From positions 87,968,001 to 88,032,000 of the forward strand of contig CM059582.1 in assembly GCA_030407085.1 (NCBI GenBank): DNA of 64,000 nucleotides. The letters run 5' to 3'. A program made the translations under genes and the position numbers. Numbering within the stretch: the first letter of the stretch is position 1; every line of letters starts with the position of its first letter. Positions 1 through 64,000 of this stretch are shown here, one piece after another. The notes under the pieces are model-generated. The model did no database searches, was not told the origin of the DNA, and saw only the letters and a list, made by a program, of their open reading frames with translations. Source of the stretch: Trichopria drosophilae (Eukaryota; Arthropoda; Insecta; Hymenoptera; Diapriidae).

Positions 1-1599
1 CCTGCCGGATTTTACAAGACCTTTTATAGTGACAACTGACGCATCAGGATATGGCCTAGGAGCGATTTTATCATAGGGAAAAATAGGAAAAGACACTCCA
101 GTGGCATACGCGGCCAGAAATTTGAAAGACGCCGAAACTCGATATCCCACGGGAGATAAGGAGATGCTAGGCGTAGTTTTCGCGGTCGAACAATTTCGCC
201 CTTACATATACGGCAGAAAAATTACAATAGTCACAGACCACGAACCATTGAAATACCTAAAAAATATGAAAGATTTAAAATTACGCATTCACAGATTTCG
301 AACAAAACTGGAAGACTACGAATACGACGTTGAATATAAACCGGGTAAATATAATGTAAATGCCGATGCATTATCACGAAACCCGCCCGACGGAATCGAA
401 CGTCCAGAAGATGGTAGTGACGAAAAAGAAAGCCCACCAGTAGCAGCAAACTTGTTACCACTGAGAAAACAAAAACCAATCGACCGAGGGTCAAAGCGAC
501 GGAAGGAAATCCACCAGTATAACACTCGCCGACGATCGGAGTCGAGTTCGGGAAACCCAGCTGACCGCAAGATGAGACGGCTGGACGATAATACCGATGC
601 CACAACAATACCAGATAATGGAAAAGAAACGTCGAAAGGAACTGTAAAATTTCCAAGGAAACCAAAGGGTTCCTCGGTAAGTAAATACTGGAGTTGGGAA
701 ATAATTGAAGCTGACGCGCAGAAAACCCCGATGAAACTTACAGATGCCGGGAAGACGCGATCAGCCAGGCGATTTACGCCACATAACCCGTCGAATTCGC
801 ACGAGAATCGACATGACGCGCAAAATGTCGCGGAGAATAATATACAAAATCCACCCACGCCAATACGGGCAGAGGAGCCGCACTTGGCCCCAACGTTAAT
901 AATGGATACCGATTCTCTAATGGAAGGTTCCGACGTTTCCCAAAATATCAGTTCAGACATTACAAATTTTGTGGCGAATCGGGATGAGGATTATAGGGTC
1001 AGATGGGTAGACCGAATGGGCCATTGGCCGACCGAATATATTGTCTCGGAAAAATACGAAAGTGTCAAAGAGGACGACCAGGGGATGACAGCGAGAGAAA
1101 AACATACAGTCTCCCCGCAACAATCGACAGCAGTGGAACCCTCCTCCGTGCGCAATGAAAGAGAAAAAGTAAATAGACCTTGGAAATATCGAATGGACAT
1201 TAAGGTACAACGATTAGATGATGCAAAGACACCGGCTCGTCGCCCGAGCCATATTAAAAGAGGTACGATCATCTCTCCGCGGCGCGGGGAGAGAGAGAGT
1301 GAATGCATAGGTGGAAAAGACAGCGCTACAGCAGCCACATACGGCACAAGCAGCGAGAGAGAATTGCCTTCAACGGATGCAAGTGCATCAAGAGGACGAC
1401 CGAGGGGCACTGAGGTCCGAGTTACCTCCTCTCCGGTTGTCGAGGAGAATGGGAATATTACAATGAATGAATCACATAACGATAGCTCTGAGAGTTCGGA
1501 ACGAACTGAGCACACTGCTTCCCCCTCCTCGCCAAATAAAAAGTGCAGAGATGCGCATGGTGACAATGAAATGTCACTCGGCACAAACAAACATAAAAA

Positions 1600-2000
1600 T
1601 TCTCCGCTGTATAATTACATAATAAACGAATATTGCGCTGAACCCTACGCGATACTAACACGAAATGAAGATGTCGCAATGGATGGAAATTGTCTATTCG
1701 ACTCACTCATCAAATTACATCACCTCAATATGACTCCGGTGGAATTGAGAAAAACTCTATTGGAATTCGGAAAATTGAACGATTGCGCAGAACCGAAAAA
1801 CACACAAAAGATACTTCTATCATTCAACGAATATGGTGATGACAACCACATTCGATTATTCGCCATGCACTTCGGCATAAATATCTGCGTACATTATAAT
1901 GATGATCCCATCAAAACGAGATACTTTCATTTTAAAGTATCCAACACAACGAATTGGCACCATCTACACTTTGAAAATGAACATTACACGCCATTTCTGA
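1600..2000 (+). other. OTU-type cysteine protease domain inside Gypsy-1 pol
   Basis: The segment contains AMDGNCLFDSL, which matches the OTU active-site block (Asp-Gly-Asn-Cys-Leu-Phe). The putative nucleophile Cys is codon 1691-1693. The paired His lies in FENEHYTPF, codon 1982-1984, 97 residues later, a normal distance for OTU domains. Between them EYGDDNHIRLFAMHFGINI fits the family pattern of a Gly-Asp turn, a helix and a hydrophobic Ile-X-Val strand. OTU enzymes usually remove ubiquitin or ubiquitin-like tags. The Asp/Asn third residue is not certain. The activity and any role in the element are inferred. The domain sits between RNase H and integrase, an unusual position. Confidence 0.8.
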
Positions 2001-2034
2001 AATTAGTGAGCGAAGAACCATCAGAAGAAAGGTT

Positions 2035-2190
2035 TTCACCCGATCCGGGAGGCGGACACTCCGATCCAGGAAACGGATCACCCGATCCGGGAGGCGGACC
2101 CTGCGATCCAGGAAACGGATCACCTGATCCGGGAGGGGGACCCTCCGATCCGGGAGACGATTCACCTGATCCGAGAAATGGATCACCCGA
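2035..2190 (+). repeat. In-frame tandem repeat coding for Asp-Pro-Gly-rich peptide
   Basis: Short direct repeats built on gatccgggaggcgga and gatccaggaaacggatca code for alternating DPGGG and DPGNGSP peptides, about six half-units. All units stay in frame, so this looks like a flexible spacer between the OTU and macro domains that can grow or shrink by slippage. Confidence 0.8.
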
Positions 2191-2385
2191 CAAAAAGAGA
2201 AAAGATAATAATAATGATACTAATATGTCAGAAAACGAATATGACACTGAAAATAGGCCAGAAAATCAGCCTCTGCCAAGCTCAACAACTGACACTGTCG
2301 AAGAAACAGACGAACACCAGCCCCAAACACAGACACCGGATTCCCTTGAATCTGGCGAACCCGCCATTACTATGTCAAATAAACA

Positions 2386-2800
2386 TCTGAAAAGTGAAAA
2401 GGGCCATGTTGCATTTTTCACAACCGCTGATTGTCTTCTTGACAGTGAGGTGGGAAGGCTCCTGCAAGAGAAATCACTCATGACATCACAAAAATTAAAG
2501 GATGGCACTCCTACAATTGGCGAAGTCGTAGTAACCAAGACCGGGAGGTATTTCATGTTCGCCCTGATAGTAAAACCGACTATCAGCGAGAGAGCATCGA
2601 AATGCGCCATAAATTCATGACTGAGGAAACTAAATAGAATAATTAATGAAACCGGTATAAAAATATTGCACATGGGATACGATCTCGACATAATGGCAAA
2701 ACAACAGTGGCTGAGTATTCCAGAGAACATTAGGACAAATATCAAGGTGAAATTATCCATTACCATATTCAAAGATTCACTAGCAGTACCTCGAGATATA
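2386..2800 (+). other. Macro-domain-like module (TARG1/OARD1-type pattern) in Gypsy-1 pol
   Basis: The pattern is that of small macro domains that bind or cleave ADP-ribose on proteins: a start KGHVAFFTTADC, a helix ending in EVGRLLQ, then GEVVVTKTGRYFMFALIVK, which parallels the GEV...RYI.YLI.K block of TARG1-type proteins. After a TGA at 2618-2620 the same frame continues with a helix, then GIKILHMGYDLD, matching the Ile-X-X-X-Gly-X-Gly-Leu-Asp region, and KVKLSITIF as the last strand. The Gly-rich ADP-ribose loop is degenerate here, so catalysis or binding may be lost. The call rests on pattern matching by eye and needs a profile search. Confidence 0.65.
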
Positions 2801-3895
2801 GAACGATATTTGTTAATAAGAGAACACCATTGTTCTGCAATAGGTGGCCACAAGGGTATAAAAAAAACATACCGCCGCCTATCTCGAAATTACTACTGGA
2901 AAAACATGCTTACCGACGTGACGGAAGTAATAAATCGGTGCTATGAGTGTCAGCACAAAAAGGTAAATAGAAACAAAACACGACTACCAATGATGATTAC
3001 CGACACACCAACGACAGCGTTCGATAAGGTAGCCATGGACCTATCGGGTACGACTACCATGTCCCGAGACGGAAATAAATTCGTGCTCACAATACAGGAC
3101 CTGCTAACAAAGTTCTCATTGGCAATACCTCTCCCCGATGGAACAGCGCTATCGGTAGCAAAAGCGTTTGCCACCGAATTCATTTGCAAATTCGGAGCAC
3201 CTCGAGGGATACTAACAGACCAAGGCCAAAACTTTATGTCAGACACTATAAAAGAATTGGCCAAGCTATTCAATATAACAAAATACAATACGTCCGCCTA
3301 TCATCCCCAATCAAACGGGAGCATAGAGAGGAGCCATGGTGTCCTAATAGAATATCTTCGATGTTTTGTTAAAAACCACAAAGACTGGGACAAGTGGATT
3401 CCGTACGCCATGCTGGCGTACAACGCTAGCACGCACGAGGGCACGAAATACTCTCCACACGAACTAGTATTCGGACAACCAGCCCGAGTACCCTCTAGCG
3501 TCGAACCGAGGGAAAAAATAATGACACATCCGGATTACGCAGAGGAACATCTTAAGAACATCCTCGAATTACAAACTTTAGCAGGACTAAACCTGAATCA
3601 GGCCAAACATCGGTCAAAAGCATACTATGACCGCAAACAGAACATCAAGTACTTCAGAGTGGGCGAATGTGTCATGTTGGAGAAAGAACCGCGACACGGG
3701 AAATTCGACGACACATTCGTCGGGCCATACGAAATAATTGAAATAGTTGGGCCCAGAAATGTCAAGATCCAACTGGATGAGACAAAAACAAAGGTTGTCC
3801 ACATTGACAAACTAAGAAAAAGTCATGACCCTCTCATTATCAATGAGGAGATCGGGTCACAACCAGAAAGCGGCGCGTCAGAAATAGAAGTATAG
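2621..3895 (+). pseudogene. Gypsy-1 pol, part 2: end of macro domain and full integrase
   Basis: The frame is the same as the upstream pol and follows the TGA at 2618-2620. The longest ATG-started ORF begins at 2666. Integrase features are complete: a His-His-Cys-Cys zinc domain (REHH, GGHKG, CYECQ), a catalytic core with the first Asp in AMDLSG, the second Asp in LTDQGQNF and Glu in NGSIERSHG, and a C-terminal GPY/F-type module with FVGPYEI near 3720. Integrase would join the cDNA copy to the host genome. The ORF stops at 3893-3895 and a small membrane ORF follows 108 bases later. The catalytic triad is intact, so only the upstream stops mark this copy as defective. Confidence 0.9.
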
Positions 3896-4003
3896 TCAAG
3901 GCGGTCTGAAGGGATCGATGAGTAAAGACAACATAAATAATAAGAGTAAGACTAAACATAAATAATTTGATGGCTTTTCCTTTCTTCATAAAATAAAACA
4001 CAT

Positions 4004-4363
4004 ATGTGTTTATTAGAACTTATAAACCGGGCACGCGAGCTAAGCCGAACAAGAGGTATAAACGAACGAGTTCGCCTGATGGAAAGCGCCACAATATACG
4101 GTGGCTCATCGCTGACATTCCTGATAATCATCGTGACACGAGTCCTCATCTATACGTGCAGTCGACGCAGATTCAACTTCGGAGTACGAAACAAACATGT
4201 CATTGCTACATCATCAAGACGCACCAGAGGGCGTAAAGTGAAATTCAACGTACAAGACACTGAAGTGAATATCGGAAACGTTAATGAGGCGGGAGACTTC
4301 CCGCCCGAACAGTGCGCGAGTGCGGAACAACAGAGAGTGGACCTGGATGTCATGCGTCCTTAG
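4004..4363 (+). CDS. Small ORF with one transmembrane segment; possible envelope remnant
   Basis: The 119-residue ORF has a hydrophobic stretch (SSLTFLIIIVTRVLIYTC, about residues 34-51) followed by an Arg-rich tail, as in a membrane anchor with a short basic cytoplasmic tail. It lies between integrase and the polypurine tract, where errantivirus-like elements keep env. No ectodomain, furin site or fusion peptide is visible upstream, so if it is env it is only the C-terminal end. I do not recognise the family, and it could be a chance ORF. It sits in the right place but has no supporting homology. Confidence 0.35.
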   Translation: MCLLELINRARELSRTRGINERVRLMESATIYGGSSLTFLIIIVTRVLIYTCSRRRFNFGVRNKHVIATSSRRTRGRKVKFNVQDTEVNIGNVNEAGDFPPEQCASAEQQRVDLDVMRP

Positions 4364-4617
4364 AATTAAGATTTTGGTAATAGTAGATGCGGAAATGTAA
4401 AATCTTCAAGAGTATGTAAAACACTAACCATTTTACGCCAGCACCCACGCGAATAATAGGGAATACTAACCCACGTTCGTATATTAGTAGATACAACCAC
4501 CCCTACCGTTGACGCGAAACGATTACTATACAATGTTATTTATGTTCTCTTAAATAATCATCCGGCTGCCAAGTAGGATTAGGGTGTGTAAGTACGGCGG
4601 AGGACCGCCGATTTTTC

Positions 4618-4629
4618 GGGGGATGGAGG
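4618..4629 (+). other. Polypurine tract of Gypsy-1
   Basis: The sequence gggggatggagg directly abuts the TGTTACG start of the LTR and follows a run of five T residues. This is the standard plus-strand primer position. Confidence 0.8.
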
Positions 4630-5288
4630 TGTTACGACCGGTTGGTCGTAGGCAGCCGTAGCCATATTAATTAGCATATATTATAAGTTATTACGAAATA
4701 TACTTTAGTATTTAATAATTATGTATGACAATAGTGTTATAAGATAGGTCCCGGTCAAACGATATATTCGTGGGACCGAGAAAAAAGTAAGGCGCGAACG
4801 CGACACTCTTACTTCAATGCGTAAGCATTTTTCGGCTGGGAACCTGCCGAGCTGAATTCGCGCAATATAAGCCTCGCCGTCGGTTACCTGCCGAGGCTAG
4901 CAGGTTCCCAGGGCGAAGGATTGCTAACCAGGCATGGGAAACGTCAGACGATCCGCGAACTCTTCGTCGACGGATCCAAAAAGACGTGGACACTCTAAAA
5001 TTCGGTGCTAGACTCCCGGAGAGATCACACCTCGCGCTCGTCCAGTTCCAATCTACGCGAGGTTCGAGAGTCGAGGTCCATCGAGGACTTAGGCGGTTTT
5101 CGCGATTACAAAATAGAGACTTAGCCGTAGCCGACCGAGGCTACTGAACGTCGGGAAACACAAGTGCGCGTCCCGTTCGTTCGACTTAGCGTGCCGATAC
5201 TTATGTACGGGTGCTGGACGTACATAAATAAATCCACCACTTAAATAAATATTCCCGTACATATTTCATGTTACCCCGAAACGTAACA
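4630..5288 (+). repeat. 3' LTR of Gypsy-1 (659 bp)
   Basis: The LTR starts TGTTACGACC and ends CGTAACA, giving a 7-base terminal inverted repeat (TGTTACG/CGTAACA). It contains an AT-rich first part, a TATA-like aatataag near 4863 and AATAAA-type signals near 5226-5245. The 5' LTR is outside the window, so identity between the two LTRs cannot be judged. Confidence 0.85.
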
Positions 5289-5290
5289 CT

Positions 5291-6373
5291 ATGAAAACTT
5301 CAAAAGATGAAAATGAAAGACAAAAAGATAGAATTAATCATTTAGAGAATATAGGTGCACAAAATTTTGTTTTAGTAAATAGTGGAAATAATGTGAATCA
5401 ATTAGCGAATATATTAAGAGAGGGGTTACAAAAATTCAGGGGGAGCATAAAACTCCTGAGTTTAAAGACCAATGGTCATGTAATCCCAAAGAATTTATTG
5501 ACCAACTGCAACGATATTTTGAAGTTAATATGATCCCTGAGAGAAGTTGGTTATTTTTGGCTGAAAGTGCGTTAAAGGGAAATGCAAGTAACTGGATTGA
5601 GGCTCGATCTGAACGGTTTCAGACTTTTGGGGAATTTAAAAATGCAATTTAAAGAGACATTTTTCTCGAATTCGTATCGAATGCAGATGAAAATGAGATG
5701 GAGCTGTCGAAAATACAATCCTCAATTAGGAGGTATGCGTGAATTCTTTCTGAGACAAGTAAGGGAAGGTCGTTATATTTTATCAAATAGCACGCAGGAA
5801 GAAATTAATTTCGAAGTGATATATCAATTTTCGGAACGAGTTCGAGATGCTCTAGCACATTCAGACTTTAATAATACTGAAAAAATAGCCAGTGTTTTAT
5901 CATATTTAGATATAGGGAGAACGGGAAGACAAGAAAAAGACAGATTTAATACGGAAAATAATTTTAATTATCGAAAACAGTCTGAAGGTGTTCGGAATGT
6001 GAGAGTCAATCGATTGCATAATCCTAATCAAAACTTTCCCTATCGGAAAAATGAATCATATTTTGACTCTTTTCGGCATAGAAATGAAAATCGCAGCGCA
6101 TATAATCAACATTATTTTGCTAATAATGAAAATAAAATTTTAGATGATAATAATGTAAATTTTCAATCCCAAAGCCGCGAAGATAATCCTCAATATTCTC
6201 GGGAATTGAATCCTCAACAAATGAAACGAAGAGCTGAAAATGTGCATCCAATGAGAAATTCGAAATTTGACGTAGTTTCCAATGCGGAAAATGAAATAAT
6301 TGTTGATAACTCTGGTGCACAAAGAGGTTCTTTAAACGAGAGAACAACTCAACGAGTAGGGTTCCGTGGTTGA
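5291..6373 (+). pseudogene. Gypsy-2 gag, frameshifted
   Basis: Gag homology is spread over two frames. The frame from 5291 opens the protein. Between about 5430 and 5640 the recognisable capsid motif continues in another frame (FIDQLQRYFEV, then ALKGNASNWIEARSE, which is the classic retrotransposon gag pattern). It then returns to the first frame at about 5645 (REFFLRQVREGRY). The C-terminal part is rich in Asn, Arg, Gln and Tyr and has no obvious zinc knuckle. Gag would form the virus-like particle. At least two frameshifts and a TGA at 5531-5533 inactivate it. Confidence 0.75.
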
Positions 6374-7306
6374 GTTGCAAAAATTTAAATGTCGAAAGGG
6401 ACCTTGCATGGGATGTTTTGGGCAACAAACGAGACGACGAACAATCGGACAAAACGCCAGCCGAATGTCCTAAACTAACATTAACGATAGGACAATGTAA
6501 CGTGGATGCATTAGTTGACTCCGGAAGCATAATTACATGCATTTCAGAGGAATTGTACAGTGAAATCAAACAAAAGGAAAAGATAGATGAATTGCCTGTG
6601 TCCAATGTACGTGTTATTACTGCAGTTGGTAAAATATCGACGAGTGTAAATAGACAGATATGTGGTATTTCGTGTTAAAAATTTGCTAATTCATACCATT
6701 TGTTTGGTTGTACCTAATTTGATCTGTGATTTGATATTGGGCAATGATTGGTTAAAAGCAAATAAGGCAATTATTGATTATGAAAAATTACTTGCTTTTA
6801 TTAAGGGAGTTCCTGTTGCTCAAATGATTGACCCAATATATGAATCCAATACGAAAGCTATTCGAACTTTTAAGAAGAATAAAATAATTTATGTGGATAT
6901 TCAAAATAAAATTCGAGATTCTACAAAGCAATTAAATAACAATAATGAAATATATATTGAAAACGATGAATGCCCCAAGGTATCTGATAAAGTAGATAAA
7001 AGTTGTAAATGATTCCTGCGTAATGAAGTAAATAAAGAAAAGAACGCAAGTGAAATAAATGAAAATGAAGCGCACAAGTATGAATTAAATGAAAACGATG
7101 TTCTAGTTCAAAGGGACAAAATTGTAGTTACGGTGGAGGTGCATAGACCTGATGAAGATGATACTGATCTGGACGAGGAAAGTAGAAATGAAGTAAATGA
7201 TGATGTAAATATAAATGGTTTGTATATAAGAAATATAAATCATATCAATGTGTGCAGGGATAGTTGGACAACTTCAGATCTTGGAGATTAATTTCTCGGT
7301 ACTGAG
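6370..7306 (+). pseudogene. Gypsy-2 aspartic protease and acidic linker, frameshifted
   Basis: The protease core is VDALVDSGSIITCIS with the catalytic Asp in the Asp-Ser-Gly triplet (about 6508-6530). A frameshift near 6670 moves the second half to another frame, where LILGNDWL (about 6735) matches the conserved flap-distal Leu-Leu-Gly-X-Asp-Trp block of Gypsy proteases. After about 7010 the sequence encodes a Glu/Asn/Asp-rich spacer with stops that leads into reverse transcriptase. The protease would cut Gag-Pol. It is nonfunctional here because of the frame break. Confidence 0.75.
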
Positions 7307-9406
7307 GTGAATTGTGACTCTGCGGTTGCTTGCCTAAATGTTGCCCCTCAGGACCACAATTTTTATCAAAAGTTTATTTCTACCCAACTGGGCCCGGAGG
7401 AATCTGAATGTTTTTTGGATTGCCTTCGGTCTAATGGAAATGATTTTAAGGATCTGGATAGTCATCAAATTAAACAAATTTTAGATCTTATTGTTGAATA
7501 TCAGGAGGTTTTTTCCGAAAAGGCCACGTGTACCACCATTTACGAACATCATATAAAATTAACTGATAATAAGGCGATCAGTAAGAAAACTTATCCCATA
7601 CCCTACGCATTACATGATGAAGTGCAGAAGGAGATAAATGACATGTTGAAAAATGGTATAATTGAAAGGTCAGAGAGTGACTATTGTAGTCCCCTGCGTG
7701 TTATTAAAAAGAAAGAGAGAGGGGTAAGGTTATGTTTGGACGCTCGTTTTATTAATCAGGTTATTCAATCTGATAACGAGAAACCTGTTTTAATAGACGA
7801 AATTTTGCATAAAACTGATGATATTAAATACATGTCCACCACTGATCTCACTCAAGGATATTGGCAAATACCTTTATCGAAGGAATCGAGGAAATATACA
7901 GTATTTTTACATCGTAACAATTTGTATCAATTTTGTCGAGTTCCATTCGGATTAAAAACGGCTGGAAGTGCGTTTATCAGAGCTTTAAGCTTAGCTCTAG
8001 GTAACGACTTCGAGGGGTTTTTGACATGTTACATCGAAGATTTGCTAATATACTCTAGTGATTTTGAATCCCATGTTCGTCATTTACGGTTATTATTTGA
8101 TAGGCTTAGAAAACATAATTTTGTTTTTAAACTTTCTAAGTCATTATTTTGTAGAAAGTCCGTTAATTTTCTTGGATTTAGTATATCGAGTTCCGGAATA
8201 ATCCCAGATCCCAAACGCATTAGTGTTATTCAAAGCCTTCAATCGCCGAAGAATACAAGGCAGTTACAGCAGGTTTTGGGAATTTGTAATTACTATCGGC
8301 AATTTGTTGCTAAATATTCTCATTTAATTAAACCTTTTAGATCGTTATTATCAAATAAAGCTAAGTGGATATGGGAGAATTGTCATGAAACAGCTTTCAA
8401 TGAGTTGAAACGTGCATTTTTACACTGTGTCACTATTAAACATGTTTTGAGAAATCAACCTTACTACGTTCAAACAGATGGAATCGACTTTGGCATTAGT
8501 GGAACATTATACCAAATTGACTCGGACTCGAACCAGAGAATTATTTCTTTAGTCAGTAGATGTTTAACTAAAGCTGAAAGAAATTATTGTACAACGGAAA
8601 AAGAGTTGTTGGGTATTATTTATTCAGTTACCAAATTCAGAGTGTTTTTGATAGGAGTTAAATTTGTTATCGTGACAGGTCATAAGGGATTGACTTTTCT
8701 AAATCAATCGTTGTATGATTATGCGAGACTTAGACGATGGAGCCTTGTAATGCAGCAATATTCATTTGAAATAAAATATTGTAAAGGAAGCGAGAACCTG
8801 GTTGCAGACTTTTTCAGTCGTAATTTCAATGATTATCCGGTAGGAAATGAGCGACATAACCTTCTTATTGCACGGTTGGCTGATATTGGAAAAGTAGGAA
8901 TTGGACGGTGTTATTTGCAATCTATCGATGAGGGTATGATAAAACGCTTTCGGGATATTGTTGCATTGCAGGAACAAGATCAGGAGTTACGCATTATTAA
9001 AGATCAATTAAAAAATTGTCCTAGTCTAGAGAATTTTAAGGTTTATAATTCTATTATATTTGCGCGATCAAAAAAATATGGTCGATGGAGAATATTTATT
9101 CCTGGGTGTTTATGTAAAGACCTCGTTATCCAAGTACACGAAAAGATGGGGCACCCTGGATCTTACAAAACTTTTGAGTATCTGAAACAGTATTATTACT
9201 GGCGAAAGATGAGAATGTTCGTAAAAAAGATTATTAAAGTTTGTGATAGTTGTCAACGTATGAAAGCAAACAATGTTAACATGGAAGGTGTTTACCAATT
9301 AATTCTTTGTTCTAAACCTAAAGAAATTCTCTCGATAGATTATTATGGCTTGCCGCATTATCCCTTGCCGCAATCCGTTGGAGGCGTCCATTATAAACTA
9401 TCATAA
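7307..9406 (+). pseudogene. Gypsy-2 reverse transcriptase, RNase H and truncated integrase
   Basis: This is a 699-codon open frame. Reverse transcriptase covers about residues 105-285, with LCLDARFIN, TDLTQGYWQIPL and FGLKTAGSAF as expected. The active-site box, normally Tyr-X-Asp-Asp, reads YIEDLL, so the first catalytic Asp is Glu. RNase H follows with TDGID and EKELLG, but the usual Thr-Asp-His is TGHKG, losing a metal-binding Asp. The integrase zinc domain (HEKMGHPG, CDSCQ) is intact, and the core breaks off right after ILSIDYYG. The spacer between RNase H and integrase is short and ordinary and lacks the macro/OTU module of Gypsy-1. The long open frame with dead active sites is odd: stops are few but key residues have changed. 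Confidence 0.85.
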
Positions 9407-11311
9407 TTTATAAGTGTCCACTGCAAAAAGTAAGTCTTAAAATGATTACGTCTTAAAATCGGCTAATGTATAATGCATAAGTCTGTCTTTCTATAAGAGG
9501 GCTGATTTACATTACACCGTACTTTCAGTCAGTGTTCTAGCTGAATTTCAGTATTTCTGTTTACAGTGTCAATCGAACATAAATAATACAACTATTAATT
9601 TGCATTCCGATAATAGGAAATTTTATTGATCTATATCTCTATGCCTCTAACTATCACTTTAGTACACTTTGGGGACCATACCCTATGGACCCAATGCATT
9701 TTAACCAATATCAATATCAATATACAAATCGATTTCGGTTTGGCGTAAATTTCTTAGCTATCCGCGGAGATAAAATAAATAAAAGCATATCAATGGAAGT
9801 TTTAACTTTAGAATTAAAAAAAAAATGTTTTTACAGGCATATTCTTTTTTAAATTATTTTCCATTTTATTGTTTTATAAAGTGAAATAAAATAATCGCGT
9901 ATTTAATTTGTTATATGTGCTCAACTAATTAAATAAATAATTAAGCAAATTATATGTCACGATTTTCGAAATTCAAAATGGCCGATCATATATGAGGGAT
10001 CAACATTCGAAACCATGCTTGATTTATATCAAACTCAATACCTAAGAGATTTTTATGTCACTGATTATGAATTAGTTGACAAATTCCCGAAAGTCATTAA
10101 AATGTTGAAATCTATATATAACAATAATGATCAACTTTATTCTGTATATGATGGATTTCACGTCAAATGTCCAGACAAAAAAAAATTTTCTCCAATCGAG
10201 CCCCAATTTTTTTTATGAATTGTACTGTAGGTTAGTAATTATTCAGGAAAATATTTTTTAATTTTATTAAAAATTGGAGGAGTGGGAGGGGGTGAAAGTT
10301 TTGAACTTTTTTATGTCACGCGCTACTTTGTGTATTTATTCCACTTAAACAAATAAATACAAAATTTGTTTCAGGTATGATTTTGATAGGATTATTCATG
10401 AACTTTCGATTGGTGTAGTCCATTTTGAATTTATTTTTTATTTTGACCAAAATTTTTGAAAATAAAAATATAATTCAAGTTTTTTCGACTTTGGGCACGT
10501 TTTTTTTTTTATATATTTTTAACAGAAAGCTGAGGGTTTTTCCTACAAAATACTTGAATTTCAAAATATCGTTTTTTTTTTGTTTTCGAGAAATTGAATT
10601 ATAAAGATTGCGCGTCACGGCAACTCGAAGCACTAATGCACCAAGCTGGTACGCTAACGACTTTGGATTATTGCCGACAGGTGGCTGAACTCGTTGCATG
10701 TTTTCTCATACATGAAACGTTATAATACAGAAATATGGTAGGAAATATGATATTTACTAAATCCCTTTATCACTCATATTGCACTGTATCTTTTATCATG
10801 CGTTAAACTGTAAACGTCGTTCGCAAAAAAGGGCAAAAAATGCAGCGTTCGATCGTTAAAATGCCGGTTACATCGTGAGGAAGCCGAAACCCTCGAATTC
10901 AAGGTTCGAAATAAATTGGAGAGTGGGAGTTCAAGAATTGTAACAGAATCAAACTGAAATTTGCACAGACTCGGATCTTACGGTGTTTATTTCGCTTTGT
11001 ACCAAATTATATTCGAAATTCACGATTGATGAATACCGAGAGCGTCGCGTCGTAACTGTTCTTTTCATGCGTTTTCTCTCCAAATTTTCTGAAAACTCCC
11101 TCCCGGCTTGCGGCACATACTTCCCCCGTAAGGAACGATAACCGCACAGAGACCGCGCCATCGATTGCACTTCGATTACGATCGTTGTATGAATTAACGC
11201 GCCATGCGTTAACATACCGCACGCCGTGTTCTGTCGTAGAACGCAATTATTTAACCAAAAAGAAAACAACAAATTCTTAAACTAAACTTAACACTAGAAA
11301 AAATACGAAAA
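9407..11311. other. Unassigned AT-rich interval
   Basis: No coding family is recognised. It holds a 67-codon ORF at 10015-10218 without recognisable motifs, T and A homopolymer runs near 10180-10580, and a more GC-balanced stretch from 10850 to 11230. On the minus strand, gggggaa at 11121-11127 followed by TGTGCC at 11112-11117 could be the polypurine tract and 3' LTR start of the BEL element. I found no matching LTR copy on the other side. Confidence 0.4.
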
Positions 11312-14300
11312 TTATTCAACCGGAAGTTTACAGAGTTTATGCACTGGACGCATCAATTCGGTTTCAGCGGTTTTTACTATGCATACGCGCACCAATCCAT
11401 CACTACCGGTTATACATCGTATTACCCGACCCAATGGCCATTTCGTCGGCGGATAATTTTCCTTAAGAATTACAACAAAATCGCCGATTTGCAGATTGGC
11501 TCGCACCGCACGCCATTTCACGCGCTTTTGTAATGAGGCAAGATAATCGAGCTTCCACGCCTTCCAAAAATGATCGCGCATACGCTGAACAATCTGCCAA
11601 CGAGAAAGAAGCGATACTTTTATATCAGAGAGGTCAGGTTCAGGTATTGCGCACATGGGTCGCCCAATGAGAAAATGTCCTGGCGTCAGGGCGATTAAAT
11701 CGTCGGGGTTGGCAGACAAGGGGGTGAGAGGGCGAGAATTCAGGCAAGCCTCTATTTGACACAGGAGGGTCTGAAATTCCTCAATAGTCAGCGTGTGATC
11801 GGAAATGACGCGCCGTAAATGGTGCTTCACGGAACGTACACCTGATTCCCAAACACCGCCAAAATGAGGTGTGGCCGGAGGTATAAACTGCCAGTCAATC
11901 CCTTCTGTAGCTAAGGAGGCTCGCATGTTGGGGTCCTTATGCACTTCTCGAAGTGCACCTCGAAGAGCCCGATCACCACCCTGAAAATTAGTACCTCGAT
12001 CACTCATCATAATGGAGGGGGTACCACGACGAGAAGAGAAGCGCCGCAATGCCGTCAAAAACGATGGAGTGCTTAGTTGCATAACTAATTCTAAGTGGAC
12101 GGCCTTAACACGCATGCATACGAAAATCGCTAAATAGCTCTTATGAGCCTGACGACCCCGACCGCCTACAGACCGAACGTAAAATGGTCCTGCAAAATCC
12201 ACGCCCACTGTATGAAACGGGGGAGCCGGATTCACTCGAACCGATGGTAGTGGAGCCATTTGTTGAGTCGATAACGACGCTCTCTGACGGACGCAAGCTA
12301 CACAATGCGCAATTAGCGTTCTGACAAGCGTACGAGCATTGATCACCCAATACTGTTCACGTAAAATTCTTAGTGTGAGTTGCGGACCGCCGTGTAACGT
12401 ACGTAAGTGAGCGTGACGCATTATCAACTGAGTTACGGGATGATCCGCCAAAATAATGGAATGCACTCGATCCCTATTGAGGCATGATTTTTGGAGTCTT
12501 CCTCCAACACGAAGCATACCGAATTTATCTAAATCTGGGCAGAGTGGAAGCAAAGCGTTACCACGCGGCAATATTTTACCCACTTGAACAAAGGAGAGCT
12601 CATTAGGAAAGCACCGTTGCTGAACATACTTCAGCCAAAAAACTCGCGCCCTTTCGATGCAACTGATGTCGGATATGCTTTCGGAATCTCTAAAACGAGG
12701 CAATGAACGCAAATAGAATTTAATCAACAGGGAAGTTACGCGCAGAAGTTTGCCCCAATCTGAAAAACGATTCACGAGTTCCCATTCTACAGTGTGAGCG
12801 ACATGCACTCTTGTTGGTCGCTCTTCCAAATCCGTGTCTACCGGTACCATAAAATTATTGCATGGCCAATGCGACTCACTCAAGGCCAACCAGGGCGGCC
12901 CATTCCACCACAACGAATCATTCAGCAAGTTTGCCGCAGAAACACCCCGAGAAGCAAGATCGGCCGGATTAGAGTCCGTGGGTACGTGTCTCCACTTTAC
13001 CGATAGCTCCTTGGACAATTTCTGAATGCGCGAGACACGATTGGCAACGAAGACGTTCCACTTCGATGGACAACCTGCTACCCAGTAAAGAGCCACGGAA
13101 GAGTCGGACCAAGCATATACGGAATTTGAATCTACATCTAAATTTAGGGAAGCAATCGTCCATTGCAATAGCTGAGCTAATAGATCAGCAGCACAGAGCT
13201 CTAACCTGGGAATCGTGACGTAAATTTTTCTAGGCGCAACACGCGTCTTTGCAGTCATTATATTTACATAATCAGCTGATTTACTAGCAACACGCAAATA
13301 GACCACTGCACTGTAAGCTACTGATGAAGCGTCACAAAACCCGTGGACTTGAACTGAGCGTCTGGGTTCAGAATTTACCCATCGGGGAATTTTTAGAATC
13401 GATAAAAGCTTTAAATCCTGAAAGAAGTTACGCCATTCTTCAAGGTGGTCACTTGGGAGGGGAGCATCCCAATCATAACCTAGAAACCATAATTTTTGCA
13501 ACTGAACTTTCGCTAATATCACTACTGGCGCTACAAGCCCTAATGGATCAAACAACTTGGACACGTAAGAAAGGAGGCTACGTTTCGTCCACGTAGTAGG
13601 GAGCTCTGATGTGACGGAAAAACGAAAGCAATCCTGAGCAGGAGTCCAAGTTAAACTTAACACCTTGAGTTGGTCATCTTCTTGTAAAGATTTTTGGTCT
13701 TGTAATTCGCGATCCTCGAGAGGAATACCTTCTAATAGAGAGGGCGCATTAGCACTCAACTTTTTTAATGGAAGACAACCTGCATTAGTCATCGCAATAA
13801 GTTCGTCACGAAGTTTGATGCAATCGGAAGGTGTGGATGATCCAAACAAAATGTCATCCACATACACATTCTGAGGTATTTCTTTAGCAGCTAATGGAAA
13901 TTTGGACGCCTCGTCAAGAGCTAGTTGCTGTAACACTCGAAGTGACAAATACGGTGCTGCAGCAGTTCCGTACGTTACGGTTCGCAAACGAAAAACTTGG
14001 ATGTCGTCCTTTTCCGTAGGCCGCCATAGAATCAGTTGATACCTGGTATGAGAAGGTTCCACCATAATTTGGCGAAACATTTTTGTGATGTCAGCAGTAC
14101 AGACGTACCGGTGGAGGCGCCAACGTGTAAGAATAGCTGGCAGCTCCTGATGAAGCCTGGGGCCGACTAATAAAAGGTCGTTCAAGGACACTCCGTTCGA
14201 CGTTGGGCACGACGCATTAAACACGACCCGTAATTTGGTCGACGTGCTCGAATCCTTGAGTACGGCATGATGGGGTATGAAACATACCTGTTCATCATCT

Positions 14301-14686
14301 ACGCGTTCATATGGAACCATGTGACCTAATGCTAAATAATTACGTAAAAATTCATGATAATCGCGAGCCAAATCGGGGGTACGAGCCAACCTGCGTTCCA
14401 TGCGTTTGTACGCTTTTAAGGCAATGTCGTATGATTCGCCTAAGTTCAAGGGAGGATTTCCATTGAACGGCAGGGCAACCGTATATCGACCTGACTCATC
14501 TCGCCTAGTGGTTTCTTGAAATAAGTTTTCGCAAGTCAACTCATCCGCATTTAAAAAACGCTGTTTCGGCAATTCCTCGATATTCCAAAATTTTTCGAGC
14601 GCAACATGTAATTCGTTATTAGAAGTGACGTGTAAGGAGATGCCTCGTGAAGTAAAATGTGATGCTTCTTTCGACATGACAAGCAC
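11312..14686 (-). CDS. BEL/Pao pol: reverse transcriptase, RNase H, integrase
   Basis: This 1124-codon ORF has no internal stop. True pol similarity starts near 14610 with LEKFWNIEELP and GRYTVALPF, the hallmark entry to Pao RT; the ATG at 14686 lies within gag zinc-finger sequence read in another frame. RT has the YVDDILFGSS box (about 13855). RNase H shows FCDASS (about 13335). The integrase zinc domain (HAHLRTLHGG, CVACVRQRA) precedes DFAGPF, SDRGTNF and GGVWESGVRSVK, so all three acidic catalytic residues are present. The C-terminal RDHFWKAWKLDYL and PLGRVI blocks are typical Pao integrase tails. Pol copies RNA to DNA and integrates it. This is the best-preserved coding region in the window. 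Confidence 0.93.
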   Translation of the reverse strand: MLVMSKEASHFTSRGISLHVTSNNELHVALEKFWNIEELPKQRFLNADELTCENLFQETTRRDESGRYTVALPFNGNPPLNLGESYDIALKAYKRMERRLARTPDLARDYHEFLRNYLALGHMVPYERVDDEQVCFIPHHAVLKDSSTSTKLRVVFNASCPTSNGVSLNDLLLVGPRLHQELPAILTRWRLHRYVCTADITKMFRQIMVEPSHTRYQLILWRPTEKDDIQVFRLRTVTYGTAAAPYLSLRVLQQLALDEASKFPLAAKEIPQNVYVDDILFGSSTPSDCIKLRDELIAMTNAGCLPLKKLSANAPSLLEGIPLEDRELQDQKSLQEDDQLKVLSLTWTPAQDCFRFSVTSELPTTWTKRSLLSYVSKLFDPLGLVAPVVILAKVQLQKLWFLGYDWDAPLPSDHLEEWRNFFQDLKLLSILKIPRWVNSEPRRSVQVHGFCDASSVAYSAVVYLRVASKSADYVNIMTAKTRVAPRKIYVTIPRLELCAADLLAQLLQWTIASLNLDVDSNSVYAWSDSSVALYWVAGCPSKWNVFVANRVSRIQKLSKELSVKWRHVPTDSNPADLASRGVSAANLLNDSLWWNGPPWLALSESHWPCNNFMVPVDTDLEERPTRVHVAHTVEWELVNRFSDWGKLLRVTSLLIKFYLRSLPRFRDSESISDISCIERARVFWLKYVQQRCFPNELSFVQVGKILPRGNALLPLCPDLDKFGMLRVGGRLQKSCLNRDRVHSIILADHPVTQLIMRHAHLRTLHGGPQLTLRILREQYWVINARTLVRTLIAHCVACVRQRASLSTQQMAPLPSVRVNPAPPFHTVGVDFAGPFYVRSVGGRGRQAHKSYLAIFVCMRVKAVHLELVMQLSTPSFLTALRRFSSRRGTPSIMMSDRGTNFQGGDRALRGALREVHKDPNMRASLATEGIDWQFIPPATPHFGGVWESGVRSVKHHLRRVISDHTLTIEEFQTLLCQIEACLNSRPLTPLSANPDDLIALTPGHFLIGRPMCAIPEPDLSDIKVSLLSRWQIVQRMRDHFWKAWKLDYLASLQKRVKWRAVRANLQIGDFVVILKENYPPTKWPLGRVIRCITGSDGLVRVCIVKTAETELMRPVHKLCKLPVE

Positions 14687-15888
14687 GCAGTTTTCATTTT
14701 ACAACGATTAGGATAATGTCCAGCCTTCAAGCAGTTGAAACAACAGCGATGATCTTCAATTAATTTCAAACGTTCATTCGGTGACATCTGCTTAAAAGCT
14801 GTACAATCGCGTATTTCGTGCGTTGAATTACAAACGAAACATAGCACATTCGGCGCCGTGCTTACATGCGCCGTGTATCGCGTAGAATTGGACGCATTTG
14901 ATTTCAAAGGAGCTTTAGAATTGGTATTAAAGACAGGAGGTTTAAAATCAGTTAGAGTCAACGCTTGAATACGTTGCAAAATAAAAGACTCTAAATCATC
15001 AAATTTAGGCACATCTTGTTCAACCGAATGATTTTCCCAAGCGCTGCGAGTAGCGCTGTCCAACTTTAATACTGTCATCACAACTACAAGCGTACTCCAA
15101 TTATCTACTGGTTCGTTAAGTGCTTTTAAAGAAGCTAAAAGTGCTCTGGTTTTATCCAAGAGAGCCCGGAGTAAATGCGGCTTAGAATTAGTAACCGGAG
15201 GTAGGCTTAGAAGTTGTGATGTCAAAGAAAATATTAATAGTCGTCTATTCGAATAAGTCTTTTTCACCAAGTTCCAGGCTGCCTCGAAATTGCGCCCTGT
15301 TACCGAAAATTCTTGAATGACATTGAGCGCTTCACCGGTCAAACACGTCTTCAAATAATGTAATTTTTGAATATTACTTAAATGAACGTCGTCCACGATG
15401 AGTGACTGGAACAAATCTTGGAAGGTCTCCCAGCACGTGATATCTCCAGAAAATTTCGGGAGTGTAATCCTCGGAAGTTGAACTGATGGCGTCAATTGAG
15501 GCGCTGTCACGGGCGCATCCACACTGGCAGAACTGGCAGCACTCGAAGGCAGTCCATTTACCAGATTAGCCAACAGGTCCATCAAATCCATATAAATGTC
15601 GTGATATTGCCCAAATTCGTCACCGACAAAATAATGTTCAGTTTTGCGTTCACTAGCATCAAAAAGCAAACTAACATCACAATGTGCCTGTTCTATATTT
15701 TCCCACAAGGTCACAGCACGTTGACGACGGCACTTTAGGAGCTCGGAATTTACATTTGCAGCGTTGATTTTACGTGCGTTAGTTAACATACGTGACAATG
15801 TTTCAAAATGCATGCGCTCTTTTACTAATGCTTCTAGAACGGGCCCTTGAGACCTCGTCTGTCTAGACGATCCCGTATCGTCTGACAT
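14551..15888 (-). CDS. BEL/Pao gag with zinc knuckles
   Basis: This 445-codon ORF starts with MSDDTGSSRQTRSQ, a typical beginning. The middle has LPRITLPKFSGDITCWETF and the LHYLKTCLTGEAL block of the Pao gag/DUF1759 family. The C-terminal part has Cys/His motifs (CFVCNSTHEIRDC, then CFNCLKAGHYPNRC and CLSCRKKHH) that bind nucleic acid. Real gag homology ends with HHILLH near 14640; the last roughly 29 residues are pol-region DNA read in the wrong frame. The gag and pol frames overlap by 136 bases at this point. The natural arrangement is a single gag-pol frame with protease in between, so the overlap marks a deletion. Confidence 0.9.
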   Translation of the reverse strand: MSDDTGSSRQTRSQGPVLEALVKERMHFETLSRMLTNARKINAANVNSELLKCRRQRAVTLWENIEQAHCDVSLLFDASERKTEHYFVGDEFGQYHDIYMDLMDLLANLVNGLPSSAASSASVDAPVTAPQLTPSVQLPRITLPKFSGDITCWETFQDLFQSLIVDDVHLSNIQKLHYLKTCLTGEALNVIQEFSVTGRNFEAAWNLVKKTYSNRRLLIFSLTSQLLSLPPVTNSKPHLLRALLDKTRALLASLKALNEPVDNWSTLVVVMTVLKLDSATRSAWENHSVEQDVPKFDDLESFILQRIQALTLTDFKPPVFNTNSKAPLKSNASNSTRYTAHVSTAPNVLCFVCNSTHEIRDCTAFKQMSPNERLKLIEDHRCCFNCLKAGHYPNRCKMKTACLSCRKKHHILLHEASPYTSLLITNYMLRSKNFGISRNCRNSVF

Positions 15889-17460
15889 TTTGTTTGTAAA
15901 TCAATTTATTTTTTGTTTAAATTGAAAAATGTCACTTCACTGCTACACACGTAATCCTTCGCAAATAATTTGACACAATGTGATTGCAGAATACAACGGT
16001 ATCACCAACACTTTGAATGACGTAGCATCGAATAATTTACAATGATCGAAAAGCAGCTTCAAAAAAAAAAAAATAAGTCGAAACAAGTCTATAATAGCTC
16101 GATAGAAAAAACTGTAAATTGCAAAACTTCACGAATCACGCGAATACGAGATTGTCTCTTGAGAAAATGCAGCGGAAAAATCGACGCGAAAAATAAAGTC
16201 CCGCGAAACGAAGCACACGTTCCCGAATTCCAATCTTACGTCCCACTCTAGAATGGCCAAAGGAGAAGCAGTGTTGCGCAATGAGGAATTTCTCCGTGAA
16301 TGCAGTACAAATTAGCACCCGCGAATCAAGCGCACCACTTCTAGGCCATACAGTTCCAAACCGAAGTGCGTTGGAGGGGAAACGGCACCGACGTTGTCGA
16401 TGCAGAAAGGAATCTTTGACGAAACGAAGCGACGCGAAAATGATGCGCAATGGTCTTCGTTATAATTAACAAAATGGCCAAATATTCACCACGTGGCAAG
16501 TAAAAATAAAATTCACCACGAAAGTCGAGTAGAAACACGTATGCATAATCTTATTCACAAAATCATGTTCTCATGAACGGAATGTATGGTTCACCAGCAC
16601 GTATGTACAACCAGTAATGCGGTCAAACAATTTTCGAATTTGCCGATATCAAATATGGCGGATATGTACGGCGCATCCTTTTATTTTTCCTCTTTTATTT
16701 GAAAACCATTAGGAGCGTTTCCAATGCACCACTCTCACTAAATTTTTAGAGAATAACCACGATCCGGCTCGAAGGACCAATGTAAACACGTATATATATA
16801 CATTTTATACTACTTATGTTGTGGATAGTGTTATATTTTTGATTATATTATATATTATATATTATCTATATCTATATACTATCTTTCTACTTAAAAAATC
16901 GAACACATGGGGCATTCCACTCCAAATGTGTAATTGTTTTTTTCCTATTTTTGTTTTCTTTATTTAACTCTCTTATCTTTAGGACATGAAAATGAATTCG
17001 GACCATATATAATAATAATATATCGCTTGTATTAAATATTATAGAACTGTTTAGATTAAATAAAAATTTCTACTTTAATTTTTATAAATGATTTTAACTC
17101 CAAAAAATTAGTATAATAAATTATTACAATACATGGTTTCTGCAGAATTTTGATGAAGCTTTCGTATAAAAATATTTATTTTTACGAATTATTACAGAAA
17201 GACATACAAAATCGTTTCGAAGTATTTAATTTAAATTTTCCAATAGATCCACTGTTTTTATAAATCTGCTACAAAAAAAAAAAAACGATTCATGTGGTAA
17301 AAAACAAAATTTGACATATTTCACCCCATTTCTTTAAAAAATTGTGCATGATAAAGAAATTTTGAGGCCACCACTGTTTTCGGCAGCAAAAAATACTTCG
17401 GAAATGACACTTTGCATAAGGCAAACAAAAATAAAATACATATTTATTGCACGGTTAAGT
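15889..17460. other. Leader side of the BEL element and AT-rich flank
   Basis: No coding signal is recognised. The part to about 16600 would hold the BEL leader and 5' LTR, but no direct repeat of the 10.9-11.3 kb interval was found by eye. On the minus strand gtggtgaa occurs twice (near 16487 and 16514), with a related ctggtgaa near 16588. From 16800 the DNA is simple AT-rich sequence. Confidence 0.35.
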
Positions 17461-19170
17461 CATGCATGACATAATCGTTTGAGACTGCCGACTGCCGCAT
17501 GAAAATCGTCCGAGCCAGGTCTGAAAATCGTCCGACTCTTGGAGGAATTTCGTGCGGCAGAGTGGGGAGAATGTTTATACTCCGCACGTTCGATTTGGCC
17601 ACGGAGTATGCACGATCTTTATGCGCGCCTACCTAGATTTTTCTCGTCCGGTGGTCTAGTACCTTTATTGCGCGTAGAGGGCCGGACGAAAATCTTGCCT
17701 CTAGTCTCTCCGTGTAAGCATCACAATAACATACAATGCTGGGAGACGTGCGCACTTCGCAAATAGTGTTAAAATTACTATGAAGGTAAGGGAGGTGATA
17801 ATATTACCTTCAAAGAGGGAAGCATACTACATAAAATTTTCGATTTATTTATACTGCAACCAGATTTCGAAATCGCAAAGATGATAGGTCTACGGGACGA
17901 GCTATATAAGCGTTAGAGCATTATAACCACCGACTGAGCAGCATTTGAAATAAGCTATTACACTCATACCAGAGATTATAGGGGAGATCGCTCAGTTGGT
18001 TGAATTCAGCGTGCCGATTTTGAAAACGCTGTAAAGTGGCGCCCCGAGGGAATCCCATCGGTAACTAAATGGGGAAAAAGGAGAGAAATATATTATCACC
18101 GCGGAAAAGCATAGGACAGAGTTTGATCGAAATTAAACATAACACTATCGGTACGATAGGAGCATCAGGGGACCGCGGGGCATAGTGGGGTTGGTTTCGA
18201 AACTTGACATCGGAGAGCCAAAAAAAAATCGAGAAAACGGCAGGGACGAATCGCACAATATGCGCACGAGGCCCTGCGCTAAGGCAGATAGGAAGTTTTA
18301 TTATTTTTCTAAGAAATAAAAATCCCTTATCATACAAAATTATTCAATAGTTATATTTCAATTTATATTTTTAATAAATCATTAATTAAAATTATTATAG
18401 CTGAGCAGTAATTATCTAAATTTATCAAACTTGTGTAATTTTTAATATTACACATTCATTTTTTAGTCGCAATTTTAGATTAATAATTTTTTCTTTTTTA
18501 TTTCATTATTTATATAAATAACAAGTAAATAGGTCCTCAATTCTTATTTGTTTAATTATTATTATATTATTAGCACTTAATTATTAATTTTTATAAAACT
18601 AAATTACGCGTGCAATTCATTATATTTTTCAATAAAAAAATGTTGAAAATTACGAAAATTATGCGTAATTAACAATCGTAAAACACAACTTAATACATGC
18701 GTACAATGTCATTTGCGAGTTTAACTAACAGCATAAATATATGCTTGAAATTATTAATATCTTAATAATACCAGATTAATGTTATGAAAGTGATGTAAAT
18801 TCGTGAGTAACATTTTAATTTTATTTATCTTATATATTTACACTTTTCGTAATTAAATATTTACGTAGTGATTATTGTAAATATCCCATCTACTGAACTT
18901 TTTTCAATTATTTTCTATATTTTTATCGGTTACAGCTAAAAGAAAAGTGCAAAAGTCTTTAAATTAACTTTATTTCCGATTGTATTAATTATTCAATGAA
19001 TGCTTATTAACGGATATAAATGTCGGATAAACTAGACATGCAAACGTTTTCATTCTGCAAAAAGTAATTTTATTTTCTCTTTTTGCCGTTTTTCTTAGCA
19101 CTTATATCCAATAAATGATGTTCTAGCACAACTTTAGTAGTGGTTAATTCGATTTTGGCACTAAAATTGT
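17461..19170. other. Unassigned interval with short repeats
   Basis: The motif tgaaaatcgtccga is repeated near 17498 and 17520 and its core recurs in inverse form near 17690. From 18330 to 19170 the DNA is AT-rich with no signal. No open frame longer than about 90 codons occurs, and none resembles a known protein. Confidence 0.4.
17983..18060 (+). other. Degenerate tRNA-like head, possible SINE remnant
   Basis: The sequence gctcagttggttgaattcagcg fits a tRNA D arm (A box). A T-arm-like region (cgagggaatccc) follows about 45 bases later but lacks the TTCGA core. It is not a functional tRNA and may be the head of a decayed tRNA-derived SINE. Confidence 0.3.
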
Positions 19171-19450
19171 ATCACGGTTGAGTGGTTACATCGTCGGACT
19201 TGTAGTTCAATCCCCTAAGGATCGCGTCTTCGTCAGAGATTTTTTTAATGTAATTTACATAGTGATTTTTTTGTAAATTTTATCTACTAGACGTATCTTA
19301 ATTATTTTACTTACTTTTTTAACGATTACAATGAGAAGTGCGATATCCAAATTTTAGGGCGAAAATAAAATTGTTGGTTTCCATTTCTATCATTTATTCG
19401 ATTCAATATTATTAATGAATATAAATATCCTATAATATGTAGACAAAAGT
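19171..19450 (+). repeat. T element, outer left arm with tRNA-like module
   Basis: A tRNA-like stretch (cggttgagtggttaca, cttgtag, ttcaatccc) is followed by AT-rich sequence and a block containing ttttagggcgaaaataaa and ttggtttccatttctat. The latter block reappears in inverse orientation at 40150-40345 and in direct orientation at 21390-21500. These form the outer arms of the large inverted-repeat element that the LINEs interrupt. Confidence 0.65.
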
Positions 19451-20400
19451 TGTATATATATATACAGGGTGTCCTGTATATATTATCTCGATTTTAATCG
19501 ATACACGTAAATAACTCGTCAGCGAAGCCTCCAATCGAAAAAAATGGTAGAGACTGAAGTTGTAGGAAATCGAGGGGGAAATCGAACGGTGACCTTGAAT
19601 GCCATTTTAAAGGTCATTTAAAGGTCAACATTGATTTTTTCAGTAAAAACCCCATTTTTTTATTGCAGAAATAAAAAGAGCGGGAAATTTTACGTTCAGA
19701 ATGATATATTCTATTGGGGCATCGAAAGAAGTAATTCCTGTGACAAGGCCAGAATCAAAAAATGGTAGAGACGAAAGTTGTAGGAAATCGAGGGGGAAAT
19801 CGAACGGTGACCTTGAATGCCATTTTAAAGGTCATTTAAAGGTCAACATTGATTTTTTCAGTAAAAACCCCATTTTTTTATTGCAGAAATAAAAAGAGCG
19901 GGAAATTTTACGTTCAGAATGATATATTCTATTGGGGCATCGAAAGTCATTTTAAGGTCAAGCAGTCAGTTTATCAATATCCACGTAAGTAATTCCTGTG
20001 ACAAGGCCAGAATCAAAAAATGGTAGAGACGAAAGTTGTAGGAAATCGAGGGGGAAATCGAACGGTGACCTTGAATGCCATTTTAAAGGTCATTTAAAGG
20101 TCAACATTGATTTTTTCAGTAAAAACCCCATTTTTTTGTTGCAGGAATAAAAAGAGCGGAAAATCTTACGTTCAGAATGATATGTTCTGTTGGGGCATCG
20201 AAAGCGATTTCAAGGTCAAACAGTCTCTTCATCAATATTCACGTACGTAATTCCTCTGACAAGGCCAGAATAAAAAAATGGTAGAGACGTAAGTTGTAGA
20301 ACATGGAGGAAAAATCAAACCGTGACCTTGGATATGACCTTGAATTTGATTTTAGAATGATTTTTTTTTTTCAATTTGTTACCTTTGGCATTAGCGTGAT
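19451..20400 (+). repeat. Tandem array of about 259-bp units headed by tacagggtgtcc
   Basis: After tatatatacagggtgtcc, a unit with tggtagagacgaaagttgta, gaacggtgaccttgaatgcc and attttacgttcagaatgata repeats. Unit starts are 19543, 19762, 20020 and 20279. The spacings are 219, 258 and 259 bases; the first unit lacks about 39 bases present in the others and the last is partial. One unit of the same family lies at 39627-39985. It is a dispersed arthropod-type repeat that amplified locally, with no coding capacity. Confidence 0.85.
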
Positions 20401-20461
20401 CCGACGTACGCCACGAGGAGGTTCCTGAATAGGATTTTGTACATCATGTAGCCCTAGAAAG

Positions 20462-20535
20462 GCTGATTATCATGTATGTAAAATTTTGACTTACAAGTCC
20501 AGCGCTGTAACCACTCAATCACCGTACAATTGTTT
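20462..20535 (-). other. tRNA-like module in left arm of T core copy 1
   Basis: On the minus strand it reads acggtgattgagtggttaca then gctggacttgtaagtc, matching a tRNA D arm and an anticodon-arm sequence with loop cttgtaa. The 3' part is lost at the edge of the copy, so no B box remains. Confidence 0.55.
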
Positions 20536-20678
20536 TTTTTTAAGAACGGATAAACGCTAATAAAGTTATCGTAGAACTGCATTTATTTTTTAATAAATTT
20601 ATACTTGCCGATAAAAAAGGAAATAAACGCAATATTATTAAAAGATTATTTAAAGACAATAATAGAAAGGGATTGTAA

Positions 20679-20788
20679 AATAGGGTGTTGTAAAAAGGAA
20701 TTAATTGTCCTTCCTTCCTGAAAAAGTTGATTTTTTAAACCAATCAATTAATTTCAGGAAGGACAACTACTTTTCACAACACCCTATT
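20679..20788. repeat. Short palindromic MITE, copy 1
   Basis: The ends aatagggtgttgt and acaacaccctatt are inverted repeats, and the whole 110 bases fold back with a short loop around a gattttttaaaccaatc centre. A second copy in opposite orientation is at 39072-39182. Confidence 0.8.
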
Positions 20789-21180
20789 AAAAAAAAAACG
20801 CAATAGTTTATAATTTTCTTGACACAGCTATTTTATGTATTAACAAACAATTTCATTACAAAAACATTAAAGAAATAAAACGTATTTTGATTAACAATGA
20901 TTACCCCATTTCGTTCATTAATAATCACACTAAAAATAGACTACAATACATAAAAAAACAGTTATAAATTAGATACACCTGAAAATTCACCCTTTAAAAT
21001 GGCAAATTCCGAATATCAATGATTTTTTTAGAACTAGTTTAACTTTGTTAAAAAATGTCTAATATTCTCTTTCCTTATTCTTTTAATAATATTACTTTTA
21101 TTTCCTTTTTTATTGGCAACTTTAAGAAATAAATGCCTTTCGTCGATAACTTTATTAGCGTTTATCCGTTCTTTAAAAAA

Positions 21181-21262
21181 CAATTGTACGGTGGTTGAGT
21201 GGATACAGCGGTGGACTTGTAAGTCAAAATTTTAAAGGTCGAACCTCCGTCGGGAAATATTT
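21181..21262 (+). other. tRNA-like module in right arm of T core copy 1
   Basis: Reads acggtggttgagtgg (A-box-like), gtggacttgtaagtc (anticodon-arm-like) and ggtcgaacctccgtcggg (B-box-like), in tRNA order and spacing. A T run follows, as for RNA polymerase III termination. It is too degenerate to be a working tRNA gene. Confidence 0.6.
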
Positions 21263-21546
21263 TTTTTCAATTTAATATACATACGATTGCCTATTCTTAA
21301 TACCCTACCTACTGAACTTATTGAATTGTTTTAATTTTTCCGAAAATCACGTATATCTAGCCTACTGAGTTAATTCTAAAAAAGTGAGATATTCACTTTT
21401 AGGGCGAAAACAATATTGTTGGTTTCCATTCCTATTATTTATTCCATTCATTATTATTAATGAATATAAATATCCTATTATTTGTAGACCAAAGCTGATT
21501 GAAAGAAAAGCGTTATGCACAATATAATATAATTAAAGAGAATATT

Positions 21547-21558
21547 ATTAGTAATAAT
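21547..21558 (+). repeat. Target-site duplication of LINE-A, left copy
   Basis: The 12 bases attagtaataat recur at 35447-35458, on the far side of LINE-A. The uninterrupted inverse copy of the target at about 40118-40136 has the motif once, which confirms the empty site. Confidence 0.85.
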
Positions 21559-22138
21559 AATATTCCGAGACTTCCGGTTGGCTAGGTGAGTGCGATTGCA
21601 TGGTATTTTGTTAGAGGATCTGCAAAAGATTTTACCAAGGTGCTGAAAAGACTTGCCCCTCAGGGAGTTTTGTTGCAGGCGACGAGAGTCGTTAAACCGT
21701 GAGCTAGGCGAAAAAGTAGCTCGTTTTTCCGATCGGAAGGTGAGCTAGAGAGAAAATTTTCCGAGGCTTCCACTCCTAACCTTAAAACGTCAAACCGGAA
21801 ACCGAAAACATAAAGAAAAAAATCGTAGGTTGGAAGGTGAGAAGGAGAGTGAGCTGGAAGAAGAGGTTGGGTTGAAAAATCGGCCAATTTTTGCGACGGA
21901 CTGTAAGTCATCTAGAACTCTTTGTTATAATTGTGAAATTCATTTTCGGCGACAACTTGCTTGTTTAGTTAGTACGCAAAGCGCGGGAAATTCGGGGGAA
22001 GTGACGTGAAGTCACTGGGAGTGAAAAAGAGTGGGAGAGAGAGAAAGCGAGGGAAGAGAGAAGACACCGAGCAACCGGACTCGCATTCAAGCTGTTGCGA
22101 GCACGCATGCGCACAGGAAGGAGTAGTGGCGGGAATGA

Positions 22139-22995
22139 GTGAGAAGTTGGGGCGAGAGAGTAAGAAAGGTTAAGAACGAGTTGAGTAGGGAGTCGAGTGA
22201 AAAGGGGTATCGACGGGAAAGCGCGGAAAATAAAGTAAAACGAGGGAGACCGAGCAAGGCCGAAGCCTTGAAGGCAGAGCGAGACAGCAGCACGAGCTCG
22301 AGAGCGAATGTGCAGTCGTGCCTGAAGAGAAGTAGGAAGGAAAGAGAGGATGCGAGCGAGAGTGAAAAAGAGGACAAGAGAATAGCGAAGAAAACAAAAA
22401 ATAAAAGAGCATCGCAAGAAAGCGTACAAAATATAGAGATGGAAGAGACGAAAAAAAATAATGAAGGAATTGCTGGACAAGCAGAAGGAAGAAATAATAG
22501 CAAAAATGGAAAAGGATAAAGAGGAGCTGAAACAAGAATGGAAAAATTTTAAGAAGGATTTTGAAAAACGAGAGAATGAAAGGGATGAAGAAATAAGAAA
22601 ATTAAAGGAAGAATTACAGGAGATGAAGAAGAAGAAGAAATTAGGGAGAGAAGAGAGAAAAGAAAAAATATTATAATAAAAGGAGCCGAATGTAGAGAGC
22701 AGGAAGAGAAAGCAGTGGTGAATGAAATACTAGGAGCTTTAATGTGAAAAAAGAGCGTGTGAAAGATGGGAAGGAATGTGGGAAAGGAACGAATGTGTAT
22801 ATAGATGACGATATGACAGTAAATGAGAAGAAAATGCAGAAGCAGATTAGAGAATGGGCCAAAAGTGAACGAAGCAAAGGAAAAAATGTAATTGTAAAAT
22901 ATAGCAGAGGCATATTAAACGGAAAAGAATATGTATGGAGTGAAAGAACTGAAAAGATGATGGAGAAGAAATTTCGTGAAGAAATGGATGTATGA
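22139..22995 (+). pseudogene. LINE-A ORF1-like region, frameshifted
   Basis: Three partly overlapping frames (22139-22519, 22461-22676, 22744-22995) together describe a highly charged protein. First comes a Lys/Arg/Glu/Ser-rich segment, then a long heptad-like coiled coil (MKELLDKQKEEIIAKMEKDK and onward). Last is a segment with MQKQIREWAKSERSKGKNVI that resembles the RNA-binding part of LINE ORF1 proteins. ORF1 proteins coat LINE RNA. At least two frameshifts separate the parts. No zinc knuckle is visible. Confidence 0.6.
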
Positions 22996-24230
22996 GAGTG
23001 CCTATGATAGTGCGAAGAGCAATTGTGAAATAGCTGAATGTTCTACGAGTGAAGATGTGAATAATGATGTGAATGAGAGTGAGAATGAAAATGAGAAGCA
23101 CAGCCATAAAGAATATTGCACAACAGTAGAGGGAAGAAATGAATCGAGTATGAGAGAAAATGAGAGAATTCAATATGTAGAAAGAGAATGTAAGAGTATG
23201 AATGGGGGTGAGAAGATAGGCGAGAAGGAAGGTGAGAGGGGGGAGGATGAAGGAGAGAAGTATGAATGGGACAAAAAGGGGAAGGGGGCGGGGGAAAGTG
23301 GGAGAAATAGGAAGGGGGAAAAGGATAAAAAGAGAGAAATATATAGAGGGGGGATAGAAGATAGGAGACAAGGAACAACAGTTATATTTTGGAATGTAGC
23401 CGGGGTTAAAAATCAAGACGAGGAATTTTGGGAGTTTATAAAACAATACGATATTATAGGTTTGACGGAAACTTGGATCGAAAAGAAGGGATGGGACTTG
23501 CTGAAGAATAGGCTGCCGGATGGGTGGATATGGAGATATCAAGCAGCAAGGCGTGAAAATAAAAAAGGAAGAGCAAGCTGGGGAATTATAACAGGATAAG
23601 AAAAGAATTAAAGGAATACGAAGTAGAAAATAATCAGATTGAAGGGTTACAAGAAAGAAATATAGATAGGGGAAGTATGTAGAATCTTTACAGTGTATAA
23701 CAAAAATGGGGAAGAAAGTATGCTAAGAGAAATTGACGAAAGAATAAAACCGGAAGAGGAGCAAACGCTAATATTGGGGGGAGATTTCAATGCGAGAATA
23801 GGGAAGAAGGGGGGATGGAATAGCGAAAGCGCGAAAGGGGAAGTAGAGGATAGAAAGTCGAAAGATAGGACAAAAGCATAAGCAAGGAAAGCAATTGATA
23901 CAATTGATAGAAGATAGGGGGTGGATAGTATTAAATGGAAATAAGGAAGGGGACGAAGAGGGGGAATGGACTTTTGAGAAAAAGGGGAAGAGATCAGTGA
24001 TAGACATAGGGATAGTAAATTGGGAGGCTTGGGAAAAGGTCAAATGCTTGAAAGTGGCAACTAGGCTAGATTCAGATCACCAGTCAATAATATTAAAGAT
24101 AGAGGAGGATATAGAGGGAAAGGAAGAAGAACAGGGCGTCGCCGGGAAAAGACAGGACTGGTCTGAAGAAGGGATAGGGCTTTATAGAACTCGACTAGAA
24201 GGGATAAAATGGAATAACAAGGGAGCAGTA
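22976..24230 (+). pseudogene. LINE-A ORF2, APE-type endonuclease part
   Basis: Endonuclease motifs are spread over three frames: FWNVAG (Asn, about 23390), LTETWIE (Glu, about 23465), LGGDFNARIG (Asp and Asn, about 23778) and LDSDHQSI (Asp-His, about 24073). These are the metal-binding and catalytic residues of APE-like nucleases that nick target DNA. Stops and shifts occur near 23600 and 23880. The reading frame is cut by LINE-B at 24231 and resumes at 32846, where the 7-base agcagta is duplicated. The first 380 bases are an unusually Glu- and Gly-rich linker. Confidence 0.8.
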
Positions 24231-24290
24231 GATAGATAGATAGATAGATAGATATATAGATAGATAGATATATAGATAGATAGATATTTA
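24231..24290 (-). repeat. GATA/TATC simple-repeat tail of LINE-B
   Basis: Tandem gata with some tata units marks the 3' end of LINE-B. A short tandem-repeat tail instead of poly(A) is known from CR1-like and some Jockey-group LINEs. Confidence 0.8.
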
Positions 24291-24420
24291 TTTCTGTACA
24301 TTTTGTTGTACAATATACAACTATACGAATATTCTTATAGTATTACATAGTTATGTGATCAGTACTTGACAAAGAGAATATAAATACAGACGTTAAGAAA
24401 AATTAAGTTTGATTTAGCAT

Positions 24421-25884
24421 TTAGTTTTTGTTTAAAAAGTCTTTTAGTTTTAATCTGCCGTCAAGGTTCGCGAAAAATGAAAAAGATTTCTTTTTGAAGA
24501 TGGTGAATGATGATGATGTACGAAGTGAGGATGGCATGAAATCCCAAATGTAAGATGCAACGATATGAAATGAAAATCTTAAAGATTCCGTGTTGAATTT
24601 GGAAATGGCCAGAGGTTTTACATCGCCTCTTACTGGTCTATTTGAGATATAAGCAGTAAAGAATCTAGCTAGGTGATTAGGCGTCATTGTACCCAATATT
24701 TTGTGGGTAAGGCAGGCTGCAAAATGACATCTGCGCATTCCCATAGTCAACCACCCTAGTTTCTTCCTGTAGGATGTTACGTGTTCAAATTTGTTTAAAC
24801 CATATACGTATCTAATTCCATCATTAACCTTAAGTTCAAGTTTTAACTCCTGCTCCCCAGACATGTTCGTAAATAACACAGAACAGTAGTCAACAAGGGG
24901 AAACCGCAGCATTTCAACAAGATGCTTACGGAGGGGGAAATTTGTACTTCGTCTGAAAAAACGTAGACGGTACATTAAAAAATTTATCTTTTTGCATGTC
25001 ATCTTGACATGTTCCTTCCACGTGAGTTCAGAGTCTAGTATAACTCCCAGACTGCGCACAGAGGACCTAAAAAATACCTTGGTGTTATTAATTTCGATGA
25101 AACTATTTGTCCCGCGAGATAGTTCACGAACATAAGCGTTTGACCCGAAAAATATAGCTTTTGTTTTAGAGATATTTTGAGATAGATTGTTGCGTGTGGC
25201 CGAACTTATAATATCAGCAGAAGCGAGGCTTAATTTGGTTTTTGTCTCATTTATATCATTAATATGACAATATTTCCGCACGTATATTCGTAGATCGCCA
25301 GCAATTATAACGTGTTTAATTTCATTATCTAGACCTAAAGCTATGTCATTTATATAGACAGCAAATAGTAATGGGCCAAGTATCGAGCCTTGTGGAACAC
25401 CTGTATTTACTTCTCTGAAGTTGGATTTGGTTCCATCCTTTCCTATCACTGCCTGGGTTCTACCCGCGAGATACGAACCAAACCAGTGCAAAGCATTGTT
25501 TGATAGTCCCAGTGTTGCAAGTTTTCGAAGAAGAGTGACATGACAAATCTTGTCAAAGGCTTTACTAAAATCAAACAACAGGAGAAATGTCACTCTACTT
25601 CGATCAATGCCTTTTCTGATGTCATCGGTTAGCTTAATAAGGGCAGTTTGAGTGCTACAACCAGAACGAAAACCAGACTGATATTCGTCCATAAGTCCAT
25701 TTGATTCAATAAAATCTGAGAACTGATGACAGACTAGTTTCTCTAGTACTTTAGAGAGAAAGCATAGGAGAGAGATCGGTCTGTAGTCGCCAAGACATGT
25801 AGGGACTGTAACCTTATTTAGGGACTTGACGAGCGATTTTTTCCATATTGTAAGTAAGACTGGTTTATAGAAGAGTTGAAGATG
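24421..25884 (-). pseudogene. LINE-B ORF2, reverse transcriptase part
   Basis: From 25692 down, the frame has QSGFRSGCSTQTALIKL, FLLLFDFSKAFDKI, GVPQGSILGPLLFAVYINDI and the thumb/C-terminal blocks typical of CR1/Jockey-group LINEs. The catalytic box, normally [FY]ADD, reads IIAGDLRIY, so the first Asp is Gly. This alone should kill polymerase activity. Between 25692 and 25884 the frame shifts relative to the endonuclease; the intervening DNA encodes the first RT blocks in other frames. No CCHC motif follows the thumb, unlike LINE-A. The ORF ends at 24421, about 190 bases before the simple-repeat tail. Confidence 0.85.
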
Positions 25885-27470
25885 TTACACAAATATTTTC
25901 CGATTTCTGGCAGAGCAGCCTGAACGACTGACAATACCTCTAGCCTGAGATCCAAGACTCTTTATTGTGAGTGAAATATCTAGAATTGAAATATTTTTCA
26001 ACTCGAATTTCTGATTTGGTCTATTATGTAAGAGTGACGAAAGGTAGTCGGAGACAGAAGGGGTATATGGGTCGAAAGATACCTTTGTGAAATATTCATT
26101 TAGTTGTTCCACCGTAAACTGATCAGGCATATCATTCGCACTGGAACAAATACCTAGATGTTTGAGTTCTTTCCATAGCTGCGACGGATCAGTCAAGTCA
26201 GACAGTCTATCATAATAGTAATCAAGGCGAGCAAACTCAATGGCTGAATGAGCAGTATCTCTAGCATGTCTGTAGTTGTGCAAGTCAAAGGGGTGTCTTG
26301 TGCGTCGAAATCGCCTGTACAGTCTGTCTCTATCAGTGATTAAATTTCGATGGAAAGAAGTGAACCAGGGATGCTTATTTTTTGATGCATTTATAGTTTT
26401 AAGTGGAATAAAAAGTTCAATAGCTTTATGTAAATTTGAATATAGCAAGTCTATGGAAGCATCTAAAGAGTTTATGTCATCAAGTAGAGTCCAGTCACAA
26501 ACATTTAAATAGCTAAGAAAACCTGTTAAATTTAAGTTCTTATAGTCGCGAAAGGAAAAAGATTTCTGATCGACTATCGGTACCGGTATAGAAAGAGTAG
26601 CAGCTATAAGGTCATGTCCGTCAGAAAAGGGCACTTCAGTTTTAGAGAATCTCGTAACGTATTTGTTGATAGTATCTGTCTTAGAATGTCCAGTCACCGT
26701 ATCTTGAGAGTCCACTATACATAAATCGAGCCAGGAATGTGATGACTTGGTATGAAATGTTGCTCCATGTGGAATGAGTTGCAAGGAATTTTCGTCAATA
26801 AATTTTCTAATAAACCGAGCATCTTCAGAGTTTGATAGCTGATTTGCATTGAAATCACCAAGTATAACTTTGGAAGAGTAACAGTGCATACAGCTCAATA
26901 GCTTGTCAATGAAGTCATTATCTTTGGTAAAAGGAGCATGCGAGGGTCTATAGACTACAGCTACAAAGATAGGATTTCCGCCTGCAAAAGACACTTCACA
27001 AAAAATGTACTCTGGAAAACCAGGCTGTCCCCGCCATACTGTGTTTGATAAACACAGGACTTTACAAAAGAGAGAATTGTGAATAAAGAGTGCAACCCCG
27101 CCGCCATGAATATTACGATCATGTCTAAGGAGAGTATAATTTGAAAGACTTACCAGAGATGTGTCGATATGTTTATCCAATTTAGTTTCAGTCACAGCTA
27201 TTATGTGAAAGTGCGGTTTGTCGGCTAAGTAAAATTTAATCATCTCAATTCGGGCTCTAAGGGAATTCACGTTATTATGACAAACTCTAAGGTTATCTTC
27301 TGTTCTTTTCTTTTTATACGCAGAATGTAGATCTTGAGATAGGTTAGAATGAGATACAGTGGAAGAAGAGGGCTGAAGATGAGATAGAGCAGGTGATAGT
27401 GAAATGGAATGATGTGATGTAGATGAGATATGGGAATGATGTGATTTATGATTAATGAGAACTCGCGAGG
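25885..27470 (-). pseudogene. LINE-B ORF2, APE-type endonuclease part
   Basis: The frame is open upstream of the GTG at 27270 up to the TIR insertion near 27472. Motifs include VCHNNVNSLRARIEMIKF, AVTETKLD (Glu), HGGGVALFIH, VVYRPSHAPF, ILGDFNANQL (Asp-Asn) and FSDGHDLIAA (Asp-His, where Ser-Asp-His is usual). The chain then continues into the linker with WFTSFHRNLITDRDRLYRRF, which precedes RT in Jockey/CR1 elements. It nicks the target to prime reverse transcription. The ORF ends at 25885 by a frameshift into RT. The Asp-Gly-His form of the last motif is an extra residue difference worth noting. Confidence 0.85.
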
Positions 27471-27933
27471 CACCCTACTCGAAAAGGAGGATAGAAAAGT
27501 ATAGGATTTTTTCCAATATTTTCCTATCCTATTTTTGGCACGAATTAATTCTATATTTTTCTATCCTAACTAAAGTGGATAGAAATTGATAGGATTTGTT
27601 TCGATATTTTTCTATACTACGTTCGTCACGAATTTCATCCCAGCAAACCGAAAAGGATTAACAAGAATTGAAAAATTGAATACTTCTAAATGACATTTTT
27701 CGATGCCCAGCAAACCAAGAATGATTGAGAAGCATTGAAACTTTCAATACTTCTGAATCCTATTTCTGTATCCTTCAGTAAGAATTAAGAAGCATAGCAA
27801 ATTTTAATTTTTTGTTTTTAAATTTTTTCCTCTTTGTATACAAAATAATTTTTTTTTATTTTTAATTTTATTATTATTTTTTATTTAATTAAAATATTTT
27901 TTAACTTTTTTAGTTGATTTAATTATCTTAAGA

Positions 27934-28045
27934 AAGTTGTTCTCAAGCGGTCACCTATCCAAGTAGTGTTCCCCACCAAGAATACTTGACTAGAAACAAC
28001 GATCGCGCGCGACACCGACCACTGGTCTACCAGTGTCGATCACTA
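27934..28045 (-). other. 5S-rRNA-like sequence (pseudogene or 5S-derived SINE part)
   Basis: On the minus strand it reads tacttggataggtgaccgct then tgagaac, close to the 5S rRNA C-box region (tacttggatggg(a/t)gaccgcctgggaa). Upstream, agtcaagtattcttggtggg stands at the place of the 5S A box, and a gatcg matches the helix before it. The 5' third of 5S is not recognisable. It is too diverged to be a functional rRNA gene. Confidence 0.6.
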
Positions 28046-28078
28046 TCAGTAACGTAATATGATATTTCTGTTACACAT

Positions 28079-28560
28079 TAAAATTTTTAAAAATTCTTAA
28101 TTATCTCAAAAACGGCAAGAGATAAGCAAAATATGACAAAATTTTGGAGGCTATCAGAAGGGGGGATCCCATTGAGTCGGTTAATGCGTACATATGAACG
28201 AATTTTGAAAATTAGCAAAACTGAAAATTTTCAAAATTCTCAAATATCTCGAAAACGGCAAGAGATAAGTAAAATCTGACAAAATTTTTTGGGGGTTCAT
28301 CGATAGGGAGGATGACCTGGAGTCGATTAATTCATACATGCAAACGGATTTTTGAAATTTGCAAAACTGAAAATTTCCAAATTCTCAAATATCTTGAAAA
28401 CGGCAAGAGATACGTAAAATCTGACAAAATTTTGGGGGTGTATTGATAGGGGGGATGACCTCGAGTTGGTTAATTCATACATGTAAACAGATTTTAAAAA
28501 TTTGCAAACCTGAAAATTCTCAAATATCTCGAAATGGCAAGACATAAGCGAAATCTTGAT
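28079..28560 (+). repeat. Tandem array of about 144-bp units
   Basis: The motif aa(c/t)ggcaaga(g/c)ata recurs at 28111, 28254, 28399 and 28532, within units that also share tgacaaaattttggggg, ggatgacct and gttaattcatacatg. Spacings are 143, 145 and 133 bases. Noncoding, satellite-like. Confidence 0.85.
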
Positions 28561-28832
28561 AGTAAAACAATTTAAAAATGTTCATACTTCAGGAATACTC
28601 TGGAAGGATAAAAGCACTCGCATCACACGACTCGATGAAGCATTGAGAAGATTTTAAAATTAGTCCCACAAATGCCTCTAGAAGTATTCAAAAAGGAGTA
28701 TCCGTGAGCATTGAAAATATTCGCATACATGCTTCCAAAAGAATTACGAAGCATTCGCAAACGATTCGATGACGATGCAATTAGACAAGGTTTGAATTCT
28801 AACCATCAAATATCGATTTTCATACGAAATGA

Positions 28833-29327
28833 CAAAAAAAGGACAAAGGACAAGATATTTCCCCCGCGTTAATGACGATTTGTCTATTTGCGGGTCGGCT
28901 CTCGGGTGGCGAGGTACAGGACAGAGACAGACAGTACAATGACAGAACTAGGCATATACAACACAACACCCACCCAGAGCCGGTCCCCCCTACCCCAATA
29001 TCGGTACCATCAGCAGATTCGGCGGTCTGTGCCTTAGCGAGTACGACGCGGGGCTTATCCCCTCTTTATCCGAGATAAGACCCACGACGTACCGACCGCG
29101 GATAAGACGCTGATGGTACCGATAACTGCCGACGGGGGTCGGCAGCGGTCCCAAATTCGTACCTTCGCCCAGCAAAGTTCCCCGGTTATTCCACACTGGA
29201 CATAAGCAGCGAAAATTGCAGGACGGGGATTCGAACTCGGGCCCTTCGCGACGTTCAGTTCGGGCGGACTAAGACTGACGCCTTAGCCCGCACGACCATC
29301 ACGCCGCTGGTCGCTTTATCCTTTATC
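28833..29327 (-). mobile_element. tRNA-derived SINE, copy 1
   Basis: The 5' head on the minus strand has an A-box-like gatggtcgtgcgggctaagg and a near-canonical B box gagttcgaatcccc. The body is GC-rich, and the 3' end is a gtcctttgtcc simple tail. A 12-bp target duplication, catacgaaatga, lies at 28821-28832 and 29328-29339. It is nearly identical to copy 2 at 56276-56752. Confidence 0.9.
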
Positions 29328-29757
29328 CATACGAAATGATTCAGAATAGATCTATGATTCATAAGGATACAATTCATTTTTTAAGAGTACTAAAATGTAT
29401 TCAAAATAAGCATACAAGTGTATTGTAAAGAATTCGATTATAGAAATAGATTCAAAATCTTGATGGCATTTTTACAGTAAGATTAAATGTATTCATAAAG
29501 ACTGCGATTGGTCACGTGACAACACATTCGCTGAATTAAAAAGTACTGGAAAGATAGAAAGTATACAAAAGCATTGTGTACTGTTAATGAATGTATTCAC
29601 GAGTATAGGCTCAGGCGGCACAAAAAATTATTCAAAATAGAAAAAGATTGGAAAAATCAAGAAATGGGATTCAAAAAAGAAAATTGAATCTTTTGTGAAC
29701 ATTGCTATCCTTTTCGGTTTGCTGGGATACACACACATGCGCGCGCGCAGACACACG

Positions 29758-30550
29758 CGCGTAGTGTTTTGTTCTTCAAGTGGTCTGTTCCATAGTTTTC
29801 GTTGTCCAGGTGTTCCGCACCATAGTTTTTCGCCGTCTCTAGGTCGACTGCTCCATAGTTTTTGGTATCCAGGTGGTCCGCTCCATAGTTTTAGTTGTCC
29901 AGGTGTTCCGCACCGTAGTTTTTCGCAGTCTAGATCGACCACTCCATAGTTTTCGGTATCTAGGCAGTTTACTCCATAGTTTTCGTTGTCCAGGTGTTCC
30001 GCACCATAGTTTTTCGCCGTCTAGGTCGACCGCTCCATAGTTTTCGATATCTAGGTGGTCCGCTTTATAGTTTTTATTGTCCAGATGTTCCGCCGCATAG
30101 TTTTTCGCCTGGACGGTGAAAAACTACGGTGCGGAATACTTAGACACCGAAAACTACGGAGCGGTCGATCTGGACGGCGTAAAACGACGGTGCGGAATAC
30201 CTAAATATCGAAAACTATGGAGTTGTCGACCTGAACGGCAAAAAACTACGGGGAGGAATACCTAGACACCGAAAACTACGGAGCGGTCGACCTGGGCGTC
30301 GAAAAATTACGGTGCGGAATACCGAGACACCGAAAACTACGGAGCGGTCGACCTGGACGTCGAAAAACTACGGTGCGGAATATCTAGACACCGAAAACTA
30401 CGGAGCGGTCGACCTAGACGTCAAAAACTACGGAGCGGAATACCTAGACATCGAAAACTACGGAGCGGTCGACCTGGACGTCAAAAACTACGGTGCGGAA
30501 TACCTAGACACCGAAAACTGCGGAGCGGTCGACCTGGACCGTAAAAATAT
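29758..30550. repeat. Fold-back array 1: tandem repeats in two inverted arms
   Basis: The left arm to about 30112 is built from roughly 31-bp units around ccatagttttcg and ccaggtg(g/t)tccg. The right arm carries the complementary units (gaaaactacgg, cggtcgacctgg). Units alternate in a longer period of about four. The right arm happens to encode an in-frame repeat peptide, but nothing suggests it is a gene. Confidence 0.85.
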
Positions 30551-30936
30551 AAAAATCTTGAAACATTTTGATTCGTTTTGATAGAATTTCTATAAATTTT
30601 TAGGATACATAATGATAAAAGTGTAATGAGATACATTTGGATTGATTCTCTATACACGATTGGGATAGAAATTTATTGATTTTACCTAATGGATAGAAAA
30701 ATATTAACATTGGCTTTACTTGAAGTATTCAGATAGGATAAGAATTGATAGATTTACATTATGTGCCAAAAATAGGATTCAAAAGCATACGAATCACGCA
30801 GAATTTCTATACTTTTCTATGCTTTTCTATCCTCCTTTTCGAGTAGGGCAGTTTTGAGATAACTTATGTCTAACATAAAAAAGAATTGAGATCCTCCTTC
30901 GTAGTGATGAGAAGTGGTATATCTTCTTTCTTGCGT

Positions 30937-32175
30937 TTAACAAAAATTTGTCCATTTCTTGTAAAAAACGTACTTATTTTCATCTTGCTTAGACTTCTGC
31001 AAGACTTCTTTCTTGAGCTCCCACTCGGCCCCTTCAAGAAATTCGTTTATGTTGATGAGAGTAGGTGTTAATTGTAAAGTACAACCAGCTTGAGTAAGTA
31101 TATTTTCATCCAGACTAGAAGAGTGGAGCTTTCTCATTTTGATTTTGGCCTGAATAATAGACTGAGCAAGAGCCAGCGAGTTTAGAGTTACTAAAATAGA
31201 AGGAGACCTTATTTTCTTCATTGTACTAAAATTTACATTCATCGATGAACTATGACCCATACTTCCATCAGCTACTTGTAGAGTTGTGTCGGTGATCGAT
31301 GATTTTTCTAAGGAATTGCCTGCTTTTTTAGATATTAATTGTCTGGCGGAAATTATATCATGTGGTATAATTGAAGGTCGAACCGCATTTAGAACTGCAA
31401 AAGCGATTTTCTCATAGTCAGTAGCTTTCCCGTAGTCAATTCCACTGATAACTATGTTAGAGCTAGGAGAGTGACGACTTGTATTGAGCTTAGAGATCAT
31501 GGAGGAAAGTTTTTTATTTTGCTCTTCTAGTTTTTTTACCTTTTCGGTCATAGCATGATCGACAGTCGTGTTCTGGGAAACTTAACTGTTAACCAAGTCA
31601 CGCAGGGACTGCTGATTTGTTTTAAGCGATTTAATTTCTTCTTCAACTACATCAACTCGATTTATCAATGATGGCAACTGGTCCAACAGAGCAACCCTTT
31701 CATTAAGTAATGATATCTGGTACGCGACATTTTTAAGAGATTCGTCAGTGTTCGTTTGAAGTGTACCAATATTTGTCGTAAGACCATTAACATCGCTAGC
31801 AAGACCTTCAAGTTTCTTTAAGATCATATTAGAGACTGGATCAAGGGTTGGTATCGCAGATGCTGCTTCCAATGAAGTCCCGGAGGTCTCCACTATGGGA
31901 GTGAAGAATGGAAGATTCAAATTTAAGAGATCAGCTTGACTAATTTCTGATGTAACAGAGTTATTGCGAGTGCTCACTTCTTGAACTGTTGTTCCCAATA
32001 ATTCTCTACATTTCTCACAAATTTTTGTAGTAGAGCCAACAGTGTTCTTGACAGTGACGAAATTCTTCGTACAATTCGTATGATGAGGTTTAAGACAATT
32101 TTGGTATTCAATTGGCCTTGATTTACCACTGAAAACCTTTTTGCATGTTCCACACGTTTCGTCATTTCTCATCAT
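30937..32175 (-). pseudogene. LINE-B ORF1: PHD-like zinc finger, coiled coil, RNA-binding region
   Basis: The N-terminal Cys/His pattern (CGTCKKVF, HHTNC, CEKCREL) resembles a PHD-type finger, as in CR1-group ORF1 proteins. A coiled coil follows (LNERVALLDQLPSLINRVDV), interrupted by a single in-frame TAA at 31582-31584. The same frame continues (KVKKLEEQNKKL) into a region with NIVISGID and ILVTLNSL that looks like the RRM-type part of LINE ORF1. It ends at 30937, and the likely original C-terminus (RKKEDIPLLIT) lies in another frame just below. ORF1 binds LINE RNA. Confidence 0.8.
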
Positions 32176-32845
32176 TTTAATTAAGTTCAGTGAAAAAATA
32201 AGAGTAAAATAAAGAAAGATCAGAATAAATTAAACTGAAAAGTCAGTCGATATGTAGTCAAAGATAGCTACAAGATTTACACGTACACACAACGGCAATA
32301 GTATAGACCAATATTCACGCACACTCTTAATAATTACAGCTATTAATGATACGGCAAGCGCAGTATACGTGAAAAATAATATCTAAGAAGACTGAGAAAC
32401 TAAAGAGAGAGGTCCATGAACCGTACGCGTCACTGCTTTGCGCAGCCAAAGAGCAGTGGGGCTATTCAAGTTTTCGCACTTTGATAATATCAACTTGAAG
32501 ATTTGTTTTCCCACCACAACCAACAAACGGAGCACTATCACATATGAACTGCTGTCATATGTATACGAGTCACACGCCTGCGTAAACAGTCAAATAATCC
32601 AATTTATGGCAACGTGGTCTCTGCGATTTTAGCAAACGATGAAATCGAAAAATTTATTCTTCGATAACACAGTTTGTAAATCGAAAAATCACTTTTCACT
32701 AACACCAAATCCATAAAAACGTTATCGCGCTTTTATTTGACACCTTTTTGGATTCAAATCGATGGAAACGGAATTTAAGAAGACCAAAAATCGGAGAATA
32801 GAAAAGCACGACCGTAACGAATGAGAGATATTTGAATCGAATGCC
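32176..32845 (-). other. LINE-B 5' UTR
   Basis: Noncoding stretch between the ORF1 start and the agcagta target duplication. I see no clear internal promoter motif. The 5' boundary is set by the duplication at 32846-32852 and by resumption of LINE-A coding sequence. Confidence 0.7.
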
Positions 32846-34680
32846 AGCAGTAAATGGATGGAGAGAGCTAAAAGAGGCAGTAAATGGAGCAACACAATAT
32901 AAACCGAAAGGGAGGAAACGAAAACTCGGATGGACTCCGTGGTGGGACAGGGAATGCAGAGAAATAAAAAGATTAGTACAAAGAGCAAAGAGAGCAAGTA
33001 GGAGATGTAGAGAAAATACAGAACAAGGAGCGTTAAAAGAGTTTCATGACAAAAGGAAGAAATATTGAGAACTATGTGAAAGAAAACAACTCGAGGAAAA
33101 ACTGAAGGAAAAAAAAGAATTACAACTAATAAAAACAGAAGTGCAAGCATGGAATTTTATTAATAGGTATAGGAAAAGAAGGGAGGGATTTAGTAAAAAG
33201 ATTAAAATGAGGGAGTGGGTAGAACACTTTAAAAAGGTGCTAGGGGGAGTGGGAGGGAAAAGAGATGAAAGAAGTGAAAAGAAACGCCTACTACCGAAAA
33301 GAGTAGGAGAGTTGGAGGAAGGAGAGATATGGAATGGCCACATTAAGAGATTAAAGAAAGGGAAGGCAGCAGGGAATGATGGGATTAGAATGAAGCATGG
33401 TTAACAGAGGGGGAGGAAAATAGGCAGTAAATTAGTAGAAGTCGTTAAACTGATATGGGAAGAGGGCGGATTTCCGAGGGATTGGAGAACAGGTGATATT
33501 GTACCAATTTGGAAAAGAGGGAATAGAGATGAGGTTAAAAATTATAGAGGCGTCGTGTTAACAGATACCGGGTATAAGATATATGCGAATTTGTTAAACA
33601 ATAAGATTGAGAAAGATCTAGATGAAAAGAATGGATGGAGCAGAACACAGGCGGGCTTCAGAAAGGGTAGAGAGGTACAATAGAGAATATTAAAATGATA
33701 AAACATCTGGTAGGTAGAAGACTAAAAATAAAAGGTAAAACACTGTTGGCATTTTTTATAGATCTCAAAGCGGCCTTCGATAACTTAGATAGAGAATTGC
33801 TGTGGAAAATGACGGAGATGCGAGGGATAAGAGGAGACCTGATAGATAGGGTGAAAGAAATTTACGAAGAGACTATATGTAAGGTAAGAATAGGAGATCA
33901 GATGTCCGAAGAATACTGGGTAGAGAAAGGGGTGAGGCAAGGGTGTCCTTCGAGTCCTACCTTATTTAATATATACTTGGCAGATTTAGAAGATGAAATG
34001 AGAAAATTCACCTGTGGGGTTAAGTTGGGAAAAGATAGGGTATGGAGTTTAGAATATGCGGATGACGCAGTACTGTTGGCAGAGAAAGAGGGGGATTTAA
34101 GAACTTTGATCAGGGCAATGAAAATGTATTTAAAGGAGAAAATTTGGAACTGAATACGAGCAAATCTAAGATAATGCATTTTAAAAGAGGAGGAAGTAGG
34201 GAAAAAGAGAGAATATGGTGGTGGGGGGAAGAAAAGCTAGAAGAGGTCAAAGAAATAAAATACATGGGATACATCATAAAAAGAAATAATGGAGAAGAAA
34301 GTCACGTGAATGATAGGGTTAGAAAGGCTAAGATAGTGATGGGGTGGCTGTGGAGTATAGGGGAGAAAAAGTTTAATGGGGATGTAAAGTGGAGAATAAA
34401 ATTATTTGATAGCTTAGTAAGAACGGTATTATTGTATGGGGTGGAAATTTGGGGGTACCGGGAATGGTGGGAAATAGAAAATATACAGGAAAGGTATATG
34501 AGGTGGACATTAAGTCTAGATAGAAGTACTCCAGGGTACGTAGTTAGAGAAGAGATGAAAAGAGAAAAAATAAGAATAGAAACGGGGAAAATGGCTGGAA
34601 AATTTGAGGAGCGGTTAGGGAGGGGGGAAATCAGCTGCATAGGTAGGGATTGCTGGAGAGAAAGAAAATAGGATGAGAGA
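32846..34680 (+). pseudogene. LINE-A ORF2, linker and reverse transcriptase
   Basis: After the LINE-B insertion, LINE-A continues with WTPWWDRECREIKR, a standard pre-RT linker, then an in-frame TGA at 33066-33068 and the same frame again. RT begins near 33300 with KKGKAAGNDGI, goes on with GGFPRDWRTGDIVPIWKRG and, after frameshifts, FFIDLKAAFDNLDRE, VRQGCPSSPTLFNIYLADL and the catalytic LEYADDAVLL (about 34053-34080), which is intact. Further frames give the thumb (KYMGYIIKRNNG, LLYGVEIWGYREWW). At least four frame breaks or stops occur. The coding strand is extremely purine-rich. Confidence 0.85.
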
Positions 34681-35183
34681 GAAAAGCAGAAGAATGAATG
34701 GACAAAAGAGAGCTTAGAAAGATTGAATTATCTGTGGAGATGCGGAGTAAGCGAGACAGCTTTGGAAGCATTAGGGGAGAATAAATGGAAATGGATGGAA
34801 AAGAATGACAGAGAAATAGACGTACAAGAAAGAAGGGAAAAGATAAAACAGTCGAAGTCTTGTATACGGTATAAAAGGGTATGGGTAACAGAAATCCCAA
34901 AGTATATAAATAAGTCAAAAAAAACGAGAAGGGTAGGAAGTTAAAATAATAGCGAGATGGAGGTGTGGAAATGAGGAGCGAATGAACTACTATTGGAAAG
35001 AGGAAAGAGAGAGGAAATGCAGAATATGTGGGGAAACCGGGGAAAGTCTGGAACATATCCTGAAAGAATGCAAAGGAATAGATAGATGGGAAAGGAGGGT
35101 GAATGAAGTGCTGAACGAAGATGGCCGGGGGTATGAATGGATGAAAAAAGTAGAGAACGCGAGGAGAGAGAAAGAGAGAGAGA

Positions 35184-35282
<99 letters not shown>

Positions 35283-35290
35283 AGTGAGTG
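34681..35290 (+). pseudogene. LINE-A ORF2 C-terminus with CCHC motif
   Basis: Frames at 34723-34944 and 34982-35287 hold the end of ORF2. CRICGETGESLEHILKEC (about 35018-35071) fits Cys-X2-Cys-X8-His-X4-Cys, a nucleic-acid-binding motif found after RT in R1- and I-type LINEs. The chain runs into a GA-repeat region that codes for Arg-Glu repeats and is unlikely to be real protein. Confidence 0.75.
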
Positions 35291-35325
35291 AGGGAATGAG
35301 TGAGTGTGAGAGAGAGAGAGTGACA
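35163..35325 (+). repeat. (GA)n microsatellite at the LINE-A 3' end
   Basis: About 110 bases of almost pure ga repeat flanked by degenerate gag/agt repeats. It extends the purine bias of the LINE-A strand and probably expanded from it. Confidence 0.95.
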
Positions 35326-35651
35326 GAAAGAGAATTATAATTATTGTATTTGTATAATGAGATTAGAATTATTTTATTTGTAATGAAATAAGCGTAACCA
35401 GAAGTCATGTAATCACTTTATGTGGAACATTAATAAATACATACATATTAGTAATAATATATGTTTATTTGCGTTCACCAAGGTGATTACAAAGCCTTAC
35501 GAAAATTACACTATTACGGTTTACAAATTAGTAACAAACCAAATATTCTAAAACAAAATTCTTAGTCTTTATTTCCTTACACTTTTTTCTACATATACAT
35601 TAGTAGCAGCAAATGAAATAACGAACGTTTACCAATGTACATAATGTGCTT

Positions 35652-38347
35652 CCTAGCAAACGAAAATTCATTAAAATTCATTGAGTGATTTTGAATGAAG
35701 CTCAATAGATTTGACTTTGTTTTCTTAATCACTAAATATCAATAGAAATCTATTCAACCGAGCTGTAACCAATGATTGTCTATTGTTTTAAAGTCATTGA
35801 TTTCAGTACGTGCTTATTACTTCGACCCAGTCTAAGTCTGGACGAAGTATTGAATTTGGTCACTTCGGGCAAAAAAATTACCATATAGTTTTTCATCAAA
35901 TGTCGACGTTTCAGACCCTAAGGAACCCAAATCAACAATAAAAAAATTTGTGTCCGTGATCTTGTACGTACGTCCGTACGTCCCGTTTTTTTGTCTCGCG
36001 ATAACTCGCGAACAGATAAGCGTATGTACATAAATTTTTTGTTTAAATACGCGTCTTGGCATAACTTAGATCTGATTAGATTTTGGGGCAGATCCACCCG
36101 TCCATTACTAAAAAAAATTAGCCCGAATTAAGTTTCTTTGTAGTTTTTTGCATTTATTTTGAAAAATACAAATTTTATTAAAAAATGTTTGTAACAAAAA
36201 AGATAGAGCATGAAATTCTCTACAAAAAAGGTTGTATACATTTTCTTTCTAAAGTCAACGATAATGCCATAAAAACTGGTTTAAAATGTTTATGACTATT
36301 GTCTGAAAAAGTATTGAATTTGGTCATGGCGGCAAAAAAATTACCTTATTGTTTTTCATCAAATTTCGACGTTTCGCCCCCCTACCCCCCAGGGGCCAGC
36401 CCCTCGGGCGCGGTGACCATCTACGGGCGCAAAGTTCTTTTACGCCCTTGATACGAATATAACTATTTCGATATATCTAAAAAATGTCTTATAGATATCT
36501 ATAAGATATCCGTCATAGATCTTTTCGACACTTTCAAGATATCTTTGACGAATTATATGTGTATATATTGTATATATAATATCATAATAATACAGACAGT
36601 AATTAGTAAAACACAGTAAACATGTAATATGCATCGAATAGTCTATTAGAATACAAGTGCATGAAGTAAGTGTTTTGCAACTTTTATTTATTAATACTTC
36701 GGCTGGCCTGTTGTCGGGGTCGAAGTTTTGAAAATGTCCATTTTCAATTTTCATACATTTAAGAAACACTATATTGTTGTAACACATCTATCGAAACCAC
36801 TTGGACCTAAATATGATTGGACCACCAAATATCAATATAATTTTATAATATAATAGAAAGCTGTTAGTAAACAAACGAGTCTTAAGGAATAGCCTCTTCA
36901 CTGGGTCGAAGTTTCTGAGCGAGCGAAGCGAGCGAGGCACCACGCCAACACTAGTTATATTATTGAAACTCATTTAATTTCATTGGCTTTCGCATTATAT
37001 TTCACATACATTATAGTTCATCTTATCACAGAGAAAGGAAATATTATTCCTAACACTTAAATTGTATTAATTTTCTGTACCATGGTGTTCTTCAAGGTGT
37101 AAATCTGGCAGAATACCTGAAAAGTTGGAATAATTTATATTTAATAATTAAAATCTTTTAGAGTAGATTGCCCTATCTTAAGGGGGTACCATTAAGTAGT
37201 AATCAAAGCTAAAAAATGTAAATTTAAAAATTCTGACTAATATTTCTATTATTATAGAAATTCTATTTCTATACAATCGCAATTCTAACTATTGTTTACT
37301 ATCTTCTAAAAAGAATAAAAAAACCATTAAAGAGAGTTGGCCGAGAATTATTTGCAATAAATGATGTTTCGATATTGGTAAAAATTCTCGGTGAATTCTC
37401 GACAAATTTCTTTGATTTTTTTAAGAGAGGATAAAAAATTGTTAGAATTGCCTGTATGAAACTCAAATTTTAAAAATTAGATTCAGTAATTTTTAATTTC
37501 GTTTTTATCATTACTACTTTTTCTAAATTTATTTAAAAATTTGGGTGAAAATAAAAACACATTTTTTAGAAATTATAGATGGATTTAAAGAAAATAGATT
37601 GAAAACACAAATTTTATACATTTTTTATGCCAACACCACTGACTTTCCCATCAAAAGTTACTCAAGAACGAATTTCTTTGACCTATTAAAATTCATTAAA
37701 TTAATTTAAACATTCAAAAAAAGTTTCGTGAACAGGAAAACGTATTTTCGGAATAATTACGCATGGATTTTAAAAAATTCAATTACTTTTCGAGGAAAAA
37801 TTGTTTTGGGTAAAAAAATTTTTTTACAATTTTTATTATTCATGAATTTGAATTCCTCGTAAAAAATTACTACAGAACCAACTTTGTGGTATGTTTTGAA
37901 CGATTGTTTCATTTAAATATTTTATTTCCATTAAAAATCATTTACCTCCCAGCCTTGCTATTCGTAATAACCGATTCGATTTTATTCATATCAGTTCATT
38001 TTCATCTAATTTTTTTTCGATTCAAAATCATTAAATTTCTAGTTCTATAACAATTAACTATCCATTCCAATTCATTCGAGGCACATATAACTATTTTTCC
38101 ATTGAAATTCATAGTTGTTCTATTCGCACTTTTCAATTGAAATTCATTCCACGAAATCGTTTCTTCATTCCACCATTTTCCAATTCAAAATCATTAAATC
38201 GAACTACTTTTTATGAGCTATTAACCATTCAACATCAATGAAACACATTTTCTCATTGAAATTTATTGCAGAAGCTAAAAACAATAATTCAGAAGTGATG
38301 CAGTGAATGAATTTTAATGGATCTTCAATCAATTTTCGTTTGCTGGG
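35652..38347. mobile_element. Element C: TIR element (cctagcaaacgaaaatt / aattttcgtttgctggg)
   Basis: The 17-bp ends are inverted with one mismatch and are related to the cccagcaaacc ends inside LINE-B. The opposite T arm shows the uninterrupted sequence gtgcttgtgaataacg, so boundaries and a tt or tta duplication are well supported. Subterminal DNA repeats attcattg-like words. It encodes no transposase. Inside, acttcgacccag (35819) and ctgggtcgaagt (ending 36913) form another inverted pair, and aagtattgaatttggtca occurs at 35845 and 36309. Confidence 0.75.
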
Positions 38348-38589
38348 TTATGAATAACGTAAAATATTAAACTTTGTAATTCTAAGAATATAAATTAATT
38401 TAATTGTTGAACGATATTGTAGACATTTATCTGAAAAGAGTGTGACAAAGTATCTGGGTCGGTTACGATTAGAATTAACTCAGTAGACTGGATATGCGTG
38501 ATTTTCGCTAACTTAAAACAATTAAAATACGTTCAGCAGATAGGGCATTTATAATAGGTAATCATATGTAAATTAAATAAAAAAAAAAA

Positions 38590-38668
38590 TTGCCCGACGG
38601 AGATTCGAACTTCAAAATTTTGATTTACAAGTCCAGCGCTGTAACCACTCAACCACCGTACAATTGTG
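38590..38668 (-). other. Best-preserved tRNA-like module of the T element (left arm, copy 2)
   Basis: On the minus strand: acggtggttgagtggttaca (D arm, A box), gctggacttgtaaatc (anticodon arm; loop cttgtaa as in tRNA-Thr with anticodon UGU), gttcgaatctccgtcggg (T arm, B box), then a T run. The length is about 70 bases, as for a tRNA. The stems are imperfect and the acceptor stem is not closed, so it is tRNA-derived rather than a tRNA gene. Confidence 0.65.
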
Positions 38669-39071
38669 TTTTTAAAGAACGGATAAACGCTAATAAAGTT
38701 ATCGTAGAACTGCATTTATTTTTTAAAGTTGCCAATAAAAAAGGAAATAAAAGTAATATTATTAAAAGAATAATTAAAGAGAATATAAGACATTTTTTTA
38801 ACAAAGTTAAACGGGGTTTTAAAAAACCATTGATATCCGGAATTTGTAAAACCATTCTAAAGGGTGATTTTTCAGGTATATCTAATAAGGAAGAATTATA
38901 ACTATTTTTTTTTTTGTAGTCTATTTTTAATGTGATTATTAATGAACGAAATGGGGTAATCATTGTTAATCAAGATACGTTTTATTTCTTTAATGTTTTT
39001 GTAATGAAATTGTTTGTTAATACATAAAATAGCTGTGTCAACAAAATTATAAACTATTGCGTTTTTTTTTA

Positions 39072-39182
39072 AATAGGATGTTGTGAAAAGTAGTTGTGCT
39101 TCCTGAAATTAATTGATTGGTTTAAAAAATCAACTTTTTCAGGAAAGAAGGACAATTAATTACTTTTTACAACACCCTATTT
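39072..39182. repeat. Short palindromic MITE, copy 2
   Basis: Ends aataggatgttgt and acaacaccctatt. It is the reverse orientation of the copy at 20679-20788, as expected if the whole T core was flipped. Confidence 0.8.
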
Positions 39183-39275
39183 TAAATCCCTTTCTAATAT
39201 TCTCTTTATCGGCAAGTATTAAAAATAAATGCCGTTTTAGGAAAACTTTATTTGCGCTTACCCGTTATTTCAAAA

Positions 39276-39345
39276 AACTATTGTATGGTGGATGAGTGGT
39301 TACAGCGCTGGACAAAATTTTGAAGTTCGAATCTCCGTCGGAAAA
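39276..39345 (+). other. tRNA-like module of the T element (right arm, copy 2)
   Basis: Carries gtggatgagtggttacagcg and gttcgaatctccgtcgg followed by a T run. The anticodon-arm part is deleted compared with the left arm. Confidence 0.6.
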
Positions 39346-39626
39346 TTTTTTTTTTTTAATTTAATTTATGCATATATGATTACATATTATAAATGCCCTA
39401 ACTACTGAACGTATTTTAATTGTTTTAATTTTTGAAAAAATCAGGCATATCCAGTCTACTGACTGAATTCTAATCGCAATAGACCCAGGTACTTTATCAG
39501 ATAAATGTCTACAGTATCGTTTAACAATTAAATTAATTTTTATTCTTGGAATTACAAAGTTTGATAGTTTACGTTATTCACAAGCACATTATGTACAATG
39601 GTAAACGTGCGTTATTTCATTTGCTT

Positions 39627-39985
39627 TTCCTAATATATACAGGGTGTCCCATTTTAATCGATACACGTAAATAACTCGTCAGGGAAGCCAATCGAAAAAA
39701 TGGTAGAGACTGAAGTTGTAGGAAATCGAGGGGGAAATCGAACGGTGACCTTGAATATGATCTTGAATGCGATTTTAAAGGTCATTTGAAGGTCAACATT
39801 GATTTTTTCAGTAGAAACCCCATTTTTTTATTGCAGGAATAAAAAGAGCGGGAAATTTTACGTTCAGAACGATATGTTCTACTAGGGCATCGAAAGTCAT
39901 TTCAAGGTCAAGCAGTCAGTTTATCAATATCCACGTACGTAATTCCTGTGACAAGGCCAGAATAAAAAACTGGTGGCTTCTACTA
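39627..39985 (+). repeat. Single unit of the tacagggtgtcc repeat family inserted in the T right arm
   Basis: It begins near tatacagggtgtcccatttt and contains tggtagagactgaagttgta and attttacgttcagaacgata. It ends near actggtggctt. It matches the tandem units at 19451-20400 and interrupts an arm whose intact mirror copy lies at 35560-35620. Confidence 0.8.
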
Positions 39986-40380
39986 ATATATATGAAGAAA
40001 AAAGTGTAAGGAAATAAAAAATAAGAATTTGTTATATTTGTAATTTGTAAACCGTGTAAAGAGTGTAATTTTCGGAAGGTTTTGTAATCACCTTGGTGAA
40101 CGCAAATAAACACGTATTATTACTAATAATATTCTGTTTAATTTCTTTCAGTCAACTTTGTTCTACATATTATAAGATATTTATATTCATTAATAATATT
40201 GAATCGAATAAATAATAGAAATGGAAACCAACAATATTATTTTCGCCCTAAAATTTGGATATCTCACTTCTCACTGTAATCGTTAAAAAAGTAAGTAAAA
40301 TAATTAAGATATGTCTAGTAGATCAAATTTACAAAAAAATCCCTACGTAAATTATGTTACGATCCCGTAACTATAGCAAA

Positions 40381-41482
40381 ATCACCGATGAATTAGCCGA
40401 GACATACGAAAAAATTGATAGACTTTAAGAAATCACAAGCAGCGCTTCCTATTGCTTGCACTAATGTACTAACACACTCTCGCTCGCTAGGCAACACGAC
40501 AATCTGTAGAGAAAAAACTGGAATTATCGGTCTCGACAGGTAGATCCCGAACCAATCATTTACCTGTACATAACCGATATACAAGTTAACTACATTATCG
40601 ACAAACATAAACATTGGTAGAAAAACCTAAAAAGCTGGAAAAACGTAGAATTCATTAATACAAATACTTTTTGTAATTTGAAATTTACCCAGAATTAAAA
40701 ATACAAATATTTTTTATTTAAAAACTTCTCCATGTTAAAAAAATAGCCGTCTTAAAAAGTGTATACTGACGAGTTTTCCTTGCCTTTCCAGAGTCATAAA
40801 TATTCCTGAAAGGTGGCATCAGACAACGAGGACACACACGTTAACTCACCTACACAACACCCTTTTTAAAATTACACACATACACCAATACATAGAAATC
40901 CATTCATGATTACCTAACCCGTATTTTTTCGTTTTTCTTCATTTAAACAAACAACAATAAAAAATATAGATAATAAATACCATGATAAGGTTAAGCGGAA
41001 TTTTTCGCATATTTTCGATATAAATAAACATAGGAAAAACCATAATATACCATGAAAACCCAATAAATAAATTTAGCAATCGAGATCTCCCCGATATTAT
41101 TTTTTCTAATTATTATAAAAAAATATGCATAAATAATGTAGATATTGTTTGTATGCTTGTATACGCACATACACACACACACATACACTGATACATAGAG
41201 ATCCGTTAATGATTACTCAACTTACACTTTATGTTTTTGCTAAATTAATAAAAATATATAATCACAACCAATACTGTGTTATGACTCCGCGCAAATTTCC
41301 ACACATTTCCAATATAACTTGGAAAATACATAAATAATATAATTCATTTACAAAAATTAAACAAAACTATTAATCCAGCTAAACAATTTAATGATCAGAA
41401 CTTTAACATCCCATTAAAAACCGAAATCAAACCTAATCATGTTTTTCGCAAGTTCAATATTAAATTATAAATAATTATGTAT
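40381..41482. other. Interval with a diverged tandem duplication
   Basis: The stretch beginning acacacatacaccaatacat at 40871 is repeated in diverged form near 41171 (acacacatacactgatacat), giving a period of about 300 bases. No protein family is recognised. Confidence 0.55.
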
Positions 41483-42369
41483 TGTAACTGTCTTTTAAGT
41501 TGATTATTAATTTTAGTGAGACGTCTACACGTCAAACTCCAAAAGAAGTCGGTCTCGCGCCAACAGTTACAACAGTCGCGCACCTTCAATAAAAATGCAC
41601 GGCGAGCAAATTTCGAATTAGGAGTCACGTGTTCCACTATCAACGAAAACACAAATTATCCCAAACCAAACCTGCCAATACCCGGGAAACACGAGACGAC
41701 TACTAATATGTCTTAACAAAAACAACCCTTAAAATGAGATATGAGATAACGTTAAGAGGAGGAGAAAATTAAAATGAAACATATAAAATATGGTTTAAAA
41801 TAAATAAGTTTATATTTTAATTTTAAATATTAAAATATATTTATAGCCCGAGATATATGAGAAGCCGGGACAGAGCCGGTACTTACAAGATTTGGTGCTT
41901 CGTACACGCTTCGAAAAAGGCTCTGTCTCAACCAATTATGGACGTCGCTTGCCCTGTCCGTTCGCCGAAATCTCGAAAGATCGCACAATAATATGGACGC
42001 AAATAATACGCACAATAATATGGACACAAATACTACAAGAACGCGGTTGTCCAAATCACAAATAAATATAGACGACTGTCTTTACAAAAGATTTCCCGAG
42101 CGGAAGCCAAAACAAAGAACAATTCTTTTTCTTTACGCTCGCGGATCAAAGGTACGCAGAGATCTGACTTCCCGGTTACCGGCGAGTACCCACGTGCCTC
42201 TCCCAGGGTTGCCGGCTCTCGCTGCTTTGCTAGTCGGCTAGTTCTGAAATTTTACTAGCCATACAATTATTACATAATACGGAACCACCGCCGGAGCCTG
42301 GGGAATAACGAAAATGCTTTTTCCTATAACCGGGTATTAAAACAAAGATAAAACAACATTTTCGTTACA
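41483..42369 (-). repeat. 3' LTR of Gypsy-3 (887 bp)
   Basis: In minus orientation it runs from TGTAACGAAAATG (ending at 42369) to CAGTTACA (starting at 41483), with TGTAAC/GTTACA inverted ends. The part 41483-41872 is nearly identical to 50336-50713 and differs by small indels. Confidence 0.8.
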
Positions 42370-42380
42370 CCCCCGCCCAG
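42370..42380 (-). other. Polypurine tract of Gypsy-3
   Basis: On the minus strand ctgggcggggg directly precedes the LTR start TGTAACG. Confidence 0.65.
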
Positions 42381-42984
42381 ACGCTGGCTATCCGATCAGG
42401 GTACCAGCTCTGAAATCAGCACCCCAGTTTCAGGCATAATCGAGCATAACCAAAATTAAAAAAAATAAAATAACTTTAAATCAGGCTTAGATAAAGAAAA
42501 ACAAAAATATTAATAGTCAGGTTAAATTATTGAAATTTAAGACTCATGCAAACGATGTATGATAAGGAAAATACAAAACAAATGATATGAGGATATAGTT
42601 ATAGTTTATTAGTTATGGGGGTGTCATCCTTTCCCCCTACAAAAAGGAACCATTCCTTGGCCATCAAGTCGGGTATCGACGCCGAATCAAAAATACGAAA
42701 AACAAATATATATTTATGGGCGGCTACCCAATTCCGGTGGTTGTCCTGACCCGTTCCTACCGTCCACAGAGGACACACTCCTCTCGGATTCTTAGCAAGG
42801 GCGCCCTCTTTATGGCGCGTAATTCCGCCTCCAATGCTTGGTGGTCGTCATCCACGACCTAATGAGAATGAATATGTGGATGCAGGGTAATGTCGATTGA
42901 GGGGGAATGAATTCAATTTCAAAACAAGAATTAAATAAAGAGAATATATCACAGATTATCCACCACCAACAGATTATCATGCTA
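42381..42984 (-). other. Gypsy-3 3' untranslated region
   Basis: This lies between the AT-hook tail stop and the polypurine tract. It has no env-like ORF or other coding signal. Confidence 0.6.
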
Positions 42985-43500
42985 TTATCTACGACTACGT
43001 GTGTTATAATATTGAGGTGGGACACAAACAGAAGGAATTAGTCGTCCATACTTTCTAGGACGTCCACGAGGACGTCTACCAGCAGGATTAGGCATATTGA
43101 CTTGATTAGACGGACTAACAGAGACCTCTACGTTCGGTGCGCTCGCCCTATTCGACCTCGCAGGTCGCCTATCTATTCTATCGAGACCGACGGGCGTCGC
43201 GTCGCCTAACCCAATCTTTCTTGGCCTACCGCCTGGTCGTCGTTCGACCTAAGCGCCCCTATGGACGTCCGCATGTACAATGATTTGAGGCCTATCTACC
43301 ACTTCTTGTTCAGGCTCAAGCAATGTTGATTGTTGATCGATGTCTTCTTCTTCTGCTAGATTCATCGAATCTTTCTCAACACGCGTTGAATCCTCTAATG
43401 GTGGATCTTCTTCTTCATGGTACGGCTTCAGTTGATTTAGATGGCATTTACCGATACTTTTCCTGGATCCATCTCTTAATTCATAAACATTGGATCCTAA
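42985..43500 (-). pseudogene. C-terminal tail of Gypsy-3 pol with two AT-hook-like motifs
   Basis: This continues the frame of the integrase ORF beyond an in-frame TGA at 43501-43503. It first completes the integrase C-terminus (GKCHLNQLKPYH) and then becomes acidic (NLAEEEDIDQQ). After a TAG near 43248 it encodes RRPGGRPRKIG and, 45 residues later, RRPRGRPRKYGR. Both have the Gly-Arg-Pro core with flanking basics that defines AT-hooks, which bind the minor groove of AT-rich DNA. The tail ends in YYNTRSRR and a TAA at 42985-42987. Such a tail could guide integration, but this is inference. Confidence 0.7.
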
Positions 43501-45905
43501 TCATTTGGAAATTGTATACGGTCCTGCAAATTTAGGAGCCAATTTTGCAGCAAATCCTTGGGCTGCCGATGATAAAACATAGTTCCTTTTAAGGACGACG
43601 TCCCCTATTTTAAATTGGACGTCTCGTCTTCTTGGATCATAATAATGAGCTTGACGCTCCTGAGCAGCTTCAATATTACGAGTCGCTTCTTGATATAGCG
43701 ACCTCAGAGCTTTTAGTCGAGTCATCCAATCTTGAATGGCACTTCTTTCCTCAGCTTCATCAGCTGCTTGGTCTTCATGACGTCGATAGTCATCAGGTGG
43801 AATCAATTGACGGCCATAATTCATCATGGCAGGACACTCTTGCATGGAGTCCTGTACAGCCGTATTATAGGCAAAGGCAAATTCCAATATATATTTGTCC
43901 CAAGTGCGATGATTTTCTTCGACGAAGGATATGATCATCCCTTCTACGGTCTTGTTTATCCTTTCGACCGGATTGGCCTGAGGGTGATAAGGAGGACTTG
44001 TCGAAGGTTTGATTCCTCGCTCTCTCAAATATTTATTTAGTGACTTATTTTGAAAGGCTTTGCCATTGTCGGTATGAATAACTTCTGGCGTCCCCAAACG
44101 AAAAACAATTCTCTCATTGAACGCCTTGATTACCGAGGTTGCATTTACCTTTCTTACAGGCACGCATTCTATCCAGCGTGTAAAGACATCCTGGAATACT
44201 AATAAGAATTCTCGAACTTGAGAGCTTTTAGGAAAGGGACCCATGGCATCAGCTGTGACAATTTTCCATGGTCTCGGAACTGGTCGATGACCCATCAGTC
44301 CTGCTGGAGCGACCGGAGGAATTTTCATCCGTTGACATACGGAACATTTCCGCACGTATTTCACGATATCTCTCCTCATAGTCGGCCAAAAATAATACCG
44401 AGCAACCCTATCACATGTTTTACGGTTGCCTAAGAGTCTAGGCGTTGGGACGTCATGACTCTCCCTTAGAATCACTTGTCGATTTTCTTCTGGAACGACT
44501 AGCTTCCAGGCATCCTCGTCATTCATCATTGTATCCAGTATTGGATCGGGTCGATAAACGTAGAGTCTACCACCCACTAGTTTCCAAAAGGGAAATTTAT
44601 ACGGATCCTCTTCTACTTGTTGACGTTTTTGGAGATACCACTTGTCTTGAATATCTGGAGTCTCTTCCATCGAACTTATTGGGATCCCATCATCCGTCTC
44701 ATACATTCGCGAGAGTGCGTCTGGCACATCATGTAAGGCACCCTTTCGATGTTTGATATCATATTGATATCCTTGTAGTTCTAGGGACCATCTAGCTAAT
44801 CTATCGTTGGGGCTTCGTAGATCACTGAGCCATTCGCGACTCTTATGGTCTGTGATTACCGTAAAATGATAACCCTCAACGTATTCTCGAAATTTCCCTA
44901 TGGCCCAAAGAACAGCCAAACACTCGCGCTCCGACACCGAATAATTTCTCTCTGCAGGAGTTAAGGTTCGACTGGCAAACGCTAGGACACGTGTGCCATC
45001 TTCAAATGGTTGACACAAAACAACACATAGACCTGTATCACTGGCGTCTGTTTCCAAAATATACTCCTTTGAGAAGTCAGGCCTGTGTAGAATAGGCGCT
45101 GTACTCAATAAATGTTTGAGTCTTTTAAACGATTCTTGTTGTGCCTATCCCCATATATAAGGCTGGTCTTTCCGAGTTAACTTAGTGAAAGGCTCTGCTA
45201 TTGTGGCAAAGTCGCCCATAAACTTCCTGTACCACCACACCATGCCATCAAATCATCTCAACTGTTATAGATTCTTTGGCGCCGGGTACTCGACAATAGG
45301 TCGGATCATCTTGGGATCAGGTCGGAAACCATCTTTATCAACTAAGACGCCTAAATATCTCACTTCCTCCTTGCCAAAGACGCTTTTATTTAAATTAACA
45401 GTTAATCCTGCATTTTTAATTTTATTCAAAATATGCTCTACCCATTTGACATGCTCCTCAAAAGACTCGGTGACAATGATTATGTCGTCTAAATACGAGA
45501 AAGCATATGGTTCCAACTCAGACCAATTAAGGAATCGATCATCCGTTGAAAAGTAGCCGGAGCTCCATTTAATCCAAATGGCATCCTGGTGAATTAGAAT
45601 AACCCTTTTCCTGGTACAGTTAATGCCGTGATGGGTTTGGATCGAACATCCATCTTGATTTAGTGATAGGCACTTCCTAAATCTAGGGTGGTTATATACC
45701 TAGCACTTTGCAGTTTTCGTAAAATGGAATCCATATAGGGTAGAGGGTAGGCGTCTGGCCTCGTTAAAGCATTCACATTACGGTAGTGGACACAAAATCG
45801 CCAAGTACCGTCTGACTTCTTGACCATGACGACAGGACTCGACCATGAACTTGAAGACGGTTCGATAATGCCTTCTCCCAGCATCTCTTGCACTTGTCGG
45901 TGCAT
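43501..45905 (-). pseudogene. Gypsy-3 reverse transcriptase, RNase H, integrase
   Basis: RT starts in one frame (45905-45660; GIIEPSSSSWSSPVVMVKK, then FCVHYRNVN where Asp is usual in place of His) and moves to a second frame by 45516. That frame has SYLDDIIIV, an intact catalytic box, and FGKEEVRYLG. After a stop between 45265 and 45108 it continues with RNase H (LETDASDTG, ERECLAVLW, VITDHKS; catalytic acids present). In integrase, the zinc domain reads SHDVPTPRLLGNRKT, so the second His is replaced by Arg, while CSVCQRMK is intact. The core has ADAMGPF, IHTDNGKAF and NPVERINKT with all acidic residues. The last motif is FAGPYTIS. Confidence 0.88.
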
Positions 45906-45941
45906 CTCTTCTTCTAACTTCTTAGATACTGGGTAGTACCG

Positions 45942-46642
45942 CTACTTTATAGGTCGGGCGTCACCTACATCAATTATATGCTCGACCAAATGGGCACATC
46001 CAATATGAGGCATATGGTTAGGCTGGATTGACTGGACTACGGCTTGTATGCGCCTTTGTTGACCGTCCGTCAATTTCCTAAGACCTGATGTCGTTTGACT
46101 CTCTTCAAGAGGAAAAGAAACCAAAGCAACTTGTACGGGAATCCCCTGGACACTTCCATTTATGGTTAAATCATTTTCGCGAGGATGGTGTATTGCGTTG
46201 AAGTCGCGAATAAAGTCTGCGCCTAACAGACATTCTGGTTCTAAATCGGGCATTATTAGAGCCGTCAAATATTTTTCCTCGGTTCCAACTCTAAATGGCA
46301 GTCGTATTTGGCCGGTTATCGACACAGTTCTTCCGTCGGCGACTCTGGCGCCGTCTCCTCCGTATGGTTCAATAAAAATTCCATAAACATCGGCGAGTCG
46401 ATAAGCAATTCGACCGATGACTGTACGGTTTCTCCAGGGTCAAAAAGTGCTTTAAGGTGGTGACGATTAACTACAACTGTCACCCACCAGCGAGTGTGAC
46501 CCTCTTTCGTCGCCATATGAACATCCGACGGGATAGGTTTGGCGGCTCGTATTCGGTTTTGTGAGGTCTGTGTCTGATACTCAGGGATAGGTGAGACCTC
46601 ATTTACGCATCCCTGATCTCGTTTCCCCGGCATCGAGGGCAA
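45942..46642 (-). pseudogene. Gypsy-3 aspartic protease, frameshifted
   Basis: The first half (46642-46316) has the active-site strand HLKALFDPGETVQ, in which the usual Asp-Thr/Ser-Gly is Asp-Pro-Gly. The second half lies in another frame (46325-45942) and contains ECLLGADFIRDF, the conserved second block. The frame with RT is shared with 45905-45660. The Pro substitution and the frameshift both argue against activity. Confidence 0.75.
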
Positions 46643-47964
46643 CTAAATTTAGTATAACCCGGTAACTGGTAATTGTAACATTTAACTCCAGTTCCGGGAT
46701 TATCCCCTCTCCTTGCCTGCGCCGCTATGTAGGATCCAGAAGTGAACGATTTATTGGAATTCACAACAGGTGGCGTCACTTCTTCTTTATTCCGCGTTGG
46801 ACCCTGATGATTTGGAGTGTACTCACGTCTTCTTGGCGCTGACCATAGTCTTCTCGCGTTCGTCGCACGTTGGCCAGAAGGTGGTGTCTGTTGTCCTCAG
46901 TCTTGAATGGGTCGTCTATTATCTTGAGGGGACATCTCTCTTTTTAATGAAGAAATGGCGCCTGTAATTTTGGAATCAAGTGCTGATACCAGACGTTTTT
47001 CAATGGACCTCAATAATTTTGTACAGGTGTCCTCGACAATTTTATTGACATCCCACTCTGATATGGACGCAACTGATGAAGTCGACTTTTTCTTATCCTG
47101 GATGACTACTTTATTCACATCGACTGCAGCAAAGTCCACATTTTTCCTAATCGCCCCTTTTGCTTTGCCACGATATGCAACTTCCGGGCAAAATGAGTGT
47201 TCAGGCACAGGGGGTGGTCGACATGCCTGACTACATTTAATGATCCTCTCGGCTTCCCGTGCTTGGTATAACAGATCGTCAAACGATTGGATCCCATCTC
47301 TATGTACGGCCATCTGCAGTTCTGGACGCAGATTTTGATGTAGCCAGTCTAATTGAATGTCCATTGATGGCGTCGGTACCCATCTATTTAAAATAGACTG
47401 AAGGCAGATCAGGTAGTTTCGGACTGACTCGTCTGGACCTTGAGTACGCATATGTACTTCTTCTTCTAGGCGACGTTGAACATTTCTGTCGACACCATAA
47501 CACGATCTGGCATCCTTGCAGAAATCCGCCCAAGTACGCCATTTCTTATTTGAGAAGCGATACCATTGCAGCGCTACACCAGTCAACAAATAAGGTAGAG
47601 CTTGTAATAGTTCCTCTTGTGATGTTCCTGACATTAGACTACATTCCTGCACTCGTATTAAAAAGTCGTCGACACTATGTTGATCATCACCTGAATAAGT
47701 CACGTTCCATCGACGAACAATTTCACCTAAGTCTTTAGTTCGTAGGGTTTGATATAGCCTATTACGATTTCTGTCTTGACCGTTGCGTCGGCTATTATTT
47801 TCGTTCATCTCAAATGAACGACTTCCCCCGTCCCTAGAGACATCCTGGCGGGGTGACCTCTCCACTAGGTCCCCAAGATGCGGTCTGCTCCGTTGTGGTA
47901 ACATGTGTACCTCCTCTACCATTCGTGAAGGGTAATTGATATCGAAGGTATTACGAAATGTCAC
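46643..47964 (-). pseudogene. Gypsy-3 gag, capsid region and degenerate zinc knuckle
   Basis: The frame 47964-46897 has the Gypsy gag pattern: VRRWNVTYSGDDQHSVDDFL, LLQALPYLLTGVALQWY and WADFCKDARSCYGV, followed by FDDLLYQAREAERIIK. Below 46897 a different frame ends with CYNYQLPGYTKFSCPRC near 46630-46670. This resembles a CCHC knuckle in which the second Cys and the His are both Tyr. Gag would build the particle and package RNA. Confidence 0.82.
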
Positions 47965-48019
47965 TTTTTCCGCCCTAGTAGCCTGGTCTAATGTGGTACT
48001 ATTCGCCCTATTTGGCCAT

Positions 48020-48466
48020 TCACTTCTGTTGGATGACTAGCTGGCTTACTTGCTGGGCCAATTCATTTAAATCTGGTCCGTCTTGATTCGAATTATCCTC
48101 TTGAATGGAATCCTGAATCAACTTATTGCTTTCTTCTCTATGGTTCGCTGACGACGATTCTTGTTCTTCGTGTACTTGAGCCTGAACTCTAAGTTTACTT
48201 CTATTTTGGGTCTCTTCAACAAAACCCACGAAAGACTTTAATAAAGCATCGCGACGCGCTCTAGACTCCGATTCGCTTTCCCTTAATCTAGACTGTTCAA
48301 AGTCCGCCGCAGTATAATTTCCTTCTAGTCTATCTAGAAGACGATTGACTCGAATTCGTGGTCGATCAGATTTATTTAATTCGAGGCGTTCTAATGCCTC
48401 GTCCAATTCATGGGTCGACAGATGGAATCCCCATTCGTCTAATTCGGGGTACTCGTCGTGGCTCAT
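48020..48466 (-). pseudogene. Gypsy-3 gag N-terminal ORF
   Basis: This 148-codon ORF begins MSHDEYPELDEWGFHLS and is charged and coiled-coil-like, ending LAQQVSQLVIQQK. Gag-type capsid sequence follows 55 bases later in another frame. I take it as the N-terminus of gag cut by one frameshift. A separate small upstream ORF remains possible. Confidence 0.6.
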
Positions 48467-50335
48467 TTTTTTTTCTTATAAATTTGGTTATTGCTATTTT
48501 CCGTAATTAAGTAAATTAAAAATATGCCAATACTTACAACCGCCGTAAACCAGACGAAGTCATCCATTAAGGTCAAAAGTAGTGAAGAAAAAGAAAAATA
48601 AATAAATAAATAATTAAAATTTTAAATTTAATTCTAAGACGTGTAATTAGTAAAACCAAAATTTCAATAAATTAGTGTCGACTTTATGTCGATTTTTCTA
48701 AAAATACACGAGTTTAATTTCACATTTAAAAGAACTTATTAAGACGTAGACACAATTACATCACTTTATATTTATTAAATAATTAAAATAAATTGATTTA
48801 GATTCTTACGTCTTAATATATAAAATAATTTAAAAATTAAAACCTTAGTCAATAATTTGACATCTTATTTTTAAAACATTTATTTATTTTTCAAACAATA
48901 ATACGCTTTCAATCGTCTTTTTTTCAAAAATATTTTATTAAATAGACAATTAATTTATATTTAAACCATTAAAAAAATTAATAATTCCTAAATTTCTTTT
49001 ATTATGTTGTATTAATTAATTACACCTCTTAAATCTTAGGGACTCTAATAAAACCAATTCTTAGTTTTATTAAGTAAATAATGTAAAACCTAATATTAAA
49101 ATTATTACATCTTTCGTCATGTAGACCTTGTCTATTTATTAAAATAAAGACAATACTTTATATTAATTTTAATTTTAATGGTCGACTGACTTTTTTAATT
49201 CATCGCCATGTTTTTACAATGAGCCTATACTTAAATATTAACATGTTACTCAACTCAATCAAGCCAATATAATTAATCTTTATTTTTCTACACTATTATA
49301 ACATTGCAAACATTTATACAAATTAATAATTAGACGTTCAAGATATTTATGATACAATTTATTTTAAAATTGTCCTCAATTTTTAATTATTAATTCTAAA
49401 TAGACGTCCAATTTATATAAATTTCCAAATTACATAAAGATTTATTATTTCATTCGTTTTTCATTTCTTTTATAATTTTTTTTTGTAATTTCAAAAAAAA
49501 ATGTATAAGAAATTAAATTGAATATTAAAATTACATGTAGATATCAAAATGTTATTTCCTTTATGTTATTGTTTACTTTTGGTCGACAACACACTTCATT
49601 AGTTCGCCGATATTCAGACGATATTTATATTTTAAATTATAATTATAAAATGTAAATTTAGAATTTTCTAAATATTATCTGAGCGTCAGACTTGTATTTT
49701 ATTGCAGTCAATCAACATTTATAACAGTGAGACTATTAATTGTATACAAAAAAATTCCTAAAATGTTAATTTTGAAAAATATTATTCTATTATTTTACAA
49801 CTATTGAAAACATAAATTTAAAATATCAATTTTATTCGACTATAAATAAAACTTTTAAAGTGTCAACAACACATTAATAGTGAGTATGTGACTTATTGTT
49901 GATACTTATAAAAGTCGACAATCATTTTTAAACTCAACCGAAATTGAAATCACACACTTTTCGATACTAGTAAACACTGACACTTTCTTTAGAATAATTC
50001 AAGCGTTAATTTTATTAGTATTTCACTTATCGAACAACAAATCCATATATCTAGATGTTAACGCCAATTAGCAATTATGGATAAATTAAAAAAAGTTCAA
50101 AATATTAACGAGTATTACAAATATTTAAACGTATTTATTGTATCATTTAATTCGGACACATTTTTATAGTATGCGCCTACCGAATTTGAAAACAGTTAAT
50201 TATCAATTTGAATTAAAACTTATGAGTAAATTCTGTTCGAGCGCCAATTTTGTAACTTGGCGACTGTCGAACTTTGGAACATTCAAAAATAATACGGTTG
50301 AACTTTTACAGTTCAATTTTATTCGGGCGTCATTT
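48467..50335 (-). other. Long AT-rich leader of Gypsy-3
   Basis: About 1.87 kb separates the right LTR from the first gag ATG. It is very AT-rich with no recognised ORF. Immediately after the LTR, on the minus strand, tgacgcccgaata (about 50320-50332) resembles a tRNA-Lys-type primer-binding site (tggcgcccgaa). Confidence 0.55.
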
Positions 50336-50713
50336 TGTAACTGTCTTTTAAGTTGATTATCAATTTTAGTGAGACATCTATACGTCAAACTCCAAAAGAA
50401 GTCGGTCTCGCGCCAACAGCTACAACAGTCGCGCACCTTCAATAATTATGCACGGCGAGCAAATTTCGAATTAGGAGTCACGTGTTCCACTATCAACGAA
50501 AACACAAATTATCCCAAACCAAACCTGCCAATACCCGGGGAACACGAGACGACTACTAATATGTCTTAACGAAAACAACCCTTAAAATGAGATATGAGAT
50601 AACGTTAAGAGGAGGAGAAAATTAAAATGAAACATATAAAATATGGTTTAAAATAAATAAGTTTATTCATATAAAATATATTTATAGCCCGAGAGATACG
50701 AGAAGCCGGGACA
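50336..50713 (-). repeat. 5' LTR of Gypsy-3, truncated
   Basis: It matches 41483-41872 at more than nine bases in ten by eye. The first 500 or so bases of the LTR (in element orientation) are missing, and a tandem array begins right at the break. Confidence 0.8.
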
Positions 50714-50722
50714 GTGTTTCCC

Positions 50723-51230
50723 ATATGCACCGATGCGTATATTGCGATTGTCATATGCGAAGAGTTTTATAAATTTAAACGGAAGGGCCATCTTACCGAA
50801 AAATGAGGAACCTATATGAGAGAAGCTTTTGCATTGTTCTCGTGTTTTCGAAACGCACGGATGTATACGTAATGATAGTTATATGCGAAGAGTTGCATGA
50901 ATTTAAACAGGAGAGCAATCTTGTCAGCAAATGAGGAACATCAGGGATAAGCGTTTTGATTCATATCATATTTTAAAAACGCACTGTTGCCGACATGATG
51001 ACATCGATATGCGGAATAGTTGTGAGATTTTAAACATGAGTGCAGAGTTGTTATCATATGAGGAAACATCTGGGTGCACTTTGAGACTCATATCTGCGTT
51101 AGAAACGCATACCTGGTGCCAGGTGAGAGCTACATGCGATCACATGGTTATCTGGGTACGTGATTGTTATATCAACAAATTTGAAGACTCCTTCTCTTTC
51201 GATATGGAATACGGGTCATCTCTCAATTCA
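50723..51230 (+). repeat. Tandem array of four diverged units of about 126 bp
   Basis: The unit starts (g/a)cgcac, with gttatatgcgaagagtt and gaatttaaacaggagagc inside, and recurs at about 50723, 50851, 50978 and 51103 (spacings 128, 127, 125). An ORF of 152 codons at 50931-51389 covers the last units and the flank. It has no known motif and I do not support it as a gene. Confidence 0.7.
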
Positions 51231-51508
51231 ATCACGACATCATCGACCAATCGAATCCATCTGAATCAACGAAATAACGAAATAAAGGTCAATGGTCAGC
51301 AGAATCATCATTTTTCAAACCAAGAACACCTCTTAAATTCAGCACGAAAACCTACCATCTTCCATCACGGGCCAACGTCAGTGTTGTAGGTGTAGTCAAC
51401 AATCAAGATTCACGAGCCAACTGTGCATATGCTTTAGGTAATAAGTAAACCGCGTTCCAAAAATCAATTACCGCGTACCGATACAAGCAATTGAAACTGC
51501 GAAGAATA

Positions 51509-51771
51509 TATATACAGGGTGGACCTCGGCTTGCGTGTCATAGGCATTCCATGTTAAAGAAGTAACTAGATTTGCCGACTAATCACGCGGTATTAAGAAC
51601 TTGTCAGCTTTGCTACAGTTCTTAATTCTGTTTTTTTTTATGCATTGTGAGAAATTAAAATCCTGTAGCAAACCCTAATTACTACGGGATTAATCGATTG
51701 ATGATCTAGTTACTCCTTTAACATGGGATGCCTATGACCCGCCAGCCGAAGTCCACCCTGTATATATATAA
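51509..51771. mobile_element. MITE with about 62-bp terminal inverted repeats
   Basis: The left end tatatacagggtggacctcgg and the right end, which is its inverse with a few changes (ccgaagtccaccctgtatata), continue as inverted repeats through ggcattccatgttaaag and agtaactaga. About 130 bases lie between. The tatacagggtg start resembles the 19451 repeat family, although the interior differs. Confidence 0.85.
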
Positions 51772-53419
51772 AGAAGAAAAGGTAATAATACACCGAATAT
51801 TCACGAAGACAACGATGAAAATAAGAAAACTGAAAAAAATATCATAAAAGAAAGTGAACAAAGAATTTACTGAAAATTTTGTACACCGCGCGAGCCGTGC
51901 AAACATTTTTTGTCGATTCGTGACGATATCGTGTCGATATCGTGCATCGCGTTCGGTCTCACCATGATGACAAAATACGAGGAATACAACACAACGGCAC
52001 AACAACCACGGGGAAGCAGCCTGCAGATTCACCAAAGAAACCATCAACCAATTGTTCCATGCATTTTTTTTACAATAATAATTCATTTGCATCTTATCAG
52101 ACTTCTGGTAATAATTAAAAAAAATGTAAAATATGAAATGTCTTTAGATTCAAATAATCTTCTATAATAAGTTTATTCGCTTCTTACCAGACTTGTATGA
52201 ATAAAGGTGACAGCTCCCGCACCAATTAAACAAAATACAATATAGGTGCAAATAATCATGTATTAAAAGTTGAATGTAATGGATGTTACTTTTACTCGAT
52301 TCATAAAAATGTAAAAAAGTGTTGAGCGACGTGAAAATTGTAAATTTGTTCGCTGGTAATGAATGTTATCATTGCTTTGATGATCGATACCAATGTTGAC
52401 AAAGTACTGTCGATGTAATAATGATAAGATCGTTGATGGTAATGCATGTTACCAATACTTCGATTGGGAAAAAGTTCCATGCTTGGTGTAAAGAATAGGA
52501 AAATATTCCCGTTACTTGAAACCCGGTTAAAAAAATATCAGTGTGCTATAATGTAGTACAATAATAATTAAGTTAAAGCTGAGTCGTCGAAGGTAATAAA
52601 TGATGCTGTTGATGGGTTATAAAAATGTCAAAAAGTGTTCATTGACATAAAAATTGTAAATTTTTTGCCGGTAATGAATGTTACCATTAGCTTCAACAAT
52701 ACAAACATTGAAAAATTATTACCAAAATAAAAAAGACGAGATCGTTGATGGTAATGAATTTTATGACTACTGCGATTAATAAAAGTGTTTAATGGTATAT
52801 TATGTAACATATAACTAAAACTGTAATTCTGGTCGGGGCATGGTATTCCCGGTAGGAGGCGCAGACGAGTACAAATAAACTATATATAAATTACAAATAA
52901 AATATATATATTTTAATACATCCAGTCACTAGTATATAAACTCGATGATAGAAATAAATATAGAAAATAAATGAAGAGAAAAAACTACTTTTAATAACAT
53001 ATAGTTATAACGCAATTTCAATAAGAAAATAAAAAATCTGCCGAATAATACATTAAAGTAATAGCATTGAGAGGAAACGTTCTGTTAATAGTCCAGTAAC
53101 AAAATACGCCGAGTTTTCGTAGCACTGATCAACCAAAACAGCTAATCAGGTGCAACGTCGATACGACCGGCCAGTGAAACTAGATTTGCGTTACTTATTA
53201 CATTATTCCCGCGGAACGATTGTGCTGCCAAAATAACGGTATACCTATGTTAATGTCGGAACAGCGCAGCGGGGTGACACTGCTTCTATATTCTCTATAG
53301 TATGTCCGTTCTCTTCGTGACCTCCTAGTCGCTCCCCACTTATCTCAAAACTTCATGTATCCAGTTGGCGCGTGCAGTCAAGTGCTCGGCGAGCTTTGGC
53401 GTGATAATCGTAACGCCCT
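51772..53419. other. Interval with a 317-bp diverged duplication
   Basis: The segment beginning ataaaaatgtaaaaaagtgt at 52303 is repeated at 52620 (ataaaaatgtcaaaaagtgt), and both continue with aattgtaaattt, ggtaatgaatgtta and gagatcgttgatggtaatg-like words. 51780-52200 and 52800-53400 hold nothing recognised. Confidence 0.6.
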
Positions 53420-54330
53420 TTTAACTAATATACGTGCACTAAATGCTTACAATCGCGTCGTTCGTGTCGAACGCCGTAGTTCTTCATCACTTTAACTAAA
53501 ATACGTGCACCATGTGTTTAGGGTTACTGATTACAGGGTCTAGATATCGCGCACCGTAGTTTTTCACCTCTTCGACTAAAATGCGTGCACCAGGTTTTAA
53601 GGGTCGTCGATTACGGGGTCTAGGTGTCGCGTTCCGTGGATTTTCATCTTTATAACTAAAAAACGTGCACCCGGTGTTTGGGGTCGCCGATCATGTAGTC
53701 TAGGTATCCACTTGGCGTAAACCAACGATGACCTTGAGGTCAACATGTTGAAGATCATTTCAAGATCAAATCAATTTTATATAATAAACAACGGTAACCT
53801 TGTCCTTGACCCTGGGCCAAATTTGAAAAAAATTGAAGGTCATTTCAAAGTCGAATCAAAATATGTTCAAATTTGAAGAAAAATTAGCCAAATTGATTTG
53901 ACCTTGAAATGACCTTCCTCTTTGACCTCAAGGTCGTCGTTGGTTAACTTGAAGTCAATACCTAGACCACTTGATCGTCGACATCAAACTCCTGGTCCAC
54001 ATTTTTTAGTTAAAAAGATGAAAAACTACGGAGCGTGATTCCTAGACACCGTAATCGCCGACTTTGAATACCAGGTGTACGTATTTAAGCTAGAATCATG
54101 AAACACTATAGAGCTCGATACCTAGACCCCTTGATCGGCGACCCGGAACACCTGGTGCACGTATTTCAGCTAGAATCGTGAAAAACTACGCAGCGCGATA
54201 CCTGGACCCCGTAATCAGCGAACTTAAACATCTGGTGCACGTATTTTAGTTAAAAAGGGGAAAAACTACTGAGAGCGTACCTAGTCCCCATAAACGGTCA
54301 CCCTAAACACCTGGAGCACGTATTTTGCCA
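53420..54330. repeat. Fold-back array 2: about 80-bp tandem units in two inverted arms
   Basis: The left-arm units carry aactaaaatacgtgcacc and gtctaggtatc; cgtgcac recurs at about 53435, 53503, 53584 and 53663. The right arm, from about 53930, has five units in the opposite direction (tggtgcacgtatttta, gaaaaactacg). The middle (53720-53930) is a hairpin rich in gaccttgaggtca and tgaccttgaaatgacc words. Words such as caccgtagtttttc and tctaggtatc are shared with fold-back array 1, so the two are related. Confidence 0.8.
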
Positions 54331-54932
54331 ATCCGATTCAAAAACCATAGAACATATACCAAGTTCAAAACTGCGAAACGTCATACCTCGAGACCGTAGT
54401 CAGGAAAACATCTGTGAGTTGGCTGCCAAACACATGTATACTAGCGCTATCTAGTGATCGCAAATCCCGGGGGTCACAACGAGAACGTTACGAATGAAGC
54501 AGTTTCACCCCACTGGAACAGCGGGAAACCAGGTGTGAGCGGCTCAGTGTTGCATCAAAGAGGTTATATCGGTTATATATTGTGGATGCAAAGTGATACA
54601 AAGTTGCAGTTAAGTGCTATACAGTGCATAAATTGTTAAGTGTAAGTGAATATGAATTAAAACCTTGTTTAAATGGATGAATTTGTTAAAAATATGCTGT
54701 CCAGGTGGAAATTGGACAATTTCATCCACAGATTTGAACGTAAGGGTTTAAACTTTTTCAAATAAATAAGAATGTATTGCCATTAGCATGTAACTATTAA
54801 CTGTAAATGTAAAAGCAGTAACAACAGCAGAAAAGTTGCAATCAATTAGCGTACGTAATGGAAATTAGTTATTATAATTAAAGTTTTATTTCTTTGCGTT
54901 CTTACTTGCACACATGTTATATAATAATATAC
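54331..54932. other. Flank of fold-back array 2, no gene seen
   Basis: The right end of the fold-back may be at cccgggggtcacaac (about 54466-54480), a word that recurs at 58619-58632. The ORF at 54454-54639 has no motif. Confidence 0.4.
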
Positions 54933-55029
54933 TGTAGACCAGTTTTATACAAAATTTGAAGAGATATAGGAATGGCAAATTGTAAAAGTTTGCAAAAATC
55001 AGCTGAAAAGTGCATAACTTGTCATACTT
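54933..55029 (+). repeat. Inverted-repeat arm, left
   Basis: From gtagaccagttttata through agagatataggaatggcaaa to cagctgaaaagtgca, about 95 bases are repeated in inverse orientation at 59472-59567. The pair could be the termini of a transposon spanning 4.6 kb or two separate copies of a short repeat. Confidence 0.7.
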
Positions 55030-55089
55030 TGTAACGTGGCAACACGTTACAGCCGCAGTTTTTAGCGAGAATCAACTCGTTGGGATGCT

Positions 55090-55415
55090 GCAGTGCTAAT
55101 AATAGGGGGGACTGCCGATAGAGGCGCTAAAATTTTCCTAGTACTGCAGTCGCGCGGGTCATATCCATTGGGTAAATGGGGGGACTGTCGTGATGGCGCT
55201 AATTTTGACGATGTGGCTCCAAACCGTGGAGCTGATACTACACCATTACAGGGGGGACAGTCGATCGTGGCGCTGGTTTTTGAAAGTAGTTTTGGCTCCC
55301 GGGAATAAAATACCGCTTTACATAATTACAGACTTTGTCTTGCCGGGAGGCTCAATCCGGGGCAATGGTGATTTTTATAGGGAGGGACTGCTGTAGTGGC
55401 GCTAATTGTTGGAAT
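55090..55415 (+). repeat. Four diverged repeats of a ggggggact...ggcgctaat motif
   Basis: gggggactgccgatagaggcgc (55106), ggggactgtcgtgatggcgc (55180), ggggacagtcgatcgtggcgc (55253) and gggactgctgtagtggcgc (55383) stand at irregular distances of about 73-130 bases. They are noncoding. Confidence 0.65.
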
Positions 55416-55434
55416 CACCTTGCATTGCGTTAAA

Positions 55435-55790
55435 TAGCATAGGCGCCAATGTATTGAAAGAAGATACGGCGCAGCTATTAATAAACTAGCATAGGCGCCA
55501 ATGTATTGAAAAAAGTTACTGGGTAGCTAGTGATTAAGTTTAGTTAGTAAGCTATTAGTAAACTAGCATAGGCGCCAATGTATTGAAAGAAGATACTGCG
55601 TAGCTAGTAATTAAGTTTAGTTTGTAAGTTGTTAGTAAACTAGCATAGGCGCCTAGGTATTGAAAGAAGATACTGTGTAGCTAGCGAGTAAGTTTAGTTA
55701 GTATGGCATTAGTAAACTAGCACAGGCGCCAATGTATTGAGAGAAGATACTGCGTAGCTAGTGATTGAGGTTAGTGATTAGATAGTTTTT
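55435..55790 (+). repeat. 77-bp tandem array
   Basis: aggcgcc occurs at 55441, 55493, 55570, 55647 and 55724 within units that share gtattgaaagaagatactg, gtagctagtgattaag and gtaaactagca. The first spacing is shortened to 52 bases. Array-like and noncoding. Confidence 0.9.
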
Positions 55791-56260
55791 ATTTTGAGCA
55801 AGTGCATAGTTAGTCGATCTCGGCCTAAAAGATGTGGCCAGTAATTATTTAACAAAAGGTTTAGGAAAAAGGGGGGGGGGGGAGATTACACCATACATCG
55901 TATAAATTCGTCTTGGTTTTCATCTGAAACTGAAAAGAAAATTTTATCGTTTAAATTCTTTTCTCTTGCATTGTTTAATATTTTTGGATATCGTGTAGTA
56001 GCGGGTTTGAGTAATTATAAAACTTAGTACGCATACTTCGGCATTTTTCACATCATTTAAGAATATTAATTTCGTTAGAAGGTTCTCGATATTTTGGTAA
56101 TTTCGTAAACAGATTATATTTTGCATCGAATAATATTATACCGTTATTGTTTTGAAATTCTCGTTAATATTTGAACGCAAAAAGCCCGATTAGAAAGGTT
56201 CTCGTCGCTTTGTTATGATGGTTACGGAATAAACAAAGGCATCTGTTGTTTTGATAGAGG
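55791..56260. other. AT-rich interval, nothing recognised
   Basis: It contains a run of G residues near 55871 and no coding or repeat signal that I can name. Confidence 0.4.
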
Positions 56261-56275
56261 TATCGAGACAATGGA

Positions 56276-56752
56276 CAAAGGACAAAGGACAAAGGACAGG
56301 AAATTTTCCCCCGCGTTAATGACGAATATGTCTGTTTGCGGGTCGGCTCTCGGGTGGAGAGGTACAGGACAGAGACAGACAGTACAAGACAGAACTATAG
56401 GCAAACACAACACCCACCCAGAGCCAGTCCCCCCCTACCCCAATATCGGTACCAACAGCAGATTCGACGGTCTGTGCCTTAGCGAGTACGACGCGGGGCT
56501 TATCCCATCTTTATCCGAGATAAGACCCACGACGTACCGACCGCGGATAAGACGCTGACGATACCGATAACTGCCGACGGGGGTCGGCAGCGGTCCCAAA
56601 TTCGTACCTTCGCCCAGCAACGTTCCCCGGTTATTCCACACTGGACATAAGCAGAGAAAATTGCAGGACGGGGATTCGAACTCGGGCCCTTCGCGACGTT
56701 CAGTTCGGGCGGACTAAGACTGACGCCTTAGCCCGCACGACCATCACGCCGA
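56276..56752 (-). mobile_element. tRNA-derived SINE, copy 2
   Basis: Nearly identical to the copy at 28833-29327. A 15-bp target duplication, tatcgagacaatgga, lies at 56261-56275 and 56753-56767. The 3' tail consists of repeated gtcctttgtc words. The minus-strand head has the B box gagttcgaatcccc. Both copies contain an open 68-codon frame, explained by their near identity rather than by coding function. Confidence 0.93.
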
Positions 56753-56767
56753 TATCGAGACAATGGA

Positions 56768-57431
56768 TGTTTAGCGCTACCGCTTCTGGAAGTCTCTAGA
56801 AGGTTCCAGAAGGCGTGAGGGGAATCGGTGGAAAAGGGGAAGACATCACAGTCACGCGGTACCGCAGGAGCTAATCAGCGCGCTCCGTCTCTGGTACCGG
56901 CGGGCGGCGAAGACCGCGTTCTGGCAAGGAGGCGACGAGCCTCGGGCCATTCTCGTTCTGGCAGCGGCAGCGGCAGGACAACCTGGGCTTTGGAAGGTGA
57001 GCGTCGCTTGGTGACAAGGTAACACGAGTTCCGGAAGGCAAATCGATCTTTCTTGGTCTTAATTCTTGTCGTTTTGCTATCGCCTTCCGGGATTCGTTCA
57101 TGAATTCCTCGCTCGCGTTCCTGAGTGAAGTGCCGCGAATCATTCGTGCTTTCGTTTCGTTTCTTTTTTTTTGACTTTAAAATTTTTTGGTTCTGGTCGT
57201 TTCGGTTAAAATTAAAATGGGTCTCGTTATCTTGGAAGCATCGCGGCTAAAATGTAATTGTGGACGTAGTGCGTGTTTCGTCCTTTGCTCGGCTAGCGCG
57301 TTTCAGCAACCAAGTTCGTGCGCGGTGGGCTGGCACCACGTGGTAAAATCAAAATAATAATTTCTTTGTTCCGCGTCGCCCGGGTTGAAGTCTCAAGGAA
57401 AGTGAAAATTTCGTAACACGTAAATAATTCT
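56768..57431. other. GC-richer unassigned interval
   Basis: Base composition rises compared with the surroundings. An open frame at 56828-57022 is Arg/Ser/Gly-rich, and the word ggaaggtgagcg near 56992 could be a splice donor. This might be the 5' end of a host transcript or the leader of another element. I cannot decide. Confidence 0.3.
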
Positions 57432-57790
57432 TAAAATGGATATGGCCTTTGAATCTTATTCAAAGGGTTTAATTAACTTTAAAGAAAACCTTGTTGCGGC
57501 TATCGTCCTTGACATTGGTCAAGGAGACACTAAACTTTTCTTAATGTTTATATCATTATTAAAGTGGATATCGTCTTTGAATCTGATTCAAAGGGTTTAA
57601 TTAACCTTAAAGAAAACCTTTTTACGGCCATCGTCCTTGACAGGGATCAAGGAGATAATTGAAATGTTGTAAAGCTTAAATAACTCGTCCCGCGGATACC
57701 GCCTTCGAAGAGATTTCAAAGGGTTTAACCTATGATTCAAAAGAGACTGCCTCACGGTTATCGTCCTTGAAAATATTCAAGGAGAGCACT
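57432..57790 (+). repeat. Three tandem units of about 129 bp, each with two short hairpins
   Basis: Hairpin 1 (cctttgaat/attcaaagg, 3-base loop) is at 57446-57466, with copies at 57575-57593 and 57702-57722. Hairpin 2 (tccttgac/gtcaagga, 4-base loop) is at 57506-57525, with copies at 57634-57653 and 57764-57783. The stem of hairpin 2 keeps pairing in unit 3 by a double change (C-G to A-T). Between them, gggtttaattaac and aaagaaaacct are conserved. Confidence 0.8.
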
Positions 57791-58545
57791 CTTAACCATG
57801 CAATCTTTCACGCGTTTATTAAAATACGATACGCATTACCTTGGAATTTATTCAATCGATAAGTGCAAAGTGGTTATCATCGCTAGCAGTCAATGTGTAA
57901 ATCCTAAACCCGAAGCGTTTAGTTGGAACTCGTGGTGCAAATTCCGGCCTCGTGGCGTGTGTCGTTCCGCGGAAACAGCCGTACACGCGTTCAGGAGTGT
58001 TCGGATCAAGCGCCGCTGGCCTGCGTAGTCGAAGCTAGCGTCGATCGCGGATAAGTTGGAAATTTTGGTTACCGGCACTTTGTGCAACCGCGGAATTAAT
58101 TAATTTTTGTTCGTACCGATATTTAAATTACGATGATGGCTACGGACACCCGCTGTGGAGGTGTGGCGCGATTTTTTGTATTGAATTTTGTCCGAATGGC
58201 TCCCGGCCCCTACGGGGCATCCCAAAATGTTTGGTCAGAAAAACTTGGTTTCGTTTCGTTCTGACGTCGGGTAAATAGTGTTGAATTCGCGTTTCGGCAT
58301 CGTGACGATAGTGTGGGGTTCGGTTTTGAGGTTAACCCATCCTCGCTGTTCGTGACCGCTAGTTTCTATCGTAGAGATTCGGTTTCGAGTTTTGACTGCG
58401 CCTGCGAATACCGCCCTCTCCCGTGCCTAGGGAATCTCGGGGCTGAGCATAGCGGGCACACTATCACCTTGCGGCGCCTATAAATTCGGTATGCTTCTAC
58501 ATGCCTGGCGCCCTTATTAACATCTTGCGCGTCGTAAGGTTTTGT
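57791..58545. other. Unassigned interval, nothing recognised
   Basis: Moderately GC-rich, with small ORFs lacking motifs on both strands. Confidence 0.35.
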
Positions 58546-58632
58546 GACCCCAGGGATTCGGTTGGTTTTGTATTTCGGTTCCGGCGCCGACGGTGAAGGA
58601 ATTTTGGAGTTAAGTTTTCTGGGGGTCACAAC
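58546..58632. repeat. Short inverted pair tgtgaccccag ... ctgggggtcaca
   Basis: About 11 bases at each end are inverted with one extra G. The related word gggggtcacaac also occurs at about 54469-54480. It may mark ends of a small element. Confidence 0.45.
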
Positions 58633-59030
58633 TTATATATATATCTCGATTCTTCATAAAATGAAGTACATAACCAGGTTTAATGGTACACGTCTGACAT
58701 TGAAGAATTTAAAAAGAATTCTGTAGATCAGATCAAGTAACTTCAAACTTATAATAAGCTTAATAAAAATGGGGACGGTATTGGACTACAACAACTTTCA
58801 CCCAGAGACTCGGCCAAAAATATTAAAGTCGTTGTTTTGTATTAGATTTTTAGTAATTGAAGTCACAAATGTTTTTCTGAAGTCTAATTATATCAAATTA
58901 AACCATATTTTAGTTATTTCGCATGAATACATTTAATAAAGAAGTACCTGAACCAAATAAATGAAATTCTAAATAAAATAACAACATTCCGTTCTGCGTA
59001 GACTGATGTACTACAACTTTTTGTTCATAT
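58633..59030. other. AT-rich interval, nothing recognised
   Basis: No coding signal and no clear repeat. Confidence 0.35.
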
Positions 59031-59040
59031 GTTTTATAGG

Positions 59041-59465
59041 TGTATATTATATTTTACACATATCTTCTATTTAACATTTTCTACAGGTACAAATCTTTAT
59101 TCCACAAAATAAAAAATTCACAGAAAATATGTTTAGGAAAGTTACATCGACTATGTTGTCGTAAACGAATGGAATTTTGTTATTATAATCAAAATAATTT
59201 TCATAGTTAATGTTCTAATCAAAAGTGTTCCTATTTATATATTTATATTGTTTACTATTTTTTATATTAAAAAAGAACCTTGTATACCTTAATAGGCAAC
59301 AACATAAGTTGAATAAATATAAATTTTTATTACGACAACATTGGCAGATGTAACTTTCGTAAACATATTTTCTGTCAATTTCTTATTTTATGGAATAAAA
59401 ATATCTATCTGTAGAAAATATGAAATAGAAGATATGTGTAAAATATATACATATATTATATGTAA
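59041..59465. repeat. Palindrome with arms of about 125 bp
   Basis: tattttacacatatcttctattt ... cagaaaatatgttta ... gttacatc ... atgttgtcgtaa at 59049-59163 is repeated in inverse form at 59333-59450. About 170 bases lie between. Perfect stretches alternate with small differences. Confidence 0.75.
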
Positions 59466-59471
59466 GTATGA

Positions 59472-59567
59472 CAAGTTGTGCACTTTTCAGCTGTTTTTAG
59501 CATACTTTTACAATTTGCCATTCCTATATCTCTTGAAATTTTTTATAAAACTGGTCTACTATTTGTT
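59472..59567 (-). repeat. Inverted-repeat arm, right
   Basis: This is the inverse partner of 54933-55029. Its outer end cuts the integrase core of Gypsy-4 directly after the codons for PTGNK. Confidence 0.7.
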
Positions 59568-60010
59568 CCCGGTAGGTGTTATAGGCAAGGGACCGACAGC
59601 ATCTAATGAAATTTTTTCAAACGCATTTATCGGAGTGTCTGTAATAATCATGGGCTCTCTTACTTTCGATCTAACTAATTTTATATTTTGACAACTTTTA
59701 CATGTTCTAATATAATTTTGGACATCATCTCATAATCAGGGCCAATAAATGTTTCTCTAATTCTCCGGTATGTTTTAGTGACTCCTTTATGTCCTCCAAT
59801 TAAACTGTCATGATTTTCTAAAATTATTTCCATTCGCATATTTTCAGGAGGAATTTGTATCCTACCTCTACATATTATGATTTTAATTTTTATCGAATAA
59901 AAATATTCATATAATAATTTAAATAGACTTTCATTTGAATTTACTTCTAAAAAGTCTCCAATTTCCGATATTCTAAACGAATGTATGTTTAATCTACAGA
60001 ATACTTCTTT
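59567..60010 (-). pseudogene. Gypsy-4 end of macro domain and truncated integrase
   Basis: This continues in frame after the TGA at 60011-60013. First come a helix and FRISEIGDF, which fits the macro-domain Ile-Gly-X-Gly region in altered form. The integrase zinc domain follows with ENHDSLIGGHKGVTKTYRRI and, after a one-base frameshift near 59705, TCKSCQNIK. The core starts with ISLDAVGPLP, supplying the first catalytic Asp, and is then cut off at 59567 by the inverted-repeat arm. The similarity to Gypsy-1 in this zone (IGGHKG, KTYRR, MIITDTP) is strong. Confidence 0.78.
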
Positions 60011-60513
60011 TCAATTTTGCAATCCTATTCTTAAATTTTCCTTTAAGATATTATCATACTGATTTCTTTTAATAACTACACTAAAAACTTTATATTGACT
60101 AAAAGGAGTAATTAATACTTGACCTACTGTTGGTTTTAATGTTTTAAATTCATCTGCATTCAAAATACCTAAATCTGATAAAAGTTTCGAAATTGTTGTT
60201 ACCAATTCACAGTCTCCTGAGATAAAATGTACATAATTATCCTTACTAAAAGTAAGATTTTCTTTTACATAGCTTAAATTTTCATTAATACTATCTACCC
60301 CTTCGTTGAGTGACTTATGATCATTATCGATGCATTCATGTATTTGTAACTTACTAGAATTATCGACAAAATTAGAAGGAATTACAATCCTAGGATGCAT
60401 AACGTCTTTAAACTCCTCATTTCCTCCCTTCTTAAGATTTTGCTTATCTTCTATATTTTTGAAATTATTTTCATCTAAAAGAGTAGATAAAGCTATAGGT
60501 TTTGGCTATGTTG
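60011..60513 (-). pseudogene. Gypsy-4 macro-domain-like module
   Basis: The longest ATG-started frame is 60400-60011; the frame is open from a TAG at about 60514. NYVHFISGDCELVTTISKLL corresponds to the His/Ile-Ser-X-Asp-Cys start of TARG1-like macro domains. PTVGQVLITPFSQYKVFSVV corresponds to the GEV...RYI.YLI strand pair. The module stops at a TGA (60011-60013), and the remainder follows in the same frame. No Asp-Gly-Asn-Cys OTU motif was found here or in the upstream linker. Confidence 0.65.
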
Positions 60514-60531
60514 CGGCGTCATTATGGACGT

Positions 60532-61302
60532 CTATGGAATAGGGTTGTTTAAAATACGATCATCTATTATCAAAGGTACATATCCAGCTAAAAATTCCGT
60601 TTCGCAATTTTCATCGATAACGTTTAAATCAGGATTAAAGTTCGTTTCGGTGTTTTGAACCGATTTTCCTGTATTCTTTCCTTCTAAAAGAATTTCATTG
60701 TCTTGAATAATTTTAAAATTTTGGTTTTCAATTGCTTTTTTAGTTGTGGGTAATGACTGCATTCCCCTAGATTTTAAAATATTCTTTTCTATGTCCGATA
60801 TAGGGACATATCCTCGACCGCGAATCGAATCATCCAAAAGATCAAAAGACTCTCGCAATTCTCGGAGATTTAACGAAATTGAATCCGAGTTTTCAGAAAC
60901 TATTTTATCGTCATCGGAATAATCACTGTCATTGTCATTTTCGTTATCAGTCAAATTAATAGAGATAGGCGAGTTTTCCTCAATATCTATGTCGCTTGAC
61001 ATTTCCCCAAAAACAGTAGCACCATTCTTCTCTTGAATCGGGGTTTTACACGTAACCTCTTGATGAGCATTTGATTCTAGATTAGGAAAAGCACTTTTCC
61101 GTTTCTGAAGAATTGGAGGTTTCTCTAGTTCATCATTTGATTCTGATTCTACTATGTCTGAATCTGAATCAATTTTATTATTATTTGATGTTGTCTGAAT
61201 TGATTGTCTAATTTTGTTATCATTTGATCTTGTTCTACTAGCAATGGCATTAACGTCTATTGGAGCAGGGATCTTATTAGTTTCTTCTAATAGTTTCTTC
61301 AT
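60532..61302 (-). pseudogene. Gypsy-4 post-RNase H linker
   Basis: This 256-codon frame begins MKKLLEETNKIPAPIDVNAI and continues with ASRTRS, a word seen after RNase H in Gypsy elements. It is strongly acidic (DNENDNDSDYSDDDK) and holds GRGYVPISDIEKN and FLAGYVPLIIDD. No enzyme motif is recognised. A frameshift near 60530 separates it from the macro module. Its upstream RNase H is missing. Confidence 0.65.
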
Positions 61303-61310
61303 TACCCCAA

Positions 61311-62150
61311 TTTTTTTTTTTTTTTTTTTACTCCCATTTATTTACAATCTGTCAAGATAAGACACTAAGTAAATGTTGTATTATACAGTAAGTTATGCCT
61401 ACATAAGTTACTAACTAAAACATGTGAGTAACTCTCCCAGCGGAAAGCACTCCTAAAACTAGAGATATATTTGAAAATATAATTGATTTAAAAAGTATTA
61501 AAAAGACACTTAGTACATGAAGTACATACTGATTTAGGTGTTATAAATCATAAACGTTGAAATTTCTTCAGTCTTGCGTTTGTATAATTTCTGTGCAGTG
61601 CTGTGGCTAACTTGTTTGGATGAGTGTTAAGCCTTTCTTTGTATCTTGACTTGATAGTTGAGATTTCCTCTTCGACGGTTTGAATATTTAGTTCGGTGCG
61701 GATGTTCTCATTGGGCACAAACCATGGAGCATTAGTAAGCATTCTTAAACATTTGGATTGGAACCTTTCAAGTATATTAATATTAGATTTTGATGCACTG
61801 CCCCAGAGTTGGGCTCCGTACAACCAAACCGGTTTGAGGATAGATTTATATACAAGGATTTTGTTGGCCATGGAAAGAGAGGATTTCCCGCATAAGAGCC
61901 AGCACATCTTCCTTAGTTTTAGGTTTAGCTGTTTACGCTTCGTCCAGATATGCGTTTTCCATGTTAGCCGACGATCCAAGTGCATACCGAGATATTTGAC
62001 ATGGTCATCTTGTGGAATTGGTTTATTGGTTAAATGTATGCTTGGACATGTCAGTTTACGAAGCGTAAATGTGACATGCGTCGACTTACTTTCGTTGATC
62101 TTAATTCGCCATAGTTTGAACCATTCCTCTAGGAACCTGTATTTGAGGTT
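61311..62150 (-). mobile_element. 5'-truncated Jockey-like LINE fragment in Gypsy-4
   Basis: The minus-strand ORF 62168-61548 gives the RT C-terminus of the Jockey group: WRIKINESKSTHVTF, VKYLGMHLDRRLTWKTHI, PVWLYGAQLWGSAS and MLTNAPWFVPN, which is a diagnostic block. A 3' UTR of about 220 bases ends in a poly(A) run (poly(T) at 61311-61329 on the plus strand). The catalytic part of RT is absent. The insertion separates gag from the linker. Confidence 0.9.
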
Positions 62151-63184
62151 CACTATTTTGCATAACATTACGTCTCTGAAAATTGTTATAGTAACTCGTT
62201 CTACCTGACCATCTAGGTGAATTACTCATACCGAAATTCTGTTCAGTTGGATAATATGGAAATCCATGTGGACCATAATTCGATAATGGTACAGAGAATG
62301 GAGGGTTTCCATAATAAGGAGGATAAGGATACATGGGAGGATAAGGTAAATAAGGAGGTTAATATGGCCACATAGGTTCCATTACCTCATTATATCGCAC
62401 AGGGAAATTATCTCGCGATGTCATATCTCCCGATTTTCGTTCATTTCTTTCTCCTAACCATGAACGAGATATAGGACTATTATGAGTTTTCATAATAGGA
62501 TAATTATGCCTAATTTCATCTTTTGTACTTTCATTAATACTTTGCACATGATAGAGGGACTGAAATCCTGAACTTTTGTGTTTTATTCTCAATTCCAATC
62601 TTTCAGCACAACGCAAAGCTTCATCTAGATTTTTAGGATCACGCGCGTCAACTAAACCCTAAATCTCGTCCGGTAGACCCCTTAAAAATGACTCTAACGC
62701 ACAATCATTTAGAGGCTTCACCATTTCAGAGGCGCCAACGCCATATGTATCTTTTAAAACAGAAGTTGCTCCTGACAGCAACATATTTAAACGATCATAA
62801 AAATCAGATACTGTCTCTCCTCGTTTCATCTGAATTTGTTGTATTTCATGTATATAAAATGGATAATTTTTTCCAGACGCGAATCTATTCTTTAAATGCC
62901 TAAGTAATCAAATCACCTACATTTACAAAAGTCTTTCCAAAAATGCTATCACGAGCTGTACCTTGTCATTTCCCAATAATGCTATTAATTAGAGATTTTT
63001 CAAATTCATCAGGTACGTTCGCAGATGCATTTTGAACATCTGACAAAAAATTCTTAAGGGGCATATTTTTTCCATCAAAATAAGGAATGCTTGACATGGC
63101 ATTTTGTAAAATCATGCACTCTGATATAGTAGTCATTAATTTAGTCGTTTCGTCCATTTTGCGATTTAAAAAAAATATAAACAA
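62140..63184 (-). pseudogene. Gypsy-4 gag, with stops
   Basis: The N-terminus (63157 down) reads MDETTKLMTTISEC and SIPYFDGKNMPLKNF, the standard start of this gag class. Further down, in one of the frames, are RGETVSDFYDRLNMLL and LNDCALESFLRGLPDEI followed by a TAG near 62660, and then ARDPKNLDEALRCAERLEL. These define a good retrotransposon gag. The C-terminal part is rich in Tyr, Pro, Gly and Asn (MYPYPPYYGNPPFS) and has no zinc knuckle. It ends at the LINE junction. Confidence 0.8.
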
Positions 63185-64000
63185 AAAATAAAATAAATAT
63201 ATAAATAAAACAAAACAAAAATATTCTATAAAAATATAATTAATTATTATTAATAATTTTATAGTAAATTATTCTTAAAACTGAAATGTTAAATAAAAAT
63301 TAAAAATAATTTATAAGTTGAATTATTATAATTCGTTTCTATGAAATTGCATAACATTCAAAAACCTTTTCAAGAGTCAAAACAAATAATTTGAAAATGC
63401 CTTTAAATAATTGGACTATAACCGAATACGATGCAAAATAATAATTAACATTGATTTTGTAAAAATTTATTGGTGTTCAAACTTCATATATAATAAAAAT
63501 CTATAAATGTTATCAATCATTTAAGTACATGCATTAATTTAAATAATAACTCTGCGGGGAAAATAATCATAATATGATTCACACAGCAGGTCATCATTTA
63601 AACCCAAAATAACTTTCATCTATTTCAACCTAATGCAATAAAATAAAAAAACTCAACAAAATTTAATATTAAACTAATGCAAATGGTAAAATCAAATATT
63701 TCAATTTGCACAGAAAACAATCGCCTATTAAAAATTATAAAATAAATTACTTTAATAAATCAAATTCCTTATTATTAAATTTAAATACCAACTATATTAT
63801 TTTATTCTACGAAAACGCATAACGTTCAAAGGCCTTTCCGAGAATCAAAACAAATAATTTGGTAAGCCTTTGAATGTTTGAATGTAATATAAAAATAAAA
63901 TACTTTCAAATTAATTTTATGAAATTACGAAATTATTATTCTATTTGTGTTTTTTTTTTGTAAGCAATGTAATGTTTTAATAATATTTTAGCAATGTAAT
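63185..64000. other. AT-rich leader or LTR side of Gypsy-4, with an internal duplication
   Basis: The segments at 63345-63415 and 63815-63880 share gcataac(a/g)ttcaaa, gag(t/a)atcaaaacaaataattt and gcctttgaat-like words, about 465 bases apart. This could be part of the 5' LTR or leader. No LTR boundary is visible before the window ends. Confidence 0.45.

Follow-up and report, generated by a model that had tools for sequence, protein, structure and literature searches.

A decayed Gypsy-type retroelement with OTU-like and macro-like stretches between RNase H and integrase in Trichopria drosophilae

OTU domains occur in the proteins of two groups of mobile elements, Ginger1 and Helitrons (PMC2836005). 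Ginger1 DNA transposons, like the first of the two elements analyzed here, combine a Gypsy-type integrase with an OTU-like protease in one protein; however, Ginger1 is a DNA transposon in which, as described, the OTU domain follows the integrase, whereas the first element is an LTR element in which the OTU-like block precedes the integrase and is accompanied by a macro-like stretch (PMC2836005). The animal Helitrons and Helentrons with OTU are likewise mobile elements that bear an OTU-like protease but, as they are described, are rolling-circle elements without a Gypsy integrase (PMC2836005, PMC6431247). The Burro giant Gypsy elements of planarians share with the first element a Gypsy-like LTR organization and the possession of extra domains linked to ubiquitination; in contrast, the Burro domains named in that source are MATH, BIR and others, with neither OTU nor macro among them (PMC6431247). 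With regard to the macro-like stretch, TARG1 (OARD1) and DarG, macrodomains of the ALC1 class, resemble both elements described here in the pattern of the N-terminal half and in the position of the catalytic lysine, but in the accounts cited TARG1 and DarG have a glycine loop and no fusion to an integrase, whereas our elements have lost the loop and carry the stretch ahead of an integrase (PMC9411070, PMC7050489). TARG1 is described as acting via Lys84 and Asp125 (PMC9411070), the second residue being printed as Glu125 in PMC7050489; according to the same two sources, DarG retains the lysine alone, and readers also belong to the ALC1 class.

Anatomy of the first element and its surroundings

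The window, that is, the whole stretch of 64,000 nt that was analyzed, is rich in repeats and contains several retroelements (Table 1). The first element is the 3' fragment of a decayed Ty3/Gypsy LTR retroelement, the 5' part of which lies beyond the window. The order of domains is that of Ty3/Gypsy, with RNase H followed by an integrase that has both H2C2 and core domains, and one putative 3' LTR with TG...CA ends is present in the window, directly preceded by a purine-rich tract. From 5' to 3', the element consists of RNase H, a long linker, an OTU-like block, a Gly/Pro array that is likely to be a flexible spacer, a macro-like stretch, the integrase, a short ORF that, judged by eye, is possibly an Env remnant, and the putative 3' LTR. 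A Gypsy-like ORF starts right after this LTR, which may mean that the first element is inserted within another.

The initial annotation had placed an OTU-like and a macro-like domain, in this order, between the RNase H and the integrase of a Gypsy-type pol, all in one frame. The anatomy is largely borne out, including a DGNCLF motif with a His 97 residues downstream, the Gly/Pro repeat, and an integrase with zinc-binding and core domains, but the open frame is not, and the support from family profiles is weak. The two main ORFs do share a common phase, yet they are split by an in-frame TGA within the macro-like stretch, and an in-frame TAG lies inside RNase H. Because of these two stop codons, the first copy is a dead relic that makes no intact protein of the OTU/macro/integrase kind.

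Family, PDB and contig searches as well as structure predictions were run on the pieces of the element separately. No relatives were confirmed among the pattern matches in viral contigs (2, 25, 1, 72 and 5 matches) or in prokaryote genome contigs (16 and 196 matches); three further viral-contig loci from the pattern scan served only as a background set.

Elsewhere, the window holds two other Gypsy elements with linkers that lack a macro-like stretch, a BEL/Pao element, LINE-like ORFs, a segment of extreme purine bias and a match to tRNA (Table 1). The latter adjoins repeats in common with the region at 20.6-21.4 kb and is possibly a tRNA-derived repeat.

Table 1. Coordinates of the two elements with a macro-like stretch and of other features in the window
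Feature	Positions	Strand	Evidence or remark
First element: RNase H end of Pol	2-481	+	Pfam RT_RNaseH 3.4e-24 on 77-481; in-frame TAG at 74-76
First element: linker, RNase H to OTU-like block	482-1603	+	482-1519: 0 Pfam families
First element: OTU-like block	1604-2047	+	presumed catalytic residues: Cys (codon 1691-1693), His (codon 1982-1984); Pfam OTU, below cut-off
First element: Gly/Pro array	2036-2190	+	tandem 21/42-nt units encoding Gly/Pro/Asp-rich heptapeptides
First element: macro-like stretch, N-terminal half	2354-2617	+	conserved in second element; two-sequence profile, TARG1 top of PDB, E 0.33
First element: in-frame TGA	2618-2620	+	cuts macro-like stretch
First element: macro-like stretch, presumed C-terminal half	2621-2791	+	in-register alignment with end of macro profile, not significant; overlaps start of integrase piece
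First element: integrase, zinc-binding and core domains	2771-3892	+	Pfam Integrase_H2C2 2.8e-18 and rve 3.6e-09 on 2621-3892
First element: 119-aa ORF	4004-4363	+	one hydrophobic segment; no Pfam match above cut-off
First element: putative 3' LTR	4630-5288	+	659 bp; 7-nt inverted ends TGTTACG / CGTAACA
Second element, readable part	59562-61320	-	Gypsy, diverged and broken
Second element: acidic linker	60535-61320	-	no OTU seen
Second element: macro-like stretch, N half	60014-60274	-	tblastn 1.7e-9; stop follows
Second element: macro-like stretch, presumed C half	59840-60010	-	
Second element: broken integrase start, two frames	59562-59893	-	tblastn 1.3e-19; Pfam Integrase_H2C2 1.6e-09 on 59684-60010
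Other Gypsy-type element	5291-9406	+	single ORF (7307-9406) encoding RT, RNase H and integrase zinc domain
Other Gypsy element	43501-47964	-	RNase H and integrase at 43504-45108
BEL/Pao element	11312-15888	-	Peptidase_A17, DUF5641, DUF1759
LINE-like ORFs	24421-27270	-	reverse transcriptase and endonuclease
Extreme plus-strand purine bias	22001-24000		GC skew 0.60, AT skew 0.47
tRNA match	38590-38662	-	Rfam, 32.4 bits; no ARAGORN call

The OTU-like block

Judging from the order of its motifs, with scores that lie below the curated cut-off, the OTU-like block is probably an OTU domain. The Cys of DGNCLF is residue 30 and the His of ENEHY is residue 127 of the OTU-like piece, so that 97 residues separate the DGNC Cys from a His that precedes an aromatic residue, where about 100 are expected. 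When 24,736 models were scanned, OTU (PF02338) was the sole Pfam family reported for this piece, with E 0.13, 0.068, 0.043 and 0.2 for different choices of boundaries, at scores of 12.6-14.8 bits that missed the family cut-off of 23.3 bits in every scan; either half of the piece scanned alone gave no Pfam OTU match. The initial reading of this block as OTU thus stands with respect to the motif order and fails with respect to the curated cut-off. No match to the piece was found in PDB, in NCBIfam or among phages. A single weak match among plasmids (E 1), annotated as a sulfotransferase, was rejected. The AlphaFold model of the piece (pLDDT 36.1) is too poor to interpret, and matches of the two AlphaFold models to the folds of gyrase and HIV RT were disregarded given that models derived from one or two sequences are too poor.

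The DGNCLF motif alone is poor evidence of an OTU domain. It occurs at least 120 times in viral contigs, and for 2 of the 120 occurrences listed the same ORF contains an H[YWFC] over 60 residues farther downstream; by eye, these two cases are un-OTU-like, as is the entire set of 120. These observations, along with the weak scores obtained with Pfam and with an OTUD profile, are what would be expected if DGNCLF had arisen by chance within a fast-changing linker and the block were no OTU, an explanation that we nevertheless consider improbable because no family other than OTU was reported for the piece and because the pattern of the downstream half (YGDDNHIRLFAMHFGINICVHY...LHFENEHY) is rare. 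This pattern, which was designed with the window sequence in view, has 2 matches, one of them the block itself, in 945,007 residues (10,787 open six-frame segments). A profile of three cellular OTUD sequences yielded E 3.7e-5 on the OTU-like piece alone, but with the same profile, the long segment that holds the piece came only 8th when ranked among 4917 background segments (E 5.8), in a background of which 120 of the 123 loci had themselves been chosen for DGNCLF. In a profile-profile comparison with these three OTUD domains, P was 0.00036, over 14 columns around DGNCLF only.

A macro-like stretch in two diverged Gypsy elements

The second element is a diverged, broken Gypsy element on the minus strand which also has a macro-like stretch directly before the integrase, both being detected by tblastn (Table 1). 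The N halves of the macro-like stretches of the two elements align with a score of 101 (z 17.1) that was reached in 0 of 2000 shuffles; for the RNase H-integrase linkers of the two other Gypsy elements in the window, there was no match, with 429 and 397 of 500 shuffles, respectively, scoring at least as high as observed. Both the position and the sequence of the macro-like stretch are conserved in these two diverged elements of the window. The C halves are weakly alike, 105 of 2000 shuffles scoring as high. A match to DUF6452 (0.0019) on the linker and macro-like piece of the second element fell below the cut-off for that family and was dropped.

When a profile built from the two N halves was compared with 177,635 PDB sequences, six rows were obtained at an E limit of 10: TARG1/C6orf130 occupied ranks one to five (E 0.33 to 0.41) and RACK1 rank six (1.1), none of them being significant by itself. 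Compared with TARG1 individually, the two elements gave scores that were reached in 1 and 36 of 5000 shuffles, respectively, versus 1410 of 5000 for a control linker, and both aligned in one register. A 16-sequence TARG1/DarG-type profile, which comprised TARG1 and 15 hand-picked sequences (from the 30 of 58 plasmid and 30 of 471 phage records listed, with one from elsewhere), aligned to each of the four macro halves at its matching end, with E 0.0093, 0.10, 0.16 and 0.66; the control linkers had E 0.39 and 1.2, such that one macro half scored worse than one control. The set of eight targets used with this profile included one dummy with out-of-frame coordinates. In a profile-profile comparison with macro sequences, the N halves reached P 0.0011 and the C halves P 0.098. 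The C half had no macro match in PDB, and for the macro-like pieces there was no macro family match in Pfam, PHROGs, NCBIfam or PADLOC. From these comparisons, a TARG1-like N half appears plausible, as the initial annotation had proposed for the stretch as a whole, whereas for the C half the likeness is unproven.

The MGAGIA glycine loop of TARG1 is replaced by LDSEVG and LVTTIS in the two elements. The lysine at the place of the TARG1 catalytic lysine, which, on the basis of chain numbering and the presumed length of the protein, we take to be Lys84, is kept in both. Near the place of TARG1 Asp125, the elements have D and E, within C halves that show no significant macro match. Altogether, the missing glycine loop, the C half without macro signal and the best PDB E-value of 0.33 could also be accommodated by a conserved Gypsy integrase domain that is unrelated to macrodomains and resembles TARG1 by chance. 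We regard such a domain as rather unlikely given that TARG1 takes the first five of the six PDB rows, that the register of the alignment to TARG1 is the same in both elements, and that each of the four halves falls on the corresponding end of the 16-sequence profile.

No OTU was seen in the linker pieces that precede the macro-like stretch of the second element. Upstream of this linker, the Gypsy element is no longer readable (the segment at 61548-62168 is LINE-fragment-like by eye, with 0 Pfam matches), and therefore an OTU farther upstream there is possible. A macro-like stretch with no OTU seen beside it implies that the two need not be paired. The presence of the macro-like stretch in both elements and of the OTU-like block in one suggests that the former is older and that the OTU was a later gain; loss of the OTU in the second element would look identical.

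These observations bear on the function suggested in the initial annotation, a module that counters host ubiquitin and ADP-ribose signaling. Joint erasure, by a deubiquitinating OTU and a catalytically active macro hydrolase, of the host ubiquitin and ADP-ribose marks restraining the element would fit two domain-like stretches located side by side in one Pol and the lysine kept in both elements, and some ALC1-class hydrolases are reported to act without the Lys/Asp pair (PMC9411070). However, the glycine loop is gone from both elements, which leaves the countering of ADP-ribose signaling unsupported, there is no visible OTU in the second element, and no macrodomain family match is significant, so that joint erasure of this kind seems quite improbable to us. 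The profile searches that had been proposed as a check detected neither OTU nor macro families at curated cut-offs, with OTU appearing only below its own, an outcome that, taken formally, goes against both assignments.

Proposed role of the two domains and implications

Weighing the sequence evidence as a whole, we lean, by a little more than an even judgment, toward a dead Gypsy element of a lineage with an integrase-adjacent macro-derived domain that is probably not an ADP-ribose hydrolase, complemented in the first element by an OTU-like deubiquitinase. In the Pol of this lineage, the macro-derived domain would be located directly before the integrase and probably be joined to it. Since neither element retains the ligand-binding glycine loop, the domain in a living element would have served the integrase structurally or as a binding module and would not have hydrolyzed ADP-ribose. 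The first element would have borne, in addition, an OTU-like cysteine protease, with the Gly/Pro repeat as a putative spacer. Considering what OTUs generally do, this protease would most likely have shielded the element's own proteins: it would have deubiquitinated Gag-Pol or integrase, slowing the proteasomal turnover of these proteins.

A more elaborate scheme, which we consider very improbable, involves MARUbylation, a hybrid ADP-ribose-ubiquitin ester mark (PMC12000418). Under this scheme, an integrase-tethered eraser pair of OTU and TARG1-like domains in the living element would strip the mark from the incoming integration complex, and the worn glycine loop would represent a changed binding site, not a lost one.

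Among the literature matches listed, from a search with most subscription papers and Repbase outside its scope, no macro domain in a Gypsy Pol was found, and no paper there joined Gypsy, macro domain, integrase and RNase H; the domain may be described outside that scope. If confirmed, the macro-derived domain before the integrase would be a Gypsy domain undescribed in the literature searched. With a confirmed OTU, an LTR element would join the mobile elements that have a possible role in ubiquitin editing, and ubiquitin turnover as a limit on retrotransposition would become testable.
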